From the NCBI RefSeq assembly GCF_022201045.2, contig NC_068560.1, positions 34,745,001-34,809,000 of the forward strand: a DNA stretch of 64,000 nucleotides. The letters run 5' to 3'. Position 1 is the stretch's first letter. Each line of letters begins with the position of its first letter. The notes below the pieces were generated by a model. The model worked only from the letters and a program-made list of their open reading frames with translations. It did not search any database and was not told where the DNA came from. The translations under genes and the position numbers were made by a program. The DNA is from Citrus sinensis. Its lineage: Eukaryota > Streptophyta > Magnoliopsida > Sapindales > Rutaceae. Below, piece by piece: positions 1-64,000 of the stretch.

Positions 1-1176
1 TGCCAAATGACCATCAAGAGATTGGCTTTTGTCACAATGATCTTCAGTATGGAAACATTATGATTGACGAAGAGACCAGCTCAATTACTATAATTGTAAG
101 TTTTACTTTCTTACAGAACATGCTGAATTTTAAGAGAGCATGCACAAAGATCTTGTTATTTCTTGCCTTTTCTGACAATTCGCCAATGGTATGCACGTGG
201 TGGTTGAGAATACTTTGTTTACAGCTTTAGAAATCTAAGTCTAAAAGCAAGCATAAAAGCAGTCTCAAGCATATATGCTTCAAACCATTTGGTGCATGCC
301 TTTTCTGTCACCTTTTAACAATGTGATAAACAAATGAAATTATCAAACGTCTTTCTTAAAATTTACTATGATGAATATGTTTCTATTCTTTGATATTTTT
401 TGTCGTCTCAGGATTATGAGTATGCTAGTTACAATCCTGTTGCATATGACCTTGCGAACCACTTCTGTGAAATGGCAGCAAATTACCACTCTGATACCCC
501 TCACATTCTGGACTATAGCTTATACCCAGGTCAGTAGCTGCAGACACCAGCTTCTCCAGTGTTTTGTTATCTTCAAATCTACCTATGTTCGCTCTACTGC
601 CTGCATTGGACTAATTAGTTTGCTTTTGTTAACTGCATTTGGCATCAGGCCTGGAGGATCGCCAAAGATTTATCAAGACATACCTTAGTTCTGCAGGTTA
701 GTCCATATGTTTCTACTCCCTTTGTTCATTTGAAAAACAAGAAGCTAGATTGTGATTGATAACTTTAAATTTTCATTGTCATGGAATTCTGAAATTTATG
801 GGACATTTCTTCAACGTTTACAGAGAAGCAACCCAGTGAAACTGAAGTAAATCAGCTGGTTGATGATGCAGAGAAATATACTCTTGCAAACCATATCTTC
901 TGGGGCTTATGGGGACTAATTTCGGTAAGCATTTCAGCTTCTCATTTGTTCATTTCTCCCTTCATCTATATAAGCATGTTCAAATCATTAACTTCTGCTG
1001 ATCTGCAGGCTTATGTGAACAAAATCGATTTCAATTACAAGGAATATGCAAGGCAAAGATTTCAGCAGTACTGGATGAAAAAGCAAGAACTCTTGAGCTC
1101 CTCAACCATTCGCCAGAAAATAAATGTAAATGGACACGTCAGCATAAGCCAAAAGATATTGTCAGATTCTTGCTGA
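1..1176 (+). CDS. Choline/ethanolamine kinase, C-terminal part (5' end outside window)
   Basis: Phosphorylates choline or ethanolamine with ATP, the first step of the CDP-choline (Kennedy) route to phosphatidylcholine; cytosolic in plants. Five exons read in one frame: 1-95, 412-529, 649-696, 824-924, 1009-1176, giving the last 175 residues. The first exon carries the Brenner-type signature [10 protein letters not shown], followed by [19 protein letters not shown], which is the choline kinase motif with the metal-binding aspartate; an APH-fold kinase C-lobe follows. All introns are GT-AG. The last exon ends in a tga at 1174-1176. The gene is convergent with the dehydrogenase gene on the other strand. 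Choline versus ethanolamine preference cannot be told from this part. Family assignment is firm; the paralogue number (CK1 to CK4 in Arabidopsis) is not. Confidence 0.93.
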
Positions 1177-1714
1177 ATTTGTGTAAAATGAAAGGGAAAA
1201 TGTATTTATCAAAGCTTTAGTACGCCTACTTTAGAATTATAAACATAACTGACTCAGATATTTTTGTTTGATCCGGTTGTAACTATTGATTCGGGTTACA
1301 GAATGTCCACTCTTTTCTGCTCAGTGATCTCTTATCATTTTATATAGTTATGCAATTTTTTTTTTATATTTTTTTAATTCATAAACGTTTACATTTTCCT
1401 ATGTAAGCATGAAAAAAATTTGGAAATCCATTACAATCAACCAACAAAAGATTGATATTTGAGCTATACGAGAAAGCAGAAATTGCTACAGACAGAAAAG
1501 TGAACTTAATCAATAATCAATTATTTCAGAAAACACATATTTTTAACAATAAATAATTTGTTTTAAGCAATTACAACCACATTGGATGAAGGATATTCTC
1601 AGCAAACACTACTGCCAAACCTACATTCTTCAACTTTAACTTGGTAAATCAAATTTACAATTCAAATTTCTATGAAGACATCAAAAAGTAGACAATATTG
1701 ATAGCTTTAATTCA
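1177..1714. other. Convergent intergenic stretch, no gene seen
   Basis: It lies between the ends of two convergent genes and should hold both 3' UTRs. AT-rich, with a poly-T run near 1357. I see no coding signal or repeat structure. Confidence 0.7.
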
Positions 1715-4481
1715 TTAACGAAGGTTGGCCATGGAACGAAGAACATCCACAATGGGGTCAATTCTTGCATGAGAGGCAGCAGTAGCCGCAAACTTAAGGT
1801 GTTTAGGTGCTTCAGCCCTATCAAAATAAAATGAACCTGATACTAATTTCTCTTTTGGCTGTAAAGCCAACCAAAGGACTGTATCTGCACCTTCCTCACT
1901 CGTTCGAAGATTCCCGGCAAGCCTGAAACACATTTTGTAAGCTCATCAAGGAGTTGTGGATAAGAGAAATGGAGTTTCAGAGAGTGATCCCTATAAAGTG
2001 CCTCACCTTTCATTAAAACTAGGCATACTCTTGGCCACGCCAGGTGTCTCAGCCCACCCTGGGTGCATTGAGTAGAACCCAATCCCCTTCTCCTTGTACA
2101 TTTCAGACCACTTTTCAGTTAGTGCCACCTGATATACAAGGAGAACTTTACATGAGAGTATTACTTATGAGAGAATGTAGCATCTCACTTGTTTCTCACA
2201 AAGTAGATAGTGAAAGTCTTTATTAACTCTGCCCAAGACATGCAACATCGACAAGTATTCTGCATAAAGCTCTTCACGTATCCACTTGGTGAAATTTACC
2301 ACAACCATTTTATTTATTCTCTGTAATCTATGGTTAACATCATAAAATATCATAGGAAGGTTATGGTAACTACAGGTTAACAAAAGTTTCTGACCTGGAC
2401 TCGCTTGTTTCGAGCATATTGTTCCATCCCATCAAAGCTTCCACTGTTAAACTGCATTAAGACCATTATTTGGAAGATCAGTGAGTCTCAATGATCGAAT
2501 TTTGGCAGCCATGCAGTTCAAAGAAATAGTTACCTCTAGATCATCAGTTAAGTGAGCTGTATACATTCCTCCAGAGGAAACTGTGATCACTCGAGCATCA
2601 GGTGCAGCTTTCTCCAGCAAAGGAACCATTGATTCTGTTATGGTGTATGTGCCCAATACATTTACAGCAAAGTTTAACTCAAATCTGGAGTTACAGAGAA
2701 AATAAAATGGAAGAGCATGAATTTTCAGGGAGATCAAAATAGAGGCGACATATTTAATTTGTCCTTGAACACATAATACCAAGAAGTGATTATGTACCCT
2801 TCAGATGTGATTAATCGGTTATTTTCAAGCAAGCCAGCATTGTTAACCTAACGCAGTAAAGGACAGGGAAATCACATTTTTCATCAGTTTCAGAATAAAA
2901 CCCAGTGATAGCTATCAACTGCAGCTTACATGCATAGCTCCAAGCCCAAGGGCTATGATTAAGTATAAAAAATATTGATTCATGCATTTAAAAAAAAAAA
3001 GAAAAGGAATATTTCAATGTCTGGACAAAATATATGTACGTAACCAAAAAAGTATAACTTGGTTGTTTAATCATGTAAAATGATGCATTTCAAATGTACT
3101 TTGTAGCAAAAGGTAAGGGAGCTTTACCAAAACATGAACTGGCTTATTCTTTAGTGAAAACCTGTTCGCAAAAGACTTGATCTCGGTGATAGATGAAAGA
3201 TCGCACAGCTGCAAGCTAAAATTAATTAGCAATTTTAAGAGCAAAACACAAGGGGAAAAGTTTGCAGCCAAATATCGAATTGGCAATTACAAAAATTTGA
3301 GAATTTAATGAAGCTCTGATTCACAGAAGCAGTATTAAAGAGATATATCAAAGAGTAAATTAAGAAGTAAAGGAAGAAGAATACCTCCAGATGAACATTT
3401 TCATTGCCTGTCTTAGACCGAATTGCAGAAAGAGCAGTTTCTCCTTTCTCTTTACTGCGACAAACCATATAGACAGTGGCCCCACTGAAGAGACATTCAA
3501 CAACAGATGTCAGCTGCAAAATATTTTGTCTAAGAACAACCAGCAATATTTAACTTGATTTGTTTTTTTTTTTTTTTTTTTTAAGGTAATGGGGTGGGCA
3601 AAGCCACAATCCATTTTTTGGCCCCTTACCTCCGCCAAGATTCGAAGCTAGGTTGCTAGCCAAATAAAGCTGCTTGAAAATTACTCAGCCACGCCCTTGG
3701 GGGCAAAAAATTTAGCAATATTCAACTTGATAAATCAAATAATCAGCAGAACATACAGAAGATCAATACCGTGAAGCAAGACCCTCAGCGGTAGCATAAC
3801 CAATGCCAGCATTTGCTCCTGTAACTACGCAATTTTTCCCTTCTATGCGAGCTTGCATATCTTCAGGTTTGAAATTTTTTGAGTGTTCTCTATAAACCAA
3901 AAAGTTAACAAACAAAAACTACTCATTTCTAGTGTCTACTGACCAAAGAAACGATTCCCACTAACTTGTTCTTTCACAGAATCATTACCCAGAAATGATG
4001 ATATTGTGGATCATTAGGACAAGTAATTTGACTATAATGCTCATAACTTCAGAAAGAAAATGATGATAAAAAAAGAGTGGTCCTATATATACTAATCAAT
4101 GCGATAGCAAAGGCTACGAAACATCAAGGAGATTTGAGTTAAATAATCCGTGTGTCTGCATTCGATAAATTTGTTAAGATGAGTACGAGATCATAAGCTT
4201 CTAAAACTGACACAAAATAAACAAACAAATGCAGCATCCTTATACATCATTTGATTCGTTTACATCAATTTCTTTTCAAATTTGGGAAATACACAGATGA
4301 ATTTAGCTTACTTGAAGCCGTTTTTGGTGAAATTCATGTAGCCATACACACCAAAAGCTGCAACTCTCCATTTCTGTTGAAACAAAAATCAAATTCTGTT
4401 AAACGAAATTAATCGTTGGTGATATAGCAAATATTATACAATGTTCAAGGTGTGAATTTGATGTACTTTGAGGAGGAACAT
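1715..4481 (-). CDS. DHRS12-like short-chain dehydrogenase/reductase
   Basis: NAD(P)-dependent oxidoreductase of the classical SDR fold, closest to animal DHRS12 and to an uncharacterised plant Rossmann protein; substrate unknown. Ten exons on the minus strand: 4481-4467, 4373-4312, 3889-3770, 3484-3385, 3208-3128, 2847-2798, 2684-2534, 2451-2395, 2128-2007, 1922-1715, total 966 nt, 321 residues. Seen motifs: cofactor loop TGANAGIG (about residues 49-56), NNAG (128-131), the catalytic Y205-x3-K209 in QYARNK, and the serine pair before GGMYT near 179. The conserved C-terminal run SMHPGWAETPGV is typical of the group. The start is taken at MFLLKKW because family members begin there; an in-frame ATG at 4535 would add 18 residues. 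A SINE sits in the intron between exons 3 and 4 in spliced order. Confidence 0.93.
3560..3713 (-). repeat. tRNA-derived SINE in an SDR intron
   Basis: Read on the minus strand it begins near 3713, carries an A-box-like stretch (GTGGCTGAGTAA) and a B-box-like stretch (CTTCGAATCTTGG), and ends in an A-tail seen as poly-T at about 3562-3582. It is flanked by an 18-bp target duplication, 3542-3559 and 3714-3731, with one mismatch. That combination is diagnostic of target-primed SINE insertion. The nearly intact duplication suggests a fairly young insertion. It is intronic and does not touch an exon. Confidence 0.85.
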
Positions 4482-5997
4482 TGAGAGTTGTGTGGGTGAA
4501 ATCTGTACTCGAAAGTTAAGCGTCGGACTTTGCATGATAAAATTTTTTAATTAAAATTAAAATTTTAAATCGTATTTTGGAGGACGAAATTTCGTTTGCG
4601 GTTTTGCTACGTGGCAACATATCTACCACTTACTATTTGGGCCTTTTTGGGAAAGGTTGAGTTTGGCACTTGGGCCCATCAATGACTGTACATTTAGCCC
4701 AAACATTGGCATCTTTTAATTCGGATAATAAAATTAAGGAACCCTAATTTCTAGTGACATCACAATCAGATACATAATTTGTAATCTGCGCACAGGTCAA
4801 GTTAGTAATTTTCACCTTAAAGAGTTTTCCCATTTTTTTATATTTTTTGCATTTGGGTTCTTGAGTTTGCCATTCTTTTTTCAGATGGTTTCCTGAACCG
4901 TTAGCGTTGTAGATTTACATTTTTTTTTCTTTTATGCACATTTTTCTTCAGACAATCAATTTGACTTGGTTTTGCCCGCACTTTAAAGGAAATGAGGGAC
5001 TGCTATTTTGAAGGAACTCCTCACAGCCCTTTACCTTCTTTTTATCTCCCACTAATGGGCAAATATCTACTTTGAGTAATAGGGAACGAGCCCCATAGGA
5101 CTTGAACTATTATATATTGAGGGTATGAATACCACTAGGCTATAAGCTAAATGTAAAATATAATGAACCTGAAATATTTAAAATTCAATACTTCCAAGTC
5201 TATTCCTGCTTCTGTTAAAAAGGGGGGAATAAAAGAATCTATTCTTGTGTAAAATTTCACTACATGCATCTTATCAATTTGATGTTCTTCATCATTAATG
5301 GTTTCAGACTTTCAGTATATAGATTATTAAATATTGATCACATGAACAAGGAAATAAATCAAACAGAAGACTGAAATTAAATGGCTAGATTTCTCACAAA
5401 ACCATGCATATACAATGTTGCTTCTACAATGTACTTGTCCATGCAGTTAAGAGACTGCCGAAAATTCTCTCTTAAGAACTCTGCATAAACCCAACATGAT
5501 CAATCTAACTTACTTTCCCAGAAACTAGAAGTGAGAAGAATCTCTAGAGCTACAGATATGCACAAGAACTGCTATATACAATATCGTGACAAAATAAAAA
5601 TAAAAAATCAAATGAATTAATCTAATGTGTGACAATAATATCATGATTGTTGGAGCTCACAACATCAAATATCTTCCAAGTTTTTCCATTGGTTAAACTT
5701 CCTTAATGCTCCTAGATATCCTGCATAAGAAAGCAGACTTATGTTGACACAGAGATCGAATTGGCTAAAGAAACCATACTAGTTAACGACAGAAGCAAAA
5801 AGCTTTTAGACTTAGTAGTTACCTAACAGTCACATTAGAATTCTCCGATTATATGATTAAACAGAAATAAGTCATGTTCGTGTTTGACCAAGTTGTCTTA
5901 TACTACATTGTTAAGATTACAGTCGTGTAATCTTGAAAGCTATTTTTGGCCTTTTACCTCTAACCTTGAGCTTTAGGCCTGGAGAATCTATTAAACT
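4482..5997. other. Intergenic stretch upstream of the SDR gene
   Basis: It contains the SDR promoter side (just above 4535) and the 3' flank of the 5-phosphatase gene. Apart from a SINE-like fragment (4919-5150) I see no repeat. A possible alternative last exon of the 5-phosphatase gene lies just below 5728. Confidence 0.6.
4919..5150 (-). repeat. SINE-like fragment
   Basis: On the minus strand there is TAGCCTAGTGGTA, a good pol III A box, followed by AGTTCAAGTCC, a good B box. The 3' side ends toward an A-rich tail seen as poly-T around 4920-4934. I could not find a target-site duplication, so the ends are approximate. It could also be a diverged tRNA-like fragment. Confidence 0.5.
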
Positions 5998-8900
5998 TCA
6001 CAAACAGGATAAAGGATTCACCTGCTCCAATCTAAAGCAGCCAATTCCAGCATTAATACCCATCTCTGCTACAACATCCTCATTTTCAATTTCTGCATCC
6101 GTCAATGTGAGAGCTCGCTGTAATTTCCTAGGAGAAAATACCTCAACCTCCGCCATATATGTGGCAGTCACAGGTCGATGGTCAGACATTTTAATTTCAT
6201 TCCTTCTGTAGTTCAGTAGCCTCATTCCTTTACCATATGAAAGAATGCGGTCACACCTGAAAATTTTAAGTTTTGCAAGAAAAACTTGTAACTAAACTGG
6301 GATTGGACTAATCAGTATCTTATTAACCATACATTTCAGTTTTGGCAAGCAATCCCAAATTTCTTCATATCCTTCATATTCTTATATGAGATTCTAAGAG
6401 AAATGCTGCCCTTTTAGAAGATGAGTGAAAAACCACATCAAAACAAAAATGATCCCAAAGGAAAGCAACCCCTGCCACAAAAAAATTCTTGCAGACTTAC
6501 CAAGAAGGGTTGCGCCTCCCAACCTTTGGATCCTCTCCGTAGTACTTTTCTGAATTTAATTCATATTTATATGTTGGTGCAAAAATCAAAGTACCCTCAG
6601 ACCATCCATCAAATGCACGACCTTTCCTCAGTTCTCGTAGAAGCTGTCATTACAAAATATCAACTTATTTAAAAGCAATAAAACATCCCGCCAACTTGAG
6701 ATAAGAAAACTACAGAGGCCTCAGAGGGTCAGACCCACCAAAATGCCTATCCATATTCACAGATTATCAAGAAAATATGTACTGAATTTAAAGTATTAAT
6801 GCTGAAGCAAAATGATTAATGTCCATCCCAAATGAAATATTGTTAAGATACCTGGTCACTTTCAGCCAACTTAGACCATTGCTTTTTGGAGATAAGTTCC
6901 CTTGTTTTCTCGTACGGCAAGTTGATCCGGTAATTCAGATCACCCAGCCAAATTATTCGTCTGCAGAAGAAATCAGTTTTATCTAATTGACTGTTATCTT
7001 CTTCAAAAGGAAAGATTTGATCTTGAATCAACAAGCAAATTAAAATTGGCAAGTAACTTACAAGCAAGTATTTCATATTACATTTATCAGTTTAAAAGTA
7101 TTTGAAGAACTACAAAGTCTTTGATTATTTTGAAAGGATTCTTATGGGCAGTTTCATGAGTTTAAATTTTGTTCTTAAAAGTTCAAGATAAAAAGTATCA
7201 TTGTTGATAAATTTTTTGATCCTACCTAGCAAAATAAGGACGTAATAGTGTAACATTCCAAAAAATACAAATATATTATAGATGAAGTTCATATGTGATT
7301 AACTTTCTAATAAGGAAAAAATTTTAACAGAAGACCATATTTATAATGCTAGCCAGGATGTTTTAAATTAAAACCTTACACAGAAGTGGACATGCACACT
7401 CATTTATGATATAAGAAGCATTGAAGCTTTAAGGAAATGAAGGACCAAAAGGAAAGGCCTGAGACATAGCATTGTCCCGTCCTGCTTCAAAGCAAGAAGA
7501 AAATCTGAAATGTACACCGAGTATTATCATGATTAGATGTCAAGTACTTACTCATGATCACAGATGCTTTTGGGAAATCCGATTTCTGAGTGCGAACGAA
7601 AGTGAGTTCTTCGATGTATTTCATGCACATCGGCATTTCTTTTGAGTTCATCTCCATCTTTTTCACCCGATGTTAGATGAGTACAAACAAAACAAAATAG
7701 TGTCTGATGAATTGACATGCTAACTGAAACAGATCCCTGCAGAATTGAAATATTGCCACACTTAATGTTAAGCTAATTAATCACAGAAAAATGTGAAATA
7801 GAAAAAGGATAAGAATGATACCTTGTTACCAATGAAGCCCATCACACCAACACCAACAGTAGACACCCTCACATTCTGAATATGCCTGCGTAAGCTTCTC
7901 CGAACCCATATTGTAAGGAAAATACCAACCATTTGCTTACTTACCATCCTTACATATGATGACCTTCTTTTGCGTTTCATGAGAGTTTCAATGTCAATTT
8001 CTGCAAGCAATGCAAGCTCTGATGACATATCATCGACAGCTGGCTTGAAAGAACTATATCTCCTAAAAGAATTGGATGTTTTGAAAGATTTAACTGTCTT
8101 CAAGGAATTTGGTCTCTCCAAAACTTTCTGAGTCATCAAGTTTAATGGAGGCTCTGGCCAGCTCAAACCAATCCTTTCTGACCCACTAAGCATTTTAGTT
8201 AATCGGCCATTGTATTGCACAGCTGGTGCTTCAACATTTCCCTTACTCTCTTCCATTCGGAGGCAATATAACCTATCAAACCTCTTTGGAGAAGAAAAAT
8301 GCCTTTGTAAATTATTTTCTGCTGGCATGTCTGGTTTGGCACTATCAGCACAGGCTGAAACTTCATAATTCATGAACATATTGACTGGTTTATCATTGAC
8401 TTCATCGAAACCGTTATTTTCATCATCCAGCGGATAAACTTCCTCACCTACATCACTATCACTTTCATGGGTTATCTCCTCTTCTATATCTGGAATATCC
8501 TCGGATGGCTTAAACTTGGATGGAGATGGGGGATCACTAAGAGATTTAACCCTGCCGGTGGTATGCCGAATTCTGTTTAGGGTGCCACGAATAATATTTT
8601 CCCACTTTGAAACAGGACGGCTATCTTCAGCACCAAAGATATTCCCAGCGGTTAATGGTACAATCTCCTGAAGACTATAAACACAAAATGGTTATCATAA
8701 TCCTAAAATGTGCTCATTAGGACAGGTAAAATAGATGAAAACACCGATAACCAGTTTCATAAATGATATTTTGAAATAAAGAAGTAAGATGAAAAACGTC
8801 TTCATCCAGCAAGAGACTACTAAATTATTGGAGAATGTCAAGCTGATACAGGGGGGAAATTTTCATGTCATCAAGCTCATAGAATTATAATGCAAAAGCA

Positions 8901-10659
8901 AGCACATTCATGAAGTTCAGAACATATATTAGGAAAGTACTTACCCAAGCACATAGATGTCAGCAGGCTCATTCATATCTATCCAATCATCAATATCTAG
9001 GTCATCAGGTGGAAGTTTCCCTCCAACATTCCATGTACCAACGCATATTCTACAACACAAAGAGTAGTTGGGATCAGAAACTTAATAAATTCATGACTAA
9101 TGGCACTCATTAGAACTGTAGTTTCTAAAAAGCTCAAAATTATTGCAACTATTTTTCTGATTTGAAATAAGAAGTTACATGGAAGGAGCATCATACCTGA
9201 CTTCCTTTGTATTTATATACTGTGCCCTAAAAGTTTCTGATTTCCGCCGTCTTATTCTTGGAAATGTTTCTGAAGTCCCTACCAGTTGGACTAAGCATTA
9301 GCAAAGGGAATGAAGAAGCAACTCTTAAATTTATATTCTCAGCCTCTTCTATTAAGAACGGTCAAGAATAACTAAAAATTAACAAAAGGGAATGGTGATA
9401 CTCTAAAAACATCATCAACAAAATGAATATTGAGAATAGCATATTAAGAACAAGACATATGTGGTAGACAAAGTCAACGGTGGAAAATAAAATTAAACAG
9501 ATTATCAAACTGGATGCAGCGGGCTGTTCCCATCAATGGGATGGCTCTAAGCATCTTCCAATGTAAAACAGGAACATTACAAAATCCAATTCAAAAGATA
9601 AAAAGAGAGGAAAGGCCCCTTGCTGACCTTGACCAATTCCTCCACTAAATAAAAGTAATTAATATGATAAAGGTAATGCTTTGGTACCTAAAAATCATTG
9701 ACCTAATGAATATAGTCAGCATTACCGGATCCAATGACTTAAAGAGCGGAAGCTGAGATTACTACGGGAGCAAAATCTGGTTTTATTAGTTCAGATGATA
9801 TTCTTTTAAAAAAAAAAAAACCAGAACTCCTCAAAGCACAAGGAAAATTTCAAGCCAAAAGAAGATGAAAATGAAAAAAATGAACCCCCCCCCCCCCCCC
9901 CCCCAACAAAAAAATTGAGAATCTCTCAGAATAAATTATGCACAAACCAACTATAGACGTCAAGAATAAATCCCATCATTCCCAAAAATAAAGAAATTTC
10001 AACATTGTATTCAAAGAATTACCATTAGGATCATACTGAGCTTCCTCCTCTTTCGGAACTCTGAACTGTGATTGAGCAAATTCTGCGAAACAGCCATCTC
10101 AAAGCTCAAAACAAAGTTCAAAACAAAATCCACAGTCCCCAAATGGTGCGTGTCCGATGAACCCCGCTACTTTTGTTTGAAAGATACTATTTACCACTTA
10201 TATTTGACTACTAATGATTCTATTTGGAATAAAAGTGACAACAACTCAATCAGAAATATACACATAAACTATAACAAAAAAATCAAGAAATTACAGAAAA
10301 TACAAAAAATGGGGGTTTAAAATTGTGACCATTGAACTGACCTTCAGTGTCAGAATCACCATCGATGTCATCTTCATCAGTGTCAGCACTGAAATCAGAG
10401 TCTTTGGTGCTGATGTTGAGCCACTTGCGCATGACAACTCGAGGCCAAAAGAGCTGTAGGCAGCCCAAACAAGAACAGATTTCAGCCCAAGTTCTCTGCA
10501 AATTCTCTCTCAGTATTCCCAAATCAACAACCAAATAAAAACCCAAAACGCCAACGAAAAAAAAAAAAAGGAAAAGCATAAAATAAGTACGAAGTGGAAC
10601 TAATTAATTACCTCTGGCTGGTGGTGCTTTGAGCGCTGTGTTTTCATAGCTGGTGACAT
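5998..10659 (-). CDS. Type I inositol polyphosphate 5-phosphatase
   Basis: Removes the 5-phosphate of Ins(1,4,5)P3 and related inositol phosphates and so damps phosphoinositide signalling; plant At5PTase1/2 type. Ten exons: 10659-10612, 10453-10342, 10082-10023, 9278-9197, 9049-8945, 8674-7822, 7736-7552, 6960-6852, 6643-6501, 6256-5998, total 1956 nt, 651 residues. The plant-specific N terminus LFWPRVVMRKWLN is present, then an acidic stretch. The catalytic domain starts at VGTWNVGGK (about residue 104), is split by a long variable insert coded by the 853-nt exon, and ends with the two signature motifs IWLGDLNYR (about 485) and PSWCDRIL (about 564), then MSDHRPV. The last exon reads to a stop at 5998, but a good donor (CAG/GTGAAT) inside it could join an exon near 5728 that stops after two codons. 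Either way only the last few residues change. Confidence 0.94.
9885..9904. repeat. Poly-C tract (20 C) in a 5-phosphatase intron
   Basis: Twenty consecutive C on the plus strand, G on the transcribed strand. It lies in the intron between the exons 10082-10023 and 9278-9197. Strongly out of line with the AT-rich surroundings. Confidence 0.95.
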
Positions 10660-12343
10660 GAAGAAAAATGGGAGAGCAGAGAAGAAGAAGAAGAAATAAC
10701 AATGACGTGAACTTTTGTGGAGAAATTTAATAGAGAGATTTTGAAAATAAGCAGTTGAAGAAATAAGAATGAAATTTTGATGAATAATAAAAATAATACA
10801 ATAACGAACTGCTTGTTGGCTCTAAGCCACCGTTTTGTGCGCGGTAGACTTCTAATAATTTTGTTGTGACCACCGACCAGTCAGGCGTAAATAACATTTG
10901 GATCCCTGACTTCTTTATGTTTTCTCAATTTAGGATATAATTTTCCGCGTTGGCCTGCAGTGTTGACGATAATTGGTATTTTGGTCATTTCGAACAAGTT
11001 AGGACTTATTTGATATAAGTTCGGAAAATATGACCTTATTTGATAAAGTATAAAAGTTTAAGGCTCCATATGTCATTATCCCGGTGTTCTAGAATTCCAT
11101 AGTGGATAATGAGTTCATTGGTTTTTAGCCAATTATGCTTTTGTATTGAAGTTTACCTAATTAAGTCTTAATCCCTCTCATTTTACCATTTGGAATTGAG
11201 TTGCCTGTCTTACAAACTAATGATCTCAATTTTTTTTTTAAAAAAAAATGATGGCATTTTCAAATGGAATGGGTCAAAAAATTGGAAAAGGGATTGGGTT
11301 ATTAAGGCGGCACGAAGTGGGAACTTGCTTGGAAGCTGGTCACATGGGCCATGAGCTAAGAGAAATTCTTGTGGTTAGAATTGAGTGGAGAGAATTTTTA
11401 AATGAAGAGAGAAAGTGAGAAAACCTAGCCAATTGGTCATTAATTTGGGTTGGCATTTTAGATTCGTTAATGGGTCATAATCTCCATTAGTTGCTTCCTT
11501 ATCATTGTAATTTAGATTTGAAAAAAAAAAAAAAAAAGCTAGGCAATTGATTAGTGAATTTTAAAAAATAAAATAAAATTATGTAGTCCCACAGCTGTCT
11601 CATCCCCACCTCTTTTGGCTGGATCCTTTGTATTAATTAATGCAATTGTGTTACCAATAGTGATGTGTTGTTCTTGTGGATATCCCGGTCATAATGATTT
11701 AAAAAAAAAATAAAGGTTGAAAATTGAATATTGAAAAAGGAAAAAAATATATTAAGATACATATATATATTTACAAATTGTTGTATAAATTTTATTTGCA
11801 CAATTTGAGGTGAGAGTTGAGGTGGCACGAATCATTTTTAGATCAATATTGGATTTGAAATAGTTATCTAGAATCTGTAATGTACATTAATAAAATAGAA
11901 ATAAAAACTTTTGTATTTCATTGTCGTAGAATTTTGTTTTTAAATAAATAAATAAATATAAATATTAGGGTTTCTATCTTTCTTCTATTCCTTTCAGCCT
12001 CGGAAAAATACTCTCCTCCATTTAAAAAAATGAAAAAAAAAAGTTTCTCTTGTGAATTTAAACGGTTAAGGGAATGATTAATTTGATTTATGAGAAAATA
12101 ATCAACTACATCACATAATATCTAAACATGATTTATTATACTTATTTTATACTTAAACACACGATCTTTGTAATCTCCTGACGATCTAATTTTGATATGT
12201 AAATTAATTTCAATTGTATAATTTAATATTTAATTCAATCGATTTATAAACGCTTGATGAACATTTTTTTACCTTTTAAATCACATAAAGACGTCGGTTT
12301 CATAGTCAGATATGATATTGATTATCCATCCACTGAGAGATTA
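10660..12343. other. Intergenic stretch, no gene seen
   Basis: AT-rich DNA holding the promoter side of the 5-phosphatase gene (just above 10659). There are poly-A/T runs near 11229 and 11520 and an (AAAT)n run near 11943. No coding exon, RNA gene or transposon end could be supported. Confidence 0.6.
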
Positions 12344-12864
12344 TTAAATCAATTAAATTTATATCCAATAATTATAATATTGACCTTGACTTGGCTACTA
12401 ATAATTTTGGATGTAATTAATTTGGTCAGCTATGTTGGCTAGTGAGTCATTTCATCTATACTGGTAAATGAACCTACACGTTAAAGATACTGCCAATTTT
12501 TTGAATTTCCCATTTGCTCACTTAAAAAACATGATTAATAATGCTAGCTGAAATCTACATCATCGATATCCTCTTCTAATAACCAAAACAAAAAAAAAAA
12601 AAAAAAACAAATTGTGTGCAAATGGCTCAAATAAAGGAATAAATGAAAAATAAGGAAATTCAAATAACATCATTTTTAATTTTGATAAAAGTAATTGGAT
12701 GGATTTCACAATAAGAATGAAGAACAAGAGAAAAAGACGAAACGTTATTGAATTTCTTTTTTTCAAAACCCAAAAGCATATAAACTGTATTTGTGTCCAA
12801 ATTCAAAATCAAACGGGCACTCGAATTTTCTTATCAATCTTTAATGAAAAACACAAAACTTGTC

Positions 12865-14092
12865 GGGAAATTTACGAAAATAACCATAAATATTTTGTTA
12901 TTTTTGTAACTAATCCTCTAAATTTTTTTTTATCAACATTAGCCAAACACAAGCCTTTCTCCCCAAATTACCCTTCTTTACAGACCAAAACTAATCGGCA
13001 TCGTGGCATGAGTTATTTTCAAACTTATTGATCTGAGTCGGGGGATGAATCTGGTGACAGGGTGCCTGTCGCACCAAGTTTTGGTGCGACAGACACCCTG
13101 TCGCACCAAGTTTTGGTGCGACAGACACCCTGTCGCACCAAGTTTTGGTGCGACAGACACCCTGTCGCACCAAGACAGGGGATGAATCTGGTGACAGGGT
13201 GCCTGTCGCACCAAGCCTTGGTGCGACAGGCTTGGTGCGACAGGCACCCTGTCGCACTAAGTTTTGAAGTTGTTCATGATGATGTTTGTGATTCGTCGGA
13301 AACGGTGGCGTTTTGGTCGGAAATTTGAGATAAGTTGTAACTGTTTGGTGATGCTTAGATTCCGGCGATGGGTTGGTCGATCGGAGGTGGGGAATAACGA
13401 AAGAGGTTGAGCTCGTGGAGAGGAGTGGATTGATTACGGTGGTGCTGGCTAAATCGCGGCGAAAACCGGTGAATGACGGCACGGTTGTCGCGGCTGTTTT
13501 GGTTGTTTTTCCGGCGATCTGTGGCTAATCAACGGTGTCCGATGCTTGGGGTTTGATGGCCGGCGATTTATGATCCGTTTAGTGGTGGTTGCGTCCGGAT
13601 CGGTGACGGAAAACGAGAGCTGGCAGCCTTGGACGGTGGCCGCGGGCTGAAGCTTTTGTTTCTGTTCTGTTTCGGTTTTTTTTTTTTAAATAATGAAGCT
13701 AAACGGAAGAAAACAAAAAGGTGAAAGGAAAAGCAATCTCTCACCCGCGTCGAAGTCGAGAAAAGTTAGAAGCAATTTGGGCACGAAGATTATGGAAGGG
13801 TGAATGAATATCAATGGATTTGCAGGTGAAAGCATTAATAATAATAATGCTGATAGAATACAACTTGACAAATTTTCCATCTTAAAGTCATGCAACAAGC
13901 CGTAAAAGATTAGATTTTTTTTAAAAAAAAAAAATCAAGCTTTTTGGCCACAGAACAAGTTTTTTGGGGGAGAGATGAAGGAGGGGTATTTTGGTCTCAA
14001 AAGTTGTTTTATGGCTAATGTTGATAGAAATATTTTTGAGGGGTTAAGATGAAAAAAATCAAAACTTTAATGGTTATTACTATAAAATTCCC
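12865..14092. mobile_element. Non-autonomous Mutator-type element (MULE)
   Basis: Begins GGGAAATTTACG and ends ...AAATTCCC. The long imperfect inverted repeats stay alignable for about 100 bp, including the shared words AATAACCAT and ATCAACATTAGCC. It is flanked by a perfect 9-bp target duplication AAACTTGTC (12856-12864 and 14093-14101), the length typical of Mutator elements. The sister segment at 17589-17597 has the single unoccupied AAACTTGTC. The interior from about 13040 to 13680 is much more GC-rich than the surroundings and may be captured host DNA, but I recognise no gene in it and see no transposase. Confidence 0.88.
13041..13260. repeat. Palindromic 32-bp tandem repeat array
   Basis: About 3.5 tandem units with a 32-bp period. 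Each is a near-perfect palindrome with arms CTGTCGCACCAA and TTGGTGCGACAG around a short GTT centre. A 38-bp leader starting GGGGATGAATCTGG occurs at 13041 and again at 13178, so the array is itself partly duplicated. It lies inside the Mutator-type element and would form strong hairpins on either strand. Short open frames cross it on both strands but show no protein family and look like a by-product of the repeat. Confidence 0.9.
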
Positions 14093-14728
14093 AAACTTGT
14101 CGGCAGCAACGCGGAAAAAAAGAAAAAGAAAATGAAAAACAAGGGAAAAATAACATGCAAAATGTAAGAGCTTCCGGTTACGTGATAAACAAAAAAAAAA
14201 TAGTAAATAAAATGGAAATTGTTCATAACATAGGGACCCACTAGACAGACATTGGGCGCCTAATCGATCAACGGTTGGGATGTCATCAATCGCAATGACT
14301 TCTAATGTTAATTTTACATTATTATAAATATTAATTAATTCAAATTTTCTCTTTAAATAAATGATATAAAAGATTTCGAAATGGATAAGAGTTCGATAAT
14401 TCATAGTGTAATCTTACTCTATCGTGAGGATAACTAAGCTAATGACAATCTTGGTCTAAAAGTATAATCTTTATAATCTCACAAAATAAATTTTTGCGAA
14501 AGAAATAATCATAAGGGGATAAATAATCATATAATGTCACCCACTATGGGTCCATCCTCCTTGTTCTTTTTCAACTTTTCCTTCCAAAAACAAGTTAATT
14601 TTATGACTAACATCAATTTTTCTTTTTTTTTTCTTTTTTTTTTTTAAGTGAGGCTCAATCAATATCATCAACAATTGAAGCAAACAAACATAAGACTTAT
14701 CTCTGTGTGTGTGTGAAAAAAATATATT

Positions 14729-14733
<5 letters not shown>

Positions 14734-14785
<52 letters not shown>
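14734..14785. repeat. (TG)n microsatellite
   Basis: About 26 perfect TG units. The matching place in copy B (about 18330-18365) has only TATATA and TGTGTG remnants, so the array expanded in copy A or shrank in copy B. Confidence 0.95.
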
Positions 14786-14788
<3 letters not shown>

Positions 14789-15495
14789 GAGTGACACCGA
14801 TTAAACTTGCATAGTGATCATCACAAACAGAGAGTCAGAGACACCATTTTAGTGAACATGTAAAATATGTAAATGCCAAAGAGAGAGAGAGAGAGTTTTT
14901 AGTTTTCTTGTTTAGTATAGCTTTTGTTTAAAAAAGAAAAAAATCCAGTTTCTTAAACCCAATAATAATAATGATATCAAAATAAGAGCGTAAAATTATT
15001 TAGGCATAACAGATTAAGAAAACTTTCTAATCATGCATCGAGATAAGGATCTAAATTCTAAACTGAAGCAGTAAAAAGAAAAAGGATAAACAATCAAAAC
15101 AAATTAAAAAAAGAAAAAAAAGAAAAAATTAACATAAATATGAGAAGATCAAACCTTTTATAATTTATATATGTGTGCGTGTATGCAAAAAGTAGAATCT
15201 TGATTCTTGAATATCAGCTGAGTTTCTATTCCCTCTCTTTCCTAAAAGAAGGGGCTGCTGCTGCTGGTGCTGCTACTGCTGCACTTTTTTCTATTTCTGG
15301 AATGAGAGAGACGGGAGATCAGATCAGCAGGAACTTTGTAGCAAATTGGGAAAGTGAACAGAAATTTTTTGGAATTTTCCGGAAATGTAATTGTAAAATT
15401 TCTCGTGTTGGTCTAATACTGGTTGCTTCTGCTGCTTTGTGGCTTGTTGTAAAGCTGCGACTGCTTTTGGTCTCTCTCTCTCTCTCTCTCTCTAT

Positions 15496-16660
15496 ATCAG
15501 AGGCGGATGCAGCACATGACCAGTGAGGGCTCAAGCCCCACCGGTAAAAAAAAAATTTTTAAATAAAAGAAAAAATATTTTAATTTTTTAATTAGTCCCA
15601 TTAAATTTATTACAATAGTCACTATAAAATATAAATCCCATAAAATTTAAACTTTAACTTTTAAGAAATATAAAAACATATATTTTAATTAAAAATAATG
15701 ATAGCCCACTATTCAAAATATTTTCTATTCTAAAAAATATGGTTAATTCTTCCAGTTTATATAATAACTAGAAAATAGAACCGCGCTTCACGCGGCTTTG
15801 AAAAAAAAAATTAGTATTATCATTTTTTCTTATTTTACACTTGATGAAACTGATAAAAAATATGAATTGATTTTTTTAAAGATGAGACAGCCTAATAAAA
15901 AATTAAAAAAAAACTATTAGCCAATAATACAAATAAAGAAGCAACGCAAGATAAAGAATAAAATGAGAGAATATATTATAAAGTGATTTTATTCATTCTA
16001 ATTGTGTGTGTACAAAGAAAAAAGATGAGCTCTCATTTTATAGTTACATAATCACTCCATTAAATTAATAAAAAATTATGGATCATAATTTCTTGTGAGA
16101 TAGTGGGAGTTATAGGGAAGCTAAAGGTTGTTAATGGGAGATAGTGAGAAGACTAAAAGATATATGTTATGAACATTTATATTTATTTTAATAAATTCAT
16201 AACACTCCCCCTTGGATGTCCATTGCAAATAATATGTCTCGTTAAAATCTTTATATAATTGTTATTGTGTAATAACAATTAAATTAATTATGAGAAGATG
16301 AAAAACTAAATCTAAAAAAAAATTCTCTATTTATTAGATAATAGAGAATATATAAAGATGATAAATTGTGATGACACATCACCTCCTTAAGTCTCAACTT
16401 TATATATAGATATAGATAATAGAACGAACATTTTCAATAATAAAACTCATGAAGAATCATCTTTGGAATCGGATGGGATAAATGATAGTTTGATTGTTTA
16501 TATAGGAAACAATAAATTTAATAATATTGATAATGAGTCTATTGCATAACATTTTTAAACTATAAAAATACGTAAAGACTAATTATAAATATTTTATATA
16601 TTTAAAATTTTAATTTTTTATATTTTACTATTATTTAATTTAGCCCCCGGTAAATTATAT
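15496..16660. mobile_element. Insertion absent from copy B, containing a Helitron
   Basis: Copy B runs directly from its CT/TA repeat into CATACATATTGCATAACAG, while copy A has about 1.15 kb in between. The left part starts CAGAGGCGGATGCAGC with GCCCCACCGGTAAAAA; the right part ends near GCCCCCGGTAAATT. These end words are related but in direct orientation, so I cannot assign a class. Ends are approximate because both fall in simple repeats. Confidence 0.6.
15768..16416 (-). mobile_element. Probable non-autonomous Helitron
   Basis: Read on the minus strand, the 5' end is TCTATATCTATATATAAAG preceded by A. The 3' end is a GC hairpin (CCGCG-tgaag-CGCGG, at 15781-15795), nine bases, then CTAG followed by T. 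This matches the Helitron rules: 5' TC, 3' hairpin plus CTRR, insertion between A and T, no target duplication. It is 649 bp with no Rep/helicase coding capacity. It is nested in the larger insertion listed above. Confidence 0.65.
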
Positions 16661-17081
16661 ATAGGCATACGTATTACATAACAGATGGTCGAAGAAAATT
16701 CATTAGAAATGGTTGCTTCTTTACTTCCATTTTCATTGACAGTGTTGCTCCACGTGTCCTTCCCTGTTTTTTTTTTTTTAATGTGCAACACATTGTATTT
16801 ATTTATTGGGATATTATCATTTTACTACTAAAATTTTACTGACATATCATGTCAGTACTAAGATTTACCGAAAAGTGTATTTTACTACCAAAATTTTGCA
16901 ATAATTACAATATTGAACTTAGTGTGCCTACTAATTATATTGGATGTAATTAATTTATATGCAATAATTAATTATCATCAGAATCATTAACATAATATTT
17001 GATCACTTAGTAAATATTTTGAGTTACTAATGTAATCAAATAATTATTTTGAATCTTTTTTTTATAGTATTTGCATCCATA

Positions 17082-19041
17082 AATCAATTAAATTTATATG
17101 CAATAATTACAATATTGAACTTAGTGTGCCTAATAATTATATTGGATGTAATTAATTTGGTCAGCTATGTTAGCTAGTGAGTCATTTCATCTATACTGGT
17201 AAATGGACCTACACGTTAAAGATAGATACTGCCAATTTTTTTAATTTCCCATTTGCTCACTTAAAAAACATGATTAATAATGCTAGCTGAAATCTACATC
17301 ATCGAGATCACCTTCTAATAGCCCCAAAAAAAAAAAAACAATTGTTTGCAAATGGCTCAAATAAAGGAATAAATGAAAAATAAGGAAATTCAAATAACAT
17401 CATTTTTAATTTTGATGAAAGTAATTGGATGGATTTCACAATAAGAATGAAAAACAAGAGAAAAAGACGAAACTTTATTGAATTTCTTTTTTTTTTCCAA
17501 AACTCAAAAGCATATAATTGTATTTGTATCCAAAATCAAAATCAAACGGGCACTCGAATTTTCTTATCAATCTTTAATGAAAAACACAAAACTTGTCGGC
17601 AGCAACGTGAAAAAAAAAAGGGGGGGGGGGGGGGAAAAAAAAGGCAATGTAATGTAAGAGCTTCCGGTTACGTGATTAAAAAAAGAAAAAGAAATAGTAA
17701 ATAAAATGGAAATTGTTCATAAAATAGGGACCCACTAGACAGACATTGGGCGCCGAATTGATCAACCGTTGGGATGTCATCAATCGCAATGACTTCTAAT
17801 GTTTCACATATTTCTGTGCTAACTTTCGGTTACAGTCACAATCCACATGGATTTCTCTCTCATGTCTGAAGATATTCACGATCTAGATTTTTTCTAGTGT
17901 TAAGGGTAGTTTTGCTGTTAATTTAACATTATTATAAATATTAATTAGTTCAAATTTTCTTTTTAAATAAATGATATAAAAGATTTCAAAATGGATAAGA
18001 GTTCGATAATTCATATAGTGTAATCTTTCGCTATTGTGAGGATAACTAAGCTAACGACAATCTTGGCCTAAAAGTATAATCTTTATAATCTCACAGAATA
18101 TACTTTTGCGAAAGAAATAATCATATAATGTCACCCACTATGGGTCCATCCTCCCTGTTCTTTTTCAACTTTTCCTTCCAAAAACAAGTTAATTTTATGA
18201 CTAACATCAATTTTTCTTTTTCTTTTTTTTTTCTTTTTCTTTTTTTTTAAAGTGAGGCTCAATCAGTATCATCAACAATTGAAGCAAACAAACATACGAC
18301 TTCACTAATAACAATTACAATATATATATATATAGATATGTGTGTGAAAACAAAAAAATATTTGTATATATATTAAAAAAAAAAAAAGAGTGATACCGAT
18401 TAAACTTGCATACTGATCATCACAAACAGAGGCTCCATTTTAGTGAACTTGTAATATGTAAATGCCAAAGAGAGAGAGAGAGAGAGTTTTTAATTTTCTT
18501 TTTTAGTGTAGCTTTTGTTTTTCAAAAAAAAAAATTCCAGTTTCTTAATACCCAATAATAACAGTGATATCAAACTAAGAGCGTAAAATTATTTAGGCAT
18601 AACAGATTAAGAAAACTTTCTAATCATGCATCAAGATAAGGATCTAAATTCTAAACTGAAGCAGTGAAAAGAAAAGGGTAAATAATCAAAACAAATTTAA
18701 AAAGAAAAAAAAGAAGGAACAAATTAACATAAATATGAGAAGATCATACCTTTTATAATTTATATATGTGTGCGTGTGTGTAAAAAGCAGAATCTTGATT
18801 CTTGAATATCAGCTGAGTTTCTATTCCCTCTCTTTCCTAAAAGAAGGGGCTGCTGCTGCTGCACTTTTTTTTTATTTCTGAAATGAGAGAGACGGGAGAT
18901 CAGATCAGCAGGAACTTTGTAGCAAATTTTAGTTTTCTTTCTGTTTTGGCAGCAGGGAAAGTGAACAGAAAATTTTTGGAATTTTCCGGGAATGTAATCG
19001 TAAAATTTCTCTGGCCCGGCCTCTTGTCCGCGACTGCTTTT

Positions 19042-19095
<54 letters not shown>

Positions 19096-19245
19096 CACAT
19101 AGAAGCATACATATTGCATAACAGATGGTTGAAGAAAGTTTATTAGAAACTGTTGCTTTCTGTACTTCCATTTTCATCGACATTGTTGCTCCACGTGTCC
19201 TTGCTTGTTTTTTTTTTAATGTGCAACACATTGTATTTTATTTAT
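17082..19245. repeat. Segmental duplication, copy B
   Basis: Direct tandem partner of copy A, separated from it by about 280 bp. It lacks the Mutator-type element and the 1.15-kb insertion. It has about 115 bp at 17803-17918 that copy A lacks. A run of 15 G sits at 17620-17634 and (CT)n/(TA)n tracts at about 19043-19096. The best conserved parts are around 17640-17800 and 18770-19020, with no open frame preserved between the copies, so any function would be non-coding. Confidence 0.9.
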
Positions 19246-20589
19246 TTTATATTATATCGTCAGGACCGCGGGACCACAATTGGTTTGGCTCCAAGTTTCT
19301 TTCTTTTTTCTTTTGTCTTTTTTCGGTTCTTTTTAATTGCCAACACAATAACACAATAATTACTTAATCATATGTTTGCCGAGACTCATTTAGATTAATC
19401 TCACTCGTAACATATAGTAGTCTGGGATATTTTCCGACTAGTTCATAAAAAAAAAAAATAAAAAAAAAACTTGTGGAAAACTATATAAATTAAGTCTAAT
19501 TATGATACAACTCTATCTATGTGTTCAAGCTGAAATTTGTTAAAAGTGAATATACTTTGGTGAAGATAAGAATAATTTTATCTTCTAATTATTGAATGAA
19601 TCTCGTCGGTGGATATGCATTTCGTTCGTCTTCTTTTTGGAAACCAGAAACCTTCCTGATGAGAGAAGAAGTTTTCACTTTTCAGCGCCCCACTCAGGGG
19701 GTTTCCAAATTTGAGATAATTGTAGAAAGAGAGCCAGAGACAGAGAGGCCCCATTTTCCGTGTTATCTTATTTTATAAGTGCTGTAAAGTTAATTCTTTT
19801 TTCATTATTATTTACTTTCTTTTTTGGAACTTCATTATTTCAAACAGTTTTTTTTTATTATTATTATTTATTTATGATATTTTAAATCTATCTCTGTCGT
19901 AACATTTGGAAGAATCTAGCTACAAAAATCAAAGTGTATTTCAAATAAATCTGATTGGAAGCAAAATAAGCTCGTAGGTGGAAATTTCCAAAAAAATTGT
20001 AGCCTTCATGTTCCCTGTTGTCGACATTTGCATTTAAAACCAGGATCCCAACAAATCAAGTGACACCTGTCATCATCGCCACCAGAAATTAAATGAAAAC
20101 AATGGCAAAATGGAAAGTGAACGAGAAAACAAAAATTTTATTTATCGTACGTTAGGGCTGAAGAAATTAAGAATTTCAGGGAAACCAGTTACGTGTTGTC
20201 TCCAAATTAATTGATGTTTTTTTGTTTTATTATAAATTGGATTGTGGGCTAAATAAAATTAAATTAAATGCCCAGTGATGCCCGTAATTAATTTTTTTTG
20301 GTGGTATCTTCTCCTCTCATCTTAAAAGTACCAACTTCACATGTCAACAGTTATTAAAATAATCGCATGCATTTTGTCTCTAGTAAGCTGTTCTGAACCA
20401 AGATTAAATATTAATTAGTATTTAAAGATTAAAATAAGACTTATATGATAATATTATCTAATTGATCAGACAACAACAACAATATCAATGAAAAGCTCTA
20501 GCTTGTCTTAGTTCATACATCCTTCATTATATATATATGGATTAATTTATTATTATTAGCCTATAATAATCAATCATTTAAATGAAGTG
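19246..20589. other. Intergenic stretch, no gene seen
   Basis: AT-rich unique-looking sequence. Short open frames exist but show no family resemblance and no splice support. No transposon ends recognised. Confidence 0.6.
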
Positions 20590-21240
20590 CATCAAATTTG
20601 TGACATGTATTACAAAATCCAGCATCATTTTTGTTAGACATGGCATGCGATGATGAAATGTATTTCGAGGTGTCCATTTTAGGGTTTTTATTGGGTCTTG
20701 GTCGTGGAATGTTTCGTGCTTGTAGGCTGTTGTGTTGAATTCAATGATCGATTCTTCACATTTTTTAATCTTTTTCTTCAAAAATAATGTAAACTTAATG
20801 GAATTATTGATTTCGCACGTTGGCTTTTGTTTGTTTGGTTGGTTGGATTTTAATTTATTTTATTTCATTTTTTGCTTTGGGGAGAGAATCTAGGTCTTTC
20901 ATTCGAGACATTCATAATTAAGGATTGATATAATATATAATAAATGATAAATAATATTCAAACGAGAAGAATTCTAGTGAAAATTCAGGACTTTTTTTTT
21001 TTTGAAAAGCAAAGTGAATTTTTATTGATTTAACTTTGTGATTACATCTTTGATTTCAACTAGCAATTCATCCAATCATACAACAATTTTACTTCTCCTT
21101 AATGCTAAACTGATCAGTTAAGGAACATGCATGAACATTATTCGATCAGTTAAGGAACATTATTCTTATGTCACCCCCAAAAAGTTTATGCATGTTTGCT
21201 ACTAGTCTCTTGTTGTTTACTAATTCTTATGCATCTTAAC
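20590..21240. repeat. Second duplicated pair, first copy
   Basis: Matches 22470-23147 in the same orientation. Shared landmarks are GGTCGTGGAATGTTTC, TTCAATGATCGATTC, GGGGAGAGAATCTAGG and GCAAAGTGAATTTTTATTGA. The body is probably a decayed transposon fragment; see the partner copy. Confidence 0.8.
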
Positions 21241-22469
21241 AATATATCTCCACCACCATATAGTGAGCATTAAATGAACAATAACATCATTTTGTATACA
21301 ACAATGGTATTGTATTATGAATGGTAACCTCACTTCAAAACAATAGTAACCTCACTACTATTTTGATGGTGTCTTCTCGATATTAAAAAAATCAATATTC
21401 TTTACTTCAACTCTAAAAGATTGAAACATATTTCAATACTTTCGATAGTTAGACTATTGGCACCCGTCCAAAATCTTTATTAAAACTTTTCTGTAATAAA
21501 TTTATAATTTCACCCTCATTCAAACCTGGAATGCATTATGTCATTCAAACAAATAAATAAAATAAAACATCGCATCACGATCATCTTCCTTATCAATTAA
21601 GATAAATTCTCTTTTTATAATTTTACGAATTATGGGCATGTATGCAGAGCTACAAAAAGATATTATTTAGAATATTTATGGTCAAGTTTTCATGTTGCAA
21701 GTTGAGAAGGGTTTTAAAATTTGAGAAGCAAGTGGCGAGTTAAAGAAGCAAAAGAAGTTGAAGGAAATCAAAATTTAAAACGATTCTTATTAATCGTATT
21801 AAAGCTTCATATTAACTAGTTAAAAAATTTTGAATCAAAATATTTTTTGCTCAAATGGGGGTGTGTTAAGACTGGAGAAATAAGAATACAAATGTTAATT
21901 TTGGAATTAAAATGGATGTTATTAAAAGTAGTGTAATTTACCAATATTTTTAAAGGGGTATTCTTGGAATTTACGAGAAGTTTAGAAGAGTGCTAATGGT
22001 TCCACTCTAATTTCAGTTATTCATGGGCTTCTTCTTCGTAGACCTTTGATGCACATTTCAAGACGAGAATTGAGTAATTGGGCTTGAGAATCTAAAGCCC
22101 GTATTAAATTTATAATACAATAATCCAGTGAATTGTGATATTTGGTCCTCTCATTATATTTTACTAATTCCCATTAATTACTTTTATTCTAATACTTATT
22201 TTATTCTTATATGAAATGACTTGAAAGGGTAAGTGTCTTTTTCGTATGGCTTGTCTAATAATCAAAAATATTTTATTTAATCTGAAAAACTCTTATCAAA
22301 ATTTTTATTATTGTTTAGTTATTTTTTTAGTATAGTTTTTGAAAATTAAATAAATTATTTTGTCTCTACTAGTATAAGTTTATATTTTGAGCGTTTGAGA
22401 GTAGCAGTTAAAAATATTTTTTTAATATTAACAGGTCTAAAATATTCACTATTTATTTGACAATCATAC
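21241..22469. other. Intergenic stretch between the second duplicated pair
   Basis: AT-rich. No gene, RNA or clear repeat could be supported. Confidence 0.55.
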
Positions 22470-23147
22470 AAAATCAAGCAACATTTTTATTTTATTAGCC
22501 ATGTTGGCATGTGATGATGATAATTAATGATGAAATGTATTTTGTCCATTGTAGGGTTTTATAATTCAGTCTTGGTCGTGGAATGTTTCATGCTTGTAGG
22601 CTGTTTTGTTGAATTCAATGATCGATTCGTGACAATTTTTTTTTTAAATCTTTTTATTCAAAATAATGTAAGCTTTGTGGAATTATTGTTTTTGCATGTT
22701 GGGTTTGTGTTTGATTGGTTGGTTGGAATTTGCTTTGGGGAGAGAATCTAGGACTTTCATTTGAGACATTTATAATTAAGGATTGACAGAATATATAATA
22801 AATGATAAATAATATTCAAATGAGAAGAATTTTAGTGAAAATCCGGGACCTTTTTTTTTTATTATTATTTGAAAAGCAAAGTGAATTTTTATTGATTCAA
22901 CTTTGTGAATATATATCCTTGATTTTCAGCCAGTAGTAGATCCAGCCATACGACAATTTTTTATTTCTCCATGATCCAGCTAACTCGGCTAAGGAATGTG
23001 CAAGAGCATTAAATGATCTTTGGATTGTAATGAAAGCATGACGCGTGGAAAAGCCTTGCTTTGTTTTTAGATTTCTGATGCCACCCCAAGAAAATTATTA
23101 TGTTTTGCTGCTCTCTTCATGTTTGCTAACTCTTTTACATCTTGATA
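22470..23147 (-). repeat. Second duplicated pair, second copy; RNase H-like fragment
   Basis: Direct copy of 20590-21240. Read on the minus strand a short frame gives SFNALAHSLAELAGSW, which resembles the N-x2-AH-x-LA-x-LA end of RNase H-like domains found in plant LINEs and their relics. No larger frame survives. The class is therefore a guess from one motif; the duplication itself is plain. Confidence 0.55.
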
Positions 23148-23150
23148 ATC

Positions 23151-23578
23151 TAGAGATGTAAAAATATCGATGGCCCAGATTGGGACGATCGTGAAATGAG
23201 GCAAAAACCGAATTCGGATTTCACTTGATAAGTTTGGTCCGGATCGGAATCTAAATTTGACGAAGAAAAATATTAAAAATAATATATTTTTAATAATTAC
23301 ATTTATTTGGCCCACTTATTATATATATTTGAAATTTAAAATTTTTGAAAGTGCATATTTTCAAGCCCAATTTTATTAAAATAAAATTTAAAAATTATAT
23401 GTATATATGTATGTACGTATGTACATATATAATTTATAAAACACAAAATCTGAATTTTTTAGACTCGGATGAAGCCTATTGCCGGGGTTTTTAGGTCGAC
23501 TAAATGTTCAAAAAATACATTCAGGCTAAATCCAGGCGTTGGCATCCTCGAAATCGACCCATGTTTTTACCATCTCTA
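23151..23578. mobile_element. Possible hAT-like MITE
   Basis: Ends TAGAGATGTAAAAATAT and, inverted, TAGAGATGGTAAAAACAT, so imperfect terminal inverted repeats of about 15 bp. The interior style (CCGAATTCGG, GGTCCGGATCGG) is common in plant hAT MITEs. No 8-bp target duplication was found, which lowers confidence. Confidence 0.4.
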
Positions 23579-23848
23579 TCGCCGTGGGTCCTTAACTAAT
23601 TTTAAAAATGATTATTCCCAAGTGCAAATATATCTATATTTCTTTAAATTTTAACCTTAATAATCTACTGGTCCACAAAATGGGCTTTTCAACTGTGGGC
23701 CTCTAAGAGGACCAAACAGTAAGCCCAATGCAGCAAACAGATAAATCAAACCGTGGAAAGAAAATTTAAGGAAAAAAAAAATCCAACACGAAACGGAGAC
23801 AGTAGTTGTTTGTAGCTCATGAAGTGGGGAGTTGCAGGATAAGAGAAG

Positions 23849-26800
23849 ATGCAAACTCTTGTTCAGCCTTGTAAGTCTTTCACTTTCACTCTTCTCAACT
23901 CAGCACCACCACTTAGCACTTGTAGTTTTGTACAAAACGGCAACACAAAGTACCCACTTCAACAAAGTAGGAATTTTCACTCGTTTGCTGCTAGTTTTCG
24001 GTTCTTGAGGAGTACCCACATTGTGTTCTGTTCCCAAAAGGATGTCTTTGATGATTTATCAAGTGCCCAATTTCCTGAAAATGTTGAAAATGAAGGTCTT
24101 GAAGGGAATGAAGAACTTGAGCTTTTGAACAAGCCTAATTTAGTGCCCATAAGTAATGGGGTTGCTTCAGAAGTTGATAAAAAATCTGAAAAGCCTGATG
24201 AGGAAGAGGCCTTAGCGCCCTTTTTAAAGTTCTTTAAGCCTAGAGATTCAGCGGAAGAGGTAGAAGAAGAGGGAAGTGAAGTGGGGGTTTCAAGGGAGAG
24301 CATTGATGTTGATGATAAAGTTGGGGAAGATAAGGTTAGTGTGGAGTATTATGAGCCAAAACCGGGTGATTTTGTCATTGGTGTTGTGGTTTCTGGCAAT
24401 GAGAATAAACTTGATGTGAATGTTGGGGCAGACTTGTTGGGGACAATGTTGACTAAGGAAGTGTTGCCTTTGTATGACAAAGAGATGGATTTTTTGTTGT
24501 GTGATTTAAAGAAGGATGCTGAGGAGTTTATGGTTCGAGGGAAGATGGGGATTGTTAAGGATGATGATGCTATTGCTATGAGCGGGGGCTCGGGCCCAGG
24601 GAGACCTGTTGTGGAGACTGGAACTGTTTTGTTTGCTGAGGTGCTTGGGAGGACTCTTAGTGGTAGGCCGTTGCTCTCTACTAGGAGGCTGTTCCGGAAA
24701 ATGGCTTGGCACCGAGTGAGGCAGGTTCTTTTCTTGCTTTCTTCTTATAGTTTGTCAGATATATAAATTCAGTCGAAAATTTATAATCCTGTTGTATTAC
24801 TTGTTATATGATGTTCTGAATTGTACGAGTCATTTCGAAGCATGAACAAGAGTCAGATACTTTTGATCTGCTGCCAAAATTGAGAATACCTAAGAGTGTG
24901 TGCTTTTACAGAATCATCTATTTAATTTTGTCTTAGCAACTGTTTTAATGCAAGCATTCAATTTCCAGTCAATGAAATGGCCTATGATCAACAATTTTTG
25001 CTTATGATGAAATTTGAGTAGTTTTGATGAGTTTGGCCACATCTTGGACAGATAAAACAACTCAATGAACCTATCGAGGTTAAATTTACAGAGTGGAATA
25101 CTGGTGGCCTGCTTACAAGAATTGAGGTTGGTTGTCTTATTGGTTTGTTTGTTCATGCACATGTGTTTCAGATTTTGATCATTTTCAAATGATCTTGCAG
25201 GGTCTACGAGCGTTCCTTCCTAAAGCTGAGTTGCTGAGTAGAGTGAACAACTTCACTGAGTTGAAAGAGAAAGTTAGTTGAGATTATTTAGACTTTTGAT
25301 TAATGATACTCTAAGCTCTTTAACTGGTTATGTCACAATATTTCTGGCCTTTAACCATGGATAACGGTTACTATCATCTCAATTTCAAACATTACATATA
25401 GATGTTAAATTAACAATCTGCTGCTGACGGCTTGGTATATCACCAATTGTAGAAGGCTAAATCTAGCATAGACTTGTATCCTATAGGTATGTGGAGAGGA
25501 AGCACTTGTAAGATATCTAGTTCAGAATCAGTTATATTCACTTCTGACATTAATGAATTTGTTAAGCTAATTGCAAGATTTTGTTAGTAAGACACCTAGG
25601 TAGCTAGATTTTTCAAATGGAGATGATATTGTGACTTCTGGACGCCTGATTGCTTTATTAGAGGTGATGGTAAGAAGAGTTTTACCTGTTTCTGCCAAAA
25701 AAAAAAAAAAAGGACTTCTATCTTAAACTCAGCAATCAAAAAGGAAGGAAAAATTTTGTTTTAACTCTATATATGTTTTTTCACTGCTGTCATGTCCCTT
25801 CAAGCATGTCTTGGCAATCTTGTTTCTCTTGAGCGTCTTTACTTAAGTTCTTTTTTTCTGGTTACTCTTGTTCTTATATACCATCGATGTACTAGGGTTC
25901 GCTCAGATGTTTCCTTTGTTATGTTTTTTGCTCTCTTGCTTCTTTTTTTGGCATTGATGGTATGCTTCTAATGCATTGTTGGTTTCTTGATGTTGTAGGT
26001 GGGGCGCCGCATGTATGTGCAAATTACTCGAATAAATGAAGATACTAATGACTTAATACTGAGTGAGAGAGAAGCTTGGGTCAGTTTTAATGTGGCATTT
26101 TGGCACCTTATTGTTCTTTGACGTACTTTGGATTTCGTCCTCTTTGTCCTACTTCTCCAGGGAAGAAAAGACAGCCTGATTACTTTGATGTATGATATGG
26201 CAGGCAACATTAAACCTCAGGGAGGGAACACTTTTAGAAGGAACTGTTAAGAAAATCTATCCCTATGGAGCTCAAATAAGAATAGGTGACAGTAACAGAA
26301 GGTGTGTTCTTTTCTTGAGAAGTTTTAAATTTTATTGTCTTTACATTTTCTTTGCTGACCTGAAGTTTCATGTTAATGCCCTTGCTGCTTATGGGGACAG
26401 TAAAATTGCGTAAAGCATAGGTTTATCATCATTTCTCTCTGTTGCTCAAGTCTTAACTGTTTTTTATATATGCTTATCTATTGCATCACTTTGATCTGAG
26501 ACTTTTTGCAACTATATGTGTATTAGTGGCCTGCTGCATATTTCCAATATGAGCCGCACCCGAGTTACTTCTGTCAGTGATTTACTTAACGAGGGTGAGA
26601 GGGTTAAAGTTCTTGTTGTGAAGTCAATGTTTCCTGACAAAATCTCTCTCAGGTAATTAAAGACAGTCTTGGTAGATTTTTTAGTTTATTTGCTTCAAAA
26701 AGAAAAAAGAGTTTATTCCATGCATGTTTGATGCATCAAATATCTTTAAAATTTTTCTCTTTTAGAAATATTACTGTTCACTTGCTACCTGAATTTTTCT

Positions 26801-27751
26801 CTTGATATAAACATCATACTTAATATTCCTGGACCTGAACACCAAAAGCTTTACGATGTAGGGAAGAGTTTAGTTTGTGGACCTCTGATTCACTTTTGTA
26901 ACACTTATTCCCTTCTAATATTTTATAAAGTTTCTCTATTTTCTATACCCAAAAGAAAAAAAAATTCCTGGACCTGAGGTATGTGGAATAACCATTTGAC
27001 TTTTGGAAGAGAATCCTGCCCTGGCCTGGAAAGCTCTCTATTCAACTTTTTTTAAAAAAAATAAAACTAAATAAACCAATTTTTTATTCTCATGATATTT
27101 TGTCGACGGTTTAGTTACTGCTAACTTTTGCTTCCTTGGATTGAAATCACTTTAGCAGATGCAAAACAAAATGCCTTTCCAGTATGGACTATGTAGGATT
27201 TTGCTAAGATGAAAATGAATTCGAAAAAATAGATGACTTAATTTGAAACCTTTTGGACATTTTCCAAATTATATCTATTAAATATTTTAGCATGAGCATG
27301 ACTTGTTGGATATATTCCTAATGCTTGAGCAAGATTGGAATATAAATTGTCTATATTAGAAAATCTTTGCAGATAACAAATTGTTGCGGATAATATCTGA
27401 CAATGGCAATTTTGCTTACATTGCAGTATTGCTGACCTTGAAAGTGAGCCTGGCCTATTTGTTTCTGACAAAGAGGTGCATATAATTTTCTTGTTTATCC
27501 TACTTTTTAATAAGCAATATAATGTGTGGTTCTTAGTTCATTTACGATAACTTGTCTGATATCAATTCTTACTTCCTTGAAAGAGAGTATTTTCCGAAGC
27601 TGAAGAGATGGCCAAAAAGTACCGGCAGAAGCTGCCCGCTGTTTCAGTAAGTCCCAAGTCAGAGTCCCTTCCAACTGATACTCTACCTTTTGATAGTGAA
27701 GCAAGTATGTGTGCAAATTGGAAGTGGTTCAGATTTGAGCAGGATTCGTAA
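23849..27751 (+). CDS. RLSB: Chloroplast S1-domain RNA-binding protein (RLSB/PDE338 type)
   Basis: Plastid RNA-binding protein; the RLSB family binds the 5' region of rbcL mRNA and supports Rubisco large-subunit expression (Arabidopsis At1g71720, maize RLSB). Eight exons: 23849-24724, 25052-25126, 25201-25272, 25999-26079, 26204-26301, 26527-26652, 27427-27475, 27584-27751, total 1545 nt, 514 residues. The N terminus is Ser/Thr-rich and lacks acids for about 60 residues, as in a transit peptide; an acidic stretch follows. S1 repeats: a diverged one starting KPGDFVIGVVVSG (about 170), one around VKFTEWNTGGLLTRIEGLR (about 300), and the best one from GTLLEGTVKKIYPYGAQI to DKISLSIADLE (about 374-450). 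The C-terminal end NWKWFRFEQDS matches the conserved family tail, which fixes the stop at 27749-27751. Confidence 0.92.
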
Positions 27752-28453
27752 ATCAGGCTAACTCTTAAGCTTTCATAGTCACGTCACGCTGTCAAATTGC
27801 AAAATCTAAAAACTGTCCTTGTTTCTCCCTCTCTGAAGCCCATGTCCATCACGGCATCAAAGGCGAAGAATCTAATATTAGGCCATTGATCCCTTTGAGA
27901 AACATAAATCAGTTTGTTTGAGAAAGTATTCTATGTTTCAGATCACAATGCATCGGGCAACAAATAGAAACAAATTATATAGCATTTGACGATCAGCCTG
28001 AACAATGAACATTTACTCACTGTTGTATATGTATATTACGATTCTCACATTCTTTTTTTGTAATGCTTGTTCCAAATTGCCTAAAATGATACTTCTGCTC
28101 CCATTTGAGGGAAATAATGAGATGATTATCTCGCTCATTTCATATTTTTGCACGGTTCATCTCATTCGATGTTGCAATTCTAATGGTTTTATGTTATTAC
28201 AGGTATCACCCCGTAAATATCTAACCATTTCCCGAATAGATTAATTATGTTAAGGTCATTATTCTCTAAACATAGCTCTAATTTGTTTTCCTTAGTCGTG
28301 AAGATGTAGAAAAGTAAGACAGAGCCTTTTTTTTTTAATTGATTTCATTTTCAGCTTGCTTAGATGTGTCGCAATTTCAGCTTTTTGTAAAATCTTGATA
28401 TATGTAAGTGAAATGAGGCAGAGATTCATTTTAAGTGGGTGTCTCTTTTTTTA

Positions 28454-28655
28454 GAGTAATGATACAGCCACAAACTCTTGTACAAACTTATTTTGTACAA
28501 ACTGACGTGGCATTAATTCATTGGTTGAATGAAAATATAAATTAATAAAAACAAATCATGTGGGCCAAGTGATATTTAATTCAACCAATCTTATCATGCC
28601 ACATCAATTTGTACAAAATAAGTTTGTACAAGAGTTTGTGGCTGTATCATTACTC
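28454..28655. mobile_element. Mutator-type MITE with perfect 9-bp TSD
   Basis: A 202-bp fold-back element. The outer inverted repeats begin GAGTAATGATACAGCC and are identical for about 47 bp, then continue imperfectly to about 70 bp per arm. It is flanked by CTTTTTTTA at 28445-28453 and 28656-28664, a 9-bp duplication. The T-rich duplication could arise partly by chance, but the ends fall exactly at the inverted repeat limits. Confidence 0.82.
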
Positions 28656-29439
28656 CTTTTTTTATCTTCTACATGTTTTCTTCTTCTCTCATGTAATTTT
28701 TTCGTTCATTCTTTCTTTCTTTCGTTAGATTATGCGAAATAAATTAAGTTACAATAATAAAATAAAATCCAAATGAAAATGACAACCTAGCTATAAGAAT
28801 AGGGTTTGGGGCTCCATGAGTTAATGCCAAAAAACAATTAAGAAAGATGCCATAAAGTCGGCCTTTGTTATGGTATTTGTCCACAAGGGTTGATCATGGA
28901 CCTGGTTTGTTTGGTTGCGTAACATTTGTAATTTTTCATTTTTTATCAAAGTGCTTTGCCTAAAAGTTGATTGTGTTAAGAACCCCTAAAGGGTGATTAT
29001 ATGACTATTAGCATGCATATGGCAGTTTGGTTACCCACTTTGGGGTTAATGAGTAGTAAACCACTTTCTTTTCATGCATGCGACAGGAGACTAAAGTGCT
29101 TTGTGTGAATAGTGGGAGATATGTTAATGTAAACTGAACTTATATTATTATTTTGTTTGTGTTTATTGTGTTAAATAATTATTGCATATTTATCTGTAGG
29201 GAATATTGAAGATCAATTGAAGAAAATTAAGAAATTTAAATTCATTTGCAACAATTAAAAAGATATTAAAATTTTGTAATTATTTATATTTTTATCAATA
29301 ATAATAATTCTTTTAAATTGATTAAATTTTTATCATAATGGTGTTAATTATCATTGTAATTTAGTATTAAAACACACAATATTTTAACAATAGTAATAAT
29401 AATTAAGTGGTAGAAAAACAATACTTTTTAACGATGAAA

Positions 29440-29762
29440 ATTATTATTTGTAGCTAAAACTTAAAAGTATATTTAGTGACAATAAATTATTCATCACTAA
29501 AAGTACATTTAGTGATGACGTTAGTTACTAAAAGTATACATTTAGTGACGAAATATTATTTATTGCTAAAAGATGAAAATTATTATTCGTCCCTAAAAAA
29601 AATTTAGTAACAAAATTTGAAAATTCGACTCTAAAGACGTAATGCGATGCTCCTATTAGGATGAAATAATGATTAAAAAATTTTCGTCGTTATAGCCTTT
29701 AGCAAAAAAAATTGTATGTTTTAGCAATGAAATTATTCGCTAAAACCCTTTTTATTATAGTG
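29440..29762. mobile_element. CACTA-like terminal remnant
   Basis: The right edge, read on the minus strand, starts CACTATAATAAAAAGG. The inside holds repeated words of the type TTTAGTGACGAAAT, as in the subterminal repeats of plant CACTA elements. I find no matching left end, so it is probably truncated or a solo end. Confidence 0.45.
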
Positions 29763-32700
29763 ATAGTTGGATTGAAAGACATCAATAAATGCAATCTAGT
29801 AATATATGGAAAACAAAGAAAAAAGAAAAAGAAAATTGTCGACTGCAAAGTATTGAAGGTTGCAAATTTGCAATACCTAGATTAAGGGAACATTGTTTGC
29901 AAAATAAGCAAATACTTAAATGAACTTAATTTTTATAAATTACAATAAATGAAGATATTATAAAATCATTAAAAAAAAAAAAGTTGCATGATCCTTCCTG
30001 ATCCAATCCACTTTGGCCCACGGACCTATGTCCAGCTCTTTCGTATCTTAATGGACGGGAAACGAAGACATGCCTAATATTAAATGATTTTTTTATTCTC
30101 AAATCTATAATTTTTTTTCTTTCTTTCTTTATATTTTTCAGAGATTTTATGTTGATCCATTATTGACACCCAAAGTTAAAATTAATTTTAAATTGAGTGA
30201 GTGTGAGGTCTTGCATGTAACTATTGAAAAAGAAAAAAATTGAGTCCCGAAGGCCAGGTGAGGGCTATCGAAGCTACCGATACTCATAGTAGATACTATA
30301 TGATTATAGTTAGGGGTTAAACAAAAAATAATCAAATATTATGTCTCTAAACAAAAATGCAGCGGCGCATTAGCATAATAAAAATTCAGACCCTTTTATG
30401 TGAGTCTTGTAGCTTTGACAGGGAACTCCTTGGACCTCCCCAAATTACTATAATAATTGCGACAATATTTTAATCTATGCTTTAATGCTTAATTTCTTAA
30501 AATTGTGGACAATTGTTAACTCAATATCACATCATGCATATCATATATATTCTTTCACTAAGCTAAGCAAGTAATCTTGGACATAAATGTTTGAGTTGGT
30601 GATCCTTGAACCTTAAGAAAGGTAAATCTAAACAAATTTAACTTTAATTTAACTTAAAATATCTTAAATTTACTACTTAATACATCTGATTAAATTAAAA
30701 TTATGTGAGTATTAATTTTTTAATAAGTAGTGAGATTCGTCTTTTTCAAATAAGAGATTCTAAGTTTTCCTAACATTAAATGGAGTACATACAATAAAAT
30801 TTTTACCATACAAATATAAAATTGCAAGAAATTAAACAAAAATCCAATTTCATTACACATACATCAATGATAATTTTCTACCCAACTATTCCTTTTTTCA
30901 CCGAAAGAACTTGATCCAATTTCAAAATTTTTGTGACATTAATGATAGAAATGTCTCGTGCGGCTAAATTGTGAGGAACTAGTCAAAACCTAAAATCCTA
31001 ATAAAAACCCTAATCGTGAAATGTGCCGCCCTAATAAGTAAAATTCACCTCCCTCTCTCTGTCTCTGTCCCTCTCTCTCTTTCGTGTGACTGTCTCTACA
31101 TTATCCTTTGCTCCACTCCCAAAACAAACCCACCTCCTCTTCCTCGGTAACCAAATATTTTAATTTCCTTCACTAACAGGAAATTAACCTCACAGTAAAA
31201 AGAATACAAAAAATAAAAAAAGAATACAAAAAATAAAAAAAAAGGATTAACAAAGTTATTTCTTCTTACCAAGAAATTCCTCTATTCTCACGCCAGCCTT
31301 AAACCCTAATGACTATTTTATAATAGTTTTATGTATTTAAATGAAAGACAATGTGGATTAATATAATGAGTGAAAAAAGACATTGAAATTGGTTGCTAAT
31401 TACTTACTCTGAACACCTTGCTTTTTAACTTTCACAATCTCCTAAGCTGCCTTGCCTCAGCCTCACTTCTATAAATTATCATGAGTCTTGTATTCCCTAT
31501 GCATTTTATTTATATGATAATAAGTGTATGTATGTATCCACACATATATATTATTACACACTCAATGTGCCTCAACTCCTAGTTGTAGACATTAACTCTC
31601 AAACTCTTGATTCCCATCTCTTTTATCAAATATTAATTTCTGTCTTAATAACGAATTTAAACGATCTTTAATTTTCTGATGAGAACATCACCTATTTTAT
31701 CAGAAAATATACATTTACTAGCAATCATATAATAAATTATTGAATTGAACAATGAATGAACTTTTGTTTTAGACGAGTTTCAACTAAATTCTCAAACTAA
31801 ACTATAAACAACGTTTGTTCAAAATTAATTTTGATAAGATCTATTTTTTTTAATACGTGATATTTTTATCGAATCATAAAATTTTAAAGATTACAAACAA
31901 CATTAAATAAAAATACTATGAATTTTCATTATTCGTTATAAATTATTTTATTATACACTAATATTTTTTAGGGTCTAACTATATTGAATATATTCTGTCT
32001 TAAATCATCCACCCTCTTTTAAGGTTCCATTTGTGTCCCATTTGGGATTGAGATGTTGTTGCTGTGAAAAAAAAAAAATTGTAACTATCAAATAAAAATT
32101 AATAATATGAAGTAAATATAAATTTTAAATAATAATTTTTATAAAATTATTAAAAATATAATAAATTTTTCATTATACAAGTAAAAAATCATATTAATAT
32201 AACTTACAAACTACAATAATGAATATTTATTAAACATTTTAATACAATTATAACTTTTAAGTTACATCTGTTCAACCTCAGTCTCAAAATCACAATTGTT
32301 CGCATCTTTTAAGTTCTGCATTGTGTAATGCCCTAGTACGTCAATGTGAAAAGATAAAATAAAATTGAAGTACACGCGTCAACCATGCTGGAGAACATTG
32401 CCTGGTTCAGTGGGACCGTGGCCGTTGGATTAGGGATCATTGAGGGCCCATTCAGAGTGGAGACCCACTCTTTGGTTACAGTCCATTCTGATCATGACAC
32501 TTGTCAGGAAGCTGATGAATGATGGTGAATTGGTGATATAAACAGCAAGCAGCACATTGAAACAGTCAATACTGCCCTTGCGGATAGGAGTCAAGCAGCT
32601 TCATTGCTTCTTCAGTGGATGATAACTAATAAGGGCAACATGGGCCATTTAAAAAATAAATAAATAAAAGAAACAAGATGGCGCACTAGTCACTCAACCA

Positions 32701-33340
32701 AAAATCTTTAAAAATATTCGAAGTATTTAAACACAAAGCAATGGGCAACTACACTCTCTCACCACCCTCCAAGTCTTCTTAGTAACAAACAAACAAACAA
32801 ACAAACAAAGCTGAACTAGCTCTCAAAACTCAAACACACAGCCACCTCCGGCCGCCGCCACCGCCACCGCCACCACCATCACCACTTCCATACCATGCAC
32901 AACATTTATGAAGTGCGATAAGCTGCCATATTTAGGCCACAAAGGCTGTCCAGTTTCATCATTATCTGTTGTTCAGCACTAGCTATCTAGAGGTAAAATT
33001 TTCTGGTTTGTTTTGATCTTTCTACTTAACTTTTTTGATAAATAAAATCCTTCATTAATGGATGATCTATGACATCCTTGAGAACGTTTTTTCCTTAGTT
33101 TTTTTTTTTTCTGCACATGCAAACGGGGTTCAAGTTGTTCAACTCTGTAGTGTGAAGTTTAAGCATTCTTTAAAATCACCACCACCAGCCGAAAATTTAA
33201 TCTCTTCTCACATGCATGTTGTCTCCAAGAGTGGACTTTCACTTTCATCATCATCACCATTACCAAGACCAGCATTTTCATCACAAATAACCTTCATTTT
33301 TATCTTAAATTTCACCATTTGAAACCATAACCTTTACCCC

Positions 33341-36300
33341 ATGGCTCAAATGAAAAAAACACTCTTGTTTTTCTCATTCTTATTCTTGTTAACAATGTCA
33401 AACACTTTTGTTTCTTCACTCTCTCCTGATGGAGAAGCACTTCTTTCTCTAATCTCAGCCTCTGGCCCTTCTGCTAAAGCATCATCATCAATACTTTCTT
33501 CATGGAACCCTTCAAACTTGACTCCATGTTCATGGCAGGGCATTACTTGTTCTCCTCAAAACAGAGTTATTTCCCTGTCTCTCCCAAACACGTTCCTCAA
33601 CCTTTCTGCTTTGCCTCCTCAGCTTTCGTCTTTGTCTTCTTTGCAACTCCTCAATCTCTCCTCAACAAATATCTCAGGCATAATCCCTCCTTCTTTTGGC
33701 CAACTAACTCATTTGCGCCTCTTGGACCTTTCCTCTAACTCTCTCTCGGGACCAATTCCTGAAGAGCTTGGCCAGCTCTCTTTGCTTCAGTTCCTTTTTT
33801 TAAATACCAATAGACTTTCAGGTAGCATTCCTCCTCAGCTTGCCAATCTTACTTCACTTCAAGTCCTTTGTTTGCAAGACAATCTGCTTAATGGCTCAAT
33901 CCCATCTCAACTGGGTTCTTTAGTATCTTTACAACAATTTAGAATTGGCGGGAATCCTTACTTAACAGGTGAGATTCCTACACAACTTGGAATGCTTACA
34001 AATCTGACCACATTTGGAGCTGCAGCCACCGGCCTTTCTGGTGTTATACCACCCACATTTGGTAACTTAATCAATCTGCAGACATTAGCTCTTTATGATA
34101 CTGAGGTTTTCGGATCAATTCCACCTGAAATTGGATTGTGTTCAGAGTTGAGGAATTTGTATCTGCATATGAACAAGCTTACTGGTTCAATACCATCTGA
34201 ATTGGGTAAGTTGCAAAAGCTTACTAGTTTGCTTTTATGGGGCAATACGTTGTCTGGACCAATTCCAGCTGAGCTTTCCAATTGTTCAGCACTTGTTGTG
34301 CTTGATGCCTCTGCCAATGATCTTTCTGGTGAATTACCTGGTGACTTGGGGAAGCTTGTGCTTCTTGAGCAGCTTCATTTGTCTGATAATATGCTTACCG
34401 GTTTGATTCCATGGCAGCTGAGTAATTGTTCAAGCTTAACTGCTCTTCAGCTTGACAAGAATCAATTTTCGGGTTCGATTCCATGGCAGATTGGTAACTT
34501 GAAATACTTGCAGAGTTTTTTCTTGTGGGGCAATTTAGTGTCTGGAACAATACCAGCCTCTTTTAGCAATTGCACAGAACTGTACGCACTTGATCTTTCG
34601 AGGAACAAGCTTGCAGGGTCCATTCCAGAGGAGATTTTCAGTTTGAAGAAGCTGAGCAAGCTTCTACTTTTAGGAAACTCATTATCAGGAGTTTTGCCAC
34701 GAAGTGTTGCGAATTGTCAGTCATTAGTGAGATTGAGGCTTGGAGAAAACCAGCTTTCAGGGCAGATTCCGAAGGAGATAGGCCAATTGCAGAACTTGAT
34801 CTTTCTTGACTTGTACATGAACCATTTCTCTGGTGGTCTTCCTTCGGAGTTTGCCAATATTACAGTTATTGAGCTACTGGATGTTCACAATAACTACATT
34901 ACTGGGGAAATTCCGTCTCAGTTAGGGGAGCTTGTGAATTTAGAGCAGCTTGATCTCAGCAGAAACAGCTTGACAGGTGTAATTCCTAGGAGTTTTGGAA
35001 ACTTCAGTTACTTGAACAAGCTTATTCTCAACAACAATCTATTGACAGGGTCAATTCCAAAATCCATTAAAAATTTGCAGAAACTGACTCTGCTTGATTT
35101 GAGCTACAATAGCCTATCTGGTGGAATTCCACCAGAGATTGGTGAAGTAACAAGCTTGACAATCAGTTTGGACTTGAGCTCAAATGCATTTACAGGAGAG
35201 CTTCCAGAGACAATGTCTAGCTTGAAACAGTTGCAGTCACTTGATATTTCGCATAATATGCTATATGGAAGAATCAAAGTCCTCGGTTCCCTTACAAGTC
35301 TCACATCCCTGAATATCTCCTTCAATAATTTTTCAGGTCCTATTCCTGTAACAACATTCTTTAGAACTCTATCATCTAATTCATATCTACAAAACCCTCA
35401 TCTTTGTCAATCCACTGATGGGTCTACTTGTTCCTCAAGTCTCATTCGGAAAAAGGGTTTGAAATCTGCCAAAACAATAGCTTTGATTGCTGTTATTTTG
35501 GCTTCAGTGACCATAGCCCTTCTTGCTTCATGGATTTTAGTTACACGAAATCATAGGTACAAGGTGGAGAAAGCTTCAGGAATGTCAACTCTACCACCGG
35601 GAGCTGAAGATTTCTCTTATCCATGGACTTTCATTCCCTTTCAAAAGCTCAACTTCACCATTGACAACATCCTGGAATGCCTAAAAGATGAAAATGTGAT
35701 TGGCAAAGGCTGTTCGGGAGTCGTCTACAAGGCTGAGATGCCTAATGGTGAGTTGATTGCTGTGAAAAAGCTTTGGAAAACAAAAAGAGATGAAGAACCA
35801 GTGGACTCATTTGCAGCCGAAATTCAAATTCTCGGACATATTCGGCATAGAAACATCGTCAAGCTCCTAGGTTATTGTTCCAATAAAAGTGTTAAGCTTC
35901 TACTTTACAACTACATCTCGAATGGCAATCTACAACAGCTGTTGCAAGGGAATAGGAACTTGGACTGGGAAACTAGGTACAAGATTGCAGTTGGATCAGC
36001 GCAGGGACTGGCTTATCTCCACCATGATTGTGTTCCAGCTATACTTCACAGAGATGTTAAGTGCAATAACATACTTCTCGATTCCAAGTATGAGGCTTAT
36101 TTGGCAGATTTCGGATTGGCAAAGTTGATGAACTCTACAAATTACCACCATGCAATGTCTAGAGTAGCCGGTTCTTATGGTTATATAGCCCCAGGCAAGT
36201 ATAAATTGCAAATCATTGTTCTTTCTCTTCAAATTTGGATAGCTTTTCAGTTAGTTGTTTTAATGAAATTATAGTTGCATCCCTACAAATACCTGTGATG

Positions 36301-36821
36301 TTTCAAGAATTCATAATGTTCATTTTGATGATTGTGGCTTCAAGGAGTCATCTCTTAGAAATAATGGTTACTTATTTCTATTAATCTTTTTGATAAATTG
36401 TAATATCGACATCTAATATAATTCTGTGCTCAATGCAGAGTATGGATACACCATGAACATAACTGAGAAGAGTGATGTATATAGTTATGGTGTGGTTTTG
36501 CTTGAGATACTAAGTGGGCGTAGTGCCGTTCAGCCCCAGATAGGCGATGGGCTACATATAGTTGAGTGGGTGAAAAAGAAAATGGGAAGCTTCGAACCAG
36601 CTGTATCGATACTGGACACTAAGCTCCAAGGCTTACCAGATCAAATGGTGCAAGAAATGCTTCAAACACTAGGCATTGCAATGTTTTGTGTGAACTCTTC
36701 GCCGGCAGAAAGACCAACAATGAAAGAAGTTGTTGCATTGTTAATGGAAGTGAAGAGTGCACCTGATGAATTGGGCAAGACTTCACAACCTCTAATAAAA
36801 CAGTCCGCAAATAAAAGTTGA
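33341..36821 (+). CDS. LRR receptor-like kinase, subfamily XI (RGF-receptor-like)
   Basis: Plasma-membrane receptor kinase. Two exons, 33341-36194 and 36439-36821, total 3237 nt, 1078 residues. Order: signal peptide (about 1-27), LRR cap with CSWQGITC, more than twenty 24-residue LRRs, membrane helix at about 710-733, and a kinase domain from about 780. The kinase has IGKGCSGVVYKAE, AVKKL, HRDVKCNN (about 902), DFGLAKL (about 922) and APE with the glutamate split by the intron. HRD makes it an RD kinase. The ectodomain has RIGGN near 201, fitting the RxGG motif known for receptors of RGF/GLV-type peptides; length and sequence are close to Arabidopsis At1g34110. Ligand specificity is inference. 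The single intron begins GC, not GT. Confidence 0.95.
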
Positions 36822-37493
36822 TTTTTTTATTTTTCATTTTGTAGTTCTTTCAAGGACATTGGTTATCGAGTTTCTTTCTCATCCCAAGATAAGAAAAGGA
36901 AGTGTTGTTACTGTGGGAAATTCAAGGTGGTGTCTTGGGTTTTCTTGTACAGTTTTAATTAGAATCATCAATGTACTCGACTTGCTTCATGTTTTATTTT
37001 GTGTTTTTGCCTTGTTTTGCTTATTTACATTTTCCCTTGTGCAACTTCGCCAGCATTTCTTGGTGGTCTTTCTCATTTGCTCGATATTTGCCTTACGGCG
37101 TTTTGTAGATTATAAATTCAGAATTATGCCACTGAACTTTAATTTCTTTTCTTGTAACAACACTTCCAAAATTTCCCACAATTTATGCCCGACTTTTTGA
37201 GTTGAATACGATTTGAGTGATTGTTGAATAACTTCAACCTTCTGGGTAACGTAGTTTCACTAACACGGCATCAGAGTCAGGATCCCATTTTCAATCCCTT
37301 AGTTCCCGCTTGGTTGCATCAGATCCACATCTATTTCACTCTTTAAGCAAATGCATGCATACAAGCAAGATACTCAAAAGTTTGGCCAAGCAAGGGGTTA
37401 CTTTTGGCCTGGAGTTCAGCTAATATTGTAAAAGTAAAAGATGAAGAAGCAACAAAATCCCACGAAAAGAACATATATTCAAGTGGGGCCAAA

Positions 37494-38169
37494 TAGGGGT
37501 GGGCAAAGTCGGTTTGGATCGGTTTGAAAATATTTCAAATTGATATCAACTTAAAAATTTTTCAAACCGAACCGATCCAAACCGACTGGATCGGTTTGGA
37601 TTCTCGGTTTGAGTTTATTAGCTAAAAACCCACTTCTTTTTATTATTTTACCTAAATTATTTGTTTTTTTTTTGTGTCCGTAATCCAAATTGATACCTCT
37701 TTTATATTATTCATATCTACTTTAACATCTACATAACAATTCAAAGACACATCCATACAAGTTTACAACATAATACATCCTAATAAAGAAGTTCTTAACC
37801 TATTCATTCAAAACAAACTCACAAAATTAAAATAAAGTTGAATAACATTTGACAATTAAAATATTGTGCATCTTGTTCGTCAAAACTTATGGTCTAATTA
37901 GTTTTGATTTGTGAAAATCTGCATAAAATGATAAATATAATTAGTTAGATTGTTTAACTTAGAATATAATGTAATTATATAATATTTTTGGATTGGATCG
38001 GTTTGAATCGGTTTGAAATCCTTCCAAACCAAAATCCAAACCGAGTGATGTCGGTTTGCAATCCAATAAACTGAAACCAGTTTTTTTACTAATGAAACCG
38101 ATCCAAACCGATCCAAATGGTCGGTTTGGATCGGTTTGGATCGGTTCGGTTAAAATATGCCCACCCCTA
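37494..38169. mobile_element. hAT-type MITE
   Basis: 676 bp bounded by TAGGGGTGGGCA and its exact inverse TGCCCACCCCTA. It is flanked by a perfect 8-bp target duplication GGGCCAAA (37486-37493 and 38170-38177). Subterminal repeats of CGGTTTGGATCGG occur many times near both ends in opposite orientation. No transposase. The perfect duplication suggests a recent insertion. Confidence 0.93.
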
Positions 38170-38177
38170 GGGCCAAA

Positions 38178-41170
38178 GCTGCATGGTAAAAGCAGACAGG
38201 CAAGAAACAGGCCATTCCGCCCCCCGCTCTCCCACATGCCTAAATAGATAATAGATTTGTCTCCCCCACTTCTCAAAATTCTTCGTAACTTTGGTCCAAT
38301 TGGTCCGCAACCCCTTTAAAGTTCTCCTGCAAAAGTTATGTTCAGAAAGAAGACCTATTAAGATAATGATCAACAATTCATTACCTCCACATACTACATC
38401 CTCTTCTTTTTTAAGTAGCATATCATTATAAATCAAATTCGTTCCGGACATTTGAATACTAAACATTTTTTTACCATTCAGTATAAGTCAAAATCCTCTA
38501 TAATCCTGATATCAACGAAATTTGAACCATAAACCCCCGCACTCCAAAGTATATCTTACCAGTTGAACTAACCCGCACCAATACCCTCTTCCATTTCTAT
38601 TTCTTTATTTTTGTCAATTATAAAAGAAAAAGGGAGAAGAGTCCAATCCAGTGTGCAGGTGCAGTGTCTCAAACTGACAGTGCCCGACACCGTAGAAAGA
38701 AAATCAAAGAAGTCAAGAACTGTGATTAGGATTCTCCTTTTGTAGTTTTGATAGTCAGAGAAACATGCAAGGACAAAGCAAAAGAGATCACGAAAGCCTT
38801 GTTGAAGACATTTAAGTTTGTTCAGTTGTTTTGTTGCCTCCTCAAATAGGATTTTCCTACAGAATAGTTCCAAAGGAAATAAGGAATAAAGTGAGACATG
38901 GCATGATCAGTGAGCACCACACGAACTACCATTGCTTGCCTTTGTCAACAAAAAAAAATTCACCCTCTTATTCCCATTTTGGCAATATAAAAGGAAAAGA
39001 ATGCAACAATACCTAATGCAACTTTGTTATTTATTTTATTTTTTTTGAAAAGTACCATTTTGTTAAAGTTGCAGAAATTGCATACATTCTCAGAGCTTGA
39101 TGACTATTAACTAAATGATCAAAAGTAGAAACAGAACTTCAATGATGCCAAAAATGAACCAAAGAGGGGGATGGGGGTGGGGGGGTGCAAAAGCTTAAAT
39201 GGGAAAGCAAAAGAAGAGGAGGCGAATGAATGAAAATGAAAACTCAAGCCCTCCCAATATTTGATATGGTTCAATGGCCGAGCATCTTTATTTTATTTCT
39301 TGTCCCTTAAAGCCATATCAAACCATTTTCTTAATGTTCCTCTCATGGCCCAACCTTATTTGAAATCTTATCTCTTTCAGGAACAATACAAGCTTCTCTT
39401 CCCATGTTCAGCAATTCTCAATTTTCCTTCCACAATCATGATGCAAATTGTGGTTCTTGTTGAACTACCATGTTACTGAAACACCATTTTGCACTGCCAC
39501 TGGTTTCTTTGTCCATATTCTTCTTGATATTGAATGATGATGATACGGTCCAAAAATCTAAATGCTGATTTCTTTTCATGTTCATGCATCTTTTTGACTC
39601 ACAACTTTTAATGGATTTAAAAATTTGCCATATTTTCAAAACACCCACTAGATATGGTTATTTTGTACAACATCCTTCATATTTTTCACCCACCTGTCCG
39701 TCATTTTCTCGGCATGAAAACATAGCATGCTGGAGAAATATTCAATTTTAAATTTAAAAGAAAAAAGAAAAGAAAAGAAAAGAAAAGTTCCTAATTCACA
39801 CCAGTAGTTGGCAAGCTAATTGCAGAATATGCATGGCTTGGTGTTACCAAGATTCTAGTGAGTTTCTACACAATCTCATATTGCTAGTCAGATAACCTAG
39901 GAATGTGTATATGATTGAAAGAGTAGACGAGACAAAAATCCTAAATCTTTAAAAAGAAGCTGCAAATTGGAGAGCTAATTTGCTCCAACTCATATGAAAT
40001 GTGCATATAAAATATTGAAGTTCAAAGTTTTCCCTAGTAATCAAAACTAAGAGGTGTGGGTCTGTAGATCTTAAACTCGGTTTCAATAATTCATATGACA
40101 GGTTTTCAGATTTTGAAATGCAGTTCTGGTTCCCCTTTCCAGGTTGCTTCTCTGGCCAAACAGATAGTTACGAATATGCAGCATGATGTTACCATTTATA
40201 TAATTGTGTCTTTAATAAATCAGAGTTCATCCAAATCTTCCTAGATAATCAGTTCAGACAACATATACTGAGTTGCAGTTGCAGATATGTGTCTAGGATC
40301 AATTTTAGCATCATTTAAAATACAGGGCTAGATTAACTCCACTACTTTAAGAGTACAAAGCACAGAAAAAGCATATTGCATGCAATTTTTTTCCAATCCC
40401 TTTCACAAATATGGAATAGAATCATTATTAACTCACAGTAGTATGAAAGACAAGAATAGGTTAAATTTGTAGAAAAGTTTCACCAAATTATGTTTTGAAC
40501 AATGGCCTTTACACAAATCCGAGTCATTATATGAGATATGACCGGTTCTAACATATAACAAAGCTACTAACATACTTACCTGCTCTGCCAACCACAACAC
40601 TGAAAAATATAAAATGACATTACTTCATGGCGATTTTACTACTTTGAGGACAGGACCAAGTTCCTTAGACTTCTGAAAAACTGAGGCAACATGTTACACA
40701 TGTCTGCTTACACAGTATTCTGATTTGCATACAATGTTACGGTTCAGCTGGCATGATTGTGAGAACTTCTGTCTGAGTTGGACACACGGCTAAAATTTTT
40801 GAGTTGTGTTTAAAGTGCAAATAAGAACTCATTCCAAGGATTGCATGATAGAATTGATAGAATTGTTTTGCAGCAAAGAGAAATTATTCTACCTAATTGT
40901 TGACAAGGCACAAAATTTAAATTGATATTAAACACTCGGAATCCAATCAATAGATGCATGATGTGAATGCCTTAACCCATCAAACCATGCACTTGCAATA
41001 TATATGAGAAAGCAGGTAGACGCTTAGCTTAGCATAAAATCATCAACAATTGAGCTCATCTATATTTAGTTTATTCTCATCTAATCACACATAAAAACCA
41101 AGAAGAAAAAATATAGTTGGGGGAATGTTTGTCTTTACTTTTAATTAACAAATGACTATCAAATAAAATA
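38178..41170. other. Intergenic stretch, no gene seen
   Basis: Only short frames without family signal. Simple repeats include a G-rich run near 39165-39186 and (AAAAG)n near 39760-39787. No RNA gene or transposon ends supported. Confidence 0.6.
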
Positions 41171-41771
41171 AAATGTTGTGGAATGAAATCACCATCTATG
41201 TTGAGTATAATTGGGTAGTAAACAAAGTACCAAACCCTTTGGGTACCATATTTTCACTTTCAAAAATTTATTCAAAGCAAGGCAGTTACAAATAACTGCC
41301 CGAGTAATATACTAATATCAAGGTCCTAAGACATCAAGAAGCTCCGAATTCTCATAGCTCATTATTCAAGATCATCTGCAATGCACTACAATAAATTGTA
41401 CCAATAATGCTTTATAATGAATGAGAAAACTAATGAAATCACCATATGTGTTGAGTATAATTGGGTCGTAAACAACAAATGTGGTGGAATGAAATCACTA
41501 TAAAAAAATAAAATAAAACAACAAATGTTGTGGGAATCAAATCACCATATATGTTGAGTATAATTGGGTAGTAAACAAAGTACCAAAACACTTTGGGTTC
41601 CATATTTTCACTTTAAAAAATTTATTCAAAGCAAGGCAGTTAAAAATAGCAGCCCAAGTTATATACTAATATCAAGGTCCTAAGACATCGAGAAGATCCA
41701 AATTCTCATAGCTCATTATTCAAGATAATCTGCAATTCACTACAATAAATTGTACCAATAATGCTTTATCC
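41171..41771. repeat. Tandem duplication next to a gene 3' end
   Basis: A block of about 245 bp occurs at 41171-41416 and again at 41524-41771, in direct orientation, sharing GTTGAGTATAATTGGGTAG and CAATAAATTGTACCAATAA. A partial third copy lies at about 41435-41520. The second block ends 32 bp from the stop of the minus-strand gene at 41803 and may be part of its 3' UTR. Confidence 0.9.
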
Positions 41772-41802
41772 AACTGCTGAAGCTCCGATTTTTTACCGTC
41801 AC

Positions 41803-42351
41803 TCAGTCATCCAACTGCTGAAGCTCAGCCTTTAACTGCTCAATCTTGAGTCCCATAGACCTCTGTAAAGCTTCCTTTTCACTCTCCCTCAGCTTACACA
41901 ACAGCCCATTAAACAAGTCCAAAACTTCCTTCACTGCAGCTCTAGCACACTCAGCTTCTTCATCAAAGTACACAGTCTCCTTTGATTCCATTGCCATCTC
42001 TATCTCCTCCCTCGCCTCTGCAAATTTGAGGTTTATCATATCCACTTCCCCGTTGTAGTCAAACCCCTTCCCTGACTGAGCTCCCGACTCACTGGAGTAG
42101 CAACTTCTTGGGTTTTGATGAGACTTTACGAGGTGGGGTAACGGCTTCGAGTGTGGAAATGAATGCAGCGTTGAGAATGGGACAGAGTCGGGGCCGAGTT
42201 GAGTTGAGTTAGAGTTAGGGAGAAGGACCGAGTTGAAAGCAAGTTGTTGAGTGATTACATTGAGGGAACATGGAGATGTGGGTTTTGGTGAAGATTGAAA
42301 AGGGTTCTTCAAGAGTGATTTTAAGAGTGAAATTTGGGAGCTTTTATTCAT
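41803..42351 (-). CDS. Conserved plant protein of unknown function, coiled-coil C terminus
   Basis: Single exon, 182 residues, ATG at 42351. The first 60 residues are rich in Ser, Pro, Asn and Lys and have no Asp or Glu until after residue 50. An RSCYSSES stretch near residue 83 resembles an organellar cleavage site, so mitochondrial import is plausible but unproven. From about residue 105 it is an acidic, Leu/Glu/Lys-rich helix (EEIEMAMESKETVYFDEEAE ... LKAELQQLDD) that should form a coiled coil. Its place beside the next gene matches a small unknown gene in the equivalent Arabidopsis block. I do not recognise a domain. The 16-bp word CCAACTGCTGAAGCTC, which codes for part of the C terminus, is repeated just downstream near 41770. 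Confidence 0.8.
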   Translation of the reverse strand: MNKSSQISLLKSLLKNPFQSSPKPTSPCSLNVITQQLAFNSVLLPNSNSTQLGPDSVPFSTLHSFPHSKPLPHLVKSHQNPRSCYSSESGAQSGKGFDYNGEVDMINLKFAEAREEIEMAMESKETVYFDEEAECARAAVKEVLDLFNGLLCKLRESEKEALQRSMGLKIEQLKAELQQLDD

Positions 42352-43259
42352 TTTTGGGTGTTAGGGTTTTTAACAGAGGAGGGATAATAAACAGAGATGA
42401 CAAAAGAGGAAAGGAACATTAGCCTTGCCTTGGCATGAAGTTGAAAATTGAAATGTATGACTTGTCTACGACAGCCTCGTTTAACAAATGATTAACGTAC
42501 GACATGTCTTTCAACAAACACTTTTCTGTAGGCTCACCTAGAGGGAAAGCGATACGACTGCCCGTGACCTTGTAAATGCTGAATGAATGTTAAAATGTCA
42601 CTAACACCAGTTTTCTTTTAAATGTTATGCTACGATTTGCTATATTGAACTGCTTTAAATCGGTTCTCAACTCTTTATAAATGCAGAATAAAATAATTAG
42701 ATCAAGAGATCTCCAAAGTGACTGAGAGCTTCCATCAGCTTCAACGTTTATCTTTGCTTTAACCTGCCTATTGTTTAAAAGTAAAATCTGTATGGAAAAC
42801 TTGTGGGTATATGATCCAAGTTAAAAGCATGATGGAAAATGTTGCAATTTTATATTTTACTTTTTCACATCAGGATAGGATTCGACTAAAATCAGACCAA
42901 TCTGCAAGGGGGCAACAAAATTTGGCTATTTATTCATAATAATCAAAGTTAAAATTATTATAAACCAAAAAAAAAAAAAAAACAAAGTTAAAATTTCTTT
43001 CAACTGTTCTTTTGTTTGCTTCCTAGGGAACGAAACTAGTTTTGGAATAGGTCCAACTGTCCCAGAACCAGAGTTGAACCGAATCATCAAAGAGAAATGG
43101 GCCAAGTAAAAAATTTTCGAACTAAATTTGTATTTGCACTAACAAATCTATCAAACTCAACAAACCCATTTGTCAAGCGTTATATGAACTCCGTAGTCCA
43201 CCTCCCAATGTCTCATTCTCACACAAACCAACCGAGCATCACCGAGATCAGAGTTCTCC
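42352..43259. other. Divergent promoter region
   Basis: Head-to-head spacer of about 900 bp between the unknown coiled-coil gene (-) and the small membrane protein gene (+). No repeats or extra coding seen. Confidence 0.6.
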
Positions 43260-43673
43260 ATGGCTCGCCCGCTTCACTTCTCGCAGCCACCACCCGGCAC
43301 GTCTCAGACAGCCCTAGCTGCCGTGTCGCTTCTCCTGTGCGTCTTTGCATTATTCGCATGTGCTTCTCATTCGCGGAAGTCACGTCGTTGGAGAGCTTGC
43401 TATGAGTTCCTGGAGCTAGAGGATGAACCTGTTATAGAGCTTAACAATGAAGTTATGCTGCAAAGTCCTACTGAATTCCAGGAATATCAACTCAAGGATG
43501 ATGATCAAAGCGGGTTTAGTGGTGAACAACAGGGAGTTCCGATTTGGCAGAAGAACATAATCATGGGCGGAAAGTGTCAGTTGCCAGATTTTTCTGGTGT
43601 CATAATATACGACTCAGAGGGAAACGTGGTTACTCCTGCCAAGCCTCAGCTCCCTTTACTCACTTGGAAGTAA
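43260..43673 (+). CDS. Small single-pass membrane protein, unknown function
   Basis: Single exon, 137 residues. One hydrophobic segment at about residues 18-35 (ALAAVSLLLCVFALFACA) is followed by basic SRKSRRWR, so the short N terminus is probably on the far side of the membrane and the rest cytosolic. The C-terminal part holds a conserved-looking stretch, PIWQKNIIMGGKCQLPDFSG then VIIYDSEG. I know this only as a plant protein without assigned function; the neighbourhood fits a small unknown gene in the Arabidopsis At1g717xx block. The ATG at 43260 is chosen because upstream sequence in other frames shows no coding features. Confidence 0.82.
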   Translation: MARPLHFSQPPPGTSQTALAAVSLLLCVFALFACASHSRKSRRWRACYEFLELEDEPVIELNNEVMLQSPTEFQEYQLKDDDQSGFSGEQQGVPIWQKNIIMGGKCQLPDFSGVIIYDSEGNVVTPAKPQLPLLTWK

Positions 43674-44064
43674 GAAGAGAGAATAAATAATCAACTAAAA
43701 TTACAGATTCTGCTCTGGTGTTCAAAGTTCCTTAACCGGAAACACTTGACCAAGCAGAGTTAAAGTTCTCACGGCAAGTACTGAACCACACGAGTCTTAG
43801 TTCCGTTGGACTTTTACTTTCTTTGTTGAAATGAATGTAAAATCGATGCTTGTAAATCGAGAATGATCCTCTCTCCATATATTCAAATTTTATGCATTTG
43901 GCTACACACAGATTGCATAATTTGTCAACAGAAACTCGAGACTACTATTTCCATGATGATGGTAAAATACAGTAAACGAAACAACAAAAAGATTTTCATA
44001 TGCAAAATTTTAAAATTAAATGGAGGAAAAATGGACAATGTATACTTGATTCGAAATGTTACAA
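43674..44064. other. Convergent spacer
   Basis: Tail-to-tail spacer between the membrane-protein gene and the helicase gene. It should contain both 3' UTRs. Nothing else seen. Confidence 0.6.
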
Positions 44065-47000
44065 TCAACTGGGCCTCAATGATGCTTTCTTGTCAGAATA
44101 TGAAGCCCTTCCCCTAAACCCAACAACACTCAGTTTTGAAGCTCCAGACTTCCCAGCACCCATCTTCCCACCCGAAGATGCTTTTCTGGAGCTGCTTGCA
44201 GGTGAGGATTTTCTGCTTCCAGTGAAGGTCTTCACTGGCTTTGATATCTTAACTGCTGCCTTGGAAGATTTTGCTGGAGTCGATGCTTTTCCAGATTTTG
44301 TTACCGAAGATTTTCTTCCTGAGGTCTGGGATGATTTCTCCAATGCAGCTTTAGTCTTGTTTTTCTGGCGCGACACTTTCATCAATTTAGCAGCAGTCTT
44401 CCCCTTCTGCTCAGTTATTCTAGTCCTGGCAACATCTCTTCGGACATTATCTTTAGTGAGAGCATCCAAGCTCTCATTCTTCCTTATTGCCTCCTCAATA
44501 CGATCAGCTAACAACACGTCCTTTTTAGCCACCAGACTAGTCACTTTCCCTGAGAAGATAACAGAAGATAACAGGATAATGTAATATAACTGAGGAATTT
44601 AGCTCCGCAGTTCCAGATGTCAGAAGAAATGCACAGAATTTCAAAATTACTAGACTAGAGAAAAGTCACCGTGCAGCTAATCACAGGCAAATAATGGGCT
44701 TATCATGCAAATACTGAGCAGGATAGACAATGTAAACCCAAATAGTTCCATTGGGACACCACTGATTCACAAAGGAGGGACAGACACATTCAGATGGATT
44801 TACATGCAATACATTGTTAGAAGGAATTTGGCCAGCCAGAGCCGAGCACTATCCTTCATGTCTCATTCCAAATACTGAAACTTTCAGTTGTCATAAGAAA
44901 AGAATCTAAATTGACAAGAATTGGTGTACCTTTTGCACCCATGCGAGCAGTTCTCCCTGTGCGATGCAAGTAATCAATCTAAAAGGGCAAAAAAAAGTAG
45001 GATTTAAACTCCAAAGATTAAAAGAAGCAGAAATAGCAGTGGGGAAGGGGCAAAAATATTGGACAATCAACAAATTGACAACAGATATACTTACAGAGTT
45101 CAAGGGGAAATCAAACATGATAACATGATCTACATCCAAGTCCAGTCCTCTCGCAGCCAAGTCTGTGCAGACCAATGTGGGACAATCTCCATCTTCATTC
45201 TTAAATTTGTTGAGATTTTCAACCCTGGATTTAAAAGAAAAACAGTTGGCTCTCGTACAGACACTATAAAAGGAGATTATATATTGTATCATCTCACCTC
45301 TCTTGTGCTGGCACCTCACCGTGGTAATTAACAGTAGAAATCTGATTCTCATTCAGGAAGTGATCAACAGCACGACTAGAATTTAATGTGTTACAAAAAA
45401 CCATCACCTTGTTTCCCTTAGACAAGCTTGGCTCAAGAACCTGCTCTCACAAAATTCTGATGTTACAACTACCAATATTCTCTAGTTCAAACAAATAGCC
45501 ATGACTAAAATTAAAATACAAACAAACCACAAAGGCAGACCTGTAGCAATGCTTCCAGCTTGTTTTCAGACCCTGAAAGTTTGATGAAATCATGTCGAGC
45601 AGAAGCAATCTTTTTATGCAGTGTCGATGTTCGTAAATGTGCTATTCCTTGAAATTCCTCATCCACCAGCTTCTGCACTGCCTGAAGAAACTCAAGAATG
45701 CCAGTTATACAAGTAGTTTAAACTAAACCTTTATCAACAAACAAAAAAGTTCATTCATGACCATTGACATTGAGATTTCTGGAAACTACCATGTTTTGGC
45801 AAGTTTTGTGCATAACCCCATAAAACACATGCAGCAGTTCAGTAAGATACAAGGGCAAGAGACAGATACCTTTGTCATTGTTGCGCTAACCAATACAGTC
45901 TGGAATCCCTGGCCATTGGGTTTTGATGCCCGATTCTTTAATGGAACAAGGAATTTACGTATGTCAGGACCAAATCCACGATCAAACATGGTGTCTGCTT
46001 CATCCAACACCTACTAAAAAAATTATTAAAACGATGAACTGCAGCCAAAGCAAGGCAATAGTACTTATAATAGCACAATAACTCAAATGGTCCTTGAAAA
46101 AGACTTAACTCTCAAGGCAGGACACCAGAAGAACTCACCAAGTATTTGATGTCACCATAAACCATGTTTCCATCCTCAATATGTTGAAGAATTCTACCAG
46201 GGGTCCCAACTACCATGTCAATAGGGTTATTTAATGAATCTTCCTGGGGTCTCAACCGGCCACCACCACTGACCATGGTAGATCTGAATCTTGCATGATG
46301 GCTAATGGATTTTGCTACACGAAAAACCTGCAAAAACCATTTTAACATTTTTAATTGCATCAATTTCACTACCTGTAATTGAGTTAGCTCCAATTTTAAA
46401 TAACTATATAAAAACCTGCTCAGACAACTCCCTAGTGGGGCATAACACAACAGCACGTGGACGCCTGGGCTTCATTAGTACACCTAGCATTGCTTCATCA
46501 TGTCTCAGCAACTGCAAATTCAAAAATTTCTACTGTGAAACTCTGATTCTGGCACAGGCAGTATGTAATCATATTCCAGATATCAGCAATCTTGAAAATC
46601 CAACTCAACAAATAAGATACATTTTGATGAATTTACATATCCCCAATCAAAAGGATGGGGTTTCTGAAAAGACACACAGAAAGCTACAGCATGTTACAGA
46701 CACTAAAAAAAAAAAGTCAAAAGTTATATGAATCAAGCAAAAAAAGAAAAAGAAAAATGAAAAAACAAATAAAATTTACAATACAGTGTATATGTTTAGA
46801 AAGCTAACAAGAGACTCAAAACTCAATAAAACATCATCTTGGACTCATACCTCAATCTAACCTGAAAAGAAAAAATGGCAAAATCAAATTTGTCCCAAAT
46901 AACACACAAATGAACCAAATGGAATCCCTTTTAGACGACCCACAAAGCAAAATGTAATCAAAACCCAAAATTGCTCAAATGACAGTAAAATGTGATAAAA

Positions 47001-47668
47001 AACCAAAGTTGCTCAAATAACACGCAAATGAATAAAAATGAATGTTTTGTAGCAGACCAAAAGTCAAAACTTGAGCCAAAATTCACAAAGCCAAACAAAC
47101 AAATCATAAGACAGAAACAAAAATTTACCTGAACAAGAGGCAACATATAAGCTAAGGTCTTGCCAGAGCCAGTATGAGAACCCAAAACAACACTTTTGCC
47201 ATCCAAAACAGCAGGAATCCCAATACACTGAATCTCAGTAGGAACTTCAATACCCATTTCTCTCACAGCCCCCATAATCTCCTCACTCAATCCCAACTCT
47301 TCAAAACTTCCCACACTCACAACCTTCTTCTTCTTCTTCTTCTCATCAAAGTCCTCACCTTTACCTTCCCTTGCAATAGAAGTCAGTGATTCTTGTGTTT
47401 TGGATTGCGGGGTTGTTTTGCTCGGGCCCTTAAGATGCCTAGCCCTCAGCCTATCAAGAAGAATCGAGTGCCTCACTTGTTCTGGACTTTCTGGTGGCTC
47501 AATGGTTGCGGTGGGTGCTGAAGTACTGCACAAGGATCTAAACCCCGGAAAAACCCTAAAACTGGGATTTTTAGGGAATTTGAGAAATGGGCGGTAGCGT
47601 TTGGCTGATGATAGCAAAGAGAGTGAGAGGATTGTTTTTGTTGTTGCTAACGCCATGGCATTTTGCAT
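44065..47668 (-). CDS. RH39: DEAD-box RNA helicase, RH39 type, chloroplast
   Basis: Arabidopsis RH39 acts in chloroplast 23S rRNA maturation (hidden-break cleavage). Nine exons: 47668-47129, 46511-46416, 46327-46139, 46010-45870, 45681-45541, 45440-45298, 45224-45095, 44978-44930, 44549-44065, total 1914 nt, 637 residues. The N terminus is basic and Ser-rich, as in a transit peptide. RecA1 has [10 protein letters not shown] and the Q motif, motif I TGSGKT (about 166-171), PTREL, TPGR, DEAD (278-281) and SAT. RecA2 has [26 protein letters not shown] and [10 protein letters not shown]. The C terminus is a Lys/Ser-rich low-complexity tail of about 100 residues. A second ATG 12 nt downstream (MALATTK) is an equally good start. 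The adjacent gene at 48325-50395 is its diverged partial copy. Confidence 0.94.
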
Positions 47669-48324
47669 TTCTGCAGACAGCAGCGTGGCCTTATTTTTTG
47701 AGTTGTGTGATCCGGGGTTTTAGTCCTGTTGAGGTTTTTGGTTTTTTTTAGTTCATGAATTATTGAATTATCTGTGTTGGTTTATCTGTTTTATTTATTT
47801 ATAAATTTATTTGGGCATGTTGTTTGCTTGACGGACCGAGACTGAGTTGGGCTGGAAATCTAGAATAGCATTTATGGCAGTAACTCTCTCTCGATAATCC
47901 ATCACGAGGAGATTTAATTGATCAATCAATGAAACTTATAGTTTATTCTCATTTTACCAAAACAACAAGGATGTCAATGTAAATTGTTCATTTTCTAAAA
48001 TTTCATTCAACGGTGGGTTGGTTTGGTTTCATCAGCCGAGTCCCTGTAATCGATACATGTCAAGCGGTCAACACTTTTTTATTTTTTAGTTTTTGGAAGT
48101 AGTCAAACACAGACAGACTATGCGAAACTTGCCACAAGTTTAAGATTTCATATTAAAAGTTTTATGTACATCATCGCATTTGTTTTAGCAACCCTTCATC
48201 CCTCCACACCCAAGTCAGAAACCCAAAACTGTTGTCGTGATCAAGCTGCTAGTTACTCCCCGGCCAGATGAAACATCTAAACCTATCTAACAAATAGAGG
48301 AATGAACCAAGCTGAACTGCAATC
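47669..48324. other. Spacer between the helicase and the chimeric gene
   Basis: Both genes are on the minus strand, so this holds the RH39 promoter and the chimeric gene's 3' UTR. No sequence related to the missing RecA2 exons is recognisable here. Confidence 0.6.
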
Positions 48325-50395
48325 TCAAGATCCTGGTGCTGATAAATGAAGGGAATCCATAGCCTCGACTACTTTTTTCTTCAGGGCATCTTGAGATTCA
48401 GTGAGATCGAATACCTCTGCTTGGTCCATCTCGAGCAACATTGCAGTCACTTTTCCAGCATTATCACGCTCAAGACACTCCATAAGGGAAGATAGCTGTT
48501 CACCCAGCATCTGGAATTGTCAAATAGTAACAATAAACATGCAGTTTGACTAGATAATATTAGTTCAGAATTTTGTGAGGAATAGAAAAATTACAAGGCA
48601 ATCTCTTAAGTTACATTCCTTGTAACTTACATCCAACAAAAATAATGCAAGAATGAGTAACATGCATGTGGGCCATGTGGGGCTAATGTCTTACTTTTGA
48701 CTTGTTTTTTGTGGCATGAGTCAACATATCAAAACTCTCCAGAGAGTTAATGCATGTTTTTACCTCGGCAATTGCGGCTGTAACCAAAATGGTTTGAAAT
48801 CCTTGGCCATTAGACTTCAATGCACTATCTTTTAATGGGTTCAAAATTTTGCTAATTTCAGGACCAAACCCACGATCAAACAAGGTGTCTGCCTCATCCA
48901 AAACCTATCAATAGATAATTGTCAACAATAAAGATAAAGGGAGTTTTCCATAAGAACATACAAGCATTTGCAATTCTCAAAATTCAAGAAAAACTATACA
49001 TTGATGCAAGGCATCCGTGAAAAAATGACAGAGCATGGAAAGAACAGAAAAGGACTTTCTGTATCATTGGAGAAACAAATTAGCATGACAGCTTACTCAC
49101 CACATATCGGATGTCATCACAAGAAACATTTCTGTCCTCGATGTGTTGAAGAACTTCACTTGGGGTCGCAATCAGCATGCCAATAGGGGCATTTGACACG
49201 TCTTCCAGGGCTTTTGAGCTGACACCGCCATTCTCCATTGAAGAGTCCAATCGTGCACAATGACTGATAAACTTTGCCATGTGGAAACCCTTGCAAAGTC
49301 CATCGAAAGGTGATTTTCAGAAGTGAGCACACCCTGGTCTATATAAAATATAGATTCTCTAGAAAGTAAAAGAATAGAGAAGAGTGCAAGGCACCTGATC
49401 AGCGGATTCCTCTGTGGTACACAACACAATGGCTCGAGGATGCATAGGCTTCATAGGAAGCAATGCCTCATCTCTTCTCAGCATCTGCGTAATACCAACC
49501 AACTGTAAATGATGTTCTTCATCTAATTGAGAATACACCTATTAACAAGTCGTCAAAATAACCAATCCTATATTCCAATCAAGATCAGGACCAATGACAA
49601 ATGAAAATCATTTTATAGCTTCAATAAACAGAAGAAAATATTTAAAGAAAAATTAATGTATTGATTTACGATGAAATTTGAAGAGAAATCAATCATTAAG
49701 AATTACAGAAAATAAAGATGTGGGTAGCCAGCAGGCAGCCGCAGAACATTACAGTTTTGGCAGGATCTCATAACTTAACACCCATAATTATATCAACTAA
49801 AATCAAAAGTTAGTTAATACAAAAAGTCGCAGCACCTCAAGCATACCCTATGAGACTTATTTTGAAAATTAAGAACCAACAAAAAATATGAAAATACCTG
49901 AACAAGAGGCAGCAAGTAAGCCAAAGTCCTACCAGAGCCAGACCCAGAGCTCAAAACAACAGACTTGCCATTCAAAACAGCCGGAATCCCAACACACTGA
50001 ATCTCGCTTGGAACAAAAAGACCCATTTTCTCAACAGCCTTTATCATCTCCGCCTTCAACCCCAGCTCTTGAAAACTTGACACGACTTCTGCATTAGACC
50101 CACTACTTTTCTCCCTCTCAGAAGCAATGTTTGATAGTTGTTGCTGTTCTGGTTGAGGTGGTGAAGGTTTGTTTTCTGGGTTGTTGGTTTTAGCAGAGCC
50201 TTTAAGCTTTCTGAGCTTGAAGTTTTCAAGAATGAAAGAGTCTTTTTCGGGTTTTGATGGAACTCGCTGTTGAGTTTCTTCGGTTGGGGTGGTGGTTTTG
50301 GTGGAGAGAGGCCTGATTACTGGAGAAGACTTTATTTGTTTTACCGAGTAAAGGACTTTTGCCAGATTGACAAGTGATTTGCCTGTCCTCTTCAT
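48325..50395 (-). CDS. Chimeric half-helicase (RH39 RecA1) with PABP-type MLLE domain
   Basis: Five exons: 50395-49898, 49484-49395, 49289-49101, 48904-48764, 48510-48325, total 1104 nt, 367 residues, all GT-AG. Exons 1-4 align with exons 1-4 of RH39, with the same phases and with equal lengths in exons 3 and 4 (189 and 141 nt). Seen: ELGLKAEMIKAVEKMG and SEIQCVGIPAVLNGKSVV (Q-motif region), Walker A changed to GSGSGRT (151-157, Lys to Arg), Ia changed to TTEES, Ib to TPSE (238-241), DEAD kept (262-265), III changed to TAA (301-303). RecA2 is absent. Residues 307-367, from MLGEQL, are an MLLE domain with the key GKVTAMLLEMDQ helix, about 60 percent identical by eye to the MLLE of the PABP at 56553-59622. 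So it is probably ATPase-dead but could bind PAM2 peptides. The N terminus is basic and may be an organelle signal. Expression is not shown by sequence. Confidence 0.85.
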
Positions 50396-51192
50396 TTTTT
50401 TTTCTCTTTCTCAATTTTTGTGCTTCTGTTTGCTCTGTTTGTTCTTTGGCGCCTTCCAAGTATTTGATGAATTGTTCTTCGGTGGAGGGAGACAGAAGCA
50501 TGAGATATCATATGCAGCTTTCATGGCCGTTGTTGGATCAAAATTATAGAATTAATTACCGACATAAATTTTTGATAATTTTATTAAAATAGGCAATCCT
50601 ATTTATTTCCTCAGATTTCATCTTCAATTTTTTTTTTTTGGGTCAAAAGAGAAAAATTAAAAAAAAAATACACAAACATTGGTGGGTTTTGTTCCCAGCA
50701 ACAGCCAGACCTCAACGTTGTAAAAATGGGCAACAAAACTCTCATTGTTTCATGGATTTGTTAGCTATTCTCTCTTATTTAAAACTCATTAACAAAATGC
50801 TCTTGAAGTTCAATTCTGAACGGTGAAATTAACTATTCTCTCTCTTTTTTTTGTTTTTTTTTAAATCTTTTGCAATTTAGTAGAAGCTTGGCTTTGCGTG
50901 TGTACCAGATAGCTATAGGCACACAGCTACATGTTACTGCAGGTAAAATTGCTGGCGATAACCAGTCAGAATGGCTCGTCTTTCGAAAATGAGCTTGAAA
51001 CATTATAAGTATATAACACCAATAACAATTTACCAAGCAAATGAAAAAACCATTCATCTTATCAGGAGAGCCTATTAGAGCTGCATTTATCATCAATTAC
51101 CAAATGCCAAGAATCTGTAGAAGTTGCAAAGAGTCTATATTTGTAGAATAAGTTTATTGACCGCCCTGTCAAAGAGCCAGTGACGGATAAAA
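50396..51192. other. Spacer between HPRT and the chimeric gene
   Basis: Promoter side of the chimeric gene (above 50395) and 3' flank of HPRT. AT-rich with T-runs near 50630 and 50850. No gene seen. Confidence 0.6.
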
Positions 51193-53660
51193 TTATTTGT
51201 AGCATTCAGGCTTCAACACTCCAACATAAGGCAGGTTCCTATATAATTCAGCAAAGTCCATTCCATAGCCCACAACGAAATAATCTGGACACTGCCAAAC
51301 AAGCAAACAACTCAATCATATTTAAATCCCAAATAATGTCAGTCATCAGTCATGACCACAAATTACGAATAAATGAGATATGATGATAATAATTGTTATG
51401 AAGCTAAAGTAACATAGCTCTGCAGCCAAAACAGGCATGATAAAGGAAGGAATCCTAAAACTGTATTAGCTAGGTCTAATAGGTTTTGAGGACCAAAATC
51501 TCAAGTATGATAACTAGTTTAGGAGTTGAATAGCACCATAATCCATATGGAGAATTTTCATCGGGAGAAGCATTTAGGATACTCATCTTAAATGCTAGCA
51601 GTGCGGCAAAATGCTGGCGGCAGGAACTTAATAACCTCATGTATTTTTTATCATTGTGAGCACTGAATAAAGATCTATTTGCAGTCAAGTTGGGAGGAAA
51701 AACATCTAATTCCATGATGTTTTGGACAAGCATTAGCACATTATTGACTTGCATATGTAACATGTTCAAATTATCTATTAAAAGAATGCCACATAAGTGT
51801 TGGTGGAGGTTACCAAATGACATATTTGTCTCAACATATGCGCAAGCGCATGCATCTCATGAAAACAGAAAACATGCTCATGTAGACAATTGCACACACA
51901 TCTTACCTCAAATCCCCGATAGAACTTTCCTTCACCCACTAGCTCCACCTGAATCTTTCTTCTTGCTGGTTTATCAAGGAAAGTGCAGACTGAGACAGAA
52001 GATGCTCCTTTGGATACCAAGTTTGCAATAAGAGATGATAATGTGGTTCCTGTATCTACAATGTCCTCGACCTGAGAACAAAGGAATGTATGCATCTGTT
52101 ATCATACAAAAAACCTGGATGTGATAAAAAGCCCTTGATAAAAAAAATGAGGAAAGAAGTACAAGCAAAGGAATGTATGCATCTGTTATTACACTGGAGA
52201 AAAAATAATCTGAGGAACCCTTTTTCAAGAAAGTAATTTAAATACCCATATTGTACCTTGCTTTGCACATAACATGAGAAACTAAAAACTCAGCAATTTA
52301 ATATCAAAAAGTCTCTAAAGAATGTACATCATAACTCACAAGTCGCAACTATATTTCCAGTCTTGACAAATCGAGTCCTAAATAATATGATACTATATTT
52401 TGGACAAAAGGGTAAAACTTGCCGGGTTTTCAACTTTATGTCAATTTGGTCGAATCAAGATTTGTACCGTGTAAAAATTCAAGTGATGTTTGGTAGTTAA
52501 TATAGGGAAATTATCATTCATATACCTTATATTTGCTCTGTTATAAAAAATACTGCAATACTTTGAGGGTGTATCAATCGTCCACCTTTAGTTGACAAAA
52601 TGTATCAGCCGACCACCAAACCGTTAATTGTCGTTTGAAAGTTAACGGAGTTACAGTGAATTGACGATTTTACCCTTGAAAATTATCACGTGTATACCCT
52701 TAAATTCTCTTTTTATCACTTGTATACTCTTAAATTATCACTTGTATCATATGAAAAGACCAAATTACCCTTCTGACGTCATCATACTTAAACGGCAACT
52801 AACAGTTTGGTGGTCAGCTGATACATTTTGTCAACTTAGGGTGGACGATTGATACACTCTCAAAGTGTTGTAGTATTTTTGATAATGGAGTAAACTAAGG
52901 ATATACAAATGATAATTTCCCATTAATATAAAAACAAGACAAAAAAAGTAAATGGGTTAAATCTTCCACATACAGTATCACTGATGAAGGTTTTCTGTGA
53001 TGAGATGAGTTTTACTGAGCATTGAATTATGGTCAGAATTATTTTAAATTTTCACTTTTTTCTATTTTTCTTACCTAAAATCTATGGATTTAGTACTTGG
53101 CAAAAACTCAGCACTAAAACACTGAATTCTAATGGATTCACTAAAACACATGGCCTAATCCAACTTAGCCACCGCGTCAGTTGACCACCATTTATCAAGA
53201 GTACGTTTACTCTTTAGAAATAAAATGCTAATAAATGCTACTGTATTCTGTATACAGTCTGACTGACGTGAAATGATATAACTGAATTAAACACTCAACT
53301 CAAAATTAAAATAATAAAATATGAATTAAAAATTTTATAAGTAGATTTGACGGGAAATACCAAGATTACGTGCTTGTCCTTAACATCGAGTTTCGAATCG
53401 AGGGAAAGAACAGGGGCTCCACTGGAGAGCGTACCGGAGCCGTAGGATTCAGCACGAATGAAATCAACGGAGATAGGGAGGTGAATATTTCTGACCAGGT
53501 CAGCCAAGAAGATAAACGCTCCGGTGGCGACACCCACGACGACAGGCGGCGGGGAAACGGAGTTGAAATCGTGGGTGATTTGGGCGGCAAGCTCCGTTAC
53601 TCGGCGAGAAATTTGGTCCTGTGTCCAAAGCACCTTCTCTATGTGAGAGTCCATTGACAT
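51193..53660 (-). CDS. HGPT: Hypoxanthine-guanine phosphoribosyltransferase
   Basis: Purine salvage: joins hypoxanthine or guanine to PRPP, giving IMP or GMP; cytosolic. Three exons: 53660-53361, 52071-51907, 51291-51193, total 564 nt, 187 residues. The type-I phosphoribosyltransferase PRPP loop [10 protein letters not shown] sits at residues 101-110, directly at the start of exon 2. [20 protein letters not shown] precedes it, and the C-terminal [20 protein letters not shown] carries the base-binding region of HPRTs. Length is typical. An internal ATG at 53654 is an alternative start. A Mutator-type MITE lies in intron 1. The gene matches Arabidopsis At1g71750 in type and relative position, from memory. 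Confidence 0.94.
52505..52921. mobile_element. Mutator-type MITE in HPRT intron 1
   Basis: 417 bp, with both ends GGGAAATTATCATT in inverted orientation and arms alignable for about 130 bp. Flanks GTTAATATA (52496-52504) and ATTAATATA (52922-52930) form a 9-bp target duplication with one mismatch. The terminal GGGAAATT is shared with the larger Mutator-type element at 12865-14092, suggesting a related family. Confidence 0.85.
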
Positions 53661-54904
53661 GATAAAGTGGGGAGACTGTTACTAAAAGTCTTGGGGCCTT
53701 TTGAAGTTTTTGGCAAATAATGGTTGTGATGAATGACGAATGATCGTCAAAAGGAGCACTAACTTGTAGTGGCTGTAGGCAGCGATTACTTATCGGATTG
53801 GATTGAGAATTTTGAAGAGTGTGAATTTTAGGATCGGAAGTGTGGAGTGAGAGTGGGAGTAAGTTATTTGCTTACATTAGAATGGAAGTATGAAATAGAG
53901 GTCAGAATTTAATTTATGTGTTTATTTTGTTTTGGATTGAGAGTAAATAATTTTAAATTATAATTTTATCCTTATTTAAAAAATTATAATTTTTAATTAT
54001 AAAACTAATAAAAAATATATTTAATGCATAATATTTATTTTATTATATTTGTAAATTTATTATAATTATTAATATTCTTAATTATGAACAATAAATTATT
54101 AATTTTAATATAAAATGAAACCTTATTTTATTTAATTTAATTATATTAAATTTATTATTATATAAAATAATCATATAATATTGTTTAGTACAAAATTAAT
54201 ATTTTCTTAGAATAAACTATTTATTATTATTAATATTAAATAAATATAGTACTATTATTTTTAAAATAAATACAATAATATTATATTTATTAATTCTCTA
54301 TTAATATAATAATATTATTTTAAAATAATTTTAACTTATAATCAATACAAATTATTATTTAGTTAAATATAATATTATTATTCAAATAAATATAATAATA
54401 TTATTTATTTTATTTTATTAATTATAAAATATTAAATTAAATTAAAAATAAAAGGGTAAAAAAGGGAGAGGTGGGAGTGGATTCCCACTCCCACCTCCCC
54501 CAATGGGAGTCCCACTCCCACTCCCACTCCCCACTCCAAAAATGAGTGAGACTCACAAAGTGAGATTCTTAATTCCTTCTCATTTTGAGGAAGTAAATAT
54601 TAGAGTGGGAGAAATCCACACTCTTTATTTCTACTCTAGCAAGTAAACACAGCACTAAAGAAGACGATAAATGGGGACATGGGATGCCAGCATTTTTGGG
54701 TTACCATGAAATGAATGGTGATTGAACCGGAAGCCCAGTGGCCTTGCAAAATTTGGGCTCTTAAGCCCAAAATATTAAATCCTGAAAAGTGGCGCCAAAA
54801 TTCAAAAAATTTCGGATAAAACGAAAAAAAAAAAACACAAAAAGCCAAAAGTCAAAAACTGATCGCAATCCTGTGGGCTGTGGTGCGGCGAAAAGCAGAA
54901 GACA
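53661..54904. other. Divergent spacer with a very AT-rich island
   Basis: Head-to-head spacer between HPRT (-) and the MRNIP-like gene (+). About 53940-54440 is almost pure A and T. It is bordered on the right by GGGAGTGG/CCACTCCC words and repeated CCCACT units (54470-54545), and on the left by GAGAGTGGGAGTAAG near 53850. The outer edges (TTTGCTTACATTAGAATGG and, inverted, TTTACTTGCTAGAGTAG) look like imperfect inverted ends, so the whole 53865-54650 block may be one MITE; the target duplication is unclear. Confidence 0.5.
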
Positions 54905-56071
54905 ATGGGGAGCAGGATGTTCATTGCGGTTCAATGCTGCGAGTGTTGGATGATGCAGGTGAAGCAGCAGAAGAAGAGCGGCAACAAGTGGACGTGCGTC
55001 GTTTGTAACCAGAAGCAGTCCGTACGGAAGGTGTTTGCTAAGGGCTACATGGCCAAGGATCTCCGTCAATTCGTTCAGTCCTTTAATATGTCTCAGTCTC
55101 AGAAACCTCAAACCCTATCTCATCAACTAGAAGAAGAACAACAACAACAAGGTAAAACAAAAGATACAAGTAAAAATATTTATTTATTTATTTACTCACT
55201 CATGTTCCAATGCCGATTTTTGATTGATTAAGCAGTGACTTTTGTATTTTTAGTATGTGTAGGAGATGGACTTGAATCGAGAATTGGAACTGAGATGCCG
55301 AACAAGAAGCCCAAATTGAGCATTAATGGTGCGCATACCGGAGATGGAGAAGGAGAAGAGTACGGATCCGGTATGTGCGTTTGTTTATTAGCATGTGGGA
55401 TAATGCTCCCTTTTGTCTTCACCATGTTTATTTAACTGCAAGCAAAATGTTCTACTACTACTCAAGGTGAAAGGGACTCGACCATTTGTTGGCCATCAAT
55501 GACCAAAGCTGTTGTATCTAAGTGGAGCAAATACCTGAGCGAAGATGACATGGAGCCTGAGACTTGCCAAACGGCAAAGGTTAATTCTGGTTCAAAAGGG
55601 CATACGTTCATAACTGAAGATGACGAAGATGAGGAGCAGAAGAGGGCTCGTCCACCAACAATGGCAATGGGTATGTTAAAACAGAGTAATTACACTCAAG
55701 ATGACGTCACTCCTAGGAGTCACCAAGAAAAAGTTGCCAAGGCTGCTTTAAAATGGGACAACTACTTGACAGAGGATGGTGATGGGCAGCAGAGGAGTCA
55801 ATGGCCAACAATGGCAATGGGTCCTTCAAAAGAGAAGAATTACTTGACTCCAGATGACATCGAGCCTAGGAAAACTTGCCAGAAAAAAGTGGCCAAGGCT
55901 GCTTTACAATGGAATGATTACATGACAGAAGCTGGAGAGCAGGGGACTCGATGTCCAACAAAAGTGGGGAAGAGTGCTTCGAAATGGAATAGTTACTTAA
56001 CACAGGAAGAAGAAGATGAATTGCAACTTGTGAGCTGGAAGCAATTTCGAACAGATCATTTGGGCAAATAG
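54905..56071 (+). CDS. MRNIP-like zinc-ribbon protein with W-x2-Y-L repeats
   Basis: Related to animal MRNIP (MRN complex-interacting protein), which acts in DNA double-strand-break signalling; the plant role is unknown. Three exons: 54905-55151, 55254-55370, 55467-56071, total 969 nt, 322 residues. The N-terminal zinc ribbon has CCECWMMQ and, after a basic loop, KWTCVVCNQKQS, followed by FAKGYMAKDLRQFVQSFNM as in MRNIP. The C-terminal exon holds six spaced copies of a short acidic motif: KWSKYLSEDD, KQSNYTQDD, KWDNYLTEDG, KEKNYLTPDD, QWNDYMTEAG, KWNSYLTQEE. Alternate units share KVAKAAL and PTMAMG flanks, pointing to internal duplication. Exon 2 also has an in-frame alternative acceptor at 55235 that would add six residues. 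Confidence 0.88.
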
Positions 56072-56552
56072 AGAAGCATTGGTGATTTCGAGAAAACCAT
56101 AATACATGATCAAGAGAGAAGAGGACATTCACTGTGATTTCATTTGATTTTGTAATCGAAGATGAATGTTTAATACAATAAGATGATTTATGATCAATTT
56201 CAAGAACAAGATGATTTATGATCAATTTCAAGAACAATCATTGCTTGAATTTGTGCTTTGAGAAAATTTGCTGTTTCAGCAGGGAAATATTTATGTAAAA
56301 AGTAAATGAAAAAATGATTGCAGAGCTCCAAAATCCAATTATCAATCCTATCTAAAACCTTCGATGTCTAAGAAATAATCCTAAAACCTTTGATTATCCT
56401 AGAAAATTAGTCTAAGGTAAATACTCCATAAAAAAATAGTTTAGGGTAAATACTCCATAAAAAAAAAAAAAAGCGCTCATCAACTTCAAGCCTGATAAAA
56501 ACTGGCTCCTGGCTCTGGCTGAATTGTATTTACCATAGGGATCTGTGGCGCT
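56072..56552. other. Convergent spacer
   Basis: Tail-to-tail between the MRNIP-like gene and PABP. It has a short direct repeat (AAGATGATTTATGATCAA at about 56179 and 56208) and another (TAGGGTAAATACTCCATAAAAA-like, near 56410 and 56440). No gene seen. Confidence 0.6.
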
Positions 56553-59500
56553 TCATTCATTCACTGCCAGTGAGCCAAGCTTCTCGTTTACATCAGATCG
56601 TGCTGCAGCTTCTTGGAGTACAGCCATTGCCTCAGCCACCTTTGTCTTCAGAGCTTCAGGAGACTCAATGAGATGTAGCACCTCTGTTTGGTCCATCTCC
56701 AGTAGCATCCCAGTTACCTTCGATGCATGAACAGGTTCAATATTCTCCACAAGGGGATAAAGCTGTTCTCCTAGCATCTGTATGCGCAACAAGAAAACAA
56801 CAATTATGCTTCACATCTGAATGACTAAGTAACCAGTGGAACTATAAAAGCAAAATACTATCTCAGACACTTGACTGATTACAACTAAAGGGGAAGGAAG
56901 ATATTACATACCCTGGTACGATCATCAGGGCTGGCAGACGCCAAAGCAGAAGTAAGAGTTGAAATTGGCACTGGCACAGGCCGTGGGGTTTCTACAGGAG
57001 TTGCAGGCATCCCTGAAACCTCGAAAGGCACTGGCACCATTGAAACAACAGATTGGTCTGTACCGTTTCTTGCATTGTCCAGGTATCTAATCCCCTGATT
57101 GGAGTTACGCATAAACTGAATTGAACACGTGGGCCAGAATTAAAAGCACAGGTGAGCAAATAATGGTACCATATATAATGAAAGGAAATTATTTTAGACC
57201 AACAGCTTAAGGGAAGAATTGAAAAAATAAAGTACTTAATGCACCTGAGGCTGCTGCATCTGATGGGTGTTTCCGCTTCTTCTCACACCCGTTCGCTGGC
57301 CAGGATGCACTTGCCTTTGAAGATGATATGGCATTATATAGTTTGGTCCACCAGGACGCAGTCCAGGAAACACTTGCTGCTGAAAACCATATCCTGCAGC
57401 TTGAGGGGGCATTAAACCTGGGGTACCTTGACCGTAATAAAGCTGCTGAGGACCAAGCCTAGGCGCCCCATGATGATAGCCAGGAATTCCAGATGCCAGT
57501 GGTGACATTCCACCAGGTGCTCGAATTTGAGCAAACTGTGCCTGAAGAAGGAAAAAGACAATGTAGATTGGTATCACTGGGCTCAAAAAGTGTAACAAGA
57601 TATGAGTGACCAGTGCTAACTTCCAACCATCTAAATCAATCATACCAGCATTTCATGCGTTCCTACATTTTAAAATATTTATTTATTAAAAGATGAAAAG
57701 AAGGCTTTCTATTAACAATTAAAACACACATGTTGTGCAAATCGCAGATACAACAACACAACAGTTTAGATAAATGAACTAATATAAAGTTTCCAATATT
57801 AGAACAAAAGATGAAATCACAAAGATCACCTGCAGCCGAGCCTTCCTCTCTTCTTTACGTTGGGCCACAGCAACATAAAGAGGTTTCCGGCCAATCATCT
57901 TCCCATTCATTTCATTCAACTGAAGAAAATATCAGCAATAATTTATGCATTGATGAGACAAAACAAATAATTGACAGGTGCCGGGGGGGGGGGGGGGGTT
58001 CGTTCTAAAGAATTTTCTGAGACTGAACAGTAGAAACTTACAGCCCTTGTAGCTTCCTCAAGCATAGAAAAGGCAACAAAACCTGATCCCTTGCTAAATC
58101 CATGTTGATCAACCATGACCTGAAAGAATTGTATTGGTGAAAAAAATAATAAAAAGCGAAAATTGCATTTTAGCATCAGCACAAAAAAGTTACAATTACC
58201 TTGCATGATGTTATAGTTCCAAACTCAGAAAATAACTCCTTCAGTTTTTCATCATTTATGCTGTCATCCAGATTTTTCAAATACAAATTGGCTCCTTTGA
58301 GTTTTTCATATCTACTGATTCTTTCCTGTTCAAACTTAGCCCTCAAGTCTGCCTCCCTTTCAGCTCTCTTCTGGGCTCTCCCCACATACCAAACCTTGTC
58401 ATTGTTGGTAGTCCCATTCAACTTTTCCACTGCCGCAGCAGCAGCATCTGGGCTCTGAAAGTTAACAAAACCAAAACACCTAGACTTTCCATCAGAGTCC
58501 TTCATTACAATTGCACTGGTGATGGTACCAAAATGGCCAAAAATTTTCTTAAGGTCCTCATCAGTCACAGTTTCTGCCAAATTGTTGACATAAACATTAG
58601 TGAACTTTGGGGAGACATTCTGTTGAGCCCTTTCTTGGCGTCGAACAAAAAGACCAACATAAACTTGTTTATCATTTATTAGCATGCCATTCAACATTTT
58701 GATAGCATTTTGTGCAGCTTCCTCATTTTCAAACTGTACGAACCCGTATCCTTTCGATTGACCATTACTATCAATAGCCACTTTGCAAGAAAGCACAGTC
58801 CCAAAGGCAGCAAATGTATCACACAATGCCTTGTTATCAATTGATGTGTCCAAGTTTTTGATAAAAACATTCCCATATCCACTCTTCCGGATACTGGGAT
58901 CTCGATGGGAATACATGATCCTGATTGGTTTCCCATTAATAGGCATAAAGTTTAAAGCCTCCTTTGCATTAGCAGCTGCATTAGAAAACATTAACCATTT
59001 AAGGCTTAACCAAACATCGAATAAGCAAAACATGTGTAAACTTATGAACACTTCATACTTTTAATATTTTTTAAACATCCGGTTACAAACAGGCATACAT
59101 ACACAACATTAATCTCCCACTTCTGTAGATTCTTACTACACAAGTAATCTCACATCTCAAAGGAATCAATCACCAAAACACAAGTGCAAGAATACATTAC
59201 ATGTTATATCCAATAACAAAAATCTAAAAATAGATTGAACGTCATCTTCGGTCTTCAAGTCTATTTAGGTATCAAATTAAAAATGATAATAATCTCGCTT
59301 ATATAATGAGATTAATTGATTAAATTATTCGATTGTTGATTTGATCAATAAAATTAGAGGAAAAAAAAAAACTAGTACCGTCCTGAGGATTGCTGTAATT
59401 AACGTAAGCGTAACCGAGAGATGATCGCTTGCTCTGATCACGACAAACCCTAACGGAAACAACCTGAGCGACCTGGCTAAACAGATCATACAATTGACTC

Positions 59501-59622
59501 TCGTTCACGTTCTGCTCCAGATCCCCTACGTACAGAGACACATTCCCGTAACCCGATGGGACCGCCGCCGTTGTTGCACTGGTAACCGCCGCCGTGGCTG
59601 TCGCCGCTCCGGTCGCTTCCAT
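56553..59622 (-). CDS. Poly(A)-binding protein, cytoplasmic type
   Basis: Binds mRNA poly(A) tails and links them to initiation and decay factors. Seven exons: 59622-59379, 58975-58200, 58119-58042, 57919-57830, 57541-57245, 57115-56912, 56777-56553, total 1914 nt, 637 residues. Four RRMs in order: [11 protein letters not shown] (about 28), [11 protein letters not shown] (about 117), [11 protein letters not shown] (about 205), [11 protein letters not shown] (about 310), each with its RNP1 ([28 protein letters not shown]). Then a Pro/Gly/Gln/Met-rich linker (about 397-563) and the C-terminal MLLE domain (564 onward), wholly coded by the last exon and containing [12 protein letters not shown]. 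The relative position fits Arabidopsis PAB5 (At1g71770), from memory; expression class cannot be told. The last exon is the likely type source for the chimeric gene's MLLE. Confidence 0.95.
57983..57998. repeat. Poly-G tract (16 G) in a PABP intron
   Basis: Sixteen consecutive G on the plus strand, C on the transcribed strand, in the intron between exons 58119-58042 and 57919-57830. Confidence 0.95.
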
Positions 59623-61981
59623 CTCTCTCTCTCTCTCTCCCTCAATAAAAAACCGTAATTTTTAACGGGAAAAATAAAATGAAAATAAAAGAATCAGAAA
59701 CAGAGTGTAATGTAATGTAAGAGGTAAGCAAATTTGGGTTTGATTTTAGAATCTGGATATAAATGGAATGCGGGTTTTGGATATTTTGTTATTTTTGGTA
59801 ATTAATTTTTTTATTTTTTTATTTTTTTAAAATTTTTAGTTTCTTCTGAAGAGAGAAAGAAGATGAAGAGGGAAAAAAATAAAGACGGGAAGGCAGAGGT
59901 TTATATACGTGTTTGTGTGCGGGAAGAAAGTGACAGTGATGGCGAATCGCTGCGTTTCGTGGCGATTGAGGAACAGTGCACGTGCGGGTGGTGACGTAGG
60001 ATTCGACAGTGTCGTTTGTGGGGCCCGGTGTCGTCGGCCTTTTCAGTTTTTCTTTTTGCGCTTTTTGGCCTTTTCGCTTGCTTGTTGGTTCGATAAACGA
60101 AGCGATTCTTCAATGATAATTTGACACATGGCGCTACTTGGGTGCTTTCAGATGGAGTGCTTTCTCTTGGGGACTTTTAGGGGAATTTTTTTCTTCTGTG
60201 TTTTTTTTTCACAGGCTGATGGTGGGGTATCTTAAATGATTCTTTTTCTTTTAATTTTTTTTTAATGTGAAATCAATTGATTCTATGTTTCTATGCTTGG
60301 ATTAATATTTAAATTTCAAGAAAATTTCTTTCAAAAACCAAAATATTAATGCATCATATAAATTTAGTAACTTTGGTCAATCACATTAATTAATGCTTAA
60401 GGTATGGTTACAGCTAGTAATTTTATTTCACAATAAATATAATTTAAATTGGACAAACTTTTAAAGATCTTCTATTATTCACACAATAATTTTAAATAAA
60501 TACATAAACAATTCACAATATATCAACTTTATGGGAGTCTCAGTATTTTTTTAACATAGATAGTCAATGAAATAATTATATATAAAATAATTTATTTGGC
60601 TGCAAATTTGTAGGTTGGATTTCAATTGCGCGGAGTTTTTAATTAAAGTTGACTTTGACATTGACATTATTATATATTTTTAACATCCTAAGACAAGAAC
60701 AAGAACAAGAACAAACGTATGAATATACACTTAATGGTTTTGATTGATTAAAGATATCGAGATAATTAAATTTAAAGTAGCGACAAGCAATTAATTAATT
60801 AAATTATACTTTTCCCAAAAGGAATATGAAGATTCTTATCAATTTTTATAGTTGACTTATCTCACGCCTTATGAAAGCTTTAAAATAATGAAATTAATTA
60901 AGAAATCCACGGTATGACACAGGTCCACATGAAATTATACACACCCTTTTCATCTGTTACGATAACATTATTATTATTATTATTTTGTCTGAACCACGAG
61001 GTGGTCTTGAGTGAGCTCCAACTGTGAGAGGTAACTTTAAACCCGTACCACAATTCAGACTAATTCCCGCTCGCACCCAGTCGACCCGTAAGAGCTAAAG
61101 TACTGGTTAAAGTGGTGATTCCATGCGAGAGCGGGACTTGAACCCCTAACCTCTCTTAAGGAGTGAGAGTGCCGAACCACTCACACCATCCAACTTTGGT
61201 TATTGAACCCACAACTTTGGTTACGATAACATTATTGAATCCACAAAATTTATAACATGATGAATTGATGAATTTATAATGTGAGATCCCCTACTTTAAT
61301 AAAATTAGGAGATTTAACTCCCAACATTCAAATAATGTAGGGCGCATGCAAAATATACAACACAAAATGTACGACTCCCAAGGAGACTTTGTCTTATACA
61401 TGTCATGGCAACATGTAGATAGCCATACAAAATAACCAGTGAGTATTAAGCAATACTCAGTTTCTGCTGATCGAAGTAAATAAGCTCCAGTGCATAGCAA
61501 TCTGCTGGTGACCTTTCTGCTCGTCTATCCAGTTTTACTGCATTTACCCATAAGCTTTCTCATAACCGTTTTCTGCCCTAGCAATGTCAACGATTAAAAG
61601 CTTTAAGCACATTGAATAATGTTCATTTGAAACCTATTACAAACTTTACTAATGTTTAGATTGAGTTTCTGTGGCTTTAATGTAAAGCTATTGTGGCACG
61701 AAATCACTAGCTATTAAGTAAAAGTGGTTGGCTAATCGGTAAACTTTAACTGTCAAGTAAATTTTAGCTTTGATTACATAACAAATTTGAGAACATTCAT
61801 CAAAGTATCGTTGTTTTTGTATTTAATTCCTGCCTTGTGTGTTTCTTCCTGAAAACAATTATTAGAATCCTAACAACCTCCCACAACTACAGTGAGTTCA
61901 TTCACCATTCCACTATTAACAGAAGAGACGTAAATTCTGTGTTCCAATATCGAAGAGAAAAACTCACAGTTTGTCTACAAG
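59623..61981. other. PABP promoter side and intergenic DNA
   Basis: The first 20 bp above the PABP ATG are (TC)n, typical of a plant 5' leader. The rest is AT-rich. A SINE lies at 60973-61219. Open frames near 59900-60120 on both strands overlap and show no family signal. Confidence 0.6.
60973..61219 (-). repeat. tRNA-derived SINE
   Basis: On the minus strand it opens with a tRNA-like head: A box GTGTGAGTGGTTCGG and B box GGTTCAAGTCCCG. A tRNA-unrelated body follows, and it ends in AAAATAATAATAATAATAATG. It is flanked by a perfect 17-bp target duplication GTTACGATAACATTATT (60956-60972 and 61220-61236). Intact duplication and clear boxes suggest a young copy. Confidence 0.9.
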
Positions 61982-63174
61982 TTAAACATGAAAGCATGTT
62001 TCTGAGACTTGCCTGTTACCACTATTAAATAAGACAAGGTAGATTGGATCTTGTGAACTAAGGCGGAACAGCTGTAGGACAATGTATGCGCATGTAGTGA
62101 TGCTGAAACATGGAAAGAATTACATATCAGAACCAGTTTCAAAATACTTGATCTTGAACCAACAAATTAAACCACTTAAAATATACTCATAACTGTCAGA
62201 TACAATTTTCTATTTTTCTGCTAAGTACTGCCGCAATGTAGGGGATACTTTGCATTGACTCCAAAATTCATAAGATTATAACATTAGATAAAAGCATACT
62301 CCAAACAAAGGATATAATATAAAATTATGCAGAACAAAAATACCTGCCAAGACATATGAATAGGATTATCCAAAAGAATGCACCAACCCAACTTGATTCT
62401 TTGTAGGCAACCCACACCTGTAATAATTTACAATAGGATATTAGAAAATTGACTAAACTTGTTTTGCACGAAAGTGGAACGTACCGACAGAGCCGCAACA
62501 TTGATATAGAAGTCAATTAGGGTTGCTATCATCCACCTGCAGGCAATTTAGCAACTCATTAGATTCAAGGGAAACTGACAGGCCCGAAAATGGTGTAGAA
62601 ACCAGATATTATGTGCACTAATGCACTGACGCGGACACCTGCTACCATAAATTTTATGCTATCTACGCAAGTACAAGCATTGTCAGCCACAAAAAGAAAT
62701 GTTCCAGCACATGTATCGCTTGATACTTGAGAAATCAAATGAGGCAGATACAACTATAAGATATTAATTATACTATGCTGCATGCTCTTATTACCCAATT
62801 ATTGATTCTATCGTCCTTCAGCATCAATTATTATGAGAGGCGGCTGAATTTAGAGCATAATTAAAACAAACACAGTTGAAGACACTTGTTCTTAGCGTCG
62901 GAAAACAGTAATTCCTCTTTTCACCCTGGAGAACATTCAAATATGCTAACATTCTTTGACATGTGATCTGACATACTATGGAAAGAAAACAAATAAAGTT
63001 GCAAAGAGAAACTTACGGAGTCAAGAGCTCTTTGCGAAAAGGAGAACCATCAGTTAAGAGAGTGTAAATCAGAGTGCCCAACATCAAAAAACCCAAAACA
63101 CTGAAAACTATTCTGGCAATCACAACAGAGGAGCTTTTCCCTTCATGTTCCAAGCTATCCCTAGCCAAGAACAT
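61982..63174 (-). CDS. DUF1475-type small membrane protein (copy 2)
   Basis: Four exons: 63174-63017, 62536-62485, 62417-62344, 62102-61982, total 405 nt, 134 residues; ATG at 63174, stop taa at 61984-61982. Hydrophobic segments: VVIARIVFSVLGFLMLGTLI, MIATLIDFYINVAALSVWV, and AFFWIILFICLGSITTCAYI running on into VLQLF; so three or four membrane passes. Conserved short loops: TDGSPFRKELLTPW and AYKESSWV, and RLSSQDPIYLVLF near the end. I recall this pattern from a plant family listed as DUF1475, without known function. Its last exon is closely related to the exon at 63574-63736 of the tandem copy upstream. Confidence 0.72.
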
Positions 63175-63573
63175 TTTGTAATTTAAGAGAAATTCAATTC
63201 AACTATGATAAATAATACACTCAGAAAAATTGTGTTCTGTTTGGTAGAAAGCAACCAGAGTTCTAGCGCTATATCAACAGAATTATCATATATCCAGTTA
63301 GTTTAAATAGCAAAATGATGGAGGCTGAAATAGTACAAAATAGATGTGACAGAATACAAATAGAAGTGAACTGTAAGATGAAGGAAAAACAGAAATTAGA
63401 AATTACTTCATATGTCCTGTATATTAATCTTCCAATTCTAATACTCTTCATTAGTCCCATGACTAACTTATGATTATAAGGAACTGACTCTGCCACAGAG
63501 GCAGCTGTAAAATGCCTCAAGCCTTCACCAGTCAAGATAAGCTTTCATGAAATCATTTCTGCTGAGTAACTTT
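63175..63573. other. Spacer between the two DUF1475-type copies
   Basis: On the minus strand a frame reads PYNHKLVMGLMKSIRIGRLIYR near 63415-63480, preceded by a usable acceptor (TTTTACAG). It might be an extra exon joining copy 1 to copy 2, but the frame does not fit the copy-1 donor, so I leave it unassigned. Confidence 0.4.
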
Positions 63574-63736
63574 CTATTCATCAACTTCACCAAATGCAAG
63601 AGCATATAGTATGCCTGAAGGTCTTTGTACATACCTGCTTGAATGCCGCAATAGAGCATGGTATATTGGATCTTGTAAAGATTCTTGAGATGACAATTTG
63701 AGAAATTGGACAAAAATGTAGGCACATGTAGTGATG
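63574..63736 (-). CDS. DUF1475-type membrane protein (copy 1), last exon only
   Basis: The acceptor CAG at 63739-63737 opens an exon reading ITTCAYIFVQFLKLSSQES then QDPIYHALLRHSSR. It is clearly homologous to the last exon of copy 2 (ITTCAYIVLQLFRLSSQDPI), in the same phase. It continues to a stop at 63576-63574, ending FGEVDE. The earlier exons must lie beyond 64000 or within the last 260 bases, where I could not recognise them. A good donor (AG/GTATGT) inside this exon leaves open that it is spliced onward, so a single gene with two repeats is not excluded. Confidence 0.6.
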
Positions 63737-64000
63737 CTGGGGGAAATGGAAAGAGGAATGAAAACTTTTAGTAACTTGTTAAATGCAAATATCTATGTAT
63801 ATATTACATAGCATCTTTTGGTTGCATATGTGGAAATTCAACAGATTTAAATAATTACCAAAAGCTAATAACAAATGTCAGTTGTAGTCAATAGCAATAA
63901 TTAAGATGACAACTTAAAAAAATTGTTGGAATGGAGAGAAATCAAATGCAACGTCCATCTGTCGAATGTAGATAATAGTAAACCAGCAATCATCACTCCA

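Follow-up and report, generated by a model that had tools for sequence, protein, structure and literature searches.

The window, i.e. the whole stretch of 64,000 nucleotides of Citrus sinensis DNA that was analyzed (contig NC_068560.1, positions 34,745,001 to 34,809,000), carries on its minus strand, in this order, a poly(A)-binding protein (PABP) gene, an HPRT-type phosphoribosyltransferase gene, a chimeric gene and a full-length DEAD-box helicase gene. Besides the chimera, these are:

56553-59622, minus strand: complete PABP gene with 7 exons, 637 residues, four RRM stretches and an MLLE domain; last exon at 56777-56553
51196-53654, minus strand: HPRT-type phosphoribosyltransferase gene with a Pfam Pribosyltran match and GT-AG joins, between the PABP gene and the chimera
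44065-47656, minus strand: full-length DEAD-box helicase gene of the RH39 type with 9 exons and 633 residues, matching Pfam DEAD and Helicase_C

The label RH39 for the last of these genes (47656-44065) is provisional and follows an earlier reading of the sequence only, with Arabidopsis RH39 rather than RH22 as the presumed orthologue. The PABP gene, which was located by a motif scan of all six frames in the window, lies on the same strand as the chimera, and its 3' end is 6.2 kb upstream of the start of the chimera. This PABP gene, which is complete and shares its last exon with the chimera, had not been mentioned in the sequence-only reading. Its six introns fit the pattern of a class I (PAB5-like) PABP, described in passages of PMC4252990 as the eight ancestral introns less two; class I PABPs are, according to the same passages, mostly restricted to reproductive tissue.

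An MRN-interacting-protein (MRNIP) domain is found on the plus strand between the PABP and the HPRT genes (54863-55225, 79.5 bits). Further features of the window are a leucine-rich-repeat receptor kinase with two long open frames (33323-36815, plus strand), a phosphatase-type gene at 7783-8691 and an S1-protein-like gene at about 23843-27700, the first exon of which has no Pfam match. The order of the phosphatase-type, S1-like, HPRT and PABP genes resembles the presumed order of Arabidopsis At1g71710-At1g71770; the S1 identity is putative. In Arabidopsis, At1g71720 is RLSB and At1g71770 is PAB5 (for PAB5, passages of PMC4252990). If the Arabidopsis order does match, the HPRT and PABP genes may be old neighbours.

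Structure of the chimeric gene

The chimeric gene extends from 50395 to 48325 on the minus strand, and its five exons form one open frame of 1104 nt, i.e. 367 codons and a stop. Its parts are as follows:

49898-50395, minus strand: exon 1, homologous to exon 1 of the RH39-type gene, with a presequence-like N-terminus, the Q motif and an altered motif I (GSGSGRT)
49395-49484, minus strand: exon 2, with TTEES instead of PTREL at the position of motif Ia
49101-49289, minus strand: exon 3, with GG retained and TPSE instead of TPGR
48764-48904, minus strand: exon 4, with DEAD retained and TAA instead of SAT; its end site and phase are those of exon 4 of the RH39-type gene
48511-48763, minus strand: intron 4, 253 nt, the probable site of the fusion breakpoint
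48325-48510, minus strand: exon 5, with MLLE helices 2-5 (Pfam PF00658), the signature KVTAMLLE and a TGA stop

All four introns have GT-AG borders in the splice model, and the junction of exons 4 and 5, which we infer to be spliced together, is in phase 0. In the encoded protein, DEAD (residues 131-305, 93 bits) is followed directly by MLLE (residues 306-359, 58.3 bits), both above the Pfam cut-offs, and no RRM is among the Pfam families listed for it, in contrast to the four RRM stretches of the local PABP. Both the chimeric structure and the intact frame with GT-AG borders throughout, as claimed by the sequence-only reading, are thus confirmed. Codon use also agrees with the exon model: the called frame ranks first among the three sense frames in each of the five exons, and the scores are at the level of five exons of the helicase gene that were scored alongside, with a codon table trained on the receptor-kinase genes and on the local PABP gene, its last exon included. 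In exon 5, one antisense frame scores slightly above the called frame (0.357 versus 0.343). The chimera may be a functional gene that combines its parts in a new way.

The helicase half, the MLLE exon and the predicted product

Exons 1-4 of the chimera match exons 1-4 of the RH39-type gene one to one and with corresponding intron sites, and 122 of 200 residues are identical in the RecA1 core, from which the N-terminal part of exon 1 was omitted because it is poorly aligned; this agrees with the earlier claim that four exons were copied from the adjacent RH39 gene. The chimera retains the Q motif VPSEIQ (residues 128-133) and the DEAD box (residues 262-265). In its motif I (residues 151-157), the Walker A lysine is replaced by arginine (K156R) in comparison with outgroup helicases. 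The replacements of PTREL in motif Ia and of TPGR in motif Ib are seen against four outgroup helicases, whereas the change of SAT to TAA in motif III is judged against the parent gene only, because the outgroup stretches end earlier. Helicase_C, i.e. the RecA2 part with motifs IV-VI, is present in the full helicase gene and absent from the chimera in the Pfam search, and tblastn at E-values up to 1 found no RecA2 stretch in the window outside the full helicase gene. Among the sites at which at least three of the four outgroup helicases agree, 30 are kept by both proteins, 15 only by the RH39-type gene and 4 only by the chimera, with sites retained by neither protein left out of this count. Judged from the established functions of these motifs, the RecA1 half is a predicted pseudoenzyme that should not work as a helicase, and the earlier description of this half as probably inactive is supported by K156R, by the loss of PTREL, TPGR and SAT, and by the absence of RecA2.

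The chimera MLLE is devoid of helix 1. The frame of exon 5, taken as 64 residues of which three come from the intron, matches the MLLE family with 65.4 bits (E 4.7e-18, cut-off 27), and its AlphaFold model consists of four helices (mean pLDDT 75.2, pTM 0.58). When this model was submitted to Foldseek, the best 24 of 34 matches were MLLE domains of PABPs, UBR5 and Rrm4, with probabilities of 0.84-1.00 and every E-value above 0.001. Seventeen positions that contact the PAM2 peptide were drawn from passages of PMC2854688, and 13 of these are the same in the chimera MLLE and the local PABP, including Gly563, Glu564, Lys580, Thr582, Met584, Leu585, Leu586, Glu587, Lys606 and Ala610. The differing ones are 567, 579, 613 and 617. 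Position 567 holds an aromatic residue in the human, wheat and local PABPs, which packs on the Phe and Pro of PAM2; in the chimera it is Ser, so that one wall of the PAM2 pocket is altered. Positions 613 and 617 are also Ser in the chimera, position 579 is Gly in the chimera and in the human protein and Ser in the local PABP, and residue 560, outside of the 17 contacts, is Glu in the chimera.

In the signature itself, KVTAMLLE stands in place of KITGMLLE, so that glycine 583 (in our numbering) has become Ala. Passages of PMC2854688 describe a glycine of KITGMLLE as "perfectly conserved" and number it 579, which could be read as position 579 or 583 here; if position 583 is meant, the loss of this glycine in the chimera would count against PAM2 binding. 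The contact positions are retained more often than the remaining positions (13 of 17 versus 23 of 44), a difference that is not significant (Fisher p 0.15). It is plausible that the chimera MLLE binds PAM2 with lower or altered specificity.

The product would be a RecA1 half that is unable to act as a helicase and that bears a four-helix MLLE domain. We tentatively suggest, as a possibility that we would not yet call probable, that it serves as a peptide-binding adaptor or competitor, in which the dead RecA1 half would be the scaffold for an MLLE domain that reads PAM2-like peptides, though with a specificity that is altered or weakened. The N-terminus of the chimera bears directly on this role, as well as on that of a decoy or adaptor for PABP partners, which the sequence-only reading had held possible. 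Residues 1-38 contain no acidic residue and the first 40 residues contain eight Lys/Arg, the parent helicase being similar in this respect, and the helical moment reaches 0.54 over residues 1-18; the moment alone is unspecific, since the HPRT N-terminus reaches 0.58. Taken together, the N-terminus looks like an organelle presequence. If the chimera is indeed imported into an organelle, then cytosolic PAM2 proteins are beyond its reach, and the presequence-like N-terminus is the strongest argument against a role as PAM2 decoy.

This leads to the main rival explanation, which we consider unlikely, namely that the chimera is an organelle pseudohelicase. It would be imported into the plastid or the mitochondrion like RH39, which acts on chloroplast 23S rRNA according to passages of PMC5442247, and its dead RecA1 half would modulate RH39-type helicases or their RNA, while the MLLE tail would be a folded cap that replaces RecA2 and never meets PAM2 proteins. 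Such a protein is consistent with the basic N-terminus, although the similar moment of the HPRT N-terminus takes some weight from it, and with the retention of the DEAD box and the Q motif. The alteration of residue 567 and of the signature Gly also fits this rival, whereas the retention of 13 of the 17 contact residues speaks against it. The pairwise omega of the MLLE part, which is 0.19-0.31 in most estimates and 0.46 by YN00 over 61 codons, hints at constraint on the domain and speaks against the rival.

Origin of the chimera

The last exon of the local PABP gene starts with ATACAG|ATG CTA GGA GAA (M-L-G-E), and exon 5 of the chimera begins at the identical residue and in the identical phase. 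Both exons align without gap over 61 codons, with 36 of 61 residues identical, and the ungapped nucleotide match runs beyond the MLLE domain to about codon 61; in tblastn, the local PABP matches exon 5 with E 2.5e-12. The chimera (48325-48330) ends 13 codons earlier than the PABP. What follows the TCT codon common to both exons resembles a small insertion from which the TGA arose, and the C-terminal tail of the PABP would thereby have been lost from the chimera.

With a PABP gene in the window, an exon that had no assigned source becomes the outcome of a probable local rearrangement, and the local PABP is the likely donor of exon 5. The reading that we favour, with moderate confidence, is that of an old, probably functional chimeric gene that arose in this way. 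In a tandem duplication, the duplicated segment would have begun within the last PABP intron, contained the HPRT gene and ended within intron 4 of the RH39-type gene. The seam would thereby have united helicase exons 1-4, with promoter and presequence, with the PABP last exon, both in phase 0, and the latter would have contributed its own acceptor, stop and 3' end. On either side, the PABP gene, the full helicase gene and one of the two HPRT copies would have stayed whole. A second HPRT copy is predicted between the chimera and the helicase gene and its later loss must be assumed, and the MRNIP-like gene at about 54.9 kb would also have been doubled and then lost, unless it is a later arrival. 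The route is known from Drosophila, where the 3' end of a gene can be placed behind the 5' end of a different one by tandem duplications that run without regard to gene borders (passages of PMC5460883). Both candidate parents are found within the window on the strand of the chimera, and the observed gene order is the one predicted by the duplication, apart from the second HPRT.

A second HPRT copy was not found by tblastn in the window, where just two weak matches occur elsewhere (E 0.10 and 0.98), and neither an HPRT nor a RecA2 remnant was detected near the chimera at E-values up to 1. Ten intron pairs were compared, and between 22 and 184 of 200 shuffles were equally good; intron 4 has no similarity to either parent intron, and its anchored identities fall within the range of unrelated introns. 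Two matches of intron 4 to introns of the helicase gene (15 and 18 bases, E 0.044) are in opposite orientation and were deemed chance. The 3' flank of the chimera is similar to that of the PABP gene in a comparison in which 5 of 200 shuffles were equally good, which passes the 95% null in sequence that is AT-rich; for the 3' flanks of the chimera and the helicase gene the number was 25 of 200, and for the 5' flanks 68 of 200. Retroposition of the PABP exon was rejected as the simplest route, as the acceptor site and the phase are kept, the preceding coding exons are absent and helicase exons 1-4 have retained their introns.

The synonymous divergence is similar in both halves. Over the 200 codons of the RecA1 core, dS between the chimera and the RH39-type gene is 0.84, 0.86 and 0.89 by three methods, with a bootstrap range of 0.58-1.2 and a scatter of single exons from 0.48 to 1.6; the maximum likelihood value for the whole of exon 1 (7.2) is saturated and was left out. 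For the MLLE part, dS between exon 5 and the PABP exon is 0.95, 0.65 and 0.87 over 61 codons, and 1.18 and 0.99 over 55 codons (bootstrap 0.6-2.6). These values, although the estimates are loose, would be compatible with one event.

It is quite unlikely, in our view, that another PABP locus supplied the MLLE exon, or that the exon was inserted into a helicase copy that was already truncated. The local gene is not favoured by identity, as the chimera MLLE shares 34 of 55 residues with the local PABP and 35 of 55 with the wheat PABP, and neither a breakpoint nor an HPRT trace was found; the case for the local PABP as donor therefore rests mainly on its proximity. The C-terminal introns have been retained through plant PABP evolution according to passages of PMC4252990, and the intron before the MLLE exon is probably common to class I and class II PABPs, so that the acceptor site alone cannot name the donor. 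Against these points, if the exon had come from elsewhere, the presence of a PABP gene on the same strand at a distance of only 6.2 kb would have to be a remarkable coincidence, and the similar dS of both halves as well as the ungapped nucleotide match beyond the domain also argue for the local gene.

Age, constraint and relation to known systems

The sequence-only reading had left the chimera to be either young or kept by selection. The evidence leans toward the second, given dS values of 0.84-0.89 and 0.65-0.95 and ten tested intron pairs that can no longer be aligned. As these pairs show no similarity beyond that of shuffles, the fusion is old. Simulated neutral decay from the chimera, in which indels were not counted, left the frame open in 1 of 20000 runs at 0.45 substitutions per site and in 59 of 20000 at 0.2.

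An estimate of dN/dS, which had been proposed along with that statement, gives a less decided picture. By NG86, omega of the RecA1 core is 0.309, and simulations with a neutral chimera, in which stops were barred, reached this value in 17, 11 and 7 of 300 runs for a parent omega of 0, 0.05 and 0.1, respectively; with a chimera omega of 0.5, values below the observed one were obtained in 287 of 300 runs. The omega of the RecA1 branch thus lies between 0.5 and 1. Among the exons, exon 3 is the least constrained against the RH39-type gene (0.39-0.55) and exon 4 has 0.11-0.17. In the MLLE part, the constraint depends on the stretch and is less strong for the full 61 codons than for 55: omega is 0.191 over 55 codons, a value reached by 8 of 294, 5 of 297 and 2 of 297 neutral simulations and, upon repetition, by 14 of 592, 8 of 590 and 14 of 596, and it is 0.264 over 61 codons, which was reached by 59 of 599, 42 of 599 and 34 of 600. 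Constraint on both the RecA1 and the MLLE parts is likely, though weak to moderate, and retention of the chimera is better argued from the open frame than from dN/dS.

The same results bear on a further explanation, according to which the chimera is an unexpressed or decaying relic, i.e. a tandem copy of the helicase gene that is truncated and has an open frame by luck or because constraint was released recently. The loss of motifs Ia, Ib and III, the altered motif I and the excess of conserved outgroup sites kept by the RH39-type gene only are expected of such a relic, as is the dN/dS of exon 3, and the observed omega is attained under neutrality in 7-17 of 300 simulations for RecA1 and in 34-59 of 599-600 for the 61 MLLE codons. 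What makes this explanation improbable to us is the rarity with which neutral frames stay open, together with the four GT-AG introns at the parental sites, the coding-like codon use in all five exons and the low omega of exon 4. It is very improbable that the locus consists of two adjoining units that are not spliced together, a truncated helicase copy with its end in intron 4 and, apart from it, an MLLE fragment, or that it is an assembly error: read-through into intron 4 does meet a stop at 48683-48685 and exon 5 starts with its own ATG, but donor and acceptor are present at the parental sites with matching phases, and an illusion of assembly or annotation is unlikely as both halves are diverged copies, which a mis-join of parental reads cannot produce.

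The old, probably functional chimera shares with the RH39-type helicase (47656-44065) exons 1-4, the intron sites, RecA1, the Q motif, the DEAD box and the presequence-like N-terminus; it differs in the absence of RecA2, in the Walker A Arg, in the loss of PTREL, TPGR and SAT, and in having MLLE as its C-terminal half. With the local PABP, putatively of class I (PAB5-like), it has in common the last exon, MLLE helices 2-5, the acceptor and the phase, but it contains neither RRMs nor MLLE helix 1 and stops earlier. UBR5/HYD and the fungal Rrm4 resemble the chimera in carrying a four-helix MLLE on a protein that is not a PABP, yet the domain is accompanied there by a ubiquitin ligase or by RRMs and here by a helicase half. 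MLLE2 of Rrm4, which passages of PMC9249222 liken to UBR5, is without helix 1 like the chimera MLLE, and the same passages name only UBR5 and Rrm4 as described with MLLE besides PABPC1, so that descriptions of this domain in proteins other than PABPs are rare. The chimeras from tandem duplications in Drosophila, in the passages of PMC5460883, are likewise made of the 5' end of a gene and the 3' end of its neighbour; they come from a population sample of one species, whereas the fusion in citrus is old and only a single copy of the gene in the middle is left.

No DEAD-MLLE protein was found among the matches listed from the open-licence full-text literature, in agreement with the earlier statement that no described family joining RecA1 to MLLE is known. 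The matches listed for citrus DEAD-box genes and for plant chimeras contained nothing relevant, and the same applies to passages of the dinoflagellate review PMC12787238. Relatives of the chimera are not encoded in 100 matched stretches of prokaryote genomes or in 67 matched stretches of viral contigs, which were the contig collections scanned and have no bearing on other plants. The route by which the chimeric gene would have formed is known, and a description of the pairing of DEAD with MLLE was not found in the listed literature.

Taken in full, the proposal would be that of an old plant gene that was born by tandem duplication and kept by selection, that places a PAM2-reading MLLE on a dead helicase half, and that, driven by the promoter of a plastid-helicase gene, competes for PABP partners or serves as their adaptor. 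As a whole, we regard it as rather doubtful. If true, it would add to the MLLE proteins that are not PABPs a kind distinct from UBR5 and Rrm4, and a plant MLLE on a pseudohelicase would bring a new player to the PAM2-MLLE wiring. The locus would also offer a clean case of a chimeric gene with its two likely parents alongside and its frame retained at a dS of about 0.65-0.95. It thereby bears on the survival of new genes, and on whether a borrowed domain still recognizes its former ligand once its cellular surroundings have changed.
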